Shown here: positions 1-64,000 of the stretch, one piece after another | How positions within the stretch are numbered: the first letter of the stretch is position 1 | Layout of the letters: every line of letters begins with the position of its first letter | Assembly: GCA_945910005.1 (NCBI GenBank) | Contig: OX246747.1 | Span: 33,274,293-33,338,292, forward strand | Origin: Isoperla grammatica | Lineage: Eukaryota > Arthropoda > Insecta > Plecoptera > Perlodidae | DNA length: 64,000 bases | Direction: 5' to 3' | The notes under the pieces: generated by a model | The model's input: the letters and a program-made list of their open reading frames with translations, nothing else | Told to the model about the DNA's origin: nothing | Database searches by the model: none | Translations under genes and position numbers: made by a program

Positions 1-539
1 TAATCATTAGTAAATCTTCAGTTACAACATTTTTGTAAATGAGTATTGAAAGTGAACCTATTGTTCGATTTTTCTTTAATCAAAATCAACTAATCTTTAA
101 TTTAAAAAAAAATCACCTACATTTTTGAAATCGAAAACATACAAAATTTCAGACGAACAATGTAACATTTTAATTTTTCGTACCGATCACGTTTACACAA
201 AAATAGTAAACAAACAACTTACATATATTTTGTGTAGGTAAACCTTTCGATTTCTCCACACACACACACACGCGCACACACACTTAAAAACACACTTTTC
301 AAACTTTTTCTTTACCACACGATAATACCTTGACGGGTCGCACACAATATTTACACACGAGTAATAGACTTGAAATCACGTGTACGCCACATTACAATCA
401 TCACAAACACAAACACATTATAATAGAAACACTTTTAAAAACCCCGAGAATATTTTAAAAAACACTTATCAAGAAACATCGAAGAAAACGTTCTAAAATT
501 CAAACCACTGTACCGTTCTACTACTAAAAAATCACATCA
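1..539. other. AT-rich non-coding DNA, no gene seen
   Basis: No exon or named repeat is recognised apart from a short CA-rich stretch near 258-290. It leads into the CpG-rich block to its right. Confidence 0.5.
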
Positions 540-850
540 CATTTCAAATCGCGCCACGTAAATCGTCCGTTCCGTTTACAACAAGGCAGTGGGATTAGAA
601 TTGCGATCCCCCTACTTCTAAACCACCGACGTTACTGCTGGTAAACTTTCACGTCGTCGACTCGCACGTTGCGGCGTTCGTTCGGTTGCGTGTTTCGCCA
701 CGCGAGAGCGGTAGTAGTCGCGTCTACCGTGGCGCATTCTATCGGGCGACGCGGGCACTAATTACCCGCGCGGCAGTTTATTAGTTCCGGCGTCCGCCGC
801 AACGACCGTAGTGCGATCTAGCGGGGAAAGACGGAGCTAATGGGGGATGC
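540..850. promoter_or_regulatory. CpG-rich block, possible promoter or first exon
   Basis: CG dinucleotides are abundant here (for example around 661-800) in sharp contrast to the AT-rich surroundings. No long reading frame fits. The block could be the promoter or 5' untranslated exon of a gene leaving the window to the left on the minus strand. Composition is seen; the role is inferred. Confidence 0.35.
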
Positions 851-1106
851 AACAGATGTTTTAAGAAGTGGGCTGCTTCGAGCTCGTAGCAAGTACGTTT
901 ATTGTGGGATAGATGGCAGCACTGACGTCGTCAATGTTATTGGGGTGTAAAACTAAAAATGGGGTACTAGAGATGACACGTATTGCTTGTAAACGGCTCC
1001 TGAAGGACAATCTATGCCATAGGGTGAGTCTTGTTGCGTTTCTTGTAGCTATTATTGCGATCATGTTATTCAAGACGATGAAGGGTGATATAGATGAAGT
1101 ATAGAG

Positions 1107-1265
1107 CACTCAAAATACACTAGATGCATTCTGGTGGCAAGAAAATAAACTTCTAAAAAGAGTGGTTTAGCGGTCAATTTTCATTGTTGTTTCATTGTTA
1201 TTATTCATCAATGGCGCTGAAAGAAGGTTGCTTAGCAGCGCTATCTATGTTAGTTTTGAGTCCTC
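1107..1265 (+). mobile_element. Short dispersed repeat, copy 1 (ACTCAAAA ends)
   Basis: Closely similar to 29985-30150, including 'GCATTCTGGTGGCAAGAAAA' and the final 'GCTTAGCAGCGCTATCTATG'. Both copies begin near ACTCAAAA and end near TTTGAGTC, suggesting short inverted ends of a MITE. No coding capacity. Confidence 0.5.
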
Positions 1266-1300
1266 TTATTAAAATGGGAATGGAAGAACTATTTCCTATG

Positions 1301-1438
<138 letters not shown>

Positions 1439-1849
1439 AAGGTATTTTATTAAAAGGCGGGATAAAGGTTAGCGAAACCTACGGTAGGTTTTTTGTGGTA
1501 TATTTCAAACAACTTTGAAAATAGTTCTTATAGGTAGACACATACCGCAGCCGAGCATAATCAGGATCTACAGATAACGAAGCAAATATATGCAAAATTC
1601 ATAACGTTTGAATAAAATCCGATAATGCAATAGTATCTCAATTATCGGATATAATCCTATTATCGGATCAAATCCGAACGTGTTTGATTTCGCACATATT
1701 TTATTCCGTTATCTGAAAACCTTAATAATATCTATTTGCGGTATCTACCCACAATTTTGATTTCAAAAGTTGTTTTAAAGATAGGTTTAGAAAACCTTTT
1801 CCTTCTCAAGCTTTTCGAGCTCTGAATCGTTATACGAATGTTTCTCTAA

Positions 1850-2205
1850 TAAATAAATAAATTCACATTCAGAGTCTACCCACTCAGTAACTAAACTGAT
1901 TTGCAATGGGGGACTTTAATTTAAAGCGACTAAACCAACCCTGTAGGCTCCGAACACCATCGACGAGTGAGCGATAACCAATCAAAGATCGATATTTCAA
2001 ATACGAAACATATGAATCAGTGATTGGACAGTGTGCGGACAAATGCCAGAATCAACAAGGCCGATTCAGAACAACTTTGAATTTAATGAGTGCTTCGTTG
2101 CTAGGACGGCTCCAAAGTCACCGATTCCTAAGACAAGAAGTAATGGAATCGAATCCATATTAGAAGTTAAAAAACTTCTGCCTGAAGCGGGATTGTTAAC
2201 CATGC
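1850..2205 (-). mobile_element. tRNA-derived SINE, head-truncated (S1)
   Basis: Same body as the fuller copy at 23926-24353: an AAATAAATAAATTCACAT tail at the left, then the 'GAGTCTACCCACTCAGTAA' block, 'CCAATCAAAGATCGATATTT', and the 'AAAAAACTTCTGCCTGAAGC' neck. The tRNA-like head that should follow on the right is missing after about 2195. Transcription would run on the minus strand. Confidence 0.75.
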
Positions 2206-2518
2206 ATATAAATTATAAATTTTTATGTACACGCGCTTTTTAACCGTCTGACAAAAGTGTGTTTTTTTAACAGGAAATGATATAATTTTACTCTGCTGAG
2301 GCTTCTGCGTGTATGTACTTGACATCGCTAACATTCCCTCGAAATATGTACACGCGGAATATCTGTGGCTTCAAAGAGCTTTGCAGCGAGTATGGACAGC
2401 CTACGGCGGTTTTACCTTTATTAAACTGATGTCTATGGAGCTCCACGTTAAATCTGTTCAACCCTTACACGTGTCCTAAATGTAGGCCGCAACTTTGTGA
2501 AACCATGGACTTATAATA

Positions 2519-2859
2519 ATTCATAGTTCCCACGTGACGTCACAGCGGCCATGATTGCGACACAGTTGATGAGGACCAATCCTAGATCATTGGCAAATAC
2601 TATTCAAATTTAATAAATAAGCCTAATTTAGAACCAAAAAAGTAAACATAATTAATAAAAAAAATAAAAATAGGTACCAAATATACCAATTTTATTAAAA
2701 AAAAAAAAAAAAAAAAAAACAGGCTAAATTTTAAAGAACTAAGAATTTATGTGTTCTACCGCAACAGTTTTCGATTGTTTCTCCATGGCAACGACAAAGT
2801 TTGATCACAAATGTGGCCGCTACACGCAAAGATGTGACGTACGTGCAACCTATGAATAG
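2519..2859. mobile_element. MITE family 'ATTCATAG', copy 1
   Basis: About 340 bp with inverted ends: ATTCATAGTTCCCACGTG on the left and the complement of GCACGTACGTCACATC on the right. It matches 31896-32216 along its length. An internal run of about 25 A is at 2696-2719. The left end carries CACGTGACGTCAC, a joined E-box and CRE-like core. Confidence 0.7.
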
Positions 2860-4261
2860 TTACTTCGTTACTGGACATATATCAGCTAAAACAAATCAAT
2901 GTACCAATTAAATAGCCACGGAAGATGGCAGTGGGCAGCCATTCTAGCCCTTAAGTTTCGGATTTTGACATTGTTCACATTGTTGTTGTGACTATTGATG
3001 TGTAATTGCCTAGCGATAGGGGCTAAAATGTCCTGAGAATGTCAAAAACCGGAAATGATAATCGCAGACGCGTATTCCCACCGTGTTGCACATCCGGATA
3101 GTTCTAAGTCCATTGTCAAACTGATATTTGAACCTGGTGCTAAAAAATAGAAACGTTTAAACAAGTTCAATTGGGCACATAGAAAATAACGCGTCTCAAA
3201 CATGTTGTTTATTCCTAGTTTACCGTATCAATTTGAACGAAGGTAATTTATTTTCTCGCAGGTTATATAAACAGTGAGTGGCTGTTTAATTAAATTGTTC
3301 TACATTTCCTCATTCATGTCCAAAATGAAATGTATGTCTGACGTCATTGTTAGTTAAACAACGCTGTTAGTGCATAAATTGAAGCGATATAGACATACAT
3401 CTGTAGGTAAACACGAATATGTTATAGATTATGGACAAAATCAAGTTGAAAAGACACTATATCTCCCGCATTTCTTTTAAAATTACTCTAAATATTAGGT
3501 ACTGGGTCTTCTCTTAAAAACTAAACAATCATGTCATTTGAATGTTCATGATTCATTAGCTTTCAATATACGCCCGAAGTTTTCCCGCCACAATGATAAC
3601 AATAACCTGTTGAAGAGAATTTTGTTCTAATATTTGATTTTTGAAAACAGAATAATAGTATGAATGTCTGTATGCGTAAACAAAATAATGTTACGCCAAT
3701 ATATCATTACAAACATTAAGAATTAAACGATTGATGCTTTTAGAACGCGGTAAAGGATATCGCTTGAGCTACCTACCTTAATGGTTCTCAATTACACGTC
3801 GAAACCCCAAGCGAACTCATCTATCTCCGTAGTTATATATAGTACACGACACGACTCACAACTTTTGTCCGAGACTGTACCTATGCACGATTGATTGATT
3901 ACACGGCGAACGAACAACTAAGAAAGTTAGCCATTGGTAAACTGCCAATACTTCACTATTGGTATCCATGACAAGAGGAGAGCTTTGAGCTTTATTACCC
4001 CTCCTCCCCCCCCCCCCCTCTCGTCGTTCAACTTCGACTGGATAGTTGGAGTGTTGTGAACTTTGCTAGACAACTCGCGAGACGCTCCGATTCACAAAGC
4101 TTTGACTTCGAGGAAATAATTATTTCAAAGTAAGTTTATACAACAACTTGGCTGCCACGAGATACGGTAACTATCAAATGCTAACATTTACATTCTACAA
4201 GAACCTTGTTCGGTGAATAAACATATTTATATGACGTACAAGTACTGATTTTCAGTAGGGC
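2860..4261. other. Non-coding, nothing recognised
   Basis: No supportable gene. It holds a C-run near 4004-4018 and ordinary AT-rich sequence. Confidence 0.4.
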
Positions 4262-4430
4262 GTCATTAGTACATTTTTATAATGTGCTTCGTTGCTATGA
4301 CGGCTCCAAATTCACCGTTTACATATCATACGCATAGATTTAATTATATTTCTCACGCTAAAAAGTGGGAATCAAACCCTGCAGCTTCGGATTAAAAGCA
4401 AGAATAAATCTACTAGACCAAGGAGATAAA
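4262..4430 (-). mobile_element. Degraded tRNA-derived SINE remnant (S7)
   Basis: The fragment 'GTGCTTCGTTGCTATGACGG' matches the SINE body. It is followed by a decayed tRNA-like head whose complement still shows a B-box-like GGGTTTGATTCC and an A-box-like TGGTCTAGTAG. Same orientation as S1. Confidence 0.5.
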
Positions 4431-4745
4431 AAATTGGCAAACGCATAAATAAATCAATGTTAAGTATCTCTTTCAATCTAAAAAAGATGTATTAATGACA
4501 TCACATACAAAATATAGAAAACTACTTTATATTTTTTTCTCTTGCCCACTGCCCTCTTTGCATTACTTAAGGCTATACCACCAATGGTTTCCATGCAAAT
4601 AAGTGTTTAAGCAGTGAACCTTACACAAAGAGGTCTTACATAACGTGGAAGTAATTAAAACCTTTTTTTTTGCACAATTAGACATAACGTCAATATTACA
4701 TTTTACATCCACGTTACGTGTATACGCTGACCAACAATTCTGGAT

Positions 4746-4890
4746 TAAGACCCGGTTTTTCAATAGGTTAACGGGTCGTTAACGGGGCCGTTAGCTGACG
4801 GTCAATAATCTGTAACCCAACAAACCCTATGCAGATAACGGACCGTCAGTTAACGGCCCCGTTAATGACCGATTGAAAAACCGGGTCTTA
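4746..4890. mobile_element. 145-bp TIR MITE
   Basis: Ends are the perfect inverted repeat TAAGACCCGGTTTTTCAAT and its complement. The arms extend about 50 bp with small mismatches (AACGGGGCCGTTA...TAACGGCCCCGTTA). The duplication at the ends is consistent with TA. Confidence 0.8.
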
Positions 4891-4952
4891 GATCATTTGT
4901 TATTAATTTTATCAGTGTGCAAGACGTTCAGCGTGTATACACAACATATTAA

Positions 4953-5411
4953 CCCTGTTTACATGGCGGACTGAGTCCGGTACTGAGTACGGTCCAGGGC
5001 CATGTAAACACCTAAAAGATGGGACCGAACCGACTGGGTCCGGTCCGCCAAACAAGCTAGACCGTACCGAAAGACCGACTCAGTCCTATCCTGTAAACGG
5101 GTAGAACGTACTGACTGAAGAACTGGAACTTTGAACGAACGCTGTTTGTAGATGAATAAGATGGAAAATGATTGTAGTTGCCATCAACAAAAATCAAGTA
5201 AAATATTTACAACAGTTTGTAACCTTTTGTTCGCCGGGATGCATCTTTAAATTAATTTTATATGGCAGAAGAAAAAAGTAGGGTTGTGTACGACCAAAAC
5301 GAACAAGTGTGGCGCGAGACCGAAATCAAGTTTGGGTACACCTTCATATAAACGCAAGCGGCCATGACAGTTCTCAGTCTGGTGCTCAGTACGGTCCGCC
5401 ATGTAAACATA
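4953..5411. mobile_element. TIR MITE with GTTTACATGGCGGAC ends
   Basis: CCTGTTTACATGGCGGAC at the left end is mirrored at 5394-5411. The ACTGAG-type inner arm also repeats, and a further internal inverted pair (GTACGGTCC) sits near the left end. No coding capacity seen. Confidence 0.65.
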
Positions 5412-5735
5412 GCTATTATAACCTTATGTGAGACAGACTCTAGTATTATATCCACACAGCTTTGCTCTCGAGTTCAACACAGCCATTATTGCTATAGATA
5501 ATAAGTACCCAGCCGGCTAGAATCTTGGATCTAGTATTTAGGAAACCCGAACAGATAATTGTCTAACTTGTTGCTTCGTAAATGTAGGAATATTGTGTTC
5601 TACATTACTAGGAGGTTCTGTAGCGTTAAATTGAATTGAATAACCGTTCGATCGTTGTTGAGACTCTAAGATGTTTCAAATCATTTCAAAATATACAATA
5701 ATACATGTATCTATATTCTATGTATATTTTTTATT

Positions 5736-5800
5736 TGTATATTAATTTATTTAATGTCTATCCTATTCAGTTATAAAAACTGATTTAAAAAGGAGGACCT
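5736..5800 (-). mobile_element. SINE/LINE 3' tail fragment (TTTA)n, copy 1
   Basis: 'TTTAATGTCTATCCTATTCA' followed by an AGGAGGACC box. The same tail occurs at 21143-21222 and 42668-42776, and inverted at 21698-21766. Confidence 0.55.
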
Positions 5801-5814
5801 TAAGAGCGTTCGGC

Positions 5815-6185
5815 AGTAGGAGTTTTACAGATGTATTGGCCGTCAACTAATTTCTCTTAAACTAATAGTTGGATAATTATAAATATTTACCTACTTGTAG
5901 AGGGATGTCATATCTACGCATAGTATTAAGTACATTTGTCACCAACCTATTCAAAAACAATGTACCCATTTTTAAAGAGTTTCGCCCTATTATTTCGCCG
6001 AACATTTTCGATGAAAGTAATTTATTTTCATAATTCAAACGTGAGTATTTTATTTTTGAGCAGGCTTGTCACAAATATACTTAATACCATGCGTAGATAT
6101 GACATCCCTCTGTAAGTAGGTACATTTTCAGAATAATCATATTATTTAAGAGAAATTAGTTGACTAGAGACGTCAAAACTACTTC
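5815..6185. mobile_element. Foldback element, complete copy
   Basis: Left arm (AGTAGGAGTTTTACAGATG ... GAGGGATGTCATATCTACGC) and right arm (GCGTAGATATGACATCCCTC ... ) are inverted copies separated by a unique core. A half copy in reverse orientation follows the N gap at 9211-9478. Confidence 0.7.
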
Positions 6186-6289
6186 CGAATCATCTTTCTA
6201 TGCAAACAATTAATAACAATGAAATCATAAATAACAACAACAAAAACAAAACAAACTAATGTACTAAAAAAAAAAATTAAGAACATGAA

Positions 6290-6525
6290 AAAATAATTTG
6301 AAATTAAATAAAATCAAATCAAGTAGAAATGCAATATATTAAATAATAAAAATAAAAGTATATAAATATGAAAGAACAAAAAAAAATTTGGAAAAAAAAA
6401 TATACATATATATATGATTTGGTATTATATGAAATGCAATAAATTATTAAATAATAAAAATAAAAGTATATAAATATGAGAGAACAAGAAAAAAAAAATT
6501 GGAAAAAATATATACATATACATGA
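6290..6525. repeat. Tandem duplication of about 115 bp
   Basis: Two adjacent A-rich copies share 'AATAATAAAAATAAAAGTAT', 'AAATATGA(A/G)AGAACAA' and a following 'TATACATATA' block. Confidence 0.7.
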
Positions 6526-6870
6526 TTTTGAGCTTTTGGTAACGGATCAATGACTTTCTGTATCAGCAGGAAGAATAACCTCACAGCACCAACATGCCCG
6601 CACACAAATCCCCAAATTTAATCCGTTCAAAACACGGTTCCCAAACACCACCACGCAGCCAGGATTGGTTTGGTCACCGTTCGAGCCATTCAATTAGTAA
6701 AACGTGTTCAATTAGCCGGAGGTCTATATGTGTCGTGCTGTTGCCATGGCTACGCGATACAATATAATTATATCCTGATGGGCTTTTATGTCACGGCCGT
6801 GTTTATCGGTGATTATTCATCGGGTAGACATCAAATACTGTATGTATACCTAACATCAGTGGTGTATTTG

Positions 6871-7532
6871 AGCCTAGGCGGGCTTAGGCGCCGCCTAGGC
6901 ACTTTTATTTGGAGGCTAGGCTAACCTAGGCGCTTTTATTTTGAGGCTTGGCTAGCCTAGGCGCTTTTATTTGAAGGCTAGACTAGCCTTAGCTCTTTTA
7001 TTTTGAGGTTTAGCTAGCCTAGGCGCTTTTTTTTTGGAGGCCTAGGATAGCCTAAGCTCTTTTATTTTGAGGTTTAGCTAGCCAAGGCGCTTTTTTTTTT
7101 TTTTGGAGGCTAGGATAGCCAAAGCTCTTTTATTTTGAGGTTTAGCTAGCCTAGGCGCTTTTTTTTGGAGGCTAGGATAGCCTAAGCTCTTTTATTTTGA
7201 GGCTTGGCTAGCCTAGGCGCTTTTATTTGGAGGCTAGGCTAGCCTAGGCGCTTTTATTTTGAGGCTTGGCTAGCCTAGGCGCTTTTTTTTGAGGCTAGGA
7301 TAGCCTAAGCTCTTTTATTTTGAGGTTTAGCTAGCCTAGGCGCTTTTATTTGGAGGCTAGACTAGCCTAGGCGCTTTTATTTTGAGGCTTGGCTAGCCTA
7401 GGCGCTTTTATTTGGAGGCTAGGCTAGCCTAGGCGCTTTTATTTGGAGGCTAGGCTAGCCTAGGCGCTTTTATTTGGAGGCTAGGCTAGTCCAGGCGCTT
7501 TTATTTGAAGGCTAGGCAAGCCTAGGCGTTTT
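6871..7532. repeat. 31-bp palindrome-rich minisatellite
   Basis: About 20 copies of a roughly 31-bp unit built from GCGCTTTTATTTGGAGGCTA and GGCTAGCCTAG. Each unit carries a self-complementary core (GGCTAGCC, CCTAGG). Variants differ in the T-run length and in GGTTTAGC versus GGCTTGGC, giving a patchwork of subtypes. Confidence 0.9.
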
Positions 7533-7539
7533 TTACACT

Positions 7540-8560
7540 ACTATTGTTTAAATTCTTGACCCATGTAGTTTTCACAATATCTATAACCGAGAAAAAATAT
7601 GTTTCCTCAACGTCTTCATGTACTCAAGGTTTAATTTCTGTCGAATCTTTTTCCGGCCACTTAAAAACAATCGCCATCGCCCCCCACCCCGTGCACACGT
7701 AAATTCGACCCCCTAGGCACTTTATATTTTAGTAATACACAACTGCCTACCATGTTTGGTACAAGTATTTGCTAGACATGATGTCTGTATAGACTAGGCT
7801 TAGGCTTTGAGCATTTCAAGCCAAACATGTTTTCTTTATAGTATACCAGTGACGGTGGTCCTTTGTTTACAATCAAGCGTGGAATATCGTCCAATCAGCA
7901 CAAAGCTATAGCTTAGACAATGCGCGCGCTACGTCGGTACTCCCTTGTGGCTCTTGGGACAAATTTTCCCCGCTACGCAGCGTATCTAATCTCCGTGATT
8001 TATGCCTCTAACTTCAATGTCCAGTTAAAGTAAATTCAACTGTCAGGAAAGCCAAGTTTGGTGTATTTCTATTGGCCGTTGTCATGGTGCAAAACAATTT
8101 ACTGAAAAGTAGATTTTACCTGGTGGACATTGAAATACCGGCCCCGAGAATTCTTTATGCGTGTTTCGAACAATGTTTTTCAGGTGACGTGACTATACCT
8201 GTACGACCCGTCCCTTCAAGGTGTGATTATCTCACCCCCCTCCCCCCCACCCCCCTTGTGATGATGTGAGAGTGATTAATTAACTCTGCTTAGCTTTACT
8301 TTCCTTTGGGCAATCTCTCTCATTATCCTCCACTAAGCTATAGACAACCAACGCCTTCATTTAGCCGTATTTGTGCAGACACACACTATAGGTACCGCTT
8401 TGATCTTGAGTTATACACTCTGTTTATTATTATGTACTAGAACAAGTTGTCTATTGTACTCCACATATCCTCAGGGTGCGAATTGACGCCTTGGCAGAGG
8501 GGGGTGACCAAGTGTAGTATCGTTGAGTGAGTAATATAGGGCAGAGGCTCCACGCCATCG
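7540..8560. other. Non-coding, nothing recognised
   Basis: No credible exon. A pyrimidine-rich stretch is at 8230-8260. Confidence 0.4.
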
Positions 8561-8600
8561 GCAGATGGTCTACCGCCTTTTACTACCCAACATACTTTAT

Positions 8601-8725
8601 AGGGTAGTTTAAGTTTGCCAAGCGACGCGATGACGGAGCCTGATCGGTCGGCTACTTCACCGAAGATATACGGAGACAGCCGAAAACTCAGTGATCGCGT
8701 CGTTTGGCGAACTTCTACTACCCGA
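8601..8725. mobile_element. Small TIR element (imperfect)
   Basis: GGGTAGTTTAAGTTTGCCAA at the left matches the complement of the right end (TTGGCGAACTTCTACTACCC), with further arm pairing through GCGACGCGAT. About 120 bp. Confidence 0.5.
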
Positions 8726-9011
8726 CTAAAGTAGCTAATGAGCCATGTTTGTGTAGTGAACCATTATAATTGGCTTGTAAACCAAGATTTACTATAGAAA
8801 AACACGGTTGCCAATTTTATAATAACCGAAGTCGAAAGAATGTCACCCTTTGAAAGAAAAAGCATTGCAAGGAAATGACAACAGCGTGCGCTACCTGTTG
8901 GCCCTTTAAACCCTATTTCACAGTCTGTTAGAGACAAACATTGGTCATTAGCTCTATACACGTTTCGTTTCTACTACGAACGGACAGGCTTTACACTTCC
9001 ACTACCTGGCT

Positions 9012-9211
9012 NNNNNNNNNNNNNNNNNNNNNNNNNNNNNNNNNNNNNNNNNNNNNNNNNNNNNNNNNNNNNNNNNNNNNNNNNNNNNNNNNNNNNNNNN
9101 NNNNNNNNNNNNNNNNNNNNNNNNNNNNNNNNNNNNNNNNNNNNNNNNNNNNNNNNNNNNNNNNNNNNNNNNNNNNNNNNNNNNNNNNNNNNNNNNNNNN
9201 NNNNNNNNNNN
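9012..9211. other. Assembly gap (run of N)
   Basis: About 200 unspecified bases. The DNA just right of it is one arm of the foldback family seen whole at 5815-6185, so the missing arm probably lies inside the gap. Confidence 0.95.
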
Positions 9212-9478
9212 CAAAAATAATATACTCACGTTTGAATGTTGCAAATAAATTAGTTTCATCGAAAATGTTTCGGCGAAATAATACGGAGAATCTGTTCAAA
9301 AATGAGTACATTGTTTTTGAAACACGTTGGTGACAAATGTACTTAATACCAAGCATAGATATGACATCCCTCTACAAGTGGGTAAATATTTATAATAATC
9401 CTACCATTAGTTTGAGGGTAATTAGTTTACGGCCAATACATCTGTAAAACTCCTACTGCCGATCGCACTTAAGACAAG
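9212..9478. mobile_element. Half of foldback element beside the gap
   Basis: Inverted match to 5815-6060: 'GACATCCCTCTACAAGTGGG', the 'TCGAAAATGTTTCGGCGAAA' core and the CATCTGTAAAACTCCTACTG end are all present. The other arm is not in the assembled sequence. Confidence 0.65.
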
Positions 9479-9730
9479 ATCCAAGAGAGCGTTGTAGTTA
9501 CCTCACTACGAAGTTACACAATTAACAAGATGGCGACCAGACCTGTAACGCAGCGGGAGATCCGCCATTTCATCAACTCTCAAGATAAAGTAATTGCGCG
9601 AGAGAAATCCCAATACAATTAGTTGTTCGGATGCATTAAAACGGTTTCCTCTCCTCTACACAAGAGGTTTCAGAAAACCCCCCGTGGAGTCCCCCGGAGC
9701 ATTGCGCGATATTTATCAGATGCTGCGCAC

Positions 9731-10055
9731 TAAGAGCAAACGGTAGTCTTCTACTACGTCAAAAACCAGCAGAAAATTTTCATTTGAAATTTTTTTGAAA
9801 CACAAAATCGAAAATCTGAGGAATCATACAGCTGTGGTTTGGTAAGCCCAACAAACTGAATAATAAATGTATTTCACATTATAATCTATACGACTGTGAA
9901 ACTTATTTCATTAGTAATTTAATGAAAGAAAAATCACAGTCATACTGATTATAGGCCTAATGTTAAATACATTTATCATTCAGTCTGTAGGGGTTAGCAA
10001 ACCACAGCGCTATGATTAATCAGATTTTCGATTTTGTGTTTCAACTTTGAGATAT
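9731..10055. mobile_element. MITE family A, copy 1
   Basis: Contains the family's inverted landmarks: CTACTACGTCAAAAACC at the left, then 'AAAATCGAAAATCTGA', a TTTGGTAAGCCC box and the mirrored 'TTAGCAAACCACAG' and 'CAGATTTTCGATTTTG'. The right end looks shortened. Related copies are at 11894-12270, 13310-14100, 16150-16290 and 36432-36797. Confidence 0.65.
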
Positions 10056-10101
10056 AGGACCGGTCTTACAATCGCCTAATAAGAAAGTTATTTTTATAAA
10101 T

Positions 10102-10308
10102 TAAGCTTTTTGGAGGATTTAAAAGGTTTTGATTGGTGGTTGCCATGGAGACAACAAGCTATTCGACGAATAAGTAGTTATTGAGACATTGTAATACTGG
10201 GCCTAAAATTCACTCTTACAATGCCCCAATAACTACTTATTCGTCGAATAGCTTCTTGTCTCCAAGGCAACCACCAATCAAAACCCTTGAAATCCTCCAA
10301 AAAGCTTA
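10102..10308. mobile_element. Near-perfect foldback MITE
   Basis: Arms of about 85 bp are inverted copies: TAAGCTTTTTGGAGGATTT and CTATTCGACGAATAAGTAGT on the left, their complements on the right, with a short central loop. No gene. Confidence 0.85.
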
Positions 10309-10747
10309 TTTACTACATTCAACTTTCCGATTCTATTATTATAATACCACCCACTTAATAAGGATACAGAATATTTTCGATTGATATAAAATCGGACAAT
10401 TCCCAACACTTTTCGATTTAATCCAAAAGTATTAATTTTTCACCGTTCAGACCACGAGCGAATGACTATCCGAAACATTTGATTTTCAACACGACGCAAA
10501 ACCTATTCGATTCTCTCGCATATCAGATCGCCACAGTTAATCTCTACGTTGCAGCAGTGTGTGTGTTGACATGTATTCATGCGCGCATGTGTTGGCTAGG
10601 CAAGAGTATAAAATGGACCCATTACATCTGTCGGTTAACATTAAGCTCACGAACGTCATAAAAACAAAAAAACACAACGTCCATTCGACGCATTCGCACG
10701 AAGCACACTCATTGTGTGGCTGCTCGGTCGTTGGTCTAGTGACTTTT

Positions 10748-10909
10748 TAGCACAAGACCCAATTCCAAAAATAGCCGTGTTGCCCGTGTTTTGTTTTGGA
10801 CAAACATAAATATGCACCAATCAAAGAAAGATATAACATTGGCGTTGCTTAGCAACACATTGTTTGTCCGCCTGTGATGTCACAACCCTCTCAATTGAGT
10901 CCTGTGCTA
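10748..10909. mobile_element. MITE with TAGCACAAGACTCAAT ends, copy 1
   Basis: TAGCACAAGACCCAATTCC at the left pairs with CAATTGAGTCCTGTGCTA at the right. Internal landmark 'CACATTGTTTGTCCGCCTGT'. A partial copy follows at 10979-11079, and an interrupted copy lies at 29388-29979. Confidence 0.75.
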
Positions 10910-10978
10910 TTCAACAATTAAATATGCACAATTAATGTTAATAATAATACAAACTTATAAATTTAATACAAACATTTA

Positions 10979-11079
10979 ATATGCACCAATCAAAGAAGGA
11001 TACGACAATGGAGTTCCCTAGAAACACATTGTTTGTCCGCCTGTGATGTCACAGCCTTTTTAATTGAGTCTTGTGCTAT
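10979..11079. mobile_element. Same MITE, partial copy
   Basis: Repeats 'TATGCACCAATCAAAGAA' through TTGAGTCTTGTGCTA of the previous element, lacking its left end. Confidence 0.65.
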
Positions 11080-11180
11080 TCCTACCTCTAATGCAGCAGA
11101 AGTATTAAAAGTGTTAGTATTTTAGTAATACAAATCCGTGTTATGAATAATTATTAATCACAGTCGTTCTTCAACCCAGT

Positions 11181-11305
11181 ATTCATAGTCGTCCCCTACC
11201 CCTAGAGGCGCCCATCGTTTCTATGTTTTTTCTCTCTACGTGGGATGCATGAAAACGTTACCTAGCAACAATGGGCGCCCCTTGGTGTAAGGAACGACTA
11301 TGAAT
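11181..11305. mobile_element. 125-bp TIR MITE (ATTCATAGTCGT ends)
   Basis: ATTCATAGTCGTCCC at the left pairs with GGAACGACTATGAAT at the right, and GGCGCCCAT repeats inverted inside. Confidence 0.7.
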
Positions 11306-11893
11306 TCGTGTTCAACAAGACTGTAGATAGAATGATTGCTGAAAGAATGTCATGAAACCATAAGATATTGTGTGTGAGTACAGTTTGGGTAGAACACGTT
11401 ATTTTTAACCTGTTCATTACTCGAAATTATCGTTTAAGAACACGTTTATGTATACCAATAATATATTATTTCAATCTGATTTTATGACATCCTCTTTATA
11501 CCAGGACCAAGTACATAATTCAAGCTCTCAGTATGACGGCGAATGTATTCTACTTCACATCAGTAATTAAAAGTCCAGTCTCGCTCTAGTTTGGATCGAC
11601 GTTATTGAATATAGCTGCAGCGATAACCGCGGGCAAGCATCACACGTCATACTCTGTGCTCACGTGTGCGATACACGGTCGGGTTAGAGAGCGATTGATG
11701 ACGGGTGTTGGGGGGGGGGGGGGGAGGGGGAGACAGACAGTAATCCTGACGTATCAAATTTGTAGGGATTAAATGAAGAAAAGACGAGACAACTAATGAG
11801 AAAACGATGATTCGATACCAAATCGAGAATCGAGAGAGATATATCGATGTAGAGCTTCGCGAGTAGAAATGAACATCGAAGTTAAGATTAAGA

Positions 11894-12270
11894 GCGAAGG
11901 GTATTCTCTACGTAAAAAACTGTAGACAATTTTCATTACATATTATATTATTATATCTCAAGATTACAACAAGAAATCGAAAATCTAAATCAGCAGCGCA
12001 CTGTGCTTTGGTAAGCCCTTCATACTGGAAGAAATCTTATAACCATTAGCGTACTTATTTTGATTATTGATTCGATAATTAGTAATAAAATTAATTATTT
12101 AAAAAAAACATACTGATTAGAATGTAAGACACAACTAAGAGCATTCAGTATGAAAAGCTTACTAAGCTACAGTGCGCTGTTGATTCAGATTTTCGATTTC
12201 GAAGCCCATTCTAGTGATATAATTAATAAATTAAAATTGTGTGCGTTTTTTGACGTAAAGGTATCCTTCC
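11894..12270. mobile_element. MITE family A, copy 2 (near complete)
   Basis: GCGAAGGGTATTCTCTACGT at the left is mirrored by GACGTAAAGGTATCCTTCCC at the right. Inner arms carry AAATCGAAAATCTAAATCA and its complement, then the TGGTAAGCC box. The core is AT-rich with no reading frame. Confidence 0.75.
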
Positions 12271-12334
12271 CTGTTAAGTGCCCTGTAAATATAAACATTG
12301 CGTGAATTCCCCCACTGACAATGAGTCTTGTTAT

Positions 12335-12400
12335 ACTGAGTGAGTATAGACTCTAAATATGAATTTATTTATTCATTTGCAATAAATTTTAAGTCGAATG
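12335..12400 (+). mobile_element. SINE tail fragment
   Basis: 'ATAGACTCTAAATATGAATT' and a TTTATTTATTC run match the tail of the tRNA-derived SINE. Only the 3' end is present. Confidence 0.35.
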
Positions 12401-12659
12401 AATCCAAACAACATCACCCCTAGCGATTAGACAACGCAATACAAAAAATATTAAAATAAAAAACTTTTCAAAATTTAAATCAGAAGCTAAAAAATATGTA
12501 TTTGAACATCAATTGTACAATAACAAATAATATTTGATAGTAAGAATAATTTGTAAGCATATTGTCTATTTAATTGATACTAATAATATGACAAGAATAG
12601 CTGGTGAAGCTAAATAAATACAATCTTATCTTAACTAATATCGACTTCCCAAAATATCG

Positions 12660-12965
12660 ACTTCCCAAATCCCACGAGTCTTTAATGACGTCACGCGAGA
12701 CAACCTCGCTAATTAATTGCGGGCGGGAATCCCCCTCAGTTCGCTCATCTCGCCGCCAGGCGGCGCGCTCGCTACACACGCACTACTAGCGCTACCTGTC
12801 CGCCGCGCGATCGCATTAAAGATTATCAACGACGACATTCGAATCCCCAACGTGTTCCCCTCTCTCTCCCCACTTCCCCTCTACCGCCCCTACCGTGCCA
12901 CGTGACCGCAGCGAGGGCACGTTTGCTCGTCCACGTCTTCACCAGTGAGTGAGGGAGGGGGCGGG
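12660..12965. promoter_or_regulatory. CpG-rich block with CRE and E-box sites
   Basis: High CG content inside AT-rich DNA, a TGACGTCA site near 12687, CACGTG near 12899 and pyrimidine-rich stretches. It looks like a promoter island or an unassigned first exon. No transcript can be assigned. Confidence 0.35.
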
Positions 12966-13235
12966 GGAGGGGGATGAGCAATATCTATTGAACTCTTGGT
13001 GGAAATATTGAGGAGGATGATATGATGCAATGTGCAGAGTTGCCCTTAGGTATATTATATTGTTGTACAATATACAAATGCATGACGTTTGTAACATTAT
13101 CTCATGGCTACAGAGGATCAACTTATTGGTGTTTCAGAGTATTAAAGTAAATAAAAATAAAATATAAAAATAGATCCTATTTTAAGTCGACCTGTTTCAG
13201 AGTATTTAAGTAAAGAAAAATCAAATGTAAATAGA

Positions 13236-13310
13236 TTCCTATTTTAAGTCCACCCAATCAGTAACAAGACGGATTTTCTCTAGGAGAATTAAATTTAAAG
13301 CGACAAAGCC
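13236..13310 (-). mobile_element. SINE tail remnant
   Basis: Carries the degraded 'CCACCCAATCAGTAACAAGA' and 'TTTAAAGCGACAAAGCCAAC' blocks of the tRNA-derived SINE tail. Confidence 0.45.
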
Positions 13311-14100
13311 AACCCTGTGTTTTGGTTAGCCCTACAGACTGAATGAAATACTAAAACCATTAACGTAGTTATTTTGATTATTTAATCGAAGTTAGTAACA
13401 ACAATTAATTACAAATAAAGACCATACTAATTATAATGTAAGACACAGTTTAGTGAATTCAGAATGTGGTGCTTACCGAACCACAGTGCGTTGTTGATTC
13501 AGATTTTCGATTTCGGAATCCATTTTTAACATATAATGAAAAAAATGCCAGTCAGTCAGTCAGTCAGTCAGTCAGTCAGTCAGTCAGTCAGTCAGTCAGT
13601 CAGTCAGTCAGTCAGTCAGTCAGTCAGTCATTCAGTCAGTCAGTCAGTCAGTCAGTCAGTCAGTCAGTCAGTCAGTCAGTCAGTCAGTCAGTCAGTCAGT
13701 CAGTCAGTCAGTCAGTCAGTCAGTCAGTCAGTCAGTCAGTCAGTCAGTCAGTCAGTCAGTCAGTCAGTCAGTCAGTCAGTCAGTCAGTCAGTCAGTCAGT
13801 CAGTCAGTCAGTCAGTCAGTCAGTCAGTCAGTCAGTCAGTCAGTCAGTCAGTCAGTCAGTCAGTCAGTCAGTCAGTCAGTCAGTCAGTCAGTCAGTCAGT
13901 CAGTCAGTCAGTCAGTCAGTCAGTCAGTCAGTCAGTCAGTCGTGCCTGATGATGACAGCAGAGCAGCTGTCGAAATATTGCGTAACGTGATGTTGAATAA
14001 CATCGAAACAAATCTTAACTGTGTAAGTCCTACAGTGTTTTTATTAAAAAAAGAAATGTAAATACTGTGCGGTTTTCTACATAAATGTGCCCTTAGCTCT
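13310..14100. mobile_element. MITE family A, copy 3, split by a (CAGT)n expansion
   Basis: TTTTGGTTAGCCCTACAGAC and the mirrored GCTTACCGAACCACAGTGC and 'GATTCAGATTTTCGATTTCG' mark the element. Its right end (CTGTGCGGTTTTCTACATAA ...) resumes after the tetranucleotide array at about 14060. The array therefore grew inside the MITE's right arm. Confidence 0.65.
13549..13941. repeat. (CAGT)n microsatellite, 393 bp
   Basis: About 98 uninterrupted copies except for one G-to-T substitution at 13631. The plus-strand frames are open only because the four-base repeat contains no stop. It is not a gene. Confidence 0.97.
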
Positions 14101-14106
14101 TAAGAG

Positions 14107-14473
14107 GAAGGACTACTAGCCAATATTAAAACCCGCGAAATTAACGTATTTTCGTCATATCTCAATAACAACACACAATATCAAAACAGTGACACCTACG
14201 CACATTGTGGATTCGTGAGAGCTCAATACCAAATGAAAAAGATTTCGTAGATTGTAGTAATTATAGTTGTAATTTGTAATTAACTTGTAAATCAGTTAAA
14301 TAACAAATAATAATTATAATTACTGCAAACTAATAAATCTTTTTCATTTGGTATTGAGCTCTCACGAATCCACAATGTGCGTAGGTGTCACTGTTTTGAT
14401 ATTGTGTGGCGTTATTGAGATATGACGAAAATACGTTAATTTCGCGGGTTTTAATATTGGCTAGTAGTCCTTC
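14107..14473. mobile_element. Large near-perfect palindrome (foldback element)
   Basis: Arms of about 165 bp: GAAGGACTACTAGCCAATAT and AACCCGCGAAATTAACGTA on the left, exact complements on the right, around a short AT-rich loop near 14270-14320. No coding capacity. The arm identity suggests recent origin or upkeep by gene conversion. Confidence 0.88.
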
Positions 14474-15484
14474 GCTCGTTTAGAGAATATCACAGCTCGT
14501 CCTACTACGTCTTGTTGTAATCATTGTCTGGCGGAAAGCTGTTCCCTTGTTTGTCACCGCTCGTTAAGACTAAACGAGCAATTAGCCTAATGAGTCGGTC
14601 TAAAGTGATTACCTACGTACCGCATCGCCATTACATTTTACATAGTGTGTGCGTGTGCGTGTGCAGTTTTCAATATATGGCGTTTTGAGCCTTGACGTTT
14701 ATGTTAGGCCGGAGGTGCAATTTTTTAAATTGAATTTGTATTGTTTTATTGCTCTTATAGATAATAATAATAAGAATTAATGATAATAATTAGATTATAA
14801 ATAGTAAATTATTTCTATCGTATTTTCAATGTTCTTTATTTCAGTAGAAAACAAGACTTGAAGTAAATTGTAGTTAACAACTGATTTCATTAAGTTTAGG
14901 AGTGTTTTAAAATAATATTGATTTCTCTCATAGTTTCTAGTTTTTAACTTCATTGTATTTGTATTTTATACAATAGACATTGCAATTATGCAAATTAAAA
15001 ATCATACTTGCTCACTTTCTAGGTAGAGCTCAAAACGTCTGCTAAAATATCACGAAAAACAGAACAATTCAAAGTATATAAAACTGTGTACAACAGTTTT
15101 CTTTTTAATTCATTTGTATACTATATCTTTCTTTTCATCAAAGCAGAACAACTATCTAAAAACACAACTTCCCTACGCTGTGCTTTGATACCGGATACTG
15201 GCGTACGTAATTGAAATGTTACCTCCTGTCAGGAAATGTTATTTTCAAAGCATCCTCTGATATCAACGACAGACGATGTTTTCTTTTGTGTTCTTTTTTT
15301 TCGCATTTCATTTTCCTGAAATTGACAAAACTGCAGAACTCTTCAGATCTCAAAAAAAAAAATATACATGCAAAAAAAAGAGTATGACTCCACCTTTTTT
15401 ATTGAGACTTACTGTTCGCAGTTATTTATGAAAAGACAATCTCTGGAATTGCTTTGTTTGTAAGCTTATTCTTCCGTAAAATCC
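14474..15484. other. Non-coding AT-rich DNA
   Basis: No exon recognised. Confidence 0.4.
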
Positions 15485-16149
15485 GATAGAAAATAATTAA
15501 GGAAACAAACGTACAAGAACTTCCACCATGTTAGAGATAATTACGTTTATATCTCCATGGTCCAATATACCTGAGAAACGCTTAAACACGTAAATTATCG
15601 ATTTTATAGAAGATATGTGCATGTTTAAATGATTTGAACAGTCAATCGTAATTGGCCGTATGACATGTATTAGCAGATATAAATGAAACTTCAAGAAACT
15701 ACACCTTTTAAAAGTTATTTGCGTTAACATGTCGTAGGTCAACATTTCAGAGGCTAGGCTTTTACCGGTATACTATTGATTTGACAGAAGACGTTGATAT
15801 GTTTAACTGGTTTGAACATTAAATCTTAATTAGCATGAGGTTCTCTAATATAATGGCTGATAAAAACAAAACTCCAAGAAACTCTACCATTTTTGAGATA
15901 ATCAAGTTTATAGGTACCTGGCCCAACATTTCTGATACCACGCTTCTACAGATAAACAATCGATTTGATAGAAGATGTGGGCATTTTTAACCGATTTAAA
16001 AACTCAATCTTAATTAGCAGTAGGCCCTCTATGGAAGAACATAAACAAAACTTCAAGAAACTCCAGCTCGTTCGAGTTCATTACGTTTATATGTCCTCAA
16101 AGCCACATTTCAGAGATTCATATCTTACACGTATACAATTGATTTCCTT
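15485..16149. repeat. About 183-bp tandem repeat, 3.5 copies
   Basis: The landmark GATTT-TAGAAGAT recurs at about 15600, 15779, 15962 and (cut off) 16140. CTTCAAGAAACT-type and GAGATAA-ACGTTTATAT blocks recur at the same spacing. Copies are strongly diverged. The last is cut by a family A MITE. Confidence 0.75.
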
Positions 16150-16290
16150 CGGTTTGTAGGGCTTACCAATTACACAGTGCACTACATAGATTCAGATTTT
16201 CGATTTCGAAGTTCATTCTTGAGATATAATTTAAAAATGAAGTTTTTGTGCGGTTTTTGTCGTAGAAGTATACTTCGCTTATAACTCTCC
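16150..16290. mobile_element. MITE family A, right arm only
   Basis: 'GTAGGGCTTACCAATTACAC', 'GATTCAGATTTTCGATTTCG' and GTGCGGTTTTTGTCGTAGAAG match the right half of copies at 11894 and 36432. Confidence 0.6.
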
Positions 16291-17210
16291 CTAGAGTTGA
16301 CTTGAGGCGGACTCTTTAGTCTCTACTGTGCATCCGTATAAGAGTAGTATAATAATTCTTTATTTAGCCAAACGCTAATGTAAAACATAATGCACATAAA
16401 ACTCATATTATAGTCATTTTTATTTTAACAAATTCAGTCACATTATTTACACTTACTTGCTGAACTTTAATATCGTTAAGATATTTTACAAATTCATTAT
16501 CATAAAACCATTAAAAGTCAACGTTCTTTGCGTAGAAGTTTTACAAACCTTTTTGTAACATTAATATTTTTGGAAAAAACGGGTGTCATGAAAATGAATT
16601 TCTGTATTTAACTTTTACAATTCATTTAAATATGGTGGACCAATTTCATTCAAATAGGGGGATTTGAGTAGGGGAATGGGTGTGTGGTAGGAGTGGGGGG
16701 GGGACTTAGGTGAAGATTGGAGGGGAGTTGTATATATAGCTTAGAATACACAGCAGAACACTACATCTAAATCACAGTAACGAGTCTAAAAATAGCTTCG
16801 GAAAAGCAATAAAGAACTCTAGGACGGACGATGGTTAATACATGACAAGCGTGGCTGTGCGGTCTGCTCCTTCTGTGTCGCACGGGTGATTTAGAAGGAA
16901 ACTTCTTTAGCTCCGGTCGTCGTGACAAATGTGGGAAAATAAACGATGAAGAGGGTTTTTCTTTTTTCGTTTGGGAGTTTTATCTATATGATATGGGAGT
17001 GTAGAAATCTTTGTCTTGTTTTGTTATGACAAATGGTTTATCAAATACGAGACCGTAACAATAAATTTAAGCGCAGAAGAAAGAGGATGTTTTTATATAG
17101 TGAATGTAGTCAGTGGAAGATAGGGGAAAAAATCACTTCGTATAAATAAAATACATTTTTTGAACCATTGGGTAGGATATGTGTTTTGTGATGGATATCT
17201 AAAACTCAGG
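16291..17210. other. Non-coding, nothing recognised
   Basis: No supportable gene. A G-rich stretch is near 16670-16725. Confidence 0.4.
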
Positions 17211-17367
17211 GGCCGGATTTACAAGAAGTCTTACTGTACCTTAAGTGCTTTTATAAATCCATGATAGGTCTACTAAACAGTCCGTATCAGCCAATGACCT
17301 GCCATAATCTAGTGTCCTAAAGTTAGGCCCAGACGAAGCTAAGACTTCATGTGAATCCGGACTCTGA
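17211..17367. mobile_element. TIR MITE (CCGGATTTACAAGAAGTCTTA ends)
   Basis: The left end CCGGATTTACAAGAAGTCTT is mirrored by AAGACTTCATGTGAATCCGG. A related left half stands at 39027-39060. Confidence 0.6.
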
Positions 17368-18885
17368 TCTTAAAAATCATCGGAAAAAGGATCTGTTTGT
17401 ATTTAAAAGTAAAATAAGAAAATTTAACAGAAACCTTGCCTTGGTCTTGTATACCTAGACTCAAAAGATTTCCCAGTATTTCGTACAACTTTCTTTTTTC
17501 AGAGAAGAAATTCTGACATAATAACTTATTGAGTTATATTATGTTTAAAGTGGTAATAAAGTTATCAATATGATTTTAATTTAAGTTCAAGTTCATTGCT
17601 CACGATCTTTACCCTTGTTAACTTAGGTATTTATACGTGAACTTAATTTAGTCGCTGTACTCAATATTCAAGTCGACAAAGTTATAACTTTAACGAGTAT
17701 CTTTGAAGGTATAAAATATGATAAGTGATAATAGAAAAATTATTTTGCAAAACTTTTCGCATTAGTTTCCATTAAATCCTACAGCAAAAAACTAAAACAG
17801 CTGTCCGCAGGTGAGAAAATGTAAAATGTGAATAATTAAATTTAATATAATTTACAAGAAAAATTAAACACGTCATAAAAAAACACCGAAGTTTTTTCTT
17901 ACGATAATAGCTTTCATGGCAGGCAAAATATCTGTTCCTGAAATGCTTTTAGTTCAAGCAAACACTTAAAACACAAAACTCAACTAAATTTAACCTTCGA
18001 GACAAGTTTGTATAATTCATGTATTTTCTCTTTGTTCACGGACGAAAGAGCTTTCAAACTTTTAATAGCTTTCATTGAAATTCAATACCTACTCAGCTGT
18101 CCTAACTGTCTTAAATTAAGAATTAGGATTTACGGTAGGTCTCTGGTTGTTAAGCTTCATTTTAAAAACTATAACGTCAATTCGGAGTTGTTGTACATCA
18201 AATATCTTCTGAGCCATAACTATACTTCTCGCCCAACATCGATCCAAAATAAGTTAAAGTCTTATTGTTTAGACAGCGTGAACTGAGTAAGGTATACTTA
18301 ACATCATAGTGGATAAATTAGAAAGCGTACCCGTTCTGGCCTGGGAATGCTATGCTACCTTATCGTGGTGGGCAGGTTTCGTGTGCTTTGGTGATCCCGA
18401 GAGCTATATATAAAGTATAAGTAAGTAAGTTGTAAGTAAGTATATAAGTATCGGTAAATTCTTAGTCATTAAATATGTCCTTATGTATTGACACAATCGT
18501 ACTTTAACAAAAAAAAAACAGTTGTGAAACTAAATAGTGGGCCTTTGGCCAACAATGAAAAAATAAAAAGCAAATACTCTGCATTATGGTACAACATCAT
18601 CAACAACAACAACAACATTACGCAACAATTATTGTAATTGAATTAATATTGTGTAACTTTTAACACCTCACGGACTAAACCCTCCAGACGACGACGGAAA
18701 GTTGCCCCCGGAGAAGACAACTTGAACTCACTTCGGCTATTTACGGTCTTTGCGCGAATCTATTAATAGACTTCACCAACCCCTCCGCCCCCCCCCCCTC
18801 TTCCCCCCCCCCCTTCCTACCCGACGCCCCACGTTGCGTTATCGGAAAACGTGTACCAAGCTTTGACCTGATGCTGAAAGAGAGA
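17368..18885. other. Non-coding, nothing firm
   Basis: A short stretch near 18340-18410 (GAATGCTATGCTACCTTATC) recalls 5' sequences of some non-LTR retrotransposons but is too short to name. C-runs are at 18780-18812. Confidence 0.35.
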
Positions 18886-18888
18886 GAC

Positions 18889-18890
<2 letters not shown>

Positions 18891-18932
<42 letters not shown>
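18891..18932. repeat. (GA)n microsatellite
   Basis: About 21 GA dinucleotides, followed by a short G-run. Confidence 0.9.
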
Positions 18933-18939
<7 letters not shown>

Positions 18940-19731
18940 AGAGAACTTCACACAGTAGCAACTTCAAGCAATCGCTATCAAATCTGAAATATTTCAACAA
19001 AGAACTGCGAATCGACCACCATAAAATTGTCACCGAAACATTTGGTGGCACGCGGTTAAAAAACGCAGCTCCAACACGCTTTTCCAATGAAGAAATAATG
19101 CACTTTAGACATTCAAGTGAAACAAAATATTGCTATTCCAATCGACATTTTTCCAATTGATCTCTACTCAAAATATAACGAAACCGAAATCGGATTTAAA
19201 TTAAAAGTACCCCAAAAATTGCACATAATTGTAAAATGAATGCAAGGATAAATATATTTTTACTAACGTATTTTGTTTTGTTTTCGTAATATTCTATATA
19301 ACAACATTCAAATCGTGCTAGCAAGTTTGCCAAGTCACATAAGTGATACACTCTCTCCCTATATGTACGTTACAAAATGGCAACCCTGTAAACATCACCT
19401 ATTTTTCCGCCACAGTTGTTCTTCTACCTTACATTTAAGACGTACAATAAATTGAGCACAAAGTAATTCGAAAACGCCAGCACAGCATTCTGCTAAATGC
19501 TTCACGTGACCTAATTCAACTAGACTGGATCTTGATTAAGATCTTGTGGAACTAACTTAAGCCAAGATAATAATGATCGTTGTCTGGAAGTTTGCACATA
19601 GGCACAACACTACCTTATAATTTAATTTACATCCACACAAAAATAACAAGGAAGAGAAGTAGTCTCACTAAAAAAAAAAAAAAAAAACTACAATAAAGTG
19701 AATAAACCATTTTTTTAGACCTTTTTCCGAA

Positions 19732-20094
19732 TAGGGAGTATTCACGTGACGTCACATCGGCCATATTGGAGGCCACCTATAGTAGTATTTCAAGTTTCAT
19801 TTAGCTGTCAATAGAAAACGAAAAATATTGTTTACGGGGAAATATGACAAGTTTGAACACGTATATCCCCCGATAAAGTGTACGAAAATGATTATTGTAT
19901 GCTTTTGTATACGATTAAAAGAGGAATCGAGACAAAAGAGTTGGTTTATGTAGATTTTAAGTGATACTAGCGAACCAAAGTTAGAGAACAGTTGAATTTG
20001 CATCAATACGCCAGCTGAAACATAGTAACAATGAACTACCATTCACATGCCATTGTGGCCTCCAATGTGGCCACTATGCGCAATACGTGAATAC
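19732..20094 (-). mobile_element. MITE family B, copy 1 (reverse)
   Basis: Ends GTATTCACGTGACGTCAC at the left and the mirrored 'GCGCAATACGTGAATAC' at the right. Inside, GGCCATATTGGAGGCCACC and the CCCCGATAAAGT box match 31531-31896 and 60982-61333 in inverted order. Confidence 0.8.
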
Positions 20095-20319
20095 ACTTTT
20101 TTGGTCCAGGACCCTTAGATAGAGCTTATCACGACCCTCTAGATAAATTCTGAAAATTATCTATTGAGAACGCTGAACAATGTTGAAAAAGCGACGAATA
20201 GTTAAAATGTGGTGTCGTAAGAACTAAAAACTAGATTGCCAAATGTATTATCGTAACGGAAATGTGAATAGTTTTTATCACCGATAACGAACTAATAATA
20301 TTACCAATTAAATAATATT

Positions 20320-20600
20320 GATCAATTTCAAAATACATTTATCATCCTACACATATATATTGTTATGCACTTTTTACTCACCTAAGCAATATGATTCTGT
20401 TCGCTTTATTGTATTATTAATGTATGTATATACATTTTTTGTTTTAAAATGTATTATATACCAAATTTCAAAATGCATTTCTCATCCCACACATATATAT
20501 TATGTTCTTCACTTTTTACTCACCTAAGCAACAATTCTTTTCACTTTATTGTTTCATTTATATATGTATAAATATGTATTGTTTTAAAATGTATTTAATT
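20320..20600. repeat. Tandem duplication of about 143 bp
   Basis: Two adjacent copies share ATTTCAAAAT-CATTT, 'CACACATATATATT', 'CACTTTTTACTCACCTAAGC' and GTTTTAAAATGTATT. Confidence 0.8.
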
Positions 20601-21059
20601 GAAAACAATTGTTTATGAGGTTTTATTTTTTATTCTATTAATATTCAGATTCTAGTTTTTATGTTATTTCTTTAGGTTTTGGAATCGTCTGGCAGCTGTC
20701 TGTTACCACTTACCAGTAAGTCTCGGACTTGTTTGCTTCTGCCAACTCGCTTAGTCCATGATTGAAACAACATTGAATACGTGACTGTTACACATTGTAG
20801 ATAATTAATCTTACTACCATGTGCATCTGGGAATACTCTACAAACAAACAAATCTATGCGCTCTGTTGATTGTCTCTCTCGAGAACTACACTTTTTCTAA
20901 AACAAACATTGCGTTGCAAAATTACTTCGTTTTCCCGCATGAAATATCGCCAGTTTAAGATAAATAAATCTTTCCTGTACACTCCTTGCTCCGGGTAAAG
21001 TGGGGTAATGGAGTTATATTTACCCTACTCGAGTGCGTCTTGAGATAGATAAAAAATTG

Positions 21060-21480
21060 TCATTTGCTAAAGGAAATGGAAATAAGCATTTTGAATTAAA
21101 ATATTTATAATCGAGATAAGTTTTAAAAAAAATTTAGATTTATTTATTTATTATTTATTTATTTATTTATTTAATGTCTATCCTATTCAGTTATAAAAAC
21201 TGATTTACAAAGGAGGACCTCTCTAGAAGAAGTTGTAATTATATTTTATACGCAACTAGCTGCAAAACTTAAAGTGACACGTTGAGCAAATTTAATTTTG
21301 TATAATATGAAATGAAAATAAGTAAGGAAATGGAAATAAGTGTATTGAATTAAGTTATAATCGAGAAGGGTTTTAGAAATAATTTAGATTTTCTGTCTAG
21401 AAGAAGTTCTAATATATTAATTATGCAACTAGCTGCAAAACTTGACGTACCACACTGAGCAAATTTAATTTCATATAATC
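21060..21480. repeat. Tandem duplication of about 270 bp, first copy interrupted
   Basis: AGGAAATGGAAATAAG, TATAATCGAGA, TCTAGAAGAAGTT and CAACTAGCTGCAAAACTT occur in both halves. The first half is split by the (TTTA)n SINE/LINE tail at 21143-21222, which dates that insertion after the duplication or after divergence of the halves. Confidence 0.7.
21143..21222 (-). mobile_element. SINE/LINE 3' tail fragment, copy 2
   Basis: (TTTA)n, then 'TTTAATGTCTATCCTATTCA' and AGGAGGACCT, as at 5736-5800. Confidence 0.6.
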
Positions 21481-21697
21481 TTCCATACAAATATACATGT
21501 TCTTTCTTATTTGTATACTTCTATTTTTATTTTTTAATATGTTGAATTTCCACTTAATTTGATTTTATTTCAATTCTCAATTATTTTTTCTTTTTCTTGA
21601 TTATATTTTATATAGTTCAGTAGTTTGTTTTGTTTTTGTTGTTATTGTTATTTAAGATTTCATTACTATTAATTGTGTGCACAGCTTAGTTTTATTT

Positions 21698-21766
21698 AAG
21701 GTTCTCCTTTGTAAATCAGTTGTTATAACTAGAAAGGATAGACATTTAATAAATAAATAAAGAGTG
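21698..21766 (+). mobile_element. SINE/LINE 3' tail fragment, copy 3 (inverted)
   Basis: AGGTTCTCCTTTGTAAATCAG through GGATAGACATTTAATAAATA is the complement of the tail at 21143-21222. Confidence 0.6.
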
Positions 21767-22394
21767 ACGAGCTAAAAGAGGATAACTAGCATATATGCAT
21801 GAATTATACGTCTGTTATGTTTTAGTCGAGCACTGTCTCAAACTTTCGTATCTATTTAATTATATAAACCATATACCACGATTTGTAAAACATGACTATA
21901 CAATCTATCATCATTTGAATTCTCTTCCTCATGTCCCAACATACACCACCACGAGTTGTAAAACATGACCATGGAATCTTTCATCCCTTCCTCATGTTCC
22001 AGAAATTCTTCCCCTCACTCCCCCCTCCAACGATAACTTCATCACGATCTCATTACGGCAATGAACAGCCCCGACAACCTTTTACCGACGATGAAGAAAA
22101 CGGAAATGTTAATGGACACCCAATTGACACTTGTATCTACGGTATCGCGTCAGAACTCTCGGCGCGGTAACGAAGTTATAGCGAAACACTCTTCGTGAAC
22201 GTGGGGGAGGGGGGGGGGGGGGGGAAGGAAGGGGAGATGATAAAGGGTTGTTTTCTGGGGGAAAACTGCTCTTCGTCACTTAACGAGAAATGCGAGATAG
22301 AAACAGGACGGAAACACAAATGGAGGTGTTGCTATGGTATTGATTTTTATTTAGGATGCGTTATGATAAATGAATGTATTTATGATAATCGCAT

Positions 22395-22650
22395 TTTTTC
22401 CACAATATTATCGCGATATATCGCGATATCGTGATTATACAATATATCGCGATATATCGCGATAATATCGTAGCATACAATTTATCGCGATATATCGTGA
22501 TAATATCGCGAGCATACAATATATCGCGAGCATACAATATATCGCGAGCATACAATATATCGCGAGCATACAATATATCGTCATAATATCGTGAGCATAC
22601 AATAATATCGCGAGGCGAAACTATCGCGAGGCGATATTATCGCGATAGTA
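22395..22650. repeat. ATCGCGAT-rich palindromic repeat array
   Basis: The block is built from TATCGCGATA and ATATATCGCGA motifs. It includes at least four adjacent copies of a 17-bp unit (GAGCATACAATATATCGC). Almost every stretch is self-complementary. Confidence 0.8.
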
Positions 22651-23447
22651 TTGAGAAATCACGCCGAATGGAGACGTTTTCCAAGTTGGCCTAGTAATAT
22701 CTTAGATAGCTGGTTTATAGTTCAATAAAGACACTCCATAAAGTTATTGATACAATATCAATGTCATCATTTGAATTTATTGAAAGCTTATTACAAAAGA
22801 ATATAATTTAATACTACCGCGCAAAGTTGTAAACTACGACGATAAAAAGACGTATTAATAGTTTTTTACTTGTAAACATGCGTGGGATGCAAAAGTTCTA
22901 GAAACAATCCAGTCAACATCAAAACTAGTTAGCCAAGTTACACTATTTCAGAAACGTCGCTTATTTATACTGTATAATCATACACAAATTGTTGAATTAC
23001 GTCATGAATATCTTTGTAACGGAATATCTAGCCTGAGTTTATCATCAAAGGCTGCACAAACTTGGTTAACCTCTTGAGGCACCGAGAGCAGCTGATGAGA
23101 TTTGCATAAATCGTCCGCCATTAAAAAAACATAAAAAAACGCTCATATAAAGCTTGTAGAAAATAGAGTTCGCTGTTTTTCTCATTTAAAATCTAAAAGT
23201 TTGAAGATACAATACTTTGTGCAACGAAACGAAACGAAATGACAACTATAGTATAGTAGTAATGAGGTAAAGGCTACGTGAGTAAAAAGTAAAATTAATG
23301 AAAACTTTATTGAATTTAATTCAATTTAATGCGTTTTAAAAGCAGGAAAATACTTTCACTGTAAGATATCGATGGAGGATGCTAGATTTGGGCAGTCTGC
23401 TTTGGCCACCAATTCTTGGCTAGTCTGTCAAATTTGTCAAGCGATAT
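22651..23447. other. Non-coding, nothing recognised
   Basis: No exon found. Confidence 0.4.
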
Positions 23448-23698
23448 AGACCATTTTTAAAATTATCCAGGTATCTATTCTTGTGCCTCACACGGCCTCC
23501 TAAATCGTTACAAAAAACAACGTAGAACAATCAAACATGAGCTGTCAAATGTTATATCAAGGTTCATTGATGGCCACAAGATCTTTTTCTATTAACCTTG
23601 ATTTAACATTTTTAATTGTTGTGTATTGTTGTTCTTGAAAATTTGGAGGACCGTGGAGAGAAACAAGAACGGAGCCCTAGATCATTTGTAAATGGTCC
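23448..23698. mobile_element. Foldback MITE family C, copy 1
   Basis: 'TAGACCATTT' and TGTCAAATGTTATATCAAGG on the left are mirrored by 'AACCTTGATTTAACATTTTT' and AAATGGTCC on the right. Matches 39081-39311. Confidence 0.6.
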
Positions 23699-23925
23699 GA
23701 GGATAGTCAAGTGAGAGCTATCGGGTCCGAGGCTTGTCAAGTGAGCTATTGGGTCCGAGATTAGCATGGCGATCTCGTCCTAGATTGCTTTCGTATCGAG
23801 TGGAAATTTGTATACTTCACCAACCGCCGTGATCGGAATTAGAATCGACGCGAGTGTTCGTGTAAAGCCTGTTCATATAAACCCCTATTATAGGGGATTA
23901 ATTTTAAAATCTTTAATTATTTGGT

Positions 23926-24353
23926 AAATAAATAAATACATAAATAAATTCACATTTAGAGTCTACCCACTCAGTAACAAGACTGATTTGCAGTGGGGGA
24001 CTTTAATTTAAAGTGACTAAACCAACCCTGTAGACTTCGAACACCTTCGGCGAGTGAGCGATAACCAATCAAAGATCGATATTTCCAATATGAAACATAT
24101 GAATCAGTGATTGGACAGTGCGAACACCTGCGGTCAAATGCCAGAATCAACAAGGCCGATTCAGAACAACTTTGAATGTATTGAGTGCTTCGTTGCTAGG
24201 ACGGCTCCAAAGTCACCGTTTACTTATTCCTAAGCCAAGAAGTAATGGAATTGAATCTACATAAGAAGTTAAAAAACTTCTGCCTGAAGCGGGAATTGAA
24301 CCCGGGACCTTCTGCATTGGAAGCAGGGATGCTAACCACTGGACCAACGAGCC
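23926..24353 (-). mobile_element. tRNA-derived SINE, near full length (S2)
   Basis: Read on the minus strand, the head (about 24353 to 24280) is tRNA-like: A-box TGGTCCAGTGG, an anticodon-arm-like CTGCTTCCAATGCAG and B-box GGTTCAATTCC. The body of about 300 bp and an A-rich AAATAAAT tail follow. The acceptor ends do not pair, so this is a retroposon head and not a working tRNA. It is the best reference copy of the family in the window. Confidence 0.85.
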
Positions 24354-25429
24354 AGCTTTTTTATCTCAAAATGCACCCTCACGACTTCATCCTTATATAT
24401 TTCAAGCACACAAATAAATTTTCTCATTGATCATACTTCATTTTTATCATTTATTTCATACATTTTTTTTTAAATTACAATATTTCATTTTTGAATTGAA
24501 TTTCCAAAACAATTAACGTTGTTTAAAAATATTCACATGTCAATGGTGCTGACATTATATATAAAAAGTGTCTTTGGATAGTCTTCATAGCAACGAAGCA
24601 CACACTAAGGGGTATATCTCTCAATAATAACATTTCTTGTCACAAAATGGGTAGGCAATGTTTTTATTACATTATGACGTATAATAAAACTTCGCATTAT
24701 TGTCATGTTTTCAGATTTTAGGGTGAGGGGTAGGGGTTAGGGGCAGCCGAGAAAATGTAAAAGACTTGAATGCTGACGTTTTCCATAGATTTCCCAATGA
24801 TACTCTTAACTAACTGATTGTTGAATGGAGAAAAAGGTCGAACGACTTACTCGGAATGAACGGAGTAAAAAGTCTAACGACGAAATCGGAAGCACCGTTG
24901 TGATGTTGAACAATCATATCGGACGGATAACAAGAGTTCACCCTCATTAAAGCTCACACTATCGCCCAAATAGAACAAAAGTAATTATAAAACTAAAACT
25001 ATCAGTTTTTCTCTTCTTTCTCTCATTCGAGCAATCAGACTCAAACATTGAGAGAAATTTAATTCGGTGATTTTGAGAGATTTTCATGAGATTCAATATA
25101 ATAATAATAGCAGACTAAAATTCGAGAACGGTTGAACTACAACCAAACGCCAAATAAAACATTATAGCAATGAACTCCCAATAACACGGCTGCACTTTGG
25201 TATCCGGTAAAGCCCCCTTGGGTATAATAATGATAATATTTCTTAGGAAGACCCGTTATAGGGTGCACACCATTTTCAACTGATGTGCCCCTCTTCAGGT
25301 GACTAACTAGGTATGTAAGGGTATTTGGATAATTGGGAAAGAATTTCCGAGGGCTGTTATGGAAGGACTCAATCCCAGTATTCACCTTTACGACTAAGGA
25401 AAACCTCGGAAAAAACCTTCGAGTTAGAA
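24354..25429. other. Non-coding, nothing firm
   Basis: No gene recognised. A SINE-like 'CATAGCAACGAAGCACAC' fragment is near 24588. Confidence 0.4.
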
Positions 25430-25525
25430 TTGACGATTAGATGGCCGAAATCGAACCAACCGGCGACCGCGCCCGAATCAAGAGTATCGCGTCTTACCGC
25501 CATACCTCTATCGGCCATGCGTATT
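25430..25525 (-). mobile_element. tRNA-like segment flanking the satellite, left
   Basis: The complement contains GGTTCGATTTC (B-box-like) and TGGCGGTAAGACGC (A-box-like) at tRNA spacing. The same sequence recurs at 27516-27602 on the other side of the 195-bp satellite. Probably a SINE head, not a tRNA gene. Confidence 0.5.
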
Positions 25526-27515
25526 ATTAATGTCACGCATAAAAGCGATTTGTAAGAGAACCTGAGTATGTTCACTTCATTTGACTCCTACTACTTAATC
25601 TTAATTACATCTTCTTTTAAGATACAAAAATATATCTGCGTGACATACCACAGATTTTGAGATAATTGAGTGAGTTTTAGGGGCTGTCATCAAAGTTCGA
25701 GGGGATGTGTACGAAAATTACGTAATGTCACACATAGTAACGATTTGTAAGAGAACCTGAGTATGTTCGCTAAATTTTGTTCCTTTTAACTAATAACAAT
25801 TACACTTACTTTCAGGATATGTAAACATTCTTGCGTGACATACCACAGATTTGGAGATGATCACGTAAGTTTCAGGGGCTGTCATAGAAGTTCAAAGGGG
25901 CTGTGTACGAAAATTACGCAATGTCACACATAGTAACGATTTGTAAGAGAACCTGAGTATGTTCACTTGATTTGATTCCTTCTAATTAATCGCAATTACA
26001 TCTACTTTCAGGATATGTAAACATACGTGCGTGACATACCACAGATTTTGGGATAATTACGTAAGTTTCAGGGGCTGTCATCGAAGTTCGAGAGGCTGTA
26101 TTCGAAAATTACGTAATGTCACACATAGTAGCGATTTATAAGAGAACCTGAGTATATTTGCTTCATTTGATTCCTACTACTTAATCTTAATTACATCTAC
26201 TTTCAAGATAAAAAAAAATATACCTGCTTGACATACTACAGATTTTGAGATAATTGAGTACGTTTTAGGGGCTGTCATCAAAGTTCGAGGGGATGTGTAC
26301 GAAAATGACCCAATGTCACACATAGAGGCGATTTGTAAGAGAACCTGAGTATATTTACTTCATTTGATTCCTACTACTTAATCTTAATTACATCTTCTTT
26401 TAGGATATGTAAACATACCTGCGTGACATACCACAGATTTGGAGATGATTACGTAAGTTTCAGGGGCTGTCATCAAATTTCGAGGGGATGTGTACGAAAA
26501 TTACCCAATGTCACACATAGAAACGATTTGTAAGCGAACCTAAGTATGTTCACTTAGTTTTATTGTTCAAATGAATTTCAATTACATCTACTTTTAGGAT
26601 CGATAAACATACCTGCGTGACATACCACAGATTTTGAGATAATTACGTAAGTTTCAGGGGCTGTCATCGAAGTTCGAGAGGCTGTATTCAAAAATTACGT
26701 AATGTCACACATAGTAGCGACTTGTAAGAGAACCTGAGTATGTTCAATTAATTTTATTCCTTGTAATTAATTACAATTACATTTACTTTCAGGATATGTA
26801 AACATTCCTGCGTGACATACCACAGATTTTGAGATAATTACGTAAGTTTCAGGGGCTGTCATCGAAGTTCGAGGGAATGTGTTCGAAAATTACGTATTGT
26901 CACACATAGTAGCGATTTGTCAGAGAACCTGAGTACATTTACTTCATTTGATTCCTACTACTTAATCTTAATTTCATCTTCTTTAAAGATTAAAAAATAT
27001 ACCTGCGTGACATACCACAGATTTTGAGATAATTGAGTAAGTTTTAGGGGCTGTCATCAAAGTTCAAGGGGCTGTGTTCGAAAATTACGTTGTCACATAT
27101 AGTAGCGATTTGTAAGAGAACCTGAGTATGTTCACTAAATTTTATTCCTTCTAATTAATCTCAATTACATCTTCTTTCAGGATATGCAAACATACCTGCG
27201 TGACATACCACAAATTTTGAGATATTCACGTAGTTTCAGGAGCTGTATTCGAAAATTACGAAGTCTCACACATAGAAGCGATTTGTAAGAGAACCTGAGT
27301 ATGTTCACCTAATTTGATTCATTCAAATTGATTTCAATTACATCTTCTTTCAGGATATATAAACATACCTGCGTGACATACCACAGATTTTGAGATAATT
27401 ACGTAAGTTTCAGGGGCTGCCATTTGAAAGTTACGTAATTTCAAACAAAGCATTGATTTGTAAGAGAACCTGAGCATATACATTGCATACGATTCCTTCC
27501 AATTAATACTAATTA
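25526..27515. repeat. 195-bp satellite, about 10 copies
   Basis: The landmark CGATTTGTAAGAGAACCTGAG recurs at about 25547, 25741, 25937, 26132, 26329, 26524, 26718, 26915, 27106, 27279 and (degraded) 27452. Spacings are 194, 196, 195, 197, 195, 194, 197, 191, 173 and 173 bases. Each unit also holds CTGCGTGACATACCACAGAT and 'GGGGCTGTCAT'. Confidence 0.95.
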
Positions 27516-27602
27516 CATCTTCGAACCAACCGACGACTGCTTCCGAATTAGAGTCTCGCGTCTTACCGCTAAGCTATTATACCTCTATCGGCCATGCGTA
27601 TT
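27516..27602 (-). mobile_element. tRNA-like segment flanking the satellite, right
   Basis: A second, diverged copy of the 25430-25525 segment: 'TCGAACCAACCGACGACTGC', 'CGCGTCTTACCGCTAAG' and CCTCTATCGGCCATGCGTATT. It places the satellite inside or between two copies of one element. Confidence 0.5.
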
Positions 27603-28789
27603 GTATGAATACACAGCTTATAGCAAGCGTTAAAACACCTGCTTCCAATGTATGTAACCCTGATACTTTGTCACATCATTATCCTTCACGCAGTTCCACC
27701 TGTGACTTACACAGAACATTACAGTCACGTGTTGGTGTCTCACTGATATATATTGGACGACCTTGTTATATGGTCACGTGACGAGGTATAATTGCACGTG
27801 ATTGCACGTGATTCCCCCCTCCCCTCCCTCTTCCTCTACATGTCTTGATGACTGACCTTATCAACGGCCAAGGGTAGATTCTAAGATTCTCGTCAATCCC
27901 TGGGTTATGTTCGGTAAACCTCACGATGTTAGGTCGTGGTATTAACATGCAGTAATCACCATATGAACGGGCATGCGTCCATCTGGGAAGGTTTATTTAT
28001 TTTGTTTATTAATCAGCAAATGAACCATAAAGGAAGACCACACTTCCAATAATAAGTATTCGCTCAGTTATTATTTATGTTTATCACATATTTTTGCAAC
28101 TTGGCTAATCAAGACGACGAGTGGGTGAAATTTAAAGATGAAATCGGGGAGGGCGATTCCTACGAGAAATAGTTTGAATTGAATAGTTAGAAATAGTTTG
28201 CACTGCAGTCCACGATGGCTCACGCGGATAGGGTGTTCAGGATAATTCCTCTTTACTCGCTACAGTACATCCAAGTGTAAACACACAGTGCAACGCGCAA
28301 GCGCGCGCGTGCCATTCTAAACAACATCTGCATTAGTGTGTTCTCGAACACATCCGATAAGACACGAGTAGAGAACGTGTCTGTACTCGTACCCAGGATG
28401 TTTATCGTAGAGACAAATAAACTACTATTACTACGTAGTGGTGAAACCGGAAGTCTTTGGAAACACTTTCTGGAATTTAACGACGGGCGGATGGATGGAC
28501 AGATGGAAGTGACGCTTATGAGTTGTTAGTTTAATGCCCAAAAGTCTACGGCAAATCTGATAGTGCGCTTTAAGGTTACGCCACGCGGGTGATTTTATTC
28601 GACCGTAATGGGAAAGGATTTCTTGCTCTTGAGAATAAGGTGACATATCGGACGAGTTTTGATTGTTGTAACTGAAATATAAACCAAAGTTGTGATACGA
28701 GTTCATGTTAAATAGTTGGTAGCCGGTTTTTGTTTTTTAGATATCATTAAAATCCTGTGTTTTTGTCTGGCATTTTGCAATAGACCTTT
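27603..28789. other. Non-coding, nothing firm
   Basis: No exon supported. CACGTGATTGCACGTGATT repeats near 27797. Confidence 0.4.
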
Positions 28790-29130
28790 TTAAGAATTGA
28801 TCAAAAAACCCTTAGATAGAGCTTGAAAAGGCCGAAATTTTTGCAGTTGCCTAAAAATTCTTCATTGGGAATATTCTATTTCATACAAAACATTACAGTC
28901 GTTACTTTAGGTGTTTTTTGAAATAAATAATCAATTTTGTGTATTTAGATAGTACATAATAAATTTATAACATGTTTTACCTATATGTAGGTTAATTGAG
29001 TATTTTATCGACGGTTTGTAGGTTATTTGCCTCTTTTTGTTTTCATTTTGTCGTTTTTTCAACAATTTCTTCCTTCGGTCATCGGCGGCTCAATTGCTGA
29101 CTCCTGATTGGCTGTATTGACCAACACCGG
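28790..29130. mobile_element. Diverged copy of the 49078-49593 MITE
   Basis: Shares 'TTGCTGACTCCTGATTGGCT', 'ACACCGGGGTTAA' and the surrounding order (CTATTTCATAC, TTTTGTCGTTTTTTCAACAA) with the element in the peptide array. Confidence 0.55.
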
Positions 29131-29360
29131 GGTTAAACAGCAACGAGGCAACACACGTGGGCACACACACGTGTCAGCCGACGAATGATGACGTCACTAG
29201 GACGATTAATCTGCTCGGGCGGGCGTCGACAGCGCTGCAGTCACGTCCGCGCAGGGTAAATATTTACACCGCCTTCTGACTGGCTGACGGGATTCTGCTG
29301 CTCATCCGCGACCGACTAGATCGAGGGGGCTGTGACGCGCCACGTGTGACGGAATACTCG
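29131..29360. promoter_or_regulatory. CpG-rich block with CRE/E-box sites
   Basis: Dense CG, TGACGTCA near 29189 and several CACGTG. Possible promoter island. No linked exon seen. Confidence 0.3.
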
Positions 29361-29387
29361 TGAACTAAACAAATGTATACCTATCTT

Positions 29388-29979
29388 TAGCACAAGACTC
29401 AATAGGCAACACGCGTAGGATTTTTTTTTGCTAAACCAAACACTTAGTTTAATAGTATCAGATACAAAAAAGTATATTAATGCAAGTCCCAAGTAAAAAA
29501 TAAATTTTTAGATAGGTTTAATGTGGTCGCATTTATTGAAGTTTAAACTCGGGGATCTGAAACGCGTACAGGTGGCTGTGACGCAATGATTCTGTAGACG
29601 TGGCGTAACAGACCAATCGCTGAGGCGGTGAGCGTACACAGTACAAAACCATGACGTCAAATTCACTCTACATGGCGGCGGCTCGTTTTTCGCGCCCTTT
29701 TATTTATCGTTACTAATCCAATTATTTTGAGGCATAGACTGATCCGTTTTTCAAAATTCAAAGACACAAAATTATTAAATGAGAGACAAGGTATTTAAAA
29801 ATCGATTAAAATTTTCATACGCGTGTTCCCTATTGAGGGGGTTGTGACATCACAGACGGACAAACAATGTGTTGCTAGGCAACTTCATTGTTGTATCTTT
29901 CTTTGATTGGTGCATATTCAATGTTTGTCCGAAACAAAACATGGCAACACGGCTATTTCTGGAATTGAGTCCTGTGCTA
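29388..29979. mobile_element. TAGCACAAG MITE split by a nested element
   Basis: Left end TAGCACAAGACTCAA (29388) and right part (GTGACATCACAG ... GAGTCCTGTGCTA, to 29979) match the intact 10748-10909 copy. They are separated by the 435-bp element at 29400-29835. Confidence 0.75.
29400..29835 (+). mobile_element. 435-bp TIR element, copy 1 (nested)
   Basis: Ends are CAATAGGCAACACGCGTA and the complement of CAATAGGGAACACGCGTA. An inverted, highly similar copy stands at 34901-35334. The inner CATGGCGGCGGCTCGTTTTT landmark is shared. No reading frame. Confidence 0.8.
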
Positions 29980-29984
29980 TTGGT

Positions 29985-30150
29985 CCCTCAAAATAGACTA
30001 GACGCATTCTGGTGGCAAGAAAATAAACTACTATAAGGATGAGTTTATGTGTCAATTGTTCATTGTTGCTTTCTTGTTAAATCATCAATGGCGCAGATAA
30101 GGGTGTTGCTTAGCAGCGCTATCTATGTGTTAGTTTGAGTCTCCAATAAG
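29985..30150 (+). mobile_element. Short dispersed repeat, copy 2
   Basis: Matches 1107-1265 (GCATTCTGGTGGCAAGAAAA ... GCTTAGCAGCGCTATCTATG). Confidence 0.5.
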
Positions 30151-30159
30151 GCACCGAGT

Positions 30160-30345
30160 TTGGCCACTGAGGGCGCTAGTGAAAACGAATGAAGCGCTCA
30201 AAGTGGCAATGTCTCGCAACTATCTGATGAAGCAGCGTAGGTTCTTCCTAAGTCGATAATGGCAAAATTGTGAAAATTGTTAAATTAATAAATAGGTCTT
30301 TTATAAAATGTTGGGCAGATTATGAATCGTATCAATCCAACTTAA
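30160..30345. repeat. Dispersed repeat, copy 1
   Basis: 'GAGGGCGCTAGTGAAAACGA', AATGAAGCGCTCAA and a weaker tail recur at 37347-37530. Confidence 0.6.
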
Positions 30346-30392
30346 GAGTCTGCGGAACTGAAATACGCCTATGTTTTTTGTGGCGTTCTTAT

Positions 30393-30788
30393 TAGGGATG
30401 CACACGATAATCGATATTATCGTTCGATATTCGATATGCAATAAAATTTCGATAATCGATAATACAAATATTATCGAATGGTCTGATTTCTAAAAAAGCG
30501 GGTTCGTAAAGCATTATTTCGTGCTTCTCGGACCTTTAATACTCAAAGATACTGCCAAAATACTAGGCCTCGGGCCTCGTAAAATGTGATTATACTCTCA
30601 GCAGTGTCACGTCAGATGTGTCCAAGTAATGTTGCCATATCCTTAAGTGCTCGATTAGGCGACATATCACTGAAACTGTAAAAGATTACTTCAATTTTGT
30701 AAATTTATTATCGTTCGATATTATCGATCGATAATGCAGTCATCTTTTCGATTATCGATAGTTTTTATTTTATCGATGTTCATCCCTA
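30393..30788. mobile_element. hAT-type MITE with perfect 8-bp target duplication
   Basis: Begins TAGGGATG and ends CATCCCTA. The flanks at 30385-30392 and 30789-30796 are both GTTCTTAT, an 8-bp duplication typical of hAT transposition. The interior is rich in ATCGATAATCG palindromes near both ends and codes for nothing. Confidence 0.9.
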
Positions 30789-30796
30789 GTTCTTAT

Positions 30797-31530
30797 TATT
30801 GCGATATCTTCTTTTGTAGATAAGATAGAAGATTAAAATTTTTTGTGTATACACTTTGAAGCCATGGTATTGTGGGGATCACTTAAGTTTAAAATAAGCT
30901 TACCCAATGTCTCGACTTTTCCCCGTTCGAAAAAAACAAATTTGGATTAGATCCCCAATCGTAGTTTTTATGAGCTCTTCAAACGTATCTTAAGTTTTAA
31001 TAGAATCGTTTGAGAGACCAATCAGTAAGAACGAATTTACAAATGGGAATATTGTGCCAATGCTCTCCCGCTCCCTTGAAATTTGCGGTAGAGGGCGGAA
31101 CTTCGTACCTGTCGCGCTGTGTCCCGCCTGCCAGTCCAGCCACCTCTCAACCTGTAATTTAGAGCGTAGGCCTATATTTAGAATGCAATGCTTGATGGTT
31201 TTGATCACAGACGATTCATATATGAAAAACGCAGTCCAGCCAGGGATTTAAAATAGTACTCCCGGTAGGAAGATTTGGCATTGTATTGAGAAGGGTCGAA
31301 AAAGCCTCAAGCAAGTGACGAGCAATCTCATTACTCATAAATAGAATGCAAACATGAAAATCGCTACATATAATTTTGGCGTTCTGTATTAAAAAATTTG
31401 ATCTTACAACAAAATTAATTACCGAACGATTCTCCAATTCTAGTAACAAACTGTAGATCGTGGAAAAGGGTGAATCGACCTCGTTGGGGAGTTCGACGAG
31501 CCCCCGCTAGGAGATTGAGGGTGTTCCATA
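30797..31530. other. Non-coding, nothing recognised
   Basis: No exon supported. Confidence 0.4.
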
Positions 31531-31896
31531 GGGTGTATTCATGTATTGCGCATGGTGGCCACTTTGGAGGCCACAATGGCATGAGATAGGTAGTTCATTG
31601 TATGATTGTAACTATGTAACAGCTGGCGTTTGATGCAAATTCAACTGTTCTCTAACTTTAGTTTGCTATTATTACTTAAAATCAACATAAAGAAACTTTT
31701 TTGTCTTGACAACTCTTTAAAACGTTTACACAAAAGCATACAATTATCATTTTCGTACACTTTATCGGGGAATATACGTGTTCAATTTGTCATATTTCCC
31801 CGTAAACAATATTATTCGTATTATTTTGACAGATAAATTTAACTTGAAGTAGTACTATAGGTGGCCTCCAATATGGCCGATGTGACGGCACGTGAA
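31531..31896 (+). mobile_element. MITE family B, copy 2
   Basis: 'GGGTGTATTCATGTATTGCG' at the left, GGAGGCCACAATGGCATG, TTTATCGGGGAATATACGTG and GGTGGCCTCCAATATGGCC inside. It abuts the ATTCATAG MITE at its right end. Confidence 0.8.
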
Positions 31897-32216
31897 TTCA
31901 TAGTTCCCACGTGACGTCACAGCGGCCATGATTGCGACACAATTGAGGAGGACCAATCCTTGATCATAAGCAAATACTATTCAAATTTAATAAATAAGCA
32001 TAGTTAAGAATTTAAAAAGTAAACATAATTAATACAACATTAAAAAAATACCACACATACAAAATGTATTTAAAAAAGCAGGCTGGATTTTAAAGAATTA
32101 AGAGTTTATGTGTTCTACCACAACCGCCTTCAATTGTTTCTCCATGGCAACGTCAAAGTTTGATCACAAATGTGGCCGCCACGCGCAAAGATGTGACGTA
32201 CGTGCAACCTTTGAAT
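31896..32216. mobile_element. MITE family 'ATTCATAG', copy 2
   Basis: Matches 2519-2859, including CCCACGTGACGTCACAGCGG and 'GTTTCTCCATGGCAACG'. It starts at the last bases of family B copy 2, so one may have inserted into the other. Confidence 0.7.
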
Positions 32217-33483
32217 ACGTCCCACGTAGGTCTGCCTCGGGGCCTGTAGGGGACACTCGATCGGCTGGCCCGAGCAATTATCTGACATAACTAATTGATA
32301 ATAGAAATTAGCTTACTCGGCGTAAAGCACGCCGCTTGAAAACAGACCAATTAACGAACAGAAACGAGACCTGCGAGATTCGACAAACATTTTTTTTTTT
32401 TTTTTTTTTTGAACAATGAGAACGCTCGAGTTGAGAAGTTTACAGAAGTGATAGACGTAATTGGGTGCAAGGTGGGCGAACACGCCCCCCCCCCCCCCCA
32501 CGCAACTCAGCCCACATCAAGTTTTGAAGGACGAAAATCGGAACCCAAATGGCAAATTGGTAAATCTGTTGAACCGTAAAATTTACTTCTTTAATTGCGA
32601 CGATTTTGATTGTCCCTCATTCTTTTAATTGTACCTTTCATTCATTGCTTCAAGCACTAATTAATATTCAGTTAGTGTTAATTAAAACAAATTTTTGAAA
32701 ATGAATATTAAATCACTGAGATGCAGTGGGCTCAAAATAGTAATTTCTTCGCCGAATTTCTTTTTTTTTCACTTACAACTTGAAATGTGTTATGTCCAAG
32801 TTTTGAATCGTTACATAACCTAATCTTATTGAGGTTATTAAAAAAACAATAACACGTAAACACATTCAAATTTAGTTCCATTGTGTGCCAGGTTTCAAAT
32901 AAATTCCTTTTCCCATTCTAAAGAGCAATAAAACTCGATAAAATTCCGTTTTTAATACATACTAAAGTAGGTAGCTTGAACAGTAAAATTTGCCACGAAT
33001 AAACGACAAAGTACAGATATTAATATTATAACAAATATGAACATACTCTAAAAATAAGTTGCGGAAAACAAGACTAAATATGGCTCTGTTCGTCGTACGA
33101 GGCGGATAAAAAAAATACCATAGCTACTGTTATTGACTGCACCGTTTAACAAACGAACATAACTAGTCTCGCGTGTTGCTTCTAAATGTATAAATTAAAT
33201 CGGTAACGTTCCCAATTTGCCCGAATCCAATGATGTACTATACGTGATAACCGTAATTCTATTTATCGGAATCAAGTCTAATTATTCGATTGTGAAACAT
33301 GTATTCTCAGAAATGTGACGTGTCATGACGTGACTATAGTTGTTTTAATCGATTAGTCGAATGCAGTATCCACCCTCCCCCCCCCCCCCCCCTAATTCCC
33401 ACTTGACCCTCTTGAGTTCACTCACTATACATCCCACATAGTGCCCACTCACAAGCATCCAGAACACATCTATGACGCATGCG
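32217..33483. other. Non-coding, nothing recognised
   Basis: T-run at 32391-32410, C-runs near 32486 and 33377. No exon. Confidence 0.4.
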
Positions 33484-33831
33484 TAGAGACACGTCTTTTT
33501 AGCAAAACTATCTCTAAATGTAGCATTAATAATTTTAAATTTAGCATTTTTTTGTAGCATTTATTTTTTCTTTCCGTCAAAACCTGGTATATCAGGGTGT
33601 TTCTTGCACTTCTAATGAAAAATTATGAGCAGGTATTAGTTAAAATCAATTCAGTTGTGACTTTTAACTTCTTAAGGGGTTAAAAAGTAGTTCTTTATTA
33701 AATCTCAATAGGAATGGGAACACCTAATTTTTTGTAAAATTAGCATTTTGTAGCGTTTTCAAAAATAAACCCAATAAATAAACCACCAATTTAGCATCTA
33801 AAACCTAAAACGCTAAAATAACGTATCCCTA
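33484..33831 (+). mobile_element. hAT-like MITE family D, copy 1
   Basis: Starts TAGAGACACGT and ends ACGTATCCCTA. The 8-bp flanks CGCATGCG and CGCACGTG agree at six of eight positions. An inverted partial copy lies at 38160-38431. Confidence 0.6.
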
Positions 33832-34200
33832 CGCACGTGTAATGCGGTTTCGCAGTAAAATCATAATAAAGCCTTCACTCCCCCCTCCCCCCCCCCCCCT
33901 GTAACTCCCTTATTAAAGCAGACCAAACCAAACCAAAAGTATTTAGAAAAATGTTTGTGATTTTTTTAAATAATATTTGATTATACGCGTACAAGTATTT
34001 TTTGTATTTATAATATTTTTTAACTACACTAAATTTTGAGCACAAAATAGACTTTTCTCTATTTTATAATTGAGATTATATCCAATTGATAAATATATAT
34101 ATATATATATATATGATTTCTTAGATTCTGTTGGTTGCAAAATGTAAAGTAAGAAAACATTTTTCGGTTTAACCAATCCAAATTGTATTTAAAATAAAAT
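33832..34200. other. Non-coding, simple sequence
   Basis: C-run near 33886 and a (TA)n run at 34088-34114. Confidence 0.5.
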
Positions 34201-34305
34201 AAATCAACGTTTCAACGACTTTAGCGTCGTCTTTTTCAAGACAAATATACACACATACATGTTTGTATGTCTTGAAAAAGACGACGCTAAAGTCGTATTA
34301 TCGAG
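34200..34305. mobile_element. Hairpin resembling Penelope-like element ends
   Basis: CGACTTTAGCGTCGTCTTTT and GTCTTGAAAAAGACGACGC are inverted copies about 60 bp apart. The TTGAAAAAGACG...GTTGAAACG style recalls terminal sequences of Penelope-like retroelements. The match is from memory and short. Confidence 0.35.
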
Positions 34306-34388
34306 TTCGACCGCATCTTTTGTCTAGGAATTGAATGTATTGTGAGACTGTATTACTGAGCTCGTAGGAAATTAAATACATTCGTATT

Positions 34389-34505
34389 ACATTTCATTTC
34401 ATTTCAACTTATTTCATTGTTATCAACTCATTTCATTTTTTATCAACTCATTTAATTTCATTTCAACTAATTTCATTTAATTTCATTTAATTTCATTTCA
34501 TTTTT
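34389..34505. repeat. (ATTTC)n-like degenerate repeat
   Basis: Tandem ATTTC/AATTTC units with interspersed ATCAACTC. Confidence 0.7.
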
Positions 34506-34900
34506 TCCCTATTTTTCAATTTCATTTTATCTAATTGTTAATTTGACTTCAAAATGAAAACACCCGCCGAACAAACGAATCCACGCAACGTTATTCGTGG
34601 CCCAACGAGCACCGTATTGTTGCCATAGCGACCGTGTGTACGGAAGTATCTAAGGGTCACCCGTATAGCGAGTCAATATAGCGTGGAGGTAGGTATAGGT
34701 AACCCCCATTCACTCACTCTCTCTCTCTTTCATCGGCACCACAGATGCAACAGGTACAAATCAATAGGGTCGACCCAACTCCTCAATACACCTTGACCCT
34801 CGTTTCAATACCTTTCATTTGATATACAACACGTACACTATTGATTGTTATGAAAGGTGATAGTACCCGACATTCATATGGGTGCATGCTCATTAATTGG

Positions 34901-35334
34901 CAATAGGGAACACGCGTATGAAAATTTTAATCGATTTTTAAATACCTTGTCTCTCATGTAATAATTTTGTGTCTTTGAATTTTGAAAAACGAATCAGTCT
35001 ATGCCTCAAAATAATTGGTTTAGTAACGATAAATAAAAGGGCGCGAAAAACGAGCCGCCGCCATGTAGAGTGGATTTGACGTCATGGTTTTGTTCTTTGT
35101 ACGCTCACCGCCTCAGCGATTGGTCTGTTACGCCACGTCTACAGAATCATTGCGTAACAGCCACCTGTACGCGTTTCAGATCCCCGAGTTTAAACTTCAA
35201 TTAATGCGACCACTTTAAACCTATTTAAAAATTTCTTTTTTACTTAAGACTTGCATTAATATACTTTTTGTATCTGATACTATTAAACTAAGTGTTTGGT
35301 TTAACAAAAAAAGTCGTACGCGTGTTGCCTATTA
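34901..35334 (-). mobile_element. 435-bp TIR element, copy 2
   Basis: Inverted relative to 29400-29835. CAATAGGGAACACGCGTATG begins it and ACGCGTGTTGCCTATT ends it. Arms and interior align throughout. Confidence 0.8.
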
Positions 35335-35399
35335 GACACGATTATTTTGCGTTTGCACCACTGAGGCAAAAATGGCATGGTGCCTTGATAAGCGCATGA

Positions 35400-35840
35400 C
35401 TGTTTATTTATTTTTATTTTTATTTTATTGTAATTAAGGCCAGTGTAGGGCACAACGCCCTCTTTAGCCTGACGATTGATGATTGATGAATGATAATGAG
35501 GAAGGGAGGAGGGGAAGCCTGTTACCGGCACGTAGCCTACTCGTGTCGAAAAGTACCAAGGGGACCATCGGCTTTACGTCCCATCCGAAAGGACGGTGTA
35601 ACTTTGACCAGTCATATAGGTTCCTCCATTTACCTGGACTGTTGACGAGAAGAACGAAGCTGTTACACGCAAGCTTTCGAACCCTCCAATCTGCTCTAAC
35701 CAACGGTAACTAGTATTTCAGAGGTGAGTGGTCACCCATCCACCTCCTCACCTAGCCCGATGTTGCTTAGCTTCGGTGTTCGTATCGGAACCGGCTAAGC
35801 GACCGAACCGTTGGCTCATGACTGTTATCTATCTAGTGAT
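35400..35840 (-). mobile_element. 5S-rRNA-derived SINE
   Basis: On the minus strand the head (about 35830-35725) resembles the 3' half of 5S rRNA: GAAGCTAAGCAACATCGGGC, then GTGGATGGGTGACCAC. A middle block carries TTCGGATGGGACGTAAAGCC, and a pyrimidine-rich tail plus T/A-rich end follow. The 5S internal control region explains transcription by polymerase III. Confidence 0.7.
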
Positions 35841-36431
35841 ATATTGCACTTTCTACCTCAACAGGGCTGCAGCTAACACCCCGAAATATCAACACTTTTC
35901 AAGGGGGGCTCCCGAACTAATAAAGTCTATGTTTACTCTTTTCAAACGGCATTGGGTTCAGTAGTATTAAATATTTGTTTGATTAAGGCTGTATGTTCAA
36001 CTACCTTGCAGAACACCCGATTTCAGTCCGTAAAAATAAGTTTAAAATGTGTTTAAATGTTCCTAAAAGAAAATCAAAATATATCATCGTGGAGAGAACC
36101 TAAAGCTTGTTCTTTCCCTATAATTGGTTTTTATTCCTCCAACAAATATTTACGTTTTAAACAATATGTTCTTAATTATAGTTGTGAAAGGTGTTCACAA
36201 AATATCACATTACAAAAGGTAAATTAAGAACATCTTATAAACAGAAATAATGATTCTAAATGGAAACAATCATAAGAAAGAGCCCTAAATAAATTCTCTC
36301 TAGTGGACAAGAACATATTTTCATTTATATTTGGAATAATTTCAACACATTTTAAAGCAATTGTAACACCGCGAAATCGGGAGTTGCGCAAGCTAGGTTG
36401 TCATACAGCAGCCTTAACGACCCACTTAACA
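35841..36431. other. Non-coding, nothing recognised
   Basis: No exon found. Confidence 0.4.
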
Positions 36432-36797
36432 GCGAAGGATACCTCTACGTCAAAAACCGCACAAAATTTTCATTTTTAAATGCTATCTCAAGAATGGGCT
36501 TCGAAATCGAAAATCTGAATCAACAGCGCACTGTGGACTGGTAAGTCCTACATACTGAATGCTCTAAGTTGTGTTTTAAATTATAATCAATATGTTCAAT
36601 TAATGTTATTACTAATTATCGAATTAATAATAAAATAACTACGCTAATGGTTATAATACTTTAGTCAGTCTGTAGGGCTTACCAAAACACAGTGCGCTGT
36701 TGATTTAGATTTTCGATTTCTTGTTGCAATCTTGGGATATAATATAATAATGAAAATATTCTACGGTTTTGACGTAGTAGAGACTACCCTTTGCTCT
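36432..36797. mobile_element. MITE family A, copy 5 (complete)
   Basis: GCGAAGGATACCTCTACGTC at the left and 'TTTTGACGTAGTAGAGACTA' near the right. Inner inverted blocks are CGAAATCGAAAATCTGAATC and 'GATTTAGATTTTCGATTTC', with GGTAAGTCC and GGGCTTACC boxes. Best copy of the family. Confidence 0.8.
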
Positions 36798-36992
36798 TTC
36801 TAAATGGGGATGAATTAGTGTCACTATTAACCCCTCCCCCCCTCCACCCCCCATTAAAAGCCAACAACTGGATGTCAATTGATTATTTGGTGTTCAACAA
36901 CGACAACTAGGTCACAATGTGACACCGGGTGGGATTAGAATGAGGAAGTGCATCGTTATATTGTAACGAGATGCATCTGCTATAGTTGTAAA

Positions 36993-37297
36993 TAGGGCAC
37001 TAGCAACACCAAAAGACAACAATGAAACAAATGAATTGAATCGATGGACAAACAACAAGCTGTCAAAAAATAATTTCATCTGGTTTTGGAAAACAAAACG
37101 AAAAAACTAACAAATACACATACAAAACTTTCACTTAGTCGTTGTTCATCATTAAAGTTTTGAATGGCGAGCAGTTACTATTGCTACACTTGTTTTTATT
37201 TCTATGGTTGCTATTTTATTATTTTGACAGCTGATGGTTTGTCCATCAGTTCAATTCATTTGTTCCATTCTTGTCTTTCGGTGTTGCTAGTGCCCTA
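36993..37297. mobile_element. TIR MITE (TAGGGCACTAGCAACACC ends)
   Basis: Inverted ends of about 75 bp: TAGGGCACTAGCAACACC and its complement, AAAGACAA, and 'AACAAATGAATTGAA'. TA could be the target duplication. Confidence 0.8.
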
Positions 37298-37346
37298 TAC
37301 CCGCTCCAACAATTCAACTATTTGTCATCCATAGACACTATTAAGC

Positions 37347-37530
37347 TAACACTTTGAACCACTGAGGGCGCTAGTGAAAACGAATGAAGCGCTCAAGTGG
37401 CAATGTCATGCAACTTTCGGATGACGAAGCATCGTTGATCCTACGACGATAAGGGCAAAATTGTGGAAATTGTTTAATTAAATACGGATTTTAAAAATTT
37501 TGGACAGATAATGAATCCGATCAGTCCATC
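37347..37530. repeat. Dispersed repeat, copy 2
   Basis: Matches 30160-30345 from 'GAGGGCGCTAGTGAAAACGA' onward. Confidence 0.6.
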
Positions 37531-37674
37531 TAAAAAGGCAAGGCGACACGTTTTAGACTTACAATTAACAAACAACGCAAAACAAACGCAAACAAAATCA
37601 GAAGATAAAAAACAAATACAAACACAAAACAAAACAAGAAAACAAAATACATACATATGAACAAGAAAAAACAA

Positions 37675-37960
37675 CTGGAGCCATCCTAGCAACGAAGCAC
37701 TCAATAAATTCAAAGTTGTTCTGAATCGGCCTTGTTGATTCTAGCATCTGTCCGCAGGTGTTCGCACTGTCCAATCACTGATTCATCTGTTTCATATTTG
37801 AAATATCGATCTTTGATTGGTTATCGCTCACTCGTCGATGGTGTTCGAAGCCTACAGGGTTGGTTTAGTCACTTTAAATTTAAGTCCCTCACTGCAAATA
37901 AGTTTAATTACTTAGTGGGTAGACTCTAAATGTGAATTTATTATTTTTATTTTATTTAAA
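37675..37960 (+). mobile_element. tRNA-derived SINE, 5'-truncated (S3)
   Basis: Plus-oriented body from CCATCCTAGCAACGAAGCAC to the GTAGACTCTAAATGTGAATT tail. The head is missing. Confidence 0.75.
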
Positions 37961-38159
37961 CAGAAAACAAAAATTATGATATATCACAATAATATCCGGC
38001 ACTATTTTCAACCGCGGAATGAAATCTTCACCAATAAGTTGCTAGATTTGGCTACATATAGCGTTGTATATACTAAAACACGGTGCCTATAGTATATCCA
38101 TGTCGCTAGGTCTAAATAATTTTTGAACCCCCGCCAACAGTCGAATCAAACATGATAAC

Positions 38160-38431
38160 TAGAGATGCGTTATCGGTTTTAGGTGCTAAATTGGACATTT
38201 ATTTATTGATTTTATTTTTGAAAACGCTACAAAAATGTTAATTTTACAAAAAATAATGTGTTCCCATTCCTATTGAGATTTAGTAAAGAACTGCATTTTA
38301 ACTCATTAAAAAGTGACCACTGAATTGATTTGAACTAGAACCTGCACATAATTTTTCATTAGAAGTGCAAGAAACCCCCTGATATACAAGGTTTTGACGG
38401 AAAGAAAAATATAAATGCTACAAAATGCTAA
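38160..38431 (-). mobile_element. hAT-like MITE family D, copy 2
   Basis: Inverted copy of 33484-33831. It starts TAGAGATGCGTTAT and ends at AAATGCTA, where the terminal piece is missing. Confidence 0.55.
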
Positions 38432-39026
38432 GGGTGTGTTCCAACTTGTCGTTTTTCGTAGTGGACTAAGCTTAGTTATACTAATCGAAAGGAAGTGACG
38501 TCACAAGCAGGCGACCAATGCTCCTTATTTGGCTAGTTGTTAGTGGTTAGTGGGTAGTGGCCGAAAGTGTACACTACGACACCGACTAACCCACTAAACC
38601 AAGATGGTTGATACCAGGCATCACAGCTGATACTTTTAGGTTAGGAAAATACCCAGCCAGTGAGTGGAAGTATTATTAACGTATTTATTCACATAAGATG
38701 ATTAGTAACAATACACTTTGTATTTGCATACTAGGTAGCGTGCCCAAAGCTGTTAGCGTTTAGTGTGTAGCAGGTTAGTGGTTAGTGTAATAATTTTCTT
38801 GTCATTTCTTCGTGACGTGTATTAATTGATTGCGAGTCTTCCGGTATCATTCGGAACTGTCGCAAGAAAGCCGCGCTCATCAACTAAAAGCTATTGTTCG
38901 CTTTGTAAGCTCTTTGGTATCATCCCGCTCGTTTATCAAAGACGTTATTGCATCGCGTTACGGAGTGTTGATAATACATAATGGACTTTGATCATCTATC
39001 AACGAGCGAAACTATTTGGCCCAGGG
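38432..39026. other. Non-coding, nothing firm
   Basis: A run of TTAGTGGTTAGTG-type short repeats at 38530-38550 and 38765-38785. No exon. Confidence 0.4.
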
Positions 39027-39080
39027 GCCGGATTCACAAGAGGTCTTAACTTAGGACCAGTCCTAAGTCCTGCTGCGCTA

Positions 39081-39311
39081 GACCATTTCAAAAACTATCT
39101 AGGACCCTTTGTATGATTCTTCAAGAACAACAATATACAACAATTAAAAATCAGTTTTCAAATGTTATATCAAGGTGCATTGATGCACACAAGATCATCA
39201 TCTACTAACCTTGATCTTATGTTTTTTAATTGTTGTTCATTGTTGCTAATAAAGATTTAAATGACCGTGATGATAATCATACAAAGGGTCCTAGATAGTT
39301 TTTGAAATGGT
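39081..39311. mobile_element. Foldback MITE family C, copy 2
   Basis: GACCATTTCAAAAACTATCT at the left is mirrored by AGATAGTTTTTGAAATGGTC at the right. 'AAATGTTATATCAAGGTGC' is shared with 23448-23698. Confidence 0.8.
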
Positions 39312-40320
39312 CTCAGACGTCAGTTCAAAAGTACACTTGACATAAGTACAATATGCGCGGTAAACTTGTGGTTCGCAGTAAAATAATATTAATATTATTT
39401 TTATTCGCATGCCCCCCCCATCCCTTGTATTAATAAAAAAAAATAAAAACACTGTTATAATAAATTTGTGTTTTTTTTAAATTAGAACTACAAAAACTGC
39501 AGTATTTAGGGATTGTATTCAGACTGGTGTTGGTTTCTAAAACGCTCAAAACACACTCTTAAAGCATTATTTTTCCAAATCGCCTGCGGCGCCATTGTTA
39601 GGGGGCTCTGCCCCCCAAAACCCCATGTTTTTTCAAAAGTTAATGGACTAGGTAAACAGTGTTGTGTAATTGAATTCGCATTACAGATTACCTATTATCT
39701 ATAATTATTAGTTGGATGACGTCGGGGGTTTAGAGGAAAGGAAATTATTTAGAGTTATTGTTTATGACTAATTAATTAATGTATTGACAGTTTTTTTTTT
39801 TTTTTTTTTTACCCAAAACTAATTATATTTATATGATATTATTAATGTTTGGACAAGCTCTAATGGCAATTCCTAATACAAAAGGCTTACTATAGCCTAC
39901 AAGAATTCTTTAGTAATATCTTATCCAATTAACTATTGTAAAATAAGCTTTAGTCTAGACTAATCTTTTACTATTCTTAACACATTATATTACTAAAATA
40001 AGTTACTCTTTATTAGTTTATAACAACAATGTATAACAACAATGTAAATGTAGGCATATGTTAACAATGTATGTAAAACAACAACGTGAAGACCATTGTA
40101 TACTATCACTGCTTTCATAGCCACTCGCCACTGTTATTTCTTGAGTGATTGTAAAAAATTTTAAATGTAACTTTTGTTCTATTAGGAATAGAGGCATATA
40201 GGCCTAAACATCCACATATTTAGTTTTAATCTAACAATAGCCTAGACCTTACATAAGGATTTATGGACTATATGGTGAAAACTGTTCTAAATAATATTAT
40301 GCATTATAATTATATCATAA
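39312..40320. other. Non-coding, nothing recognised
   Basis: A GGGGGCTCTGCCCCC hairpin at 39601-39615 and a T-run at 39791-39810. No exon. Confidence 0.45.
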
Positions 40321-40500
40321 AAGAAATGATGTAGAAGATAGAGGTGGAAGTTGGCAAAGAAATGATGTAGAAGATGGAGGTGGAAGTTGGCAAGAAATGA
40401 TGTAGAAGATAGAGGTGGAAGTTGGCAAAGAAATGATGTAGAAGATGGAGGTGGAAGTTGGCAAGAAATGATGTAGAAGATAGAGGTGGAAGTTGGCAAG
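40321..40500. repeat. 35/36-bp minisatellite, 5 copies
   Basis: Units start with AAGAAATGATGTAGAAGA at 40321, 40357, 40392, 40428 and 40463. Spacing alternates 36, 35, 36, 35, so the true repeat is a 71-bp dimer. The minus-strand frames through it are a by-product. Confidence 0.92.
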
Positions 40501-40730
40501 AAGTGCAAGCAAAAAGACTGTGGGAAGACAGATGTGGATGGCGTGAGCTGGTGGGAAGAAAAGAGAGTGAATTTGAAGAGGACATGACAGGCCTGGCAAG
40601 CCGTTGTTAGGAGCTCTTGAAGTGCCCTAGAATCCTGGTGGCTATAGCCACCCCCTGACCTAACTTAAGTTGGAAACAGGAGCCAGAGATATATATATAT
40701 AATTAAACCTGTAAATGTATACATATTATG

Positions 40731-40761
<31 letters not shown>

Positions 40762-40775
40762 AAAAAAAAAAAATT
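40501..40775 (+). mobile_element. Possible 3' end of a retroelement
   Basis: A short open stretch (LWEDRCGWRELVGRKESEF, stop near 40607) is followed by about 130 bp and a (AAAT)n then A-rich tail at 40736-40772. This resembles the C-terminus and tail of a non-LTR retrotransposon, but no diagnostic domain is present. Confidence 0.3.
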
Positions 40776-42142
40776 CACATCGAAGCTCTAATATTTCAAT
40801 GTGTAGGAAATTTTCCATCACTACCAAGTACGGGTGCCATAAAACTTGGAATGCAAACGTTCTCTAATTTGATAATTATATAAACCGATTGTTTTATTTA
40901 AACTCATTGTGTTTTTAACAATTTGCTGCATGCACAACACAAATCAATGGTGTTGGTAAATTACTTTCTGTCCTTGGAGAGTTTAATTAAAGCTATTGAC
41001 GTCAATGTCATTGCAATATTTTATGGGATATATAATAAAACAACAATTGGATTGAACGTATATTGCATTCCTCGATACTAATAAAAAGTGTGACAATGAT
41101 TTGATTATGCCTAATTAAATACAAACTAATTAACTAAAGTCATAACATAAATATTATGGCTTTAGGCTGAGAATTGGTATAGAGACCGTTCATATAAATA
41201 CCCCCGGTTAAAACAGTCTAGTTATCACATCTTCCAGACTTCTCCTGCTTTGGAATCATCACCGATCTTCGATCTAAAGTAAGTTCAAGCCTTCATTTAC
41301 AAAGTTCTAATTCAATATGTTTACTGTAGCACATATTACTAACTGTTCCGAAGAGTTTTTTTTTTCAACTTTTTTTCCTCGTTGTATATATATGTATTGT
41401 CTTTTCGAATTGCCAACCTTTATGCTTATGTTTTAATCTTATATATTAAAATGTTTAAAGTTTCCACTTAGGAAATTTTACAAAGAATGTATGTTTATAA
41501 TTTTATAAATAGATGGGAAACATAATTTACTTATACTTTTAATTGTTATACTTATAAAACTTACTTTTTTCTTACTAACTTTTTTTTTATACTTATAATT
41601 TTATAAACGTTTATAAACCTGCTTGTTTATAATTTAATAAATTGTGTTTCTCAAAAAAAAAAAAAAATTACTAAATGTATTTTCACAATACAATTGGTTG
41701 TTAGTGCTTCTTCTTAATTTTAATCGTAATTGAAAACACAATAATACGAAATATTTAATTTTTCGATATTCGATATATGTGGACATGTATGTTCTTCGGT
41801 GACGCTTGCCCTTTGATGTGAGTTGACAACTTTGATAAGAAAATTTCATAGTAGTTTTCGATTAGACACAGTGAAATTCTCATCAATTTAAACGTTGTAT
41901 CGTTTTTCAACAAACTATCAGCTCCACAATTACGATTACAAATAGCTTCAAAATACATTTGGTTACATAATATATTTAATTACTATTCAAGGGTTACAGT
42001 ATCTATTGACAATTGTGCACTGAAACCTCTTAATATTACATAATTATTTTACAAATTAAAACTAATTTATTCATAAAAAATTTTAACAATAAAGTACAAA
42101 ACATCAAATAAGTTCATTCCTCAGAACTTAAAACTTAAACCA
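40776..42142. other. Non-coding, nothing recognised
   Basis: AT-rich DNA without supported exons. Confidence 0.4.
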
Positions 42143-42300
42143 TAAATAAATAAATTCACATTTAGAGTCTACCCACTCAGTAATAAAACTGATTTTCAGT
42201 GGGGGAATTTAATTTAAAGCGACTAAACCAACCCTGCAGGTAGGTTCCGAACACCATCGACGAGTGAGCGATAACCAATGAAAGATCAATATTTCAACCT
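42143..42300 (-). mobile_element. tRNA-derived SINE, tail half (S4)
   Basis: AAATAAATTCACATTTAGAG, CTACCCACTCAGTAATAAAA and 'CACCATCGACGAGTGAGCGA' match the tail half of S2. Confidence 0.7.
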
Positions 42301-42667
42301 TAATTTACCTAACAGCTCCTTACTTGCAGAATTACCTCTAACATTATTTGTAATAACTAATTATTAGTAATTACTAATAAGGTTTCAAGTATTCTTATTA
42401 TTTCTTCGTCTGGTGCACTCAAATAAAATTGCCACGTTTTAAATTTGGTTTGAAATAATGGTTGCTTTTACCCATGTTTTCAAGTCTGCTGGAATATAGT
42501 TACAGATTTTAGTAGAGCCAAGATATTGCACGTGTTTCTATAAAAGTGTTGTTTGGACGGTCGTTTAGCCACGTTGTGGGTAACACTGCTGGTCGTACCA
42601 TTATGACGTGTTCTGTGCGTTCTCCTGTGATTTGCAATTACTTTAAAATAAAATAAATAAAATAAAT
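42301..42667. other. Non-coding, nothing recognised
   Basis: No gene recognised. Confidence 0.4.
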
Positions 42668-42776
42668 AAATAAATTTATTTATTTATTTATTTATTTAAT
42701 GTCTATCTTATTCAGTTATAAAAACGGATTTACAAAGGAGGACCTTATTTACAAAGGAGGACCTTATTTACAAAGG
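42668..42776 (-). mobile_element. SINE/LINE 3' tail fragment, copy 4
   Basis: (TTTA)n, 'TTTAATGTCTATCTTATTCA' and three tandem copies of ACAAAGGAGGACC-type sequence. Confidence 0.6.
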
Positions 42777-42777
42777 A

Positions 42778-42910
42778 GAGAGCCTACCCACACAGTAACG
42801 AAACTGATTTTCAGTGGTGGACTTTAATTTAAAGCGACTAAACTAACCCTGTACATTCCGAACACCATCGACGATTGAGCGATAACCAATCAAAGATCGA
42901 TATTTCAATA
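42778..42910 (-). mobile_element. tRNA-derived SINE, tail half (S5)
   Basis: GAGCCTACCCACACAGTAAC through CCAATCAAAGATCGATATTT, directly abutting the preceding tail fragment. Confidence 0.65.
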
Positions 42911-43289
42911 AAATTATATTACGGTTTCATTACTAGCGTAGCCATATGGCAGCAGTGGAATTGTAAATTTGTCTCAGCATTCAAATACACCTCATTGATA
43001 TATCACCGAGTTTAAAAATTTGCTTCAAAAGTTTCCCTTCTTGGCATTTTTTCCCGTTTCTTTAACGTAACTAGGATGACTTATATAGAAGAATCTCAAA
43101 ATAGCGATGTGTTAAAAGTAAATTAAAGACACATAGTTTCAAACGTCCCGGAAATTTTAATAATAATACTTTCAAGGTTGAACCCAAAAACGCATTCGCT
43201 CAAAACAATGTTTCAAAAAGCATACTATCTTGAATTAGTTGTCAAAAAAAAAAAAAAAAAAATCGAAAATTTCCAGGTTTGTTTAGTGA

Positions 43290-43460
43290 CATTACTTTAG
43301 CCCAATGTCCTTTACAACCCGGATTAAATTACAAAAAAAAGCTGAATTTTTTTAAGGGTCGCTTACAAATGTTATTTTTTTATAAACATACTTCGGGTAC
43401 GCCAAAATCCGCCATGTGTGTTAACCGCCATCTTGGGCTAAAGTTTCTGCTAAGTTTTGC
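43290..43460 (+). repeat. Dispersed repeat, inverted mate at 44680-44860
   Basis: Shares the GGTCGCTTACAAATG and 'TAACCGCCATCTTGG' blocks with the complement of 44680-44860. The plus reading frame through it is not conserved in the mate. Confidence 0.5.
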
Positions 43461-43815
43461 TCTGTCTGCGGGGACGACAGCCACTACACATACAGGAATA
43501 CAATAGCTCGTATCTCAGACATTTTTAAAGTTAACTGAATAATACTTGGCAAGTGGGTTCTAGACACATTAATCTTCATGTTTTATATGAACATATATAA
43601 GAGATTACGATTCCTTTTTAGTGTGTTATTACAAATTTAAATTATTTGTTTGCTTAACCTTTGTGTGTTTTAACAACTTTACACCCTGTTTGCCACTTTC
43701 TATTCTTAGTTAGTACTTAGTCCTTAGTCTAGATTATAAGTTTACTTTTGTACATGGCTACAGAGGGCAATTTGTGCCCTTCATTGGCCTTCCCGCTCTC
43801 GGGCGGGTAAACTTC

Positions 43816-43922
<107 letters not shown>

Positions 43923-44149
43923 GGACTTTATTTGTAAAACAGTGTACATTTTACAAAACGGCGAGGTTCGAGCATGTTGAGGTTCAAGACAATACAGACA
44001 ATACAGACAATACAATAATAGACAATACAATATACTATTCAGTTAGTATGTTTGTCGCTAGTCATGAATATACAATTATCCATGTATACGGTTGATAACT
44101 TTAATGCTTGGTTCTATGTTAATATGATACATAACCACAATCGTGCTAT

Positions 44150-44535
44150 TTATGGTCCCAGGTTCAAATTCCAGATCAGGCAGAAGTTTTTTAACTTCTA
44201 ATAAGGATTCAGTTCCATTACTTCTTGTCTTAGGAATAAGTAAACGGTGACTTTGGGGCCGTCCTAGCAACGAAGCACTCAATAAATTCAAAGTTGTTCT
44301 GAATCGGCCTTGTTGATTCTGGCATTTGTCCGCAGGTGTTCGCACTGTCCAATCACTGATTCAAATGTTTTGTATTAAAAATATTGATCTTTGATTGGTT
44401 ATCGCTCACTCGTCGATGGTGTTCGGAGCCTACAGGGTTGGTTTAGTCGCTTTAAATTAAAGTCCCCCACAGAAAATCAGTTTCGTTACTAAATAGGTAG
44501 ACTCTAAAATATGTGAGTCTATTTATTTATTTGTT
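44150..44535 (+). mobile_element. tRNA-derived SINE, near full length (S6)
   Basis: The head is eroded but keeps a B-box-like GGTTCAAATTCC at about 44161. The body follows in order: neck, 'GTCCTAGCAACGAAGCACTC', TTCGCACTGTCCAATCACTG, 'GGTTGGTTTAGTCGCTTTAA' and the GTAGACTCTAAA tail. Confidence 0.8.
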
Positions 44536-44679
44536 TACTTATGAGTATTGTACATAATAGTACTATTCATTTGACACTATTCATTTTACTTTTCAAGTAA
44601 CTATTCATGTAACTATTAATGTAACTATTCATGATACGGAGGCCTCACAACAAGTGATTAAATGGAAAACTGTAACCGC

Positions 44680-44860
44680 CCACATTTTCCAAGATGGCGG
44701 CTAACGCACAACATGGATTTTCAAAGCGTACCCAAAGTATGTTATATAAAAAAACGACATTTGTAAGCGACCTCAAAAATCGGGTTTTCTCCTCATTTTT
44801 CCGGGGGAAAATCTACAATCACACCACTGTTAAAAATGTGTTTTTAATTCAAACATTTAC
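44680..44860 (-). repeat. Dispersed repeat, mate of 43290-43460
   Basis: AAGATGGCGGCTAACGCACA and CATTTGTAAGCGACC are the complements of the 43290-43460 landmarks. Confidence 0.5.
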
Positions 44861-45142
44861 ATTTGTAGATTATGAACTTGAAAATTGAACATAAGGTACG
44901 AAATGAATTCTGGATTTAGAATGATTCACTAAAGAAGGTTAAGTTCTTAACAAACAAGAAAATAATGAAAGCATATGATTAATAACGATGAAAAAAAAAC
45001 GTGTCAATCAATCACTTTTATATTTAAATATAGTGTAGGGTGCGATTCCAAACTACCATAACACATTGGTTTGGCGCAGTTTAAGTATTGAGACTCAAGG
45101 GTCTCCGGTTAAAATCACAATGTTGTTGTTGTTGCAGCAGCA

Positions 45143-45226
45143 ATGAACGCCCTGTGGCTGTACTCTGTGCTTGCAATGCTGGCGGTTGTCCTCACGGTAA
45201 AGACTGTCGGAGACCCGACGTCGTAG
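45143..45226 (+). CDS. Short leader ORF, copy 1 (27 aa)
   Basis: Leader with Tyr at position 7 in place of Trp, ending ...TVGDPTS then TAG. This is the only copy with GTAAAG where others have GGCAAG, creating a possible canonical splice donor after TCCTCACG. It stands directly before the intact copy at 45294. Whether the short peptide is made is unknown. Confidence 0.4.
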   Translation: MNALWLYSVLAMLAVVLTVKTVGDPTS

Positions 45227-45293
45227 CCTAGGCTATAGCGCTTTGTCCTGTCAACATAGTCATGTTGTTGTTGTTGTTGTTGTTGTTGCAGCA

Positions 45294-45431
45294 ATGAACG
45301 CCCTGTGGCTGTGGTCGGTGCTTGCAATGCTGGCGGTTGTCCTCACGGGCAAGGCTGACGGTCTTCCCCAGGGGAAATACGGTGACATAAACACCAGCAT
45401 AGCAATGTGTGGGAGACCAATCTGTGTATGA
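45294..45431 (+). CDS. Secreted cysteine-pair peptide, copy 2 (45 aa)
   Basis: Unknown family, and I do not recognise a named homologue. Residues 1-17 (MNALWLWSVLAMLAVVL) form a hydrophobic signal peptide core. Cleavage is likely after TGKADG (residues 18-23), leaving about 22 residues that end MCGRPICV. The two Cys, four residues apart, would form a small C-terminal disulfide ring followed by one Val. The start follows a (TTG)n-CAG acceptor-like tract by two bases. AATAAA lies at 45506-45511. The mature peptide is identical to the one at 52889, about 7.6 kb away. Secretion is inferred; the role (defence, signalling, venom or pheromone) cannot be told. Confidence 0.75.
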   Translation: MNALWLWSVLAMLAVVLTGKADGLPQGKYGDINTSIAMCGRPICV

Positions 45432-45505
45432 TAGAATATTGCGTCGAGCCACTTCAAACCTATATAATGGGCTCCTTAGACATTGTGGATTATTTCACAT
45501 TGCCT

Positions 45506-45511
45506 AATAAA
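45506..45511 (+). terminator. Polyadenylation signal of copy 2
   Basis: AATAAA in the conserved CCTAATAAAGTAAC context, 75 bases after the stop. The same hexamer follows the other groups at 46483, 47513, 47951, 50475, 51521, 53101 and 54613. A minus-strand AATAAA lies a few tens of bases beyond, so transcripts could converge. Confidence 0.7.
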
Positions 45512-45522
45512 GTAACATAAAA

Positions 45523-45840
45523 TCAAATGTGAATCATCTTTATTAAATCTTCCCGCCTTACCAGTCCCCCGTCCATAAAACCCTTTACCTGCTGACAAGC
45601 CTTAAGGCGCGTCTCCACCACGTTCGGCACTACCTGAGAAAATGTATAACGACGAGACTTACTCATAGACTCAGGAGCATTAATCATTGCAGCAGCAAAT
45701 AAAATACGCCGTACACCAAGTTTTTGGGTCACCGGAGTCTTCGCAGGGACAGAAACAGTGAAAGTGATCTGATAAGTGTATGATATTGATCTGTTAAATC
45801 TCAAATATCGGTGCATTGATGTCTTTAAAAACTTGTGCAA
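45523..45840 (-). other. Spacer block with open minus-strand frame, copy 1
   Basis: A 105-codon minus frame (FTVSVPAKTPVTQKLGVRR in its middle) lies in the conserved spacer. Other spacers (46510, 48000, 50520, 51597, 53722, 54692) carry the same DNA but with a 13-base deletion or other shifts that break the frame after MSKSRR. Protein conservation is therefore not supported. The block could be an old minus-strand exon, since its end has CAGCAG-GTAAAG like a donor. I list it as conserved DNA, not as a confident gene. Confidence 0.3.
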
Positions 45841-45944
45841 TATTAATTGGATTCAATTGGTCCCAAATCGGTAAACAGGATAGAAACTTCAACTTTAGTA
45901 ACAACTGCAACTGCATATGTGCATGTGCATAATCTATTTGTCAC

Positions 45945-46115
45945 TCAGTCACAATAAAACCCTTACCCTGCTGACAAGCCTTAGACTCACCACCCTTGCA
46001 GCTGGTCGCAGCCTGCCAAGGGCACCTATTTGTCGTGGAAGTTTGGCGAAGTTCAAATATTGAGACTCGAATGTCTCCGGTTAATTTCTCATGTTGTTGT
46101 TGTTGTTGTTGTTGC
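45945..46115 (+). promoter_or_regulatory. Candidate promoter/5' exon block of group 2
   Basis: The order repeats before most groups: CTGCATATGTGCATGTGCAT, a CATAAAACCC-like TATA candidate, CTGCTGACAAGCCTTA, then GACTCACCACCCTTGCAGCT, then the TTG run and CAG. It is the best candidate for the promoter and 5' untranslated exon. Copies stand near 46890-47125, 47578-47740, 48350-48570, 50860-51100, 51940-52170, 54170-54380 and 55010-55210. Confidence 0.4.
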
Positions 46116-46119
46116 AGCA

Positions 46120-46203
46120 ATAAACGCCCTGAGGCTGTGGTCTGTGCTTGCAATGCTGGCGGTTGTCCTCACGGGCAAGGCTGTCGGAGACCCGACGTCG
46201 TAG
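46120..46203 (+). pseudogene. Short leader, copy 3, start codon lost
   Basis: ATA replaces ATG, and the first TGG is AGG. The rest, including ...VGDPTS and TAG, is intact. It stands one unit before the intact copy at 46271. Confidence 0.7.
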
Positions 46204-46270
46204 CCTAGGCTATAGCGCTTTGTCCTGTCAATATAGTCATGTTGTTTTTGTTGTTGTTGTTGTTGCAGCA

Positions 46271-46408
46271 ATGAACGCCCTGTGGCTGTGGTCTGTGCTT
46301 GCAATGCTGGCAGTTGTCCTCATGGGCAAGGCTAACGGTCGCCCCCAGTTATACCCTGGCGAACAAATGAACATAATAATGTGTGGAAAACCAGTGTGTG
46401 TAAAATGA
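46271..46408 (+). CDS. Secreted cysteine-pair peptide, copy 4 (45 aa)
   Basis: The leader is as in copy 2 with two changes (LMGKANG). The mature part is about 22 residues, begins RPQLYPGEQ and ends MCGKPVCVK. The two Cys keep the C-x4-C spacing but the chain ends one Lys later. It lacks the NTS block of copy 2. AATAAA is at 46483-46488. The start is two bases after a TTG-run and CAG. Function is unknown. Conservation of G, basic residue, P and aliphatic inside the ring argues the ring is the working part. Confidence 0.75.
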   Translation: MNALWLWSVLAMLAVVLMGKANGRPQLYPGEQMNIIMCGKPVCVK

Positions 46409-46509
46409 TAGAATATTGCGTCGAGCCACTTCAATCCTATATAATGGGCTCCTTAGACATCGTGGATTATTTCACATGGCCTAATAAAGTAACATAAAAT
46501 CAAACATGA

Positions 46510-46790
46510 ATCCTCTTTATTGTATCTTCCCGCCCTACCAGTCCCTCGACCATAGAACTCTTTACCTGCTGACAAGCCTTAAGGCGCGTCTCCACCGCGT
46601 TCGGAATGTATGACGACGAGACTTACTCATAGACTCAGCAGCATTTATAATTGTTGCAGCAAATAAAACACGCCGTAAACCACGTTTTCGGGTCACCCGA
46701 GTCTTTGCAGGGACAGATACAGTGAAAGTGATCTGATAAATGTCTGATATTGATCCGTTTTATCTTGACTATAGGTGCAATGGGGGTTTT
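46510..46790 (-). other. Spacer block, copy 2 (frame broken)
   Basis: Same DNA as 45523-45840, but 13 bases shorter near GTTCGGAATGTATGACGAC. The minus frame changes after MSKSRR. Confidence 0.5.
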
Positions 46791-47084
46791 ATAAACTTTT
46801 AAGAACGTCAGTTATGATTTTCAATATTTATTGGATTCAATTGGTGTCAAAATCGGTAAACATGATAGAAACTTGAACTTTAGGGAGAACTGCAACTGCA
46901 TATGTGCATGTGTATAATCTCTTTGTCACTCAGTCACCATAAAACCCTTTACCTGCTAACAATTGCCTTAGACTCACCACCCTTGCAGCTGGTCGCAGCC
47001 TGCCAAGGGCTCCTATTTGTCGGGGAAGTTTGGCGCAGTTCAAATATTGAGACTCGAATGTCTCCAGTTACTTTCACATGTTGT

Positions 47085-47128
<44 letters not shown>

Positions 47129-47133
47129 CAGCA

Positions 47134-47217
47134 ATGAACGCCCTGTGGCTGTGGTCTGTGCTTGCAATGCTGGCGGTTGTGCTCACGGGCAAGACTGTCG
47201 GAGACCCGACGTCGTAG
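47134..47217 (+). CDS. Short leader ORF, copy 5 (27 aa)
   Basis: Leader ending ...TVGDPTS then TAG. The TTG run before it is interrupted by one GATG. It precedes copy 6 by 143 bp. Confidence 0.4.
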   Translation: MNALWLWSVLAMLAVVLTGKTVGDPTS

Positions 47218-47276
47218 CCTAGAGCGCTTTGTTCTGTCAATATGGTCAAGTTGTTGTTGTTGTTGTTGTTGCAGCA

Positions 47277-47426
47277 ATGAACGCCCTGTGGCTGTGGTCT
47301 GTGCTTGCAATGCTGGCAGTTGTCCTCACGGACAAGGCTGACGGTCGCCCCCAGGGGGGGAAATACCCACAAATGCCCCCACCGGATCTCACCTATCCAA
47401 TGTGTAGCAAAAAAGAATGTGCTTAA
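47277..47426 (+). CDS. Secreted cysteine-pair peptide, copy 6 (49 aa)
   Basis: Leader with DKADG at the cleavage region, then the most divergent intact mature peptide. It is Gly/Pro-rich (QMPPPDLTYP) and ends MCSKKECA. C-x4-C spacing is kept while the GKP core is replaced by SKKE, giving the ring a different charge. AATAAA lies at 47513-47518. This copy best shows that the tail changes far faster than the leader. Confidence 0.7.
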   Translation: MNALWLWSVLAMLAVVLTDKADGRPQGGKYPQMPPPDLTYPMCSKKECA

Positions 47427-47744
47427 CCTAAAAAATGATAGAATATTGCGTCGAGCAACTTCAGACCTATAAAATGGGCTCCTTAGACATCGTGGATTAT
47501 TTCACATTGCCTAATAAAGTAACATAAAATCAAACGTGAATCCTCTTCTTTTGATCTTCTTTCCCTACCAGTTCCTCGACCATAAAACCCTTTACCTGCT
47601 GACAAGCCTTAGACTCACCACCCTTGCAGCTGGTCGCAGACTGCCAAGGGCTCCTATTTGTCGCAGAAGTTTGGCGCAGTTCAAATATTGAGACTCAAAT
47701 GTCTCCGGTTAATTTAACATGTTGTTGTTATTGTTGTTGCAGCA

Positions 47745-47876
47745 ATGAACGCCCTGTGGCTGTGGTCTGTGCTTGCAATGCTGGCAGTTGTCCTCACGGG
47801 CAAGGCTGACGGTCTCCCCCAGGGAGGGAAATACCCTGACCTGCAGCAAATCCACGAAGCAAAACCTGGAAAATGA
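47745..47876 (+). pseudogene. Peptide copy 7, cysteine ring deleted (43 aa)
   Basis: The open frame runs from leader through LPQGGKYPDLQQ, then HEAKPGK and TGA. The block coding for the Cys ring (present just before the KPGK-like end in the 50327 tail) is missing, with the frame kept. It has no short leader copy in front. It may be a dead gene or a linear peptide. AATAAA is at 47951-47956. Confidence 0.6.
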
Positions 47877-47999
47877 TAGAATATTGCGTCGAGCTACTTT
47901 AAACCTATATAATGGGCTCCTTAGACATTGTGGATTTTTTCACATTGCCTAATAAAGTAACATAAAATCAAATGTGAATCATCTTTATTTAATCTTCCC

Positions 48000-48270
48000 G
48001 CCCTACCGGTCCCTCGTCCATAAAACCCTTAACCTGCTGACCAGCCTTAAGGCGCGTCTCCACCACGTTCGGCACTACCTGAGAAAATGTATAACGACGA
48101 GACTTACTCAGACTCAGGAGCATTAATAATTGCAGCAGCAAATAGAACACGCCGTACACCACGTTTTTGGGTCACCCGAGTCTTCGCAGGGACAGAAACA
48201 GTGAAAGTTATGAAATAAATGTCTGATATTGATCTGTTAAGTCTCAAATATCGGTGCATTGGTGTCTTTA
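48000..48270 (-). other. Spacer block, copy 3
   Basis: Matches 45523-45840 with scattered differences. A TCATAG deletion near 48111 and other changes break the minus frame. Confidence 0.45.
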
Positions 48271-48538
48271 TAAACTTTTGCAATATTTATTGGATTCAAT
48301 TGGTCCCAAAATCGGTAGACAGGATAGAAACTTCGACTTTAGGAAGAACTGCAACTGCATATGTGCATGTGAATAATCTCTTTGTCACTCAGTCACCATA
48401 AAACCCTTTACCTGCCGACAAGCCTTAGACTCACCACCCTTGCAGCTGGTCGCAGCCTGCCAAGGGCTCCTATTTGTCGCGGAAGTTTGGCGCAGTGCAA
48501 ATATTGAGACTCGAATGTCTCCGGTTAATTTAACATAA

Positions 48539-48572
<34 letters not shown>

Positions 48573-48578
48573 GCAGCA

Positions 48579-48662
48579 ATGAACGCCCTGTGGCTGTGGT
48601 CTGTGCTTGCAATGCTGGCAGTTGTCCTCACGGGCAAGGCTGTCGGAGACCCGACGTCGTAG
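48579..48662 (+). CDS. Short leader ORF, copy 8
   Basis: Behind the long TTG run of this group (about 11 units). Ends ...AVGDPTS then TAG. Confidence 0.4.
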   Translation: MNALWLWSVLAMLAVVLTGKAVGDPTS

Positions 48663-48718
48663 CCTAGAGCGGTTTGTCCTGTCAATATAGTCATGTTGTT
48701 GTTGTTGTTGTTGCAGCA

Positions 48719-48802
48719 ATGAACGCCCTGTGGCTGTGGTCTGTGCTTGCAATGCTGGCGGTTGTTCTAACGGGCAAGGCTGACGGAGACCCGACGTCGT
48801 AG
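48719..48802 (+). CDS. Short leader ORF, copy 9
   Basis: 140 bp after copy 8. Ends ...ADGDPTS then TAG. Confidence 0.4.
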   Translation: MNALWLWSVLAMLAVVLTGKADGDPTS

Positions 48803-48861
48803 CCAAGAGCGCTTTGTCCTGTTAATATAGTCATGTTGTTGTTGTTGTTGTTGTTGCAGCA

Positions 48862-48945
48862 ATGAACGCCCTGTGGCTGTGGTCTGTGCTTGCAATGCTG
48901 GCGGTTGTCCTAACGGGCAAGGCTGACGGAGACCCGACGTCGTAG
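48862..48945 (+). CDS. Short leader ORF, copy 10
   Basis: 143 bp after copy 9, with the same ADGDPTS end. Copies 9 and 10 share a CTAACGG variant, a sign of local duplication. Confidence 0.4.
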   Translation: MNALWLWSVLAMLAVVLTGKADGDPTS

Positions 48946-49077
48946 CCTAGAGTGCTTTGTCCTGTCAATATAGTCATGTTGTTGTTGTTGTTGCAGCAAT
49001 GAACGCCCTGTGGCTGTGGTCTGTGCTTGCAATGCTGGCGGTTGTCCTCACGGGCAAGGCTGACGGTCGCCCCCAGG

Positions 49078-49593
49078 GGCCTGATTCCTGTACATTTTTT
49101 TAACTCTTCTTAACTCTCGCTAACCCCATGTTAAAATGACCCCGGGGCTAACTCCTACACAGGCTTTCCTGCATAATTCGGAGGCAAATATGACCCTGTC
49201 TGATAGTAGGGTTAAGAAGAGTTATCTCAACAATACTCTGAAATGCCGCCATTTTGTCAATGCCCGTGTGTATAGTTTCACAAATGTCACATTTCAATTC
49301 TTTATTGAGGATATCCTATTTCATGGATACGTTACTTTATGTGTTTGTTGAAGTTTATAAACAATTTCGTGTATTTACAGTACATTATATAGCTCATATA
49401 TATGTCAATATGTAGTTTTATTTAGTATTTTGTCAACATTTTGAGGTTATTGGACTGTTTTTGTTTGTTATTGTTTTGATTTTGTCTCGTTTTTACAACA
49501 ATGCCTTCGTTCGACCGGCGTCCCAGTTGCTGACTCCTGATTGGCTATTGGCTAACACCGGGGTTAAGTTTTCAAATGTACTGGAATGAGGCC
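49078..49593. mobile_element. MITE in peptide copy 11, first element
   Basis: Inverted ends GGCCTGATTCCTGTACATTT and the complement of GGCCTCATTCCAGTACATTT. Flanked by CCAGG at 49073-49077 and 49594-49598. Internal sequence related to 28790-29130. No transposase. Confidence 0.85.
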
Positions 49594-49598
49594 CCAGG

Positions 49599-50321
49599 AC
49601 CCTTATTCTGTAAAATGTTCTCGTTCTCGTGTGAAACGAAAACGAAATCTGCACCCGTTCCGAGGCTAGAAGGTACCAGCAAATAGTATTTCTCCATTGT
49701 AGTCACGTTTACGGTCACAGCTGACTATAATTATCAGAATGCAGAACGAAATCAGCCGCCAATTATGAATATGAAATTCTGGCACAGATTTTAGTCACAT
49801 GGCCAACTGCTTGCGACAATAGTAGTCCCCGTGGAGCTACCGAGACCTCCTATCTTCTAAATCATGGCCGACCGAGTTCCGCCATCAACTTAATGCTAAG
49901 GTGTAGTTTTATCTCTATTTGACAACACTTTGACATATATCTTTACTTACCACCTTGTACTATACTATTGAACTAATTATTGTAATTTAACCATGGCATA
50001 TATCCATTTATTTACTTAGATTGTTGAATTTACATGTTATGTCGTTTGATTGGCATTTCGAGTCTTTATTGTGTCAAAAATAACAAGTGGCAGTTGTTAT
50101 GGACTTGATACCGCAGCCTACTGCATGTTTTAACAGATTTAGTGGGCAGTGACCGTTGACACCACATACACATGACTTCGAACAGTGCTATTCCAATGTC
50201 TTTGGACTGCAACCGAGAAATACCATTGGCTGCTACCATCCTAGCCTCCAAACAATACCAAATCGAGATTTCGTTTAGTTCTCGTTTCGTTTCACACGAG
50301 AACATTTTACAGAATAAGGGC
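49599..50321. mobile_element. MITE in peptide copy 11, second element
   Basis: Starts ACCCTTATTCTGTAAAATG and ends with its complement (one terminal mismatch), followed inside by inverted GTTCTCGT and GAAACGAAAACGAAAT blocks. It uses the adjoining CCAGG (49594-49598) and a further CCAGG at 50322-50326 as flanks. Non-coding. Confidence 0.85.
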
Positions 50322-50519
50322 CCAGGGGGGAATATACGGTAACCCACAAGACAGCTGTGCAATGTGTGGGAAACCGATATGTCTTAAACCTGGAAAATGA
50401 TAGAATATTGCGTCGAGCCACTTCAAACCTATATAATGGGCTCCTTAGACATCGTGGATTATTTCACATGGCCTAATAAAGTAACAAAATAAATTTGAAT
50501 CCTCTTTAATTGATCTACC

Positions 50520-50800
50520 CGCCCTACCAGTCCCTCGACCATAAACCCCTTTACCTGCTGACAAGCCTTAAGGCGCGTCTCCACCGCGTTCGAAATGTAT
50601 GACGACGAGACTTCCTCATAGACTCAGGAGCATTAATAATTGTTGCAGCAAATAAAACATGCCGTACACCAAGTTTTTGGGTCACCCTTGTGTCCGACAG
50701 GACAAATACAGTGCGAGTGATCTAATAAATGTCTGATATTGATCTGTTAAATCTCCAATATCGGTGCATTGGTGTCTTTATAAACTTTTGCAATATTTAT
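50520..50800 (-). other. Spacer block, copy 4
   Basis: Same conserved spacer DNA, with the shortened GTTCGAAATGTATGACGAC junction and a changed CTTGTGTCCGACAGG patch. Minus frame broken. Confidence 0.45.
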
Positions 50801-51054
50801 TGGATTCAATTGGTCCCAAAATCGGTAAACAGGATTGAAACTTCAACTTTAGGAAGAACTGCAACTGCATATGTGCATGTGCATAATCTCTTTGCCATTC
50901 AGTAACCATTAAACCCTTTACCTGCTGACTAACCTAAGACTCACCACCCTTGCAGCTAGTCGCAGTCTGCCAAGGAGGGAGCTGCCTCCTATTTGTCGCG
51001 GAAGTTTGGCGCAGTTCAAATATTGAGACTCGAATGTCCCCGGTGAATTTCTCA

Positions 51055-51090
<36 letters not shown>

Positions 51091-51103
51091 GGTTGTTGCA
51101 GCA

Positions 51104-51187
51104 ATGAACGCCCTGTGGCTGTGGTCTGTGCTTGCAATGCTGGCAGCTGTCCTCACGGACAAGACTGTCGGAGACCCGACGTCGCAG
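51104..51187 (+). pseudogene. Short leader, copy 12, stop codon lost
   Basis: TAG after GDPTS is CAG here, so the frame would read through the next TTG run as poly-Leu and stop at the TGA that overlaps the next leader's start. Otherwise a normal leader (LAAVLTDKTV variant). Confidence 0.6.
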
Positions 51188-51246
51188 CCTAGAGCGCTTT
51201 GTCCTGTCAATATATTCATGTTGTTGTTGTTGTTGTTGTTGCAGCA

Positions 51247-51390
51247 ATGAACGCCCTGTGGCTGTGGTCTGTGCTTGCAATGCTGGCGGTTGTCCTCACG
51301 AGCAAGGCTGACGGTCTCCCCCAGGGGGGGAAAAACCCTGGCGGCCTTGGCACGCACTATCCAACCCCTATACCCTGGGAAGTACGCTGA
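51247..51390 (+). pseudogene. Peptide copy 13, frameshifted before the cysteines
   Basis: The leader has TSKADG, then a Gly/Pro-rich tail of 48 codons in total that ends in WEVR and TGA. The DNA for MCGKPVCL follows at about 51405-51436 in another reading frame. A tail rearrangement joined an extra GGLGTHY stretch to the LYPGKY-type tail out of frame. AATAAA is at 51521. Confidence 0.6.
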
Positions 51391-51596
51391 CCTAAACACC
51401 AGCTTAGCAATGTGTGGGAAACCAGTATGTCTTTAACCCGGAAAATGATAGAATATTGAGTCGAGCCACTTCAAACCTATAATGGGCTCCTTAGACATCG
51501 TGGATTATTTCACATTGCCTAATAAAGTAACAAAATAAATTTGAATCCTCTTTAATTGATCTACCCGCCCTACCAGTCCCTCGACCATAAAACCCT

Positions 51597-51839
51597 TTAC
51601 CTACTGACAAGCTTTAAGGCGCGTCTCCACCGCGTACGGAATATATGACGACGAGACTTACTCATAGACTCAGCAACATTTATAATTGTTGCAGCAAATA
51701 AAACACGCCGTAAACCACATTTTTGGGTCACCCGAGTCTTCGCAGGGACAGATACAGTGAAAGTGATCTGATAAATGTCTGATATTGATCTGTTAAATCT
51801 CAAATATCGGTACATTGATGTCTTTATAAACTTTTGCAA
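51597..51839 (-). other. Spacer block, copy 5
   Basis: Minus frame FTVSVPAKTRVTQKCGLRR is open for 80 codons but ends in a shifted RTRWRRAL-type tail rather than the tail of copy 1. Confidence 0.4.
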
Positions 51840-51909
51840 TATTTATTGGATTCAATTGGTCCCAAAATCGGTAGACAGGATAGAAACTTCAACTTTAGGA
51901 AGAACTGCA

Positions 51910-51970
51910 ACTGCATAATATGCAAAGAGATTATGCACATGCACATATTATGTGCATGTGCATAATCTCT
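51910..51970. repeat. Expanded TGCATAAT palindrome before group 7
   Basis: The conserved GCATATGTGCATGTGCATAA element is here replaced by a longer inverted repeat (AGAGATTATGCACATGCACA and its complement). This is a local hairpin formed by duplication of the candidate regulatory element. Confidence 0.6.
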
Positions 51971-52176
51971 TTGCCATTCAGTAACCATTAAACCCTTTAC
52001 CTGCTGACTAACCTAAGACTCACCACCCTTGCAGCTAGTCGCAGTCTGCCAAGGAGGGAGCTGCCTCCTATTTGTCGCGGAAGTTTGGCGCAGTTCAAAT
52101 ATTGAGACTCGAATGTCCCCGGTGAATTTCTCATGTTGTTGTTGTTGTTGTTGTTGTTGTTGTGGTTGTTGCAGCA

Positions 52177-52260
52177 ATGAACGCCCTGTGGCTGTGGTCT
52201 GTGCTTGCAATGCTGGCAGCTGTCCTCACGGACAAGACTGTCGGAGACCCGACGTCGTAG
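52177..52260 (+). CDS. Short leader ORF, copy 14
   Basis: First of five short leaders in the largest group. Its upstream block is nearly identical to that of copy 12, including a GGAGGGAGCTGCC insertion, showing that groups 6 and 7 share a recent duplication. Confidence 0.4.
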   Translation: MNALWLWSVLAMLAAVLTDKTVGDPTS

Positions 52261-52316
52261 CCTTGAGCGCTTTGTCCTGTCCTTATAGTCATGTTGTTGT
52301 TGTTGTTGTTGCAGCA

Positions 52317-52397
52317 ATGAACGCCCTGTGGCTGTCTGTGCTTGCAATGCTGGCAGTTGTCCTCACGGGCAAGACTGTCGGAGACCCGACGTCGTAG
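52317..52397 (+). CDS. Short leader ORF, copy 15 (26 aa)
   Basis: One Trp codon is deleted (MNALWLSVLAML). Ends ...TVGDPTS then TAG. Confidence 0.4.
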   Translation: MNALWLSVLAMLAVVLTGKTVGDPTS

Positions 52398-52453
52398 CCT
52401 AGAGCGCTATGTCCTGTCAATATAGTCATGTTGTTGTTGTTGTTGTTGCAGCA

Positions 52454-52537
52454 ATGAACGCCCTGTGGCTGTGGTCTGTGCTTGCAATGCTGGCGGTTGT
52501 CCTCACGGGCAAGGCTGCCGGAGACTCGACGTCGTAG
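52454..52537 (+). CDS. Short leader ORF, copy 16
   Basis: Ends ...AAGDSTS then TAG, a variant of the GDPTS end. Confidence 0.4.
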   Translation: MNALWLWSVLAMLAVVLTGKAAGDSTS

Positions 52538-52605
52538 CCTAGAGCGCTTTGTCCTGGCAATATAGTCATGTTGTTGTTGTTGTTGTTGTTATTGTTGTTG
52601 CAGCA

Positions 52606-52689
52606 ATGAACGCCCTGTGGCTGTGGTCTGTGCTTGCAATGCTGGCGGTTGTCCTCACGGGCAAGGCTGACGGAGACCCGACGTCGTAG
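52606..52689 (+). CDS. Short leader ORF, copy 17
   Basis: 152 bp after copy 16, the longest spacing, because of a longer TTG run that includes one ATT. Ends ADGDPTS. Confidence 0.4.
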   Translation: MNALWLWSVLAMLAVVLTGKADGDPTS

Positions 52690-52742
52690 CCTAGAGCGCT
52701 TTGTCCTGTCAATATAGTCATGTTGTTGTTGTTGTTGCAGCA

Positions 52743-52826
52743 ATGAACGCCCTGTGGCTGTGGTCTGTGCTTGCAATGCTGGCAGTTGTCCTCACGGGCA
52801 AGGCTGTCGGAGACCCGACGTCGTAG
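52743..52826 (+). CDS. Short leader ORF, copy 18
   Basis: 137 bp after copy 17. Ends AVGDPTS then TAG. Immediately precedes the full copy 19. Confidence 0.4.
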   Translation: MNALWLWSVLAMLAVVLTGKAVGDPTS

Positions 52827-52888
52827 CCTAGAGCGCTTTGTCCTGTTAATATAGTCATGTTGTTGTTGTTGTTGTTGTTGTTGCAGCA

Positions 52889-53026
52889 ATGAACGCCCTG
52901 TGGCTGTGGTCTGTGCTTGCAATGCTGGCGGTTGTCCTCACGGGCAAGGCTGACGGTCTTCCCCAGGGGAAATACGGTGACATAAACACCAGCATAGCAA
53001 TGTGTGGGAGACCAATTTGTGTATGA
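52889..53026 (+). CDS. Secreted cysteine-pair peptide, copy 19 (45 aa)
   Basis: Encodes the same 45 residues as copy 2 at 45294: signal peptide, TGKADG cleavage region, and a mature peptide with NTS (a potential N-glycosylation sequon) and the MCGRPICV end. Silent differences, such as TTTGT for TCTGT, show it is not an assembly copy of the same locus. It ends a group with five short leaders, the most in the array. AATAAA is at 53101-53106. Identity at two distant sites suggests gene conversion or segmental duplication. Function unknown. Confidence 0.75.
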   Translation: MNALWLWSVLAMLAVVLTGKADGLPQGKYGDINTSIAMCGRPICV

Positions 53027-53409
53027 TAGAATATTGCGTCGAGCCACTTCAAACCTATATAATGGGCTCCTTAGACATTGTGGATTATTTCACATTGCCT
53101 AATAAAGTAACATAAAATCAAATGTGAATCATCTTTAATAAATATTCCCGCCCTACCGGTCCCTCGTCCATAAAACCCTTTACCTGCTGACAAGCCTTAA
53201 GGCGCGTCTCCACCGCGTTCGGCACTACCTGAGAAAATGTATAACGACGAGACTTAAGCCGGCTACAGACTATTCGCCATTCGTCGTACGCATTCGTCGA
53301 ACCTTCAGCAGGTAGCGGTTCGTGGCCGATTCGCGAACCGCCCGGGTAGCCCTACACACTGTGCGTGTTTCAGTTGGAAGGCAGATGTTACTTCGTGAGT
53401 CCGTTGGTC

Positions 53410-53604
53410 ATGAGTGATGAGAGTGATGATGATATTGCAGTTGCGAGTGTTGCAACAGATTCAAATATTTTTGTTTATCTCCTCCTGTGTACACTCAAAC
53501 TTAACACTTATCTTTTTCAAACAATCGTTCCTTTTGTTTCTTCTCTTTCTATCTTAATCTTTTGGGTCCCACAAACAACGGAACTCTTTTATTTCTTCAA
53601 TTAA
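53410..53604 (+). pseudogene. Harbinger-type first ORF remnant
   Basis: Begins MSDESDDDIAVASVA, an acidic start of the kind seen in Harbinger-encoded proteins, then loses sense (FVYLLLCTLK...) and stops at 53604. The DDE catalytic part is absent. Family assignment rests on the element's TIR and TTA duplication more than on these residues. Confidence 0.45.
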
Positions 53605-53640
53605 AGCAAGCATACGCTCATCCTTCCACTCGGACTCCAT
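53554..53640 (-). pseudogene. MADF-domain protein remnant
   Basis: MESEWKDERMLALIEEIKE followed by FRCLWDPKD and a stop. The Leu-Ile-Glu...Leu-Trp-Asp pattern is the start of a MADF (Myb/SANT-like) DNA-binding domain, which Harbinger elements carry as a second gene. Only the first helix is left. Overlaps the plus-strand remnant because the middle of the element is deleted. Confidence 0.6.
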
Positions 53641-53917
53641 GACTGCAGGTGGCTTGTTTGATGAGCAATGCCCGTTTTGACATTTCAAACCCTTTGTTGT
53701 AGGCTGGCGCCGAGGGTGAAACTAGGCGCGTGACCAGGTAGCGATTCGTGTACTTTGATAAATACCGCTTCTAGAGCGAACCACCATGTATCGCGAATCG
53801 CGCACGGGTTTCGACGAATGACCCCCTACACACTTCACGAATTGGCCACGAACCGCTACCTGCTGAAGGTTCGACGAATGCGTACGACGAATGGCGAATA
53901 GTCTGTAGCCGGCTTTA

Positions 53918-54096
53918 CTCATAGACTCAGGAGCATTAATAATTGCAGCAGCAAATAAAACACGCCGTACACCAAGTTTTTGGGTCACCCGAGTCGTCGC
54001 AGGGACAGATACAGTAAAAGTGATCTGATAAATGTCTGATATTGATCTGTTAAATCTCCAATATCGGTGCATTGGTGTCTTTATAAACTTTTGCAA
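53918..54096 (-). other. Spacer block, copy 6, right part
   Basis: Continuation of the conserved spacer interrupted by the Harbinger element. The left part is 53130-53256. Confidence 0.5.
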
Positions 54097-54382
54097 TATT
54101 TATTGGATTCAATTGGTCCCAAAATTGGTAAACAGGATTAAAACTTCAACTTTAGGAAGAACTGCAACTGCATATGTGCATGTGTATAATCTCTTTGTCA
54201 CTTGGTCACCTCAAAACCCTTTACCTGCTAACAAGCCTTTGACTCACCACCCTTACAGCTGGTCGCAGCCTGCCAAGGGCTCCTATTTGTCGCGGAACTT
54301 TGGCGCAGTTCAAATATTGAGACTCGAATGTCTCCGGTTAATTTAACATGTTGTTGTTGTTGTTGTTGTTGTTGTTGCAGCA

Positions 54383-54526
54383 ATGAACGCCCTGTGGCTG
54401 TGGTCTGTGCTTGCAATGCTGGCGGTTGTCCTCACGGGCAAGACTGACGGTCGCCCCCTATACCCTGGGAAGTACCCTGACCTAAACACCAGCGTAGCAA
54501 TGTGTGGGAAACCAATATGTCTTTAA
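54383..54526 (+). CDS. Secreted cysteine-pair peptide, copy 20 (47 aa)
   Basis: The leader (TGKTDG) is followed by a mature part of about 24 residues: RPLYPGKYPDL, then NTSVAMCGKPICL and TAA. It has the NTS sequon of copies 2 and 19 and the GKP ring of copy 4, so it reads like a mosaic of the two tail types. No short leader precedes it; the upstream block leads straight into this copy. AATAAA is at 54613-54618. Function unknown, secretion inferred from the signal peptide. Confidence 0.75.
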   Translation: MNALWLWSVLAMLAVVLTGKTDGRPLYPGKYPDLNTSVAMCGKPICL

Positions 54527-54691
54527 CCTGGAAAATGATATAATATTGCGTCGAGCCACTTCAAACCTATATAATGGGCTCCTTAGACATCGTGGATTAT
54601 TTCACATGGCCTAATAAAGTAACATAAAATCAAACGTGAATCCTCTTTATTGTATCTTCCCGCCCTACCAGTCCCTCGTCCATAAAACCCT

Positions 54692-54934
54692 TTACCTGCT
54701 GACAAGCCTTAAGGCGCGTCTCCACCGCGTTCGGAATGTATGACGACGAGACTTACTCATAGACTCAGCAGCATTTATTATTGTTTCAGCAAATAAAACA
54801 AGCCGTAAACCACGTTTTTGAGTCACCCGAGTCTTCGCAGGGACAGATACAGTGAAAGTTATCTGATAAATGTCTGATATTGATCTGTTAAGTCTCAAAT
54901 ATCGGTGCATTGTTGTCTTTATAAACTTTTGCAA
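54692..54934 (-). other. Spacer block, copy 7
   Basis: 80-codon minus frame of the shifted type (FTVSVPAKTRVTQKRGLRL). Same DNA family as 45523-45840. Confidence 0.4.
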
Positions 54935-55211
54935 TATTTATTGGATTCAATTGGTCCCAGAATCGGTAAACAGAATAGAAACTTCAAATTAAGGAAGAAC
55001 TGCACTTGCATATGTGCATGTGCATAATCTCTTTGTCACTCAGTCACCATAAAACCCTTTACCTGCTGACCAGCCTTAGACTCACCACCCTTGCAGCTAG
55101 TCGCAACCTGCCAAGGGCTCCTATTTGTCGCAGAAGTTTGGCGCAGTTCAAATATTGAGACTCGAATGTCTCCGGTTAATTTAACATGTTGTTGTTATTG
55201 TTGTTGCAGCA

Positions 55212-55289
55212 ATGAACGCCCTGTGGCTGTGGTCTGTGCTTGCAATGCTGGCAGTTGTCCTCACGGCCCTCATGAAAAATAACCATTGA
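55212..55289 (+). pseudogene. Peptide copy 21, truncated at array end
   Basis: A normal leader to ...VVLT, then the sequence passes into an unrelated CCATTG-rich repeat and stops as ALMKNNH. The right part of the gene, its AATAAA and spacer are absent, so this marks the broken right border of the array. Confidence 0.8.
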
Positions 55290-55740
55290 TTTTCAAATAA
55301 AAAACCATTGATTTCTAACCAATGGTGAAATTGGACAAACCATTGGATAAAAACCATTAGCTTAAAATAAAAACCATTAGCTTAAACCATTGAATAATTT
55401 ACCATTAAATACAAAAACCTTTGAATGAAACCATTGATTTTCAAATAAAAAAACCATTGGCTTAGACCATTGAATAATTTACCATTGAATACAAAAACCA
55501 TTGAAAGAAAACCATTGGTTTTCAAATAAAAAACCATTGGCTTAGACCATTAAATAATTTACCATTGAATACAAAAACCATTGAATGAAAACCATTGGAC
55601 AAAATTACCATTGAATAAAAAACCATTGAACAAATTACCATTAACAAAATTACCATTGAATAAAAAAACCATTGAATATAAAAACCATTGAACAAATTAC
55701 CATTAAGGAAATTACCATTGAATAAAAAACCATATAATTT
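55265..55740. repeat. Degenerate ACCATTG repeat
   Basis: More than twenty ACCATTGA/ACCATTGG motifs are separated by A-rich pieces (AATAAAAA, CAAATT, ATACAAAA). Larger units such as TTAGACCATT-AATAATTTACCATTGAATAC recur. No gene. The minus-strand frame rich in SMV/NGF is a by-product. Confidence 0.85.
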
Positions 55741-55880
55741 AAATGACATTGTACAAATTAAATTACGAAATATGGATACCAAGTGCAATAAAAGTTTGCC
55801 CTGACTGGTATTCGAACCCAGATCGCCGGCTCTACGTACCAGTGCCTTATCCATTGAGGCTACTAGGGCGGCTGAGACAA
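55741..55880 (-). mobile_element. SINE with tRNA-Arg-like head
   Basis: On the minus strand about 55870-55800 folds like a tRNA: acceptor GCCCTAG with TCAGGGC, D-arm GCCTCAATGGATAAGGC (the Arg-type D-arm), anticodon arm CTGGT-ACGTAGA-GCCGG, T-arm CTGGGTTCGAATACCAG. The anticodon loop has C at position 33 instead of T and would read GTA, so it is probably a SINE head or pseudo-tRNA rather than a working gene. Confidence 0.55.
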
Positions 55881-56459
55881 ACTTCTATTAAACTGCTATT
55901 TTTGTGATTTGACACATGATCGATCGAACAGTAGACTGCATGCATATATACCTGCAATCGTTTTATTTATATTCATACATGATATCTGATTTTTTAAAGC
56001 TCAAACCAGCTTTGTTGTTTATCAGGTTAGTGTGCAGTTCACATCATATATAAAATATAAATAGAACATAATTGAGTTAGAGGGGTCAAATTGCAGGTAT
56101 AGTTAAAGATGTAACAGGTCAAGAAAAGACAGGTACACACAACAAAAACACGTTTCACCTGCTGATGATGAGTGCGGTTAATTCATCTTAATTCCACAAT
56201 GCGTTGTGTATTTGTAAATGTCTTAATTTTCTCAACCTGCTAACTAATTCAACTAGGTACTATTATATGTACGCATGGGTTGGTCAACACAGTATGTAGC
56301 GCCAAAACATGGTTTGTAAGCAAGGGATCGAACTATATTCATAAATTGTGCATTCATATCCGAGCCTTGTAAATTAGTTCCATGATCACACCCATGCATA
56401 TATATTCATTATTTTCTAATACGTAATCTAAAAAAAATCAGAACGCTGCAGTCATCATT
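55881..56459. other. Non-coding, nothing recognised
   Basis: No exon supported. Confidence 0.4.
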
Positions 56460-56489
56460 TACAGTACACGTATTTTATTAGGCTAAGAG

Positions 56490-57412
56490 ATCTCAAGTGA
56501 TGAAACAATGTTTGGCAATATGTTCATGATAGGAAACAACTGTGTGATACGAACATATTTTAGAAGTATCTATACAGGCTACACATCCTTAAAACCCCAC
56601 TATTACAGAAAAATATAGATTTGAGTATACATATAGCATATCAAACGTAGGGATGTGTGAGTAGCCTACTCGAAAACTCGAGTCGAGTAGTTGGTCGCGT
56701 ACGTTTAACAACATTAATTTGTTGCCACTTAAATAGCGGATGTCATTCATAACTATGACCCATGCCATCGGACTAGAACTCGAGTTTGATAATAACAAAG
56801 TTATTTTGTCGTAATTATTAGGCATAGACCTAAATTATGATTCTCGCGAGTAGTTGGCAGCTCGACTTGATAGTCTACTCGAACCTTGTTAAAAAGTACT
56901 ACTCGCACATCCCAAATCAAAATACAATCTTTTCCTTGCATAATAAATAGGTCTAATTGCCTTAGTTTAGTAGTAACAATATAGTAATTCGACATATTGT
57001 ACGTAAAGTAAAGTAGCAAGAGCATATACTTCGTAACTATTAATAAATACAAAATTAGAAGGTATGCAGAAGTCCCTAGGAGGCTAGCCCTAATCCGGCT
57101 AGGCCTCAACAATTCAGACTCGTTTTCTCTTATTTACAAGTGATGAAAAATAATGTTTACAAACATATTTTAGAAGTACCTACACATTCTTGAAACCCCA
57201 CTATTATAGAAAAATAGATTCCACAATTTGAGTTTGAGTATTGAGTATCAAATGACAACCTTTTCCCTGCATAGGCCATATTGCCTTGGTAACATAACAC
57301 TTAAGTAATTCAACATACATACGTACGTAAAGTAGCAAAGGAACATATTAGTTTGAAACGACTGATAAAGACAAAATTAGAAGGTATTGCCTCAACAATT
57401 CAGACTCGTTTT
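56490..57412 (-). repeat. Tandem tail duplications beside the transposase
   Basis: Segments such as CAATTCAGACTCGTTTTCTC (57110 and 57396), CATATTTTAGAAGTA (56551 and 57165), AACCCCACTATTA (56593 and 57194) and ACAAAATTAGAAGGTAT (57050 and 57372) recur. Two further pieces recur at 58590-58740 and 59636-59660, beside the BEN gene's last exon. Confidence 0.7.
56648..56914. mobile_element. hAT-like MITE (TAGGGATGTG ends)
   Basis: 'TAGGGATGTGTGAGTAG' at the left pairs with CTACTCGCACATCCC at the right. Flanks ATCAAACG and ATCAAAAT agree at six of eight bases. The interior has CTCGAGTCGAG-type palindromes. Inserted into the tail duplications. Confidence 0.6.
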
Positions 57413-57415
57413 CTC

Positions 57416-58285
57416 TCATTTCCAAGTTATGAAAAATAATATTTGGCAATACTTCCACGATAGGACTTTTGCGGAATTAGCGCCGTCAACCCATTGAAAA
57501 AGGAACCACCGAACCACACCTAAAAGGACATTGTGCATGTAGTCTGGGACGAAAGAAGTTATGATATTGAAAATGGGAAGTAATAATAGTAAAGAAGGAC
57601 CTTTTACGCCATTCGAACTTTCAAGATCATGGTCAATTACTCGATCAATGTCTCTTAAGTGCTGGTCTTCACTCCGTGGCTCCCCAACCTCACCACGGTA
57701 GACACGAGATATTCCGTTTCCCCTTTCAATGCACTCACCGGGTGCCAAACAGAATGAGCATCCATGTTTACCATTATACTGTTTTATATTTTGCAAGAGA
57801 GGCCGGGCAACAGAATCTACGGTTCCTATTACGCAATGAACTTTAATGATCCTTCCATCATCAAGGACTATGCCAGTTGTATGCAGTTCTTGAAGTTCGT
57901 CTACAAATGGGCGAAGAAAAGTGTTCATTTGCGGTTTCGTTCCTTGCCACAGTCCAGTCAACAATATGTTTTCTTTTCTTTCTTGGTAAGAGAGCTCATT
58001 TATGGCTACTTGTATTGGCCAAATGCTACACTTTGAAGATTTGGCAGCAGATGCTCCGTCGGTGTTCCATTGTAATGTAATGTCGATAGGGCCAATTTTA
58101 CCACTTTCAACATGTTGTTTATAAATCTCCCCTGATGTCACACCACTTGCATGGTTGTCTTTACTCAATTTAGAAAAAAAGTCGGGATTGTTTAACAGCT
58201 TTGCTAGTTGATCTCTGAGAGGCAAATGTAAAAAGAAACATTTATTTTTTCGAAGTTGATCGAAGTATTGATCAAGACCAAACAA
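57416..58285 (-). pseudogene. EnSpm/CACTA-type transposase, partial (Transposase_21-like)
   Basis: The open frame covers the central part of the transposases grouped as Transposase_21 / EnSpm-CACTA in animals and plants, which cut and move DNA. Landmarks by codon of the frame: WNTDG at 73-77 with the presumed first catalytic Asp at 76, SIWP at 87-90, a second candidate Asp at 157 (GTVDS), a CSFC Cys pair at 176-179, GVKGPS at 226-231 and PDYMHNVLLGV at 247-257. The frame opens at TTG after a TGA, so the N-terminal part is missing or in another exon. The end (FFITWK) does not look like the family, and a PYRG-like motif appears in a neighbouring frame just before it, suggesting a frameshift. 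Full family members are usually well over twice this length. Confidence 0.8.
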
Positions 58286-58329
58286 ATCGCATCATCTCAC
58301 CACCGCGCTACATTCAATTCAAAAAGCCC

Positions 58330-58600
58330 CCCCAAATACGCGAGCCATGCAGGCCGGCACTCGTGGCTAGGGAGAACAGATGCAGCCGGCCGAGCGAGAG
58401 AGAAAACAATGGAGTGCTATCATGTCTGAGCGAGACGCGACGAAGTACGGCCACCTTGAGCGACCGATGTCAGCAGCTGCCGCCTGCCGTGAGAGAGAGA
58501 GAGAGAGAGAAAGCGCTAGTCACAAGACGCTTGAGTGCGAATAATCGTATCGATCATCAAACAGCAACCCTACTCAAAACTCCCGTACTGTGTGCGATAA
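58330..58600. promoter_or_regulatory. CpG-rich stretch upstream of the transposase ORF
   Basis: CG-rich DNA with a (GA)n run at 58490-58511, lying just beyond the 5' end of the minus-strand transposase frame. Could be its leader or promoter, or a separate insert. Weak evidence. Confidence 0.25.
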
Positions 58601-58740
58601 CATGGCCTAATTGCCAATTGGTAGTAACACATAGTACCGTAATTTAACATATTGTATGTAAACTAGCAAGGGCATAGGCCTACGTTAGTTCGAAACAATT
58701 GACATCTAGACAAATACCGTACTAGAATAATACAGGAAAC

Positions 58741-59079
58741 CATGGGCCCGCATGGCTATACACAAAGATGTAACGAATGTGGCAGATTAATTTCATAAAA
58801 CTAAACACAAGCTTGACTGGCACGTCAACAGCGAGTCTATAGGTGGCATTAAATAGCATACACGTCATGGACATCTTGCGGTAGTCATGGAAACGCAAGT
58901 GAGGTTATGGTATTCATTTACCTACAATTTATATTGTGGTACATTTTAAATGATTTTATCAAATTAAAACTTAAATAATAATCAAAATACAAAATAGTTC
59001 AGTTAATGCTTGATTAAAATAGTGTACTTTATAAGGCTAAGAAAATAAAAATGCGGCCATGTTGAAAGCAGCGAGTGGA
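58741..59079. other. Non-coding, nothing recognised
   Basis: No exon found between the BEN gene's 3' region and the transposase frame. Confidence 0.4.
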
Positions 59080-59510
59080 CAAGATCAGTAAAATAGTAAC
59101 TAAAAGCTTTGTTACATGGTAAACATATTGACGGAATGTTGACTCAACTTGTTGACGGAAATGAGTATTTCACGTGTATCACCTCTATCAACTTTTACCC
59201 CAATCGCACAATTCGCGCAACGAACACACGACACACACGATATGATCACATGACAAAATATCGGTCAGCCATTGGTTGAACGCCGTCAACATTTCTCAAA
59301 AGTAGAGCAAGCTCCAACTTTTCGTCAACATCTAAAAACATGTTGCCCTACTCGTCAATGTTGAGTCAACATGTTGACGTGTGTGTCTGCAGTACCCCAG
59401 TTCCGTGCTATTTAAATGTGGTCAACAAGTTGAGCCAACAAGTTGAGTCAACATTGTGTCAATATCTTGACCGTGTAACAAAGCTTTTAGTGATACTTTA
59501 CCGATCTTGA
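59080..59510. mobile_element. TIR MITE (CAAGATCGGTAAA...ACTAAAAGCTTTGTTAC)
   Basis: 'AAGATCAGTAAAATAGTAAC' and TAAAAGCTTTGTTACATGG at the left are mirrored at 59472-59510. Inside, TGTTGACTCAACTTGTTGAC motifs occur on both sides in opposite directions. Lies downstream of the BEN gene stop. Confidence 0.75.
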
Positions 59511-59666
59511 TGAGTGGCCTTGTTCACAAAGTTCCAAGCCAACCCAGCCAACCCACCTGGCCAACTGTCGTCAGAAATTCACGCAAGCTTCCTGTATTAC
59601 TCTAGTACGATATTTGGAGTGGCGTCCCTACTTTAGCTAGGCCTCGACAATTCAGACTTCTTCATC

Positions 59667-62600
59667 TTACTTCCTGGAGGCTACATTTTTCAATTTGTTC
59701 CGAATAACTCCCAGCAGTTTAGGCTTGTTCACCTCTGGGAACACCTGAGTTACATAATCTGAAACATACATACATATTATACAGTAAACTTGTGTATCCA
59801 CTACAAAGCACCATACCTGGGGAAGTACTACCTTTTAATTTGTATTGTTTTAAATAAAACATGCATTCATTGCTCGGCGGGCAGCATAGCTATTATTGGT
59901 TAAAATTGGAGAATCCGGACCAAACATTTGAATATGAAACATAATGCCGGCAAAACAGATAGGCCTATTCATATATTGTCAATAAGACAGGATTAGTGGC
60001 ACTGAACGGAAAATAAACGACTCGGTCGTACAAGGAACTTTTCAAAGAATGTTTTAAAAACCCGAAAATATGAACTTTCTCAAAGAAAAGTTCCTTTGCC
60101 AAGATAAGGATCGCGTTACTTGAAAAGTCCCCTAAAAATAGAAAGAAAGCGTTCCATTGAAAAGTTCCTTCCCCAAGTATACAATTAGCACACATAGTAG
60201 CCTAATGTCACTGAATCTGTAAGGAAAGAGACCTAAAAAATGTAGAGGGGGAGGGCAGCATTTATAAGTGGCAAGAGAAGAATGGTGACTATGTAGTAAG
60301 AGGAGTGTGCCACTGCGAAAATTAATTTATTTATACTATATTTTAATATTCTGAAAGGCTGCAACTGGTGGGTACCGTAGTGATTTTGATCTTATAGTCG
60401 GCACATGAACCTACTACACAAACAGTATAACAAAATGCCCTAAAAATGCCAAACCCATTCTGAACAAACGGCCAGTTGAATAGGTCTATAGGCCTACCTA
60501 CCCCTAGTTATCCCATAGTAGCCTCCAACAACAACAGGAATGGACCTAAAAGTATGTACAATACAGCTAAATACGTCAACACTAACTCTACAACTTGTAC
60601 TTAATGCATTCACTTATCACTATATTCACTAGTAAATAATTATAGCTCACCAATTATTGCAGCTAATTTTTTAGGGTCAAGCTGCCTTTTAGCTTGAACC
60701 TCGATCCCCGATGTGTTGGATTTCAGGCCAGTAATTGAAGATGTAGCTAATGTCTCACTTGAAAATACTGCACATAGTAAATCACATACTAGAAGGGATG
60801 GTTTTTTATGATTACAACAGCAACGCCTTATGTCGCTAATCATATCTTTGATGTTCAAATCTCCTTCCCAAACGCCATTCATTGAAGATTCTTGGATCTG
60901 AAATAAACATATCGAAGGCTATAGGCTAAAAGTATAATAGAAATATAGGCTATAATAATAAACAGGCCTATAATAACAATAGGGTGTATTCACGTAATGC
61001 GCATGGTGGCCACATTGGAGGCCACAATGGCATGTGATTGGTACAGTTCATTGTTACCAAGTTTCAGGTAGCGTTTGGTTGAAGTTCAACTGTTCTCTAA
61101 CTTTGGTTTGCTATTATTACTGTAAAACAATATAAATAAACTCGCATGTTTCGGTCACTCTCTCAAGGGCACATAACCATTTCAGTAAACTTTATCGGGG
61201 GATATACGTGTTCAAACTCTCATGTTTCCCTGTAAACAACATATTTGTTTTCTATTGACAGCTAAATAAAACTTGAAATAGTACTATAGGTGGCCTCCAA
61301 TATGGCCGTTGTGACGTCACGTGAATAGGCCCTATAGTACGTAACTTTATTATAAAATAAATCTTACCACAGATGGAGTATCCGGCGGTTTGATAGCTGG
61401 GCTTGCGATTGCCTTGTTGGTCAGCTGGGTTGGGCTTGTAACGATTGGTGAAGAGGTTGCCAATTTCACGATCTTTGGGGAGAACTGACTACAGATACCT
61501 GCTGGGCCCGGCACCGACCGTTTTAGCTTATCGGTGGCAATAGGCCCCGGCCCAGACAGTTCCAGTCGTTTACTGGTGCTTGTGGGTTTATGGATGGCCA
61601 TGGGAATTGGAATGCTGGAACTACAGCCAGCCACTCTGTAATCTAGTGCTTCAGCTGCACTTTTTAGTGTTGTGATAAGCTGCGGTAAATCTGTAAGAAA
61701 AAACTTGCAATGTACTATTCAGACAGGCATAGGCCTAGTTAAAGTCACTCCACAGCAACTTTGGTGCTGGGGACATACAGATGAGTCAGGCTTGGCTAAC
61801 CAAATGTGAGTATTGGTGAAAGCCGCCCGCTGATTGGATCCGACACGCCCATCTGTGACGTCCCCAGACCCCAAGTTGCTGTGGAGCGACTTAATTACGT
61901 TTTGTTTAGAATACTATTCCATTGCTTAAAAGTTGATTTGGATTAAATGCCAAAAGTCTGGACAATGTAAATTGTGTGATAGCATGCCAAGTGTAAGGTG
62001 CCTGAGAATAGAGTGGAAAGCTATGACAGAGAAACACAAATATGTACAACATTACCGGTATATTATTATTAATATGAAGGCTACGTATATTACTTTAAAT
62101 TTAAATAAAATTGACATTTATGAAATCTGTCAGTTTATTCTTTGTTTCATTTAGAACCCTTAGGCTACTAAAAATTAAATGATTAATATTCAAGTGCATT
62201 TAAAAGTAATGACAATAAAACTCTGGCCCTGACAGTTACCAATTAAGACCAACTATAATTACCTTCTTTTAGCGTGAGCATCGCTTTTGTCATTGTTAGC
62301 TCATGTCGTAAGTTCTTGTTACAGTCTTTCAACCTGGCGATCTCGAATGCCATCTGGGAATTTGTTTTTTGAAATTCAAATTCAGACGAGTCTCCGCTCT
62401 CTGTCAGGTCATATGGATCTAGCCTGAGTACTTTACGGGAGGACCTAAGGTTTATCTCATTTAGCTCTTGTTCGTCGATATTTTCTTCACTGTTCTTAGG
62501 TTCCATATCACAGTGCCTGTGTATTGCCGAAGAATTAATCCCGTCAACTTCCTCCAGATTGTCCCCTTTAAAGGGGATGTCTGCTATTGGCGAAGAATTC

Positions 62601-63321
62601 ATCCCGTCAAGTTCTTCCAGATTGTCCCCTTTAAAGGGGATGTCTGCTTTTGGCGAAGAATTCAAATTGTCCCTTTGCTGTAGGGTTACATCATCTTTGG
62701 CTGCCATGGCTATCTCTTGGCCTACATGGACAAATGTAGCTTCTCCCTGCTCTGCTAACGACTTCTCCGAATCACGAGTTTTATTTTTATTTCTTACTTC
62801 CTCCATCAGGGATCGGGACTGTTTAGCTTTGATGATCTTAGCATTGTTTCCGATTACCTTAAATATACAAACACAATCTTAGGCCTACTTAAATAGTATA
62901 GGCCTATACTATTCCCAAAAAGAGATGGGGAGGGTGGGTGCTATAGTGGTGGGTTGGCGGTTAATTTTAGTCACAAAATATTAAACGTTTAAAGACTTAA
63001 ACGTGTACGCCCTACAAGTTACGACCTAGCTAGAATGCACTACGTTGTGTGCCGTCGCCATTACGGGATTCAATAGTAAAAGCTGTACCTATGTTGGCAT
63101 ATGTTTAAGGGTCGATTTAAGATGAATTAAACTTTCAACATGCTATAAACGTGTTAACACATCCGTAATGTTCACAGCTAGACTTACCTTTTTTTGCAAG
63201 TTCTTCTTTTTTTTAGTGCATATCTTGTTAATATTTGTTGACTTTCTTGAGCGTTTTGCAGGAGGCACTAGGAAGCCAAACTTTTCTAGATTATACGCAG
63301 CCGTTTTCATATCATCATAAT
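59667..63321 (-). CDS. BEN-domain protein, five exons, 5' end missing
   Basis: Exons 63321-63188, 62857-62263, 61690-61368, 60897-60651 and 59758-59667, with GT donors, AG acceptors and matching phases at all four junctions, give about 463 codons. The first visible exon starts in mid-codon, so earlier exons are missing. Order: a basic stretch (PPAKRSRKS, KKKKNLQKK); an acidic region with a 21-residue repeat (ADIPFKGDNLEE core); a predicted coiled coil (QMAFEIARLKDCNKNLRHEL); a Ser/Pro-rich linker; then a C-terminal BEN domain with LLVCDLLCAVFSSETLATSS, LDPKKLAAII, FPEVNKPKL and VIRNKLKNV. BEN domains bind DNA or chromatin partners, so a nuclear role is likely. It may be a host gene or cargo of the nearby EnSpm-type element. 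Confidence 0.8.
60982..61333 (+). mobile_element. MITE family B, copy 3, in BEN intron
   Basis: GGGTGTATTCACGTAATGCG to GTGACGTCACGTGAATAGGC. Inside, GGCCTCCAATATGGCC and TTTATCGGGGGATATACGTG match 31531-31896. It fills most of the intron between exons 61690-61368 and 60897-60651. Confidence 0.85.
61739..61893. mobile_element. 155-bp TIR MITE in BEN intron
   Basis: 'TTAAAGTCACTCCACAGCAA' pairs with the complement of TTGCTGTGGAGCGACTTAA. CTGGGGACAT and ACGTCCCCAG form the inner arms. Between exons 62857-62263 and 61690-61368. Confidence 0.8.
62522..62672 (-). repeat. 63-bp coding repeat in the BEN gene
   Basis: Two full and one partial copy of a 63-bp unit, with GATTGTCCCCTTTAAAGGGG at 62558 and 62621. 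It codes for 21 residues including PFKGDNLEE. The nucleotide copies are almost identical, so the duplication is recent. Confidence 0.85.
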
Positions 63322-63497
63322 CTAGGTAAATAAAATAAACAATGTCTAGTATTAAAATGATGTCATAGATCATGTGTAGGCCTATGTCTATAGCCTATCT
63401 AGGTACGTATTTATCTTAATCTTAGGGCAATCATCTGGGCAACGGCATTTTAGCGGCTACAATTTAGACAAAACAGCGCGAGGGGTACAGCTGTAGG

Positions 63498-63795
63498 CAT
63501 GGACTACGTTTACCACGCGAGCCGAGTTCGAGCTCGTAAGCTCGAGCTGGACATTATGCGAACTGAATTTGCCTGATAAACACCTAACCTCGAACCCAAC
63601 TCAGCTCGGAGAAGAACATATGCGGACCGAAATGTGTAGGCCTACATACGTACGTTTAACAAGCGGTTAACCACGCCTCCTTTTTCAGCACGAACCAGAC
63701 TGGTAGTATTTAGTACGATCTCAAAGTCCGTGGTAAACGGATACCGAGCTATTGAGCTCGAACTCGGCTCGCATAGTAGGCTAAACGTACCTAGT
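63498..63795. mobile_element. TIR element (GCGAGCCGAGTTCGAGCTC) upstream of BEN exons
   Basis: GCGAGCCGAGTTCGAGCTCG at 63518 is mirrored by GAGCTCGAACTCGGCTCGC at 63754, with outer TAC/GTTTA pairing. The element lies where the missing first BEN exon might be expected. Confidence 0.65.
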
Positions 63796-64000
63796 CATCC
63801 CTATACAACGCGACGGAAGGTAGCGTGATGAGACAGAATGAAGCGGGGTTTTTTTGTGTGACGACTGAGGCTTCATACTCTTTGCCTGTAATTGCTCACA
63901 TTTTCGATGAAATTAAATACAAAAAAAATATTAATTTTCAAACTTCCTAAACAGTAGGGAAATAAACATGAAACATGGGAAAATAACGGACCAAGTTCAG
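63796..64000. other. Non-coding, nothing recognised
   Basis: No start exon for the BEN gene could be identified here or in 63322-63497. Confidence 0.4.

Follow-up and report, generated by a model that had tools for sequence, protein, structure and literature searches.

The window, which is the whole analysed stretch of 64,000 nucleotides, comes from Isoperla grammatica, a stonefly, and lies on its chromosome 9. On balance its array is best read as a single locus within an extensive superfamily of stonefly genes for secreted (pre)propeptides, in which a noncoding exon 1 would be spliced to a leader with its tail and whose products would probably act in defence. Near-identical leaders on different chromosomes are followed by unrelated sequence, and inside the array the tails diverge faster than the spacer DNA.

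Layout of the array

Between 45143 and about 55265 of the plus strand there are 21 leader copies, eight of them tailed (five intact), twelve leader-only and the last truncated (table 1). A leader query of 96 nt returned 21 matches in the window, 64-99 nt long and 90-100% identical; 20 leaders are ungapped, the remaining one (52317) is short of three bases, and the tblastn total is likewise 21. Considering that the flanks and a 3'UTR with AATAAA repeat as well, the array is far beyond chance, and the 21 near-identical leaders with flanks described in the sequence-only reading are confirmed. Counting them as 21 peptide genes is a different matter, since 13 have no tail. The C-x4-C motif claimed for the five intact copies is present in all five (45294, 46271, 47277, 52889 and 54383); its claimed position, at most one residue from the C-terminus, holds in four, whereas in 46271 the second cysteine lies two residues from the end (...CVK).

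Table 1. Features of the locus (positions within the window)
Feature	Position	Strand	Remarks
TATA box TATAAAT	41193..41199	+	aligned with second array and C1; common to a chromosome-8 locus
Putative noncoding exon 1, donor AAA/GTAAGT	41224..41278	+	start approximate (TATA +31 to +34)
Putative 3.9-kb intron	41279..45140	+	donor to first CAG acceptor
First leader-only copy (B type)	45143..45226	+	first of 12
B copies, 1st-6th of 12	45143, 46120, 47134, 48579, 48719, 48862	+	
B copies, 7th-12th of 12	51104, 52177, 52317, 52454, 52606, 52743	+	
Intact tailed copy	45294..45431	+	peptide MNALWLWSVLAMLAVVLTGKADG-LPQGKYGDINTSIAMCGRPICV
AATAAA polyadenylation signal, first tailed copy	45506..45511	+	recurs 3' of other aligned tailed copies
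Dispersed repeat in most unit spacers	45610..45951	.	carried by many chromosomes
Intact tailed copy	46271..46408	+	tail RPQLYPGEQMNIIMCGKPVCVK
Intact tailed copy	47277..47426	+	tail RPQGGKYPQMPPPDLTYPMCSKKECA
Tailed copy, cysteine segment lost	47745..47876	+	alignment
Tailed copy broken by insertion	48999..49087	+	
Insertion with terminal inverted repeats, in tailed copy 48999	~49088-50320		second array arranged alike
Tailed copy, frameshift ahead of cysteines	51247..51390	+	alignment
Intact tailed copy	52889..53026	+	peptide identical to 45294
Intact tailed copy	54383..54526	+	tail RPLYPGKYPDLNTSVAMCGKPICL
Truncated final leader, array end	55212..55266	+	

The dispersed repeat of the spacers, absent from the unit ending near 47660 and from the C1 copy, is a transposon-like passenger outside the peptide gene; Pfam matched neither of two frames taken from it. 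A gene on the minus strand, its duplicated exons lying in the spacers, was rejected because this stretch is the repeat found on many chromosomes. A GC-AG intron within the leader proved unnecessary, as the frame reads through in the alignment, and the idea that a leader-only copy is a leader fused to the 5' flank was replaced, the C13 and C16 units being a leader with a pro-like linker.

Constant leaders and changing tails

Among the array copies, identity is 93-99% in leaders, 92-98% in 3'UTRs, 88-92% in unit spacers and 52-87% in tails. The 28 pairs formed by eight intact copies give 0.91-0.99 for the leader, 0.91-0.98 for the 3'UTR and 0.40-0.87 for the tail, and spacer identity is 0.88-0.92 in eight of nine pairs tested (0.54 in the ninth). 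The comparison of synonymous and nonsynonymous change that had been proposed gives, for seven array copies, a dN/dS of 0.22 in the leader and 0.79 in the tail; however, pS is also high in the tail (0.36, against 0.10 in the leader), so fast tail change need not imply positive selection.

Across both arrays, leaders with a tail are kept intact and leader-only copies decay. No start has been lost from the 22 tailed leaders, and their codons 1-17 are free of amino-acid changes, whereas the 27 leader-only copies show four lost starts, one stop and, within codons 1-20, 14 distinct nonsynonymous changes (three unclassified leaders were set aside and two with a 3-nt deletion left out).

In the genome-wide search, 150 of 519 candidates were scored, and 150 of 527; the matches listed place the same leader on 10 chromosomes and on one unplaced scaffold. 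In tailed leaders sampled from separate places a 41-nt core is exact in 19 of 23, and mean pairwise identity is 0.92 at 12 fourfold sites, falling to 0.27-0.34 from nt 81 onward. What follows includes C-x4-C, C-x5-C and C-x6-C (L066 and L077) tails, cysteine-free Pro-rich tails and repeats punctuated by RR. Of the tails at 20 further loci, 11 lack a cysteine pair, and some look decayed (L063/L072, L073, L080); L067 has a C-x4-C tail behind a leader that has lost its start. An RR also follows a pro-like segment in L062, L066 and L077; such an RR is absent from the window array. Both among the array copies and among the sampled loci the signal region is far more conserved than the mature region. 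The proposal of a conserved leader with a diversified tail is supported on a genome-wide scale: leaders that hardly differ precede unrelated tails on many chromosomes, and tails outpace spacers. The narrower statement that the tail changes from copy to copy is right but needs qualification: tails differ inside the window array but are still recognisably related, and complete change is found between loci.

A proposed gene model and its alternatives

The TATA box at 41193 is the only promoter-like start found at the window locus, 3.9 kb upstream of the first leader, and the array bounds of 45050..55290 given previously leave it out. The donor scores 10.0 bits in the window, 10.0 in the second array and 9.1 in C1, by a weight matrix. 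A TATA box, a short stretch and a donor are found together at four loci, namely the window, C14 27.16 Mb (L090), C14 1.70 Mb and C13 9.15 Mb, and the stretch 41190-41272 is 83.7% identical to that of L090 over 86 columns. In 10 runs of simulated sequence, TATA plus donor arose by chance at a rate of about 0.4 per strand of 220 kb; the real 220 kb has two cases on the plus strand, one at each array locus, and one on the minus strand. None was found in the 30 kb surrounding the C1 copy, where alignment indicates that the TATA box has been deleted. Among 13 upstream ends of other arrays, TATA and donor stand in order in only three (L060, L083, L090); five of the other ten start within a leader array and five have neither in about 450 nt. 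T-rich sequence and then CAG precede each leader, CAG being present in 55 of 55 (two arrays and C1). An NF-kB-like word occurs upstream, which does not establish an NF-kB site.

In the gene model suggested by these features, transcription would start at the TATA promoter, and a short noncoding exon 1 would be joined to the T-rich CAG acceptor before a leader. The terminal exon would then run from the leader through the tail and its stop to the poly(A) signal. In the window array a single promoter would serve a row of terminal exons, in which case the peptide made would depend on which acceptor and which poly(A) site are used. The leader would encode the signal peptide (MNALWLWSVLAMLAVVLTGKADG in the window, MNALWLWSVLAMLAVFLMGEAAG elsewhere, often with a short pro-segment after it), and the tail the mature peptide, of 22-26 residues in the window array if cut after ADG, with one predicted disulfide closing the C-terminal C-x4-C loop. 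Leader-only units may be tandem copies of acceptor and leader; through unequal exchange or gene conversion they would contribute to the uniformity of leaders, while being under little constraint themselves. A bolder extension, which we hold only tentatively and think rather doubtful, is a recombining secretory cassette: an acceptor and leader bounded by (TTG)n, tandem and homogenised genome-wide, would equip any new tail with splice site, start codon and signal peptide, and one array promoter would feed many complete alternative terminal exons, giving a peptide set from one gene.

It is also conceivable, though we lean against it, that the units are separate genes that share no exon 1, each transcribed from a short promoter within its conserved 5' flank. 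This 86-nt flank is 91-95% identical in seven other units and 85% in the first, and in some copies it holds a GAGAC...GTCTC hairpin; moreover, the sequence downstream of a C16 tail resembles the beginning of the C13 promoter stretch, so that at other loci every gene may have a promoter to itself. However, TATA[AT]A[AT] is missing from the 200 nt upstream of all 52 leaders examined, of 54 in the two arrays, no TATA-initiator or strong donor pattern was found inside either array, and in unspliced transcripts 53 of 55 leaders would be preceded by a small frame that ends on the leader ATG. A more radical view, quite improbable in our judgement, makes the leader units a selfish tandem repeat spreading through the genome, with an incidental signal-peptide frame and tails that are mostly chance frames. 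Rows of leader-only units of 142-151 bp, hundreds of leader candidates and a DNA uniformity exceeding what the protein needs are all consistent with it, but the retention of frame and start by tailed leaders and their loss by leader-only ones argue otherwise, as do the recurrence of C-x4-C in differing tails, the AATAAA after array tails, and the 315-codon open frame in which L079 lies, which appears to hold a second match to a C-x4-C family. The sequence-only reading had named a leader that belongs to a transposable element and is present genome-wide without tails as evidence against itself; this is partly the case, leader-only units being abundant, though next to tailed copies in the loci read. 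Assembly error could further have inflated the wider copy number, the second array near the window array being the other haplotype of the latter. The second array could be such a duplicate, and as a general explanation this has a modest chance, well short of even: a 200-N gap at 9012-9211 precedes the window's contig, homology begins about 240 nt past it, and the genome note (PMC13033136) gives a primary k-mer completeness of 68.59% with 47 haplotypic duplications removed. Against this, there is no match of at least 900 nt past the array ends, the identity of flank blocks ranges over 85-95%, and the 21 copies inside the window are unaffected.

Possible function and known systems

What would such peptides do? 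The least certain parts of the gene model are that they would be host-defence effectors and that this pressure would drive tail diversification. On the one hand, they probably serve defence, judging from tails that include single-disulfide, Pro-rich and RR-punctuated repeat forms; net charge is +1 to +3 in nine peptides, which is low for a membrane-active peptide. On the other hand, they may be peptide hormones, pheromones or seminal peptides, which we rate as the less probable role. The repeats SADAPEDIRG-RR (L079) and EVPSGGQGRD-RR (L069), the pro-segment AIAERARRS in L066 and L077, and C-terminal GK, GR or GG (CIKGR, CGKGG, SWGG) would suit prohormone convertases and amidation. A hormone with a fixed receptor should nevertheless keep its sequence between adjacent copies, and mismatches between array tails amount to 13-48% of aligned sites, an objection that would not touch reproductive peptides.

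That no homologue was recognised holds in the databases searched. Neither a single peptide nor an alignment of eight peptides retrieved relatives in a protein search, and Pfam and PDB sequences gave nothing convincing, all matches lying below the cut-off (DUF4576 in three of eight members, with a best E of 0.03, RDM3_C with an E of 0.004, and two weaker ones). The C-x6-C tails of L066 and L077 have no Pfam match, and no Pfam family reached its cut-off in eight members scanned. The literature searches, in which the peptide itself was never the query, showed no description of the family, and a search on antimicrobial peptides of Plecoptera yielded nothing related. Sea-urchin sperm-activating peptides were dropped as relatives, the host being a stonefly according to the genome note and to the mitochondrial COX1, which matches Isoperla grammatica at 100% identity over 98%. 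If expressed, the family would be a large insect peptide repertoire with no described relative found, and it has the look of an arsenal of secreted peptides in rapid evolution. It shows with unusual clarity how the DNA of a signal-peptide exon can stay constant as one product gives way to another, and the origin of new mature regions, by gene conversion, tail capture or accelerated substitution, can therefore be tested across stonefly genomes.

Conotoxin superfamilies also combine a conserved signal with a fast mature region; they are, however, cysteine-rich venom peptides of cone snails, whereas the stonefly peptides have at most one predicted disulfide and no sign of venom. We know of no other family with a conserved leader and variable mature peptide that has leader-only arrays. 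Thanatin of Riptortus and Podisus, described as having one disulfide near the C-terminus with 38 precursors in one insect (PMC8767025) and as 21 residues long (PMC11395501), is similar in its single C-terminal disulfide, here predicted, and in its multiple precursors; yet its Cys11-Cys18 loop has six residues instead of four, and the Riptortus precursors, of 125-148 residues, are unlike the stonefly peptides. Drosophila bomanins, presented in PMC4411088 as short secreted peptides with clustered, lineage-restricted genes, share these traits with the stonefly peptides (secretion being predicted), but are built on a 16-residue motif with CXXC, which none of eight aligned stonefly peptides contains. 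Mussel myticalins and CRP-I, characterised as multigenic variable families (PMC5577615, PMC10138031), are molluscan and alike by description only. Frog-skin precursors of the Ranidae/Hylidae type, which PMC6245896 describes as multigene products with a conserved signal, a pro-segment and a hypervariable mature part, have the same conserved signal, variable mature part and multigene nature as are predicted from the stonefly genes. The insect host, the DNA-level uniformity of the leader, the tandem leader-only units and a pro-segment that is often absent or different set the stonefly family apart, and the likeness is one of organisation only.

The array in the window and its neighbour

Twenty-one leader copies in tandem, with C-x4-C in all five intact ones, had been claimed by the sequence-only reading, and both counts are borne out: eight copies carry a tail (the part behind the near-constant signal-peptide leader, encoding the presumed mature peptide), 12 are leader-only and one is truncated, and C-x4-C is present in 5/5 of the intact copies among the eight tailed ones. 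The repeating unit consists of 5′ flank, leader, 3′UTR and AATAAA. Most unit spacers hold a dispersed repeat that occurs on many chromosomes and is absent from the unit ending near 47660 and from a single related gene on contig C1 (the C1 copy).

Features of the window and of related loci on the same contig
Feature	Location	Remarks
Window	G000:C15:33274293-33338292	genome of 874 Mb
Assembly gap	window 9012-9211	run of exactly 200 N
Tandem array	window 25528-27423	195-bp unit, about nine copies
TATAAAT	window 41193	then a short stretch, then donor AAA/GTAAGT at 41279
Small M-L(n)-QQ frame	window 45143-55215	from ATG(TTG)nCAGCAA TGA in most copies; stop overlaps leader ATG
Insertion breaking the array	window, near 49088-50320	read in sequence
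Insertion breaking the array	window 53255-53915	inverted-repeat element, TTA at both ends, read in sequence; presumably a Harbinger-type MITE
tRNA-like match	window 55797-55869, - strand	scores barely over the Rfam gathering cut-off; may be a SINE
Transposon-like gene-set fragments	window 57416-62878, - strand	DUF1258/Transposase_21-like frame (under Pfam cut-offs) and BEN domain (E 3.8e-10)
Second array	C15:33212365-33227853	33 leaders, 14 tailed, 10 of these 14 intact with C-x4-C
Locus L079	G000:C15:2193500-2193960	SADAPEDIRG-RR repeats after the leader within a 315-codon open frame, in which a CYERHC-family match also seems to lie

The second array shares flanking homology with the window in blocks that are 85-95% identical, and the arrays themselves reach 96.7%. 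This homology starts about 240 nt past the assembly gap, and beyond the array ends no match of at least 900 nt was found between the window and the second array. The two arrays could represent a haplotype artefact of the assembly, but a real duplication is the more likely origin. The C1 copy, at 119.95 Mb, is a single gene encoding ...RPQYTTPSEENMGNPYGCQNPWCIKGR, and its upstream DNA aligns with that of both arrays over about 3 kb, interrupted by gaps.

A putative shared promoter

CAG precedes 55/55 leaders of the two arrays and the C1 copy, with a T-rich (TTG)n tract ahead of nearly all of them; these tracts are very long in loci L090 (C14) and L086 (C9). A frame of the M-L(n)-QQ kind precedes 53 of the 55 leaders and would be removed if the CAG acceptor were used. 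No TATA was found within 200 nt upstream of 52 of the 54 leaders of the two arrays. The TATA, short stretch and donor of the window are conserved in the second array, and the C1 copy has kept the donor and has no TATA box. At L090 (27.16 Mb on chromosome 8), an array ending in a Pro-rich tail (read in locus L075), a stretch 83.7% identical to that of the window over 86 columns is present with TATA and AAG/GTGAGT, and a TATA followed by a donor also occurs at C14 1.70 Mb (L083) and C13 9.15 Mb (L060). The pattern is therefore found at 3/13 upstream ends of other arrays, and the window locus makes four loci; five ends start inside the leader array, and the other five show no TATA plus donor in the approximately 450 nt examined. 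Ten simulated 220-kb sequences contained four occurrences in total, and the real 220 kb has two on the + strand, which are the two array loci, and one on the - strand.

As read from these signals, exon 1 would be spliced to a leader, and many terminal exons of the window array would depend on a single promoter. Leader arrays, together with what are probably alternative terminal exons, are the unusual features of the family.

Rates of change in leader and tail

Eight intact copies (seven from the two arrays and the C1 copy) were compared in 28 pairs, in which identity is 0.91-0.99 for the leader, 0.91-0.98 for the 3′UTR and 0.40-0.87 for the tail. Spacer DNA, used as a yardstick, is 0.88-0.92 identical in 8/9 pairs, the ninth (0.54) being non-homologous there; therefore, by whatever mechanism, the tail evolves more quickly than spacer DNA. 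The comparison of synonymous and nonsynonymous change among the seven array copies gave dN/dS of 0.79 in the tail and 0.22 in the leader, but the tail also has the higher pS (0.36 versus 0.10), and positive selection is not proven. As an internal control, leaders with and without tails were scanned, with three unclassified leaders set aside and two with a 3-nt deletion left out: the 22 tailed array leaders have no lost starts and no amino-acid changes in codons 1-17, whereas in the 27 leader-only copies four starts are lost, one stop is present and codons 1-20 show 14 distinct nonsynonymous changes.

A genome-wide family and its likeness to known peptides

The window array is one part of a genome-wide set of leader loci; the conserved leader with diversified tail is real and larger in extent than had been claimed. 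An excerpt of the genome note (PMC13033136) gives 874.58 Mb, 14 chromosomes and a mitochondrion of 16.16 kb. In the assembly the mitochondrion is contig C603 (16163 bp), and 98% of its COX1 aligns with that of Isoperla grammatica at 100% identity. Protein searches of the species' own genome (best 150 of 519 candidates scored; best 150 of 527 in a second search) placed leaders, among the matches listed, on chromosomes 1 (C1), X1 (C2), 4 (C8), 5 (C9), 6 (C12), 7 (C13), 8 (C14), 9 (C15, matched by size), 10 (C16) and 12 (C20), named after the excerpted table of that note, and on C332. Five loci were read first (L058-L062), with C-x4-C tails in L058, L059 and L062 and leader-only units in L060 and L061, and then the last listed leader of each of 20 arrays. 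C-x4-C is present in 5/20 of these tails (CWLPPC twice, CHYPLC, CANPPC, and CIEPPC, whose leader has lost its start), C-x5-C in two and C-x6-C in two; the 11 tails without a cysteine pair include the Pro-rich peptides VPTFPPYFPPHRK and AQNPRTTTSRPNTPPPFNSWGG, RR-punctuated repeats (L069, L079) and some decayed-looking ones. Leader-only rows on C13 and C16 are built of 142-151 bp units in which acceptor and leader are followed by a pro-like stretch, APDAIAERAxRSVPS, to which the linker of the window leader-only copies looks related by eye.

A 41-nt leader core is exact in 19/23 tailed leaders from separate places, each being the last leader of its locus with at most five mismatches (L072 and L082 were omitted as apparent copies of L063 and L064). 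Mean pairwise identity in this set is 0.98-1.00 over nt 1-30 and 0.27-0.34 from nt 81 onward; at 12 fourfold sites it is 0.92. Since the loci were picked by leader protein similarity, the amino-acid conservation is partly ascertained, the silent-site identity less so.

If cleavage after ADG is assumed, the mature peptides predicted in the window have 22-26 residues and a charge of +1 to +2, and the charge across nine predicted peptides is +1 to +3. No relative was found in protein searches, Pfam or PDB sequences, in agreement with the earlier failure to recognise a homologue. By analogy, defence is the putative function of the stonefly tails: they resemble insect and frog defence peptides, as excerpted from PMC4411088, PMC6245896 and PMC8767025, in changing rapidly, in being present in many copies and in combining single-disulfide, Pro-rich and repeat forms, but a reproductive or signalling role would fit as well. 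Families in which a constant leader is joined to a changing peptide are a known type, and this one, from an insect, is new.
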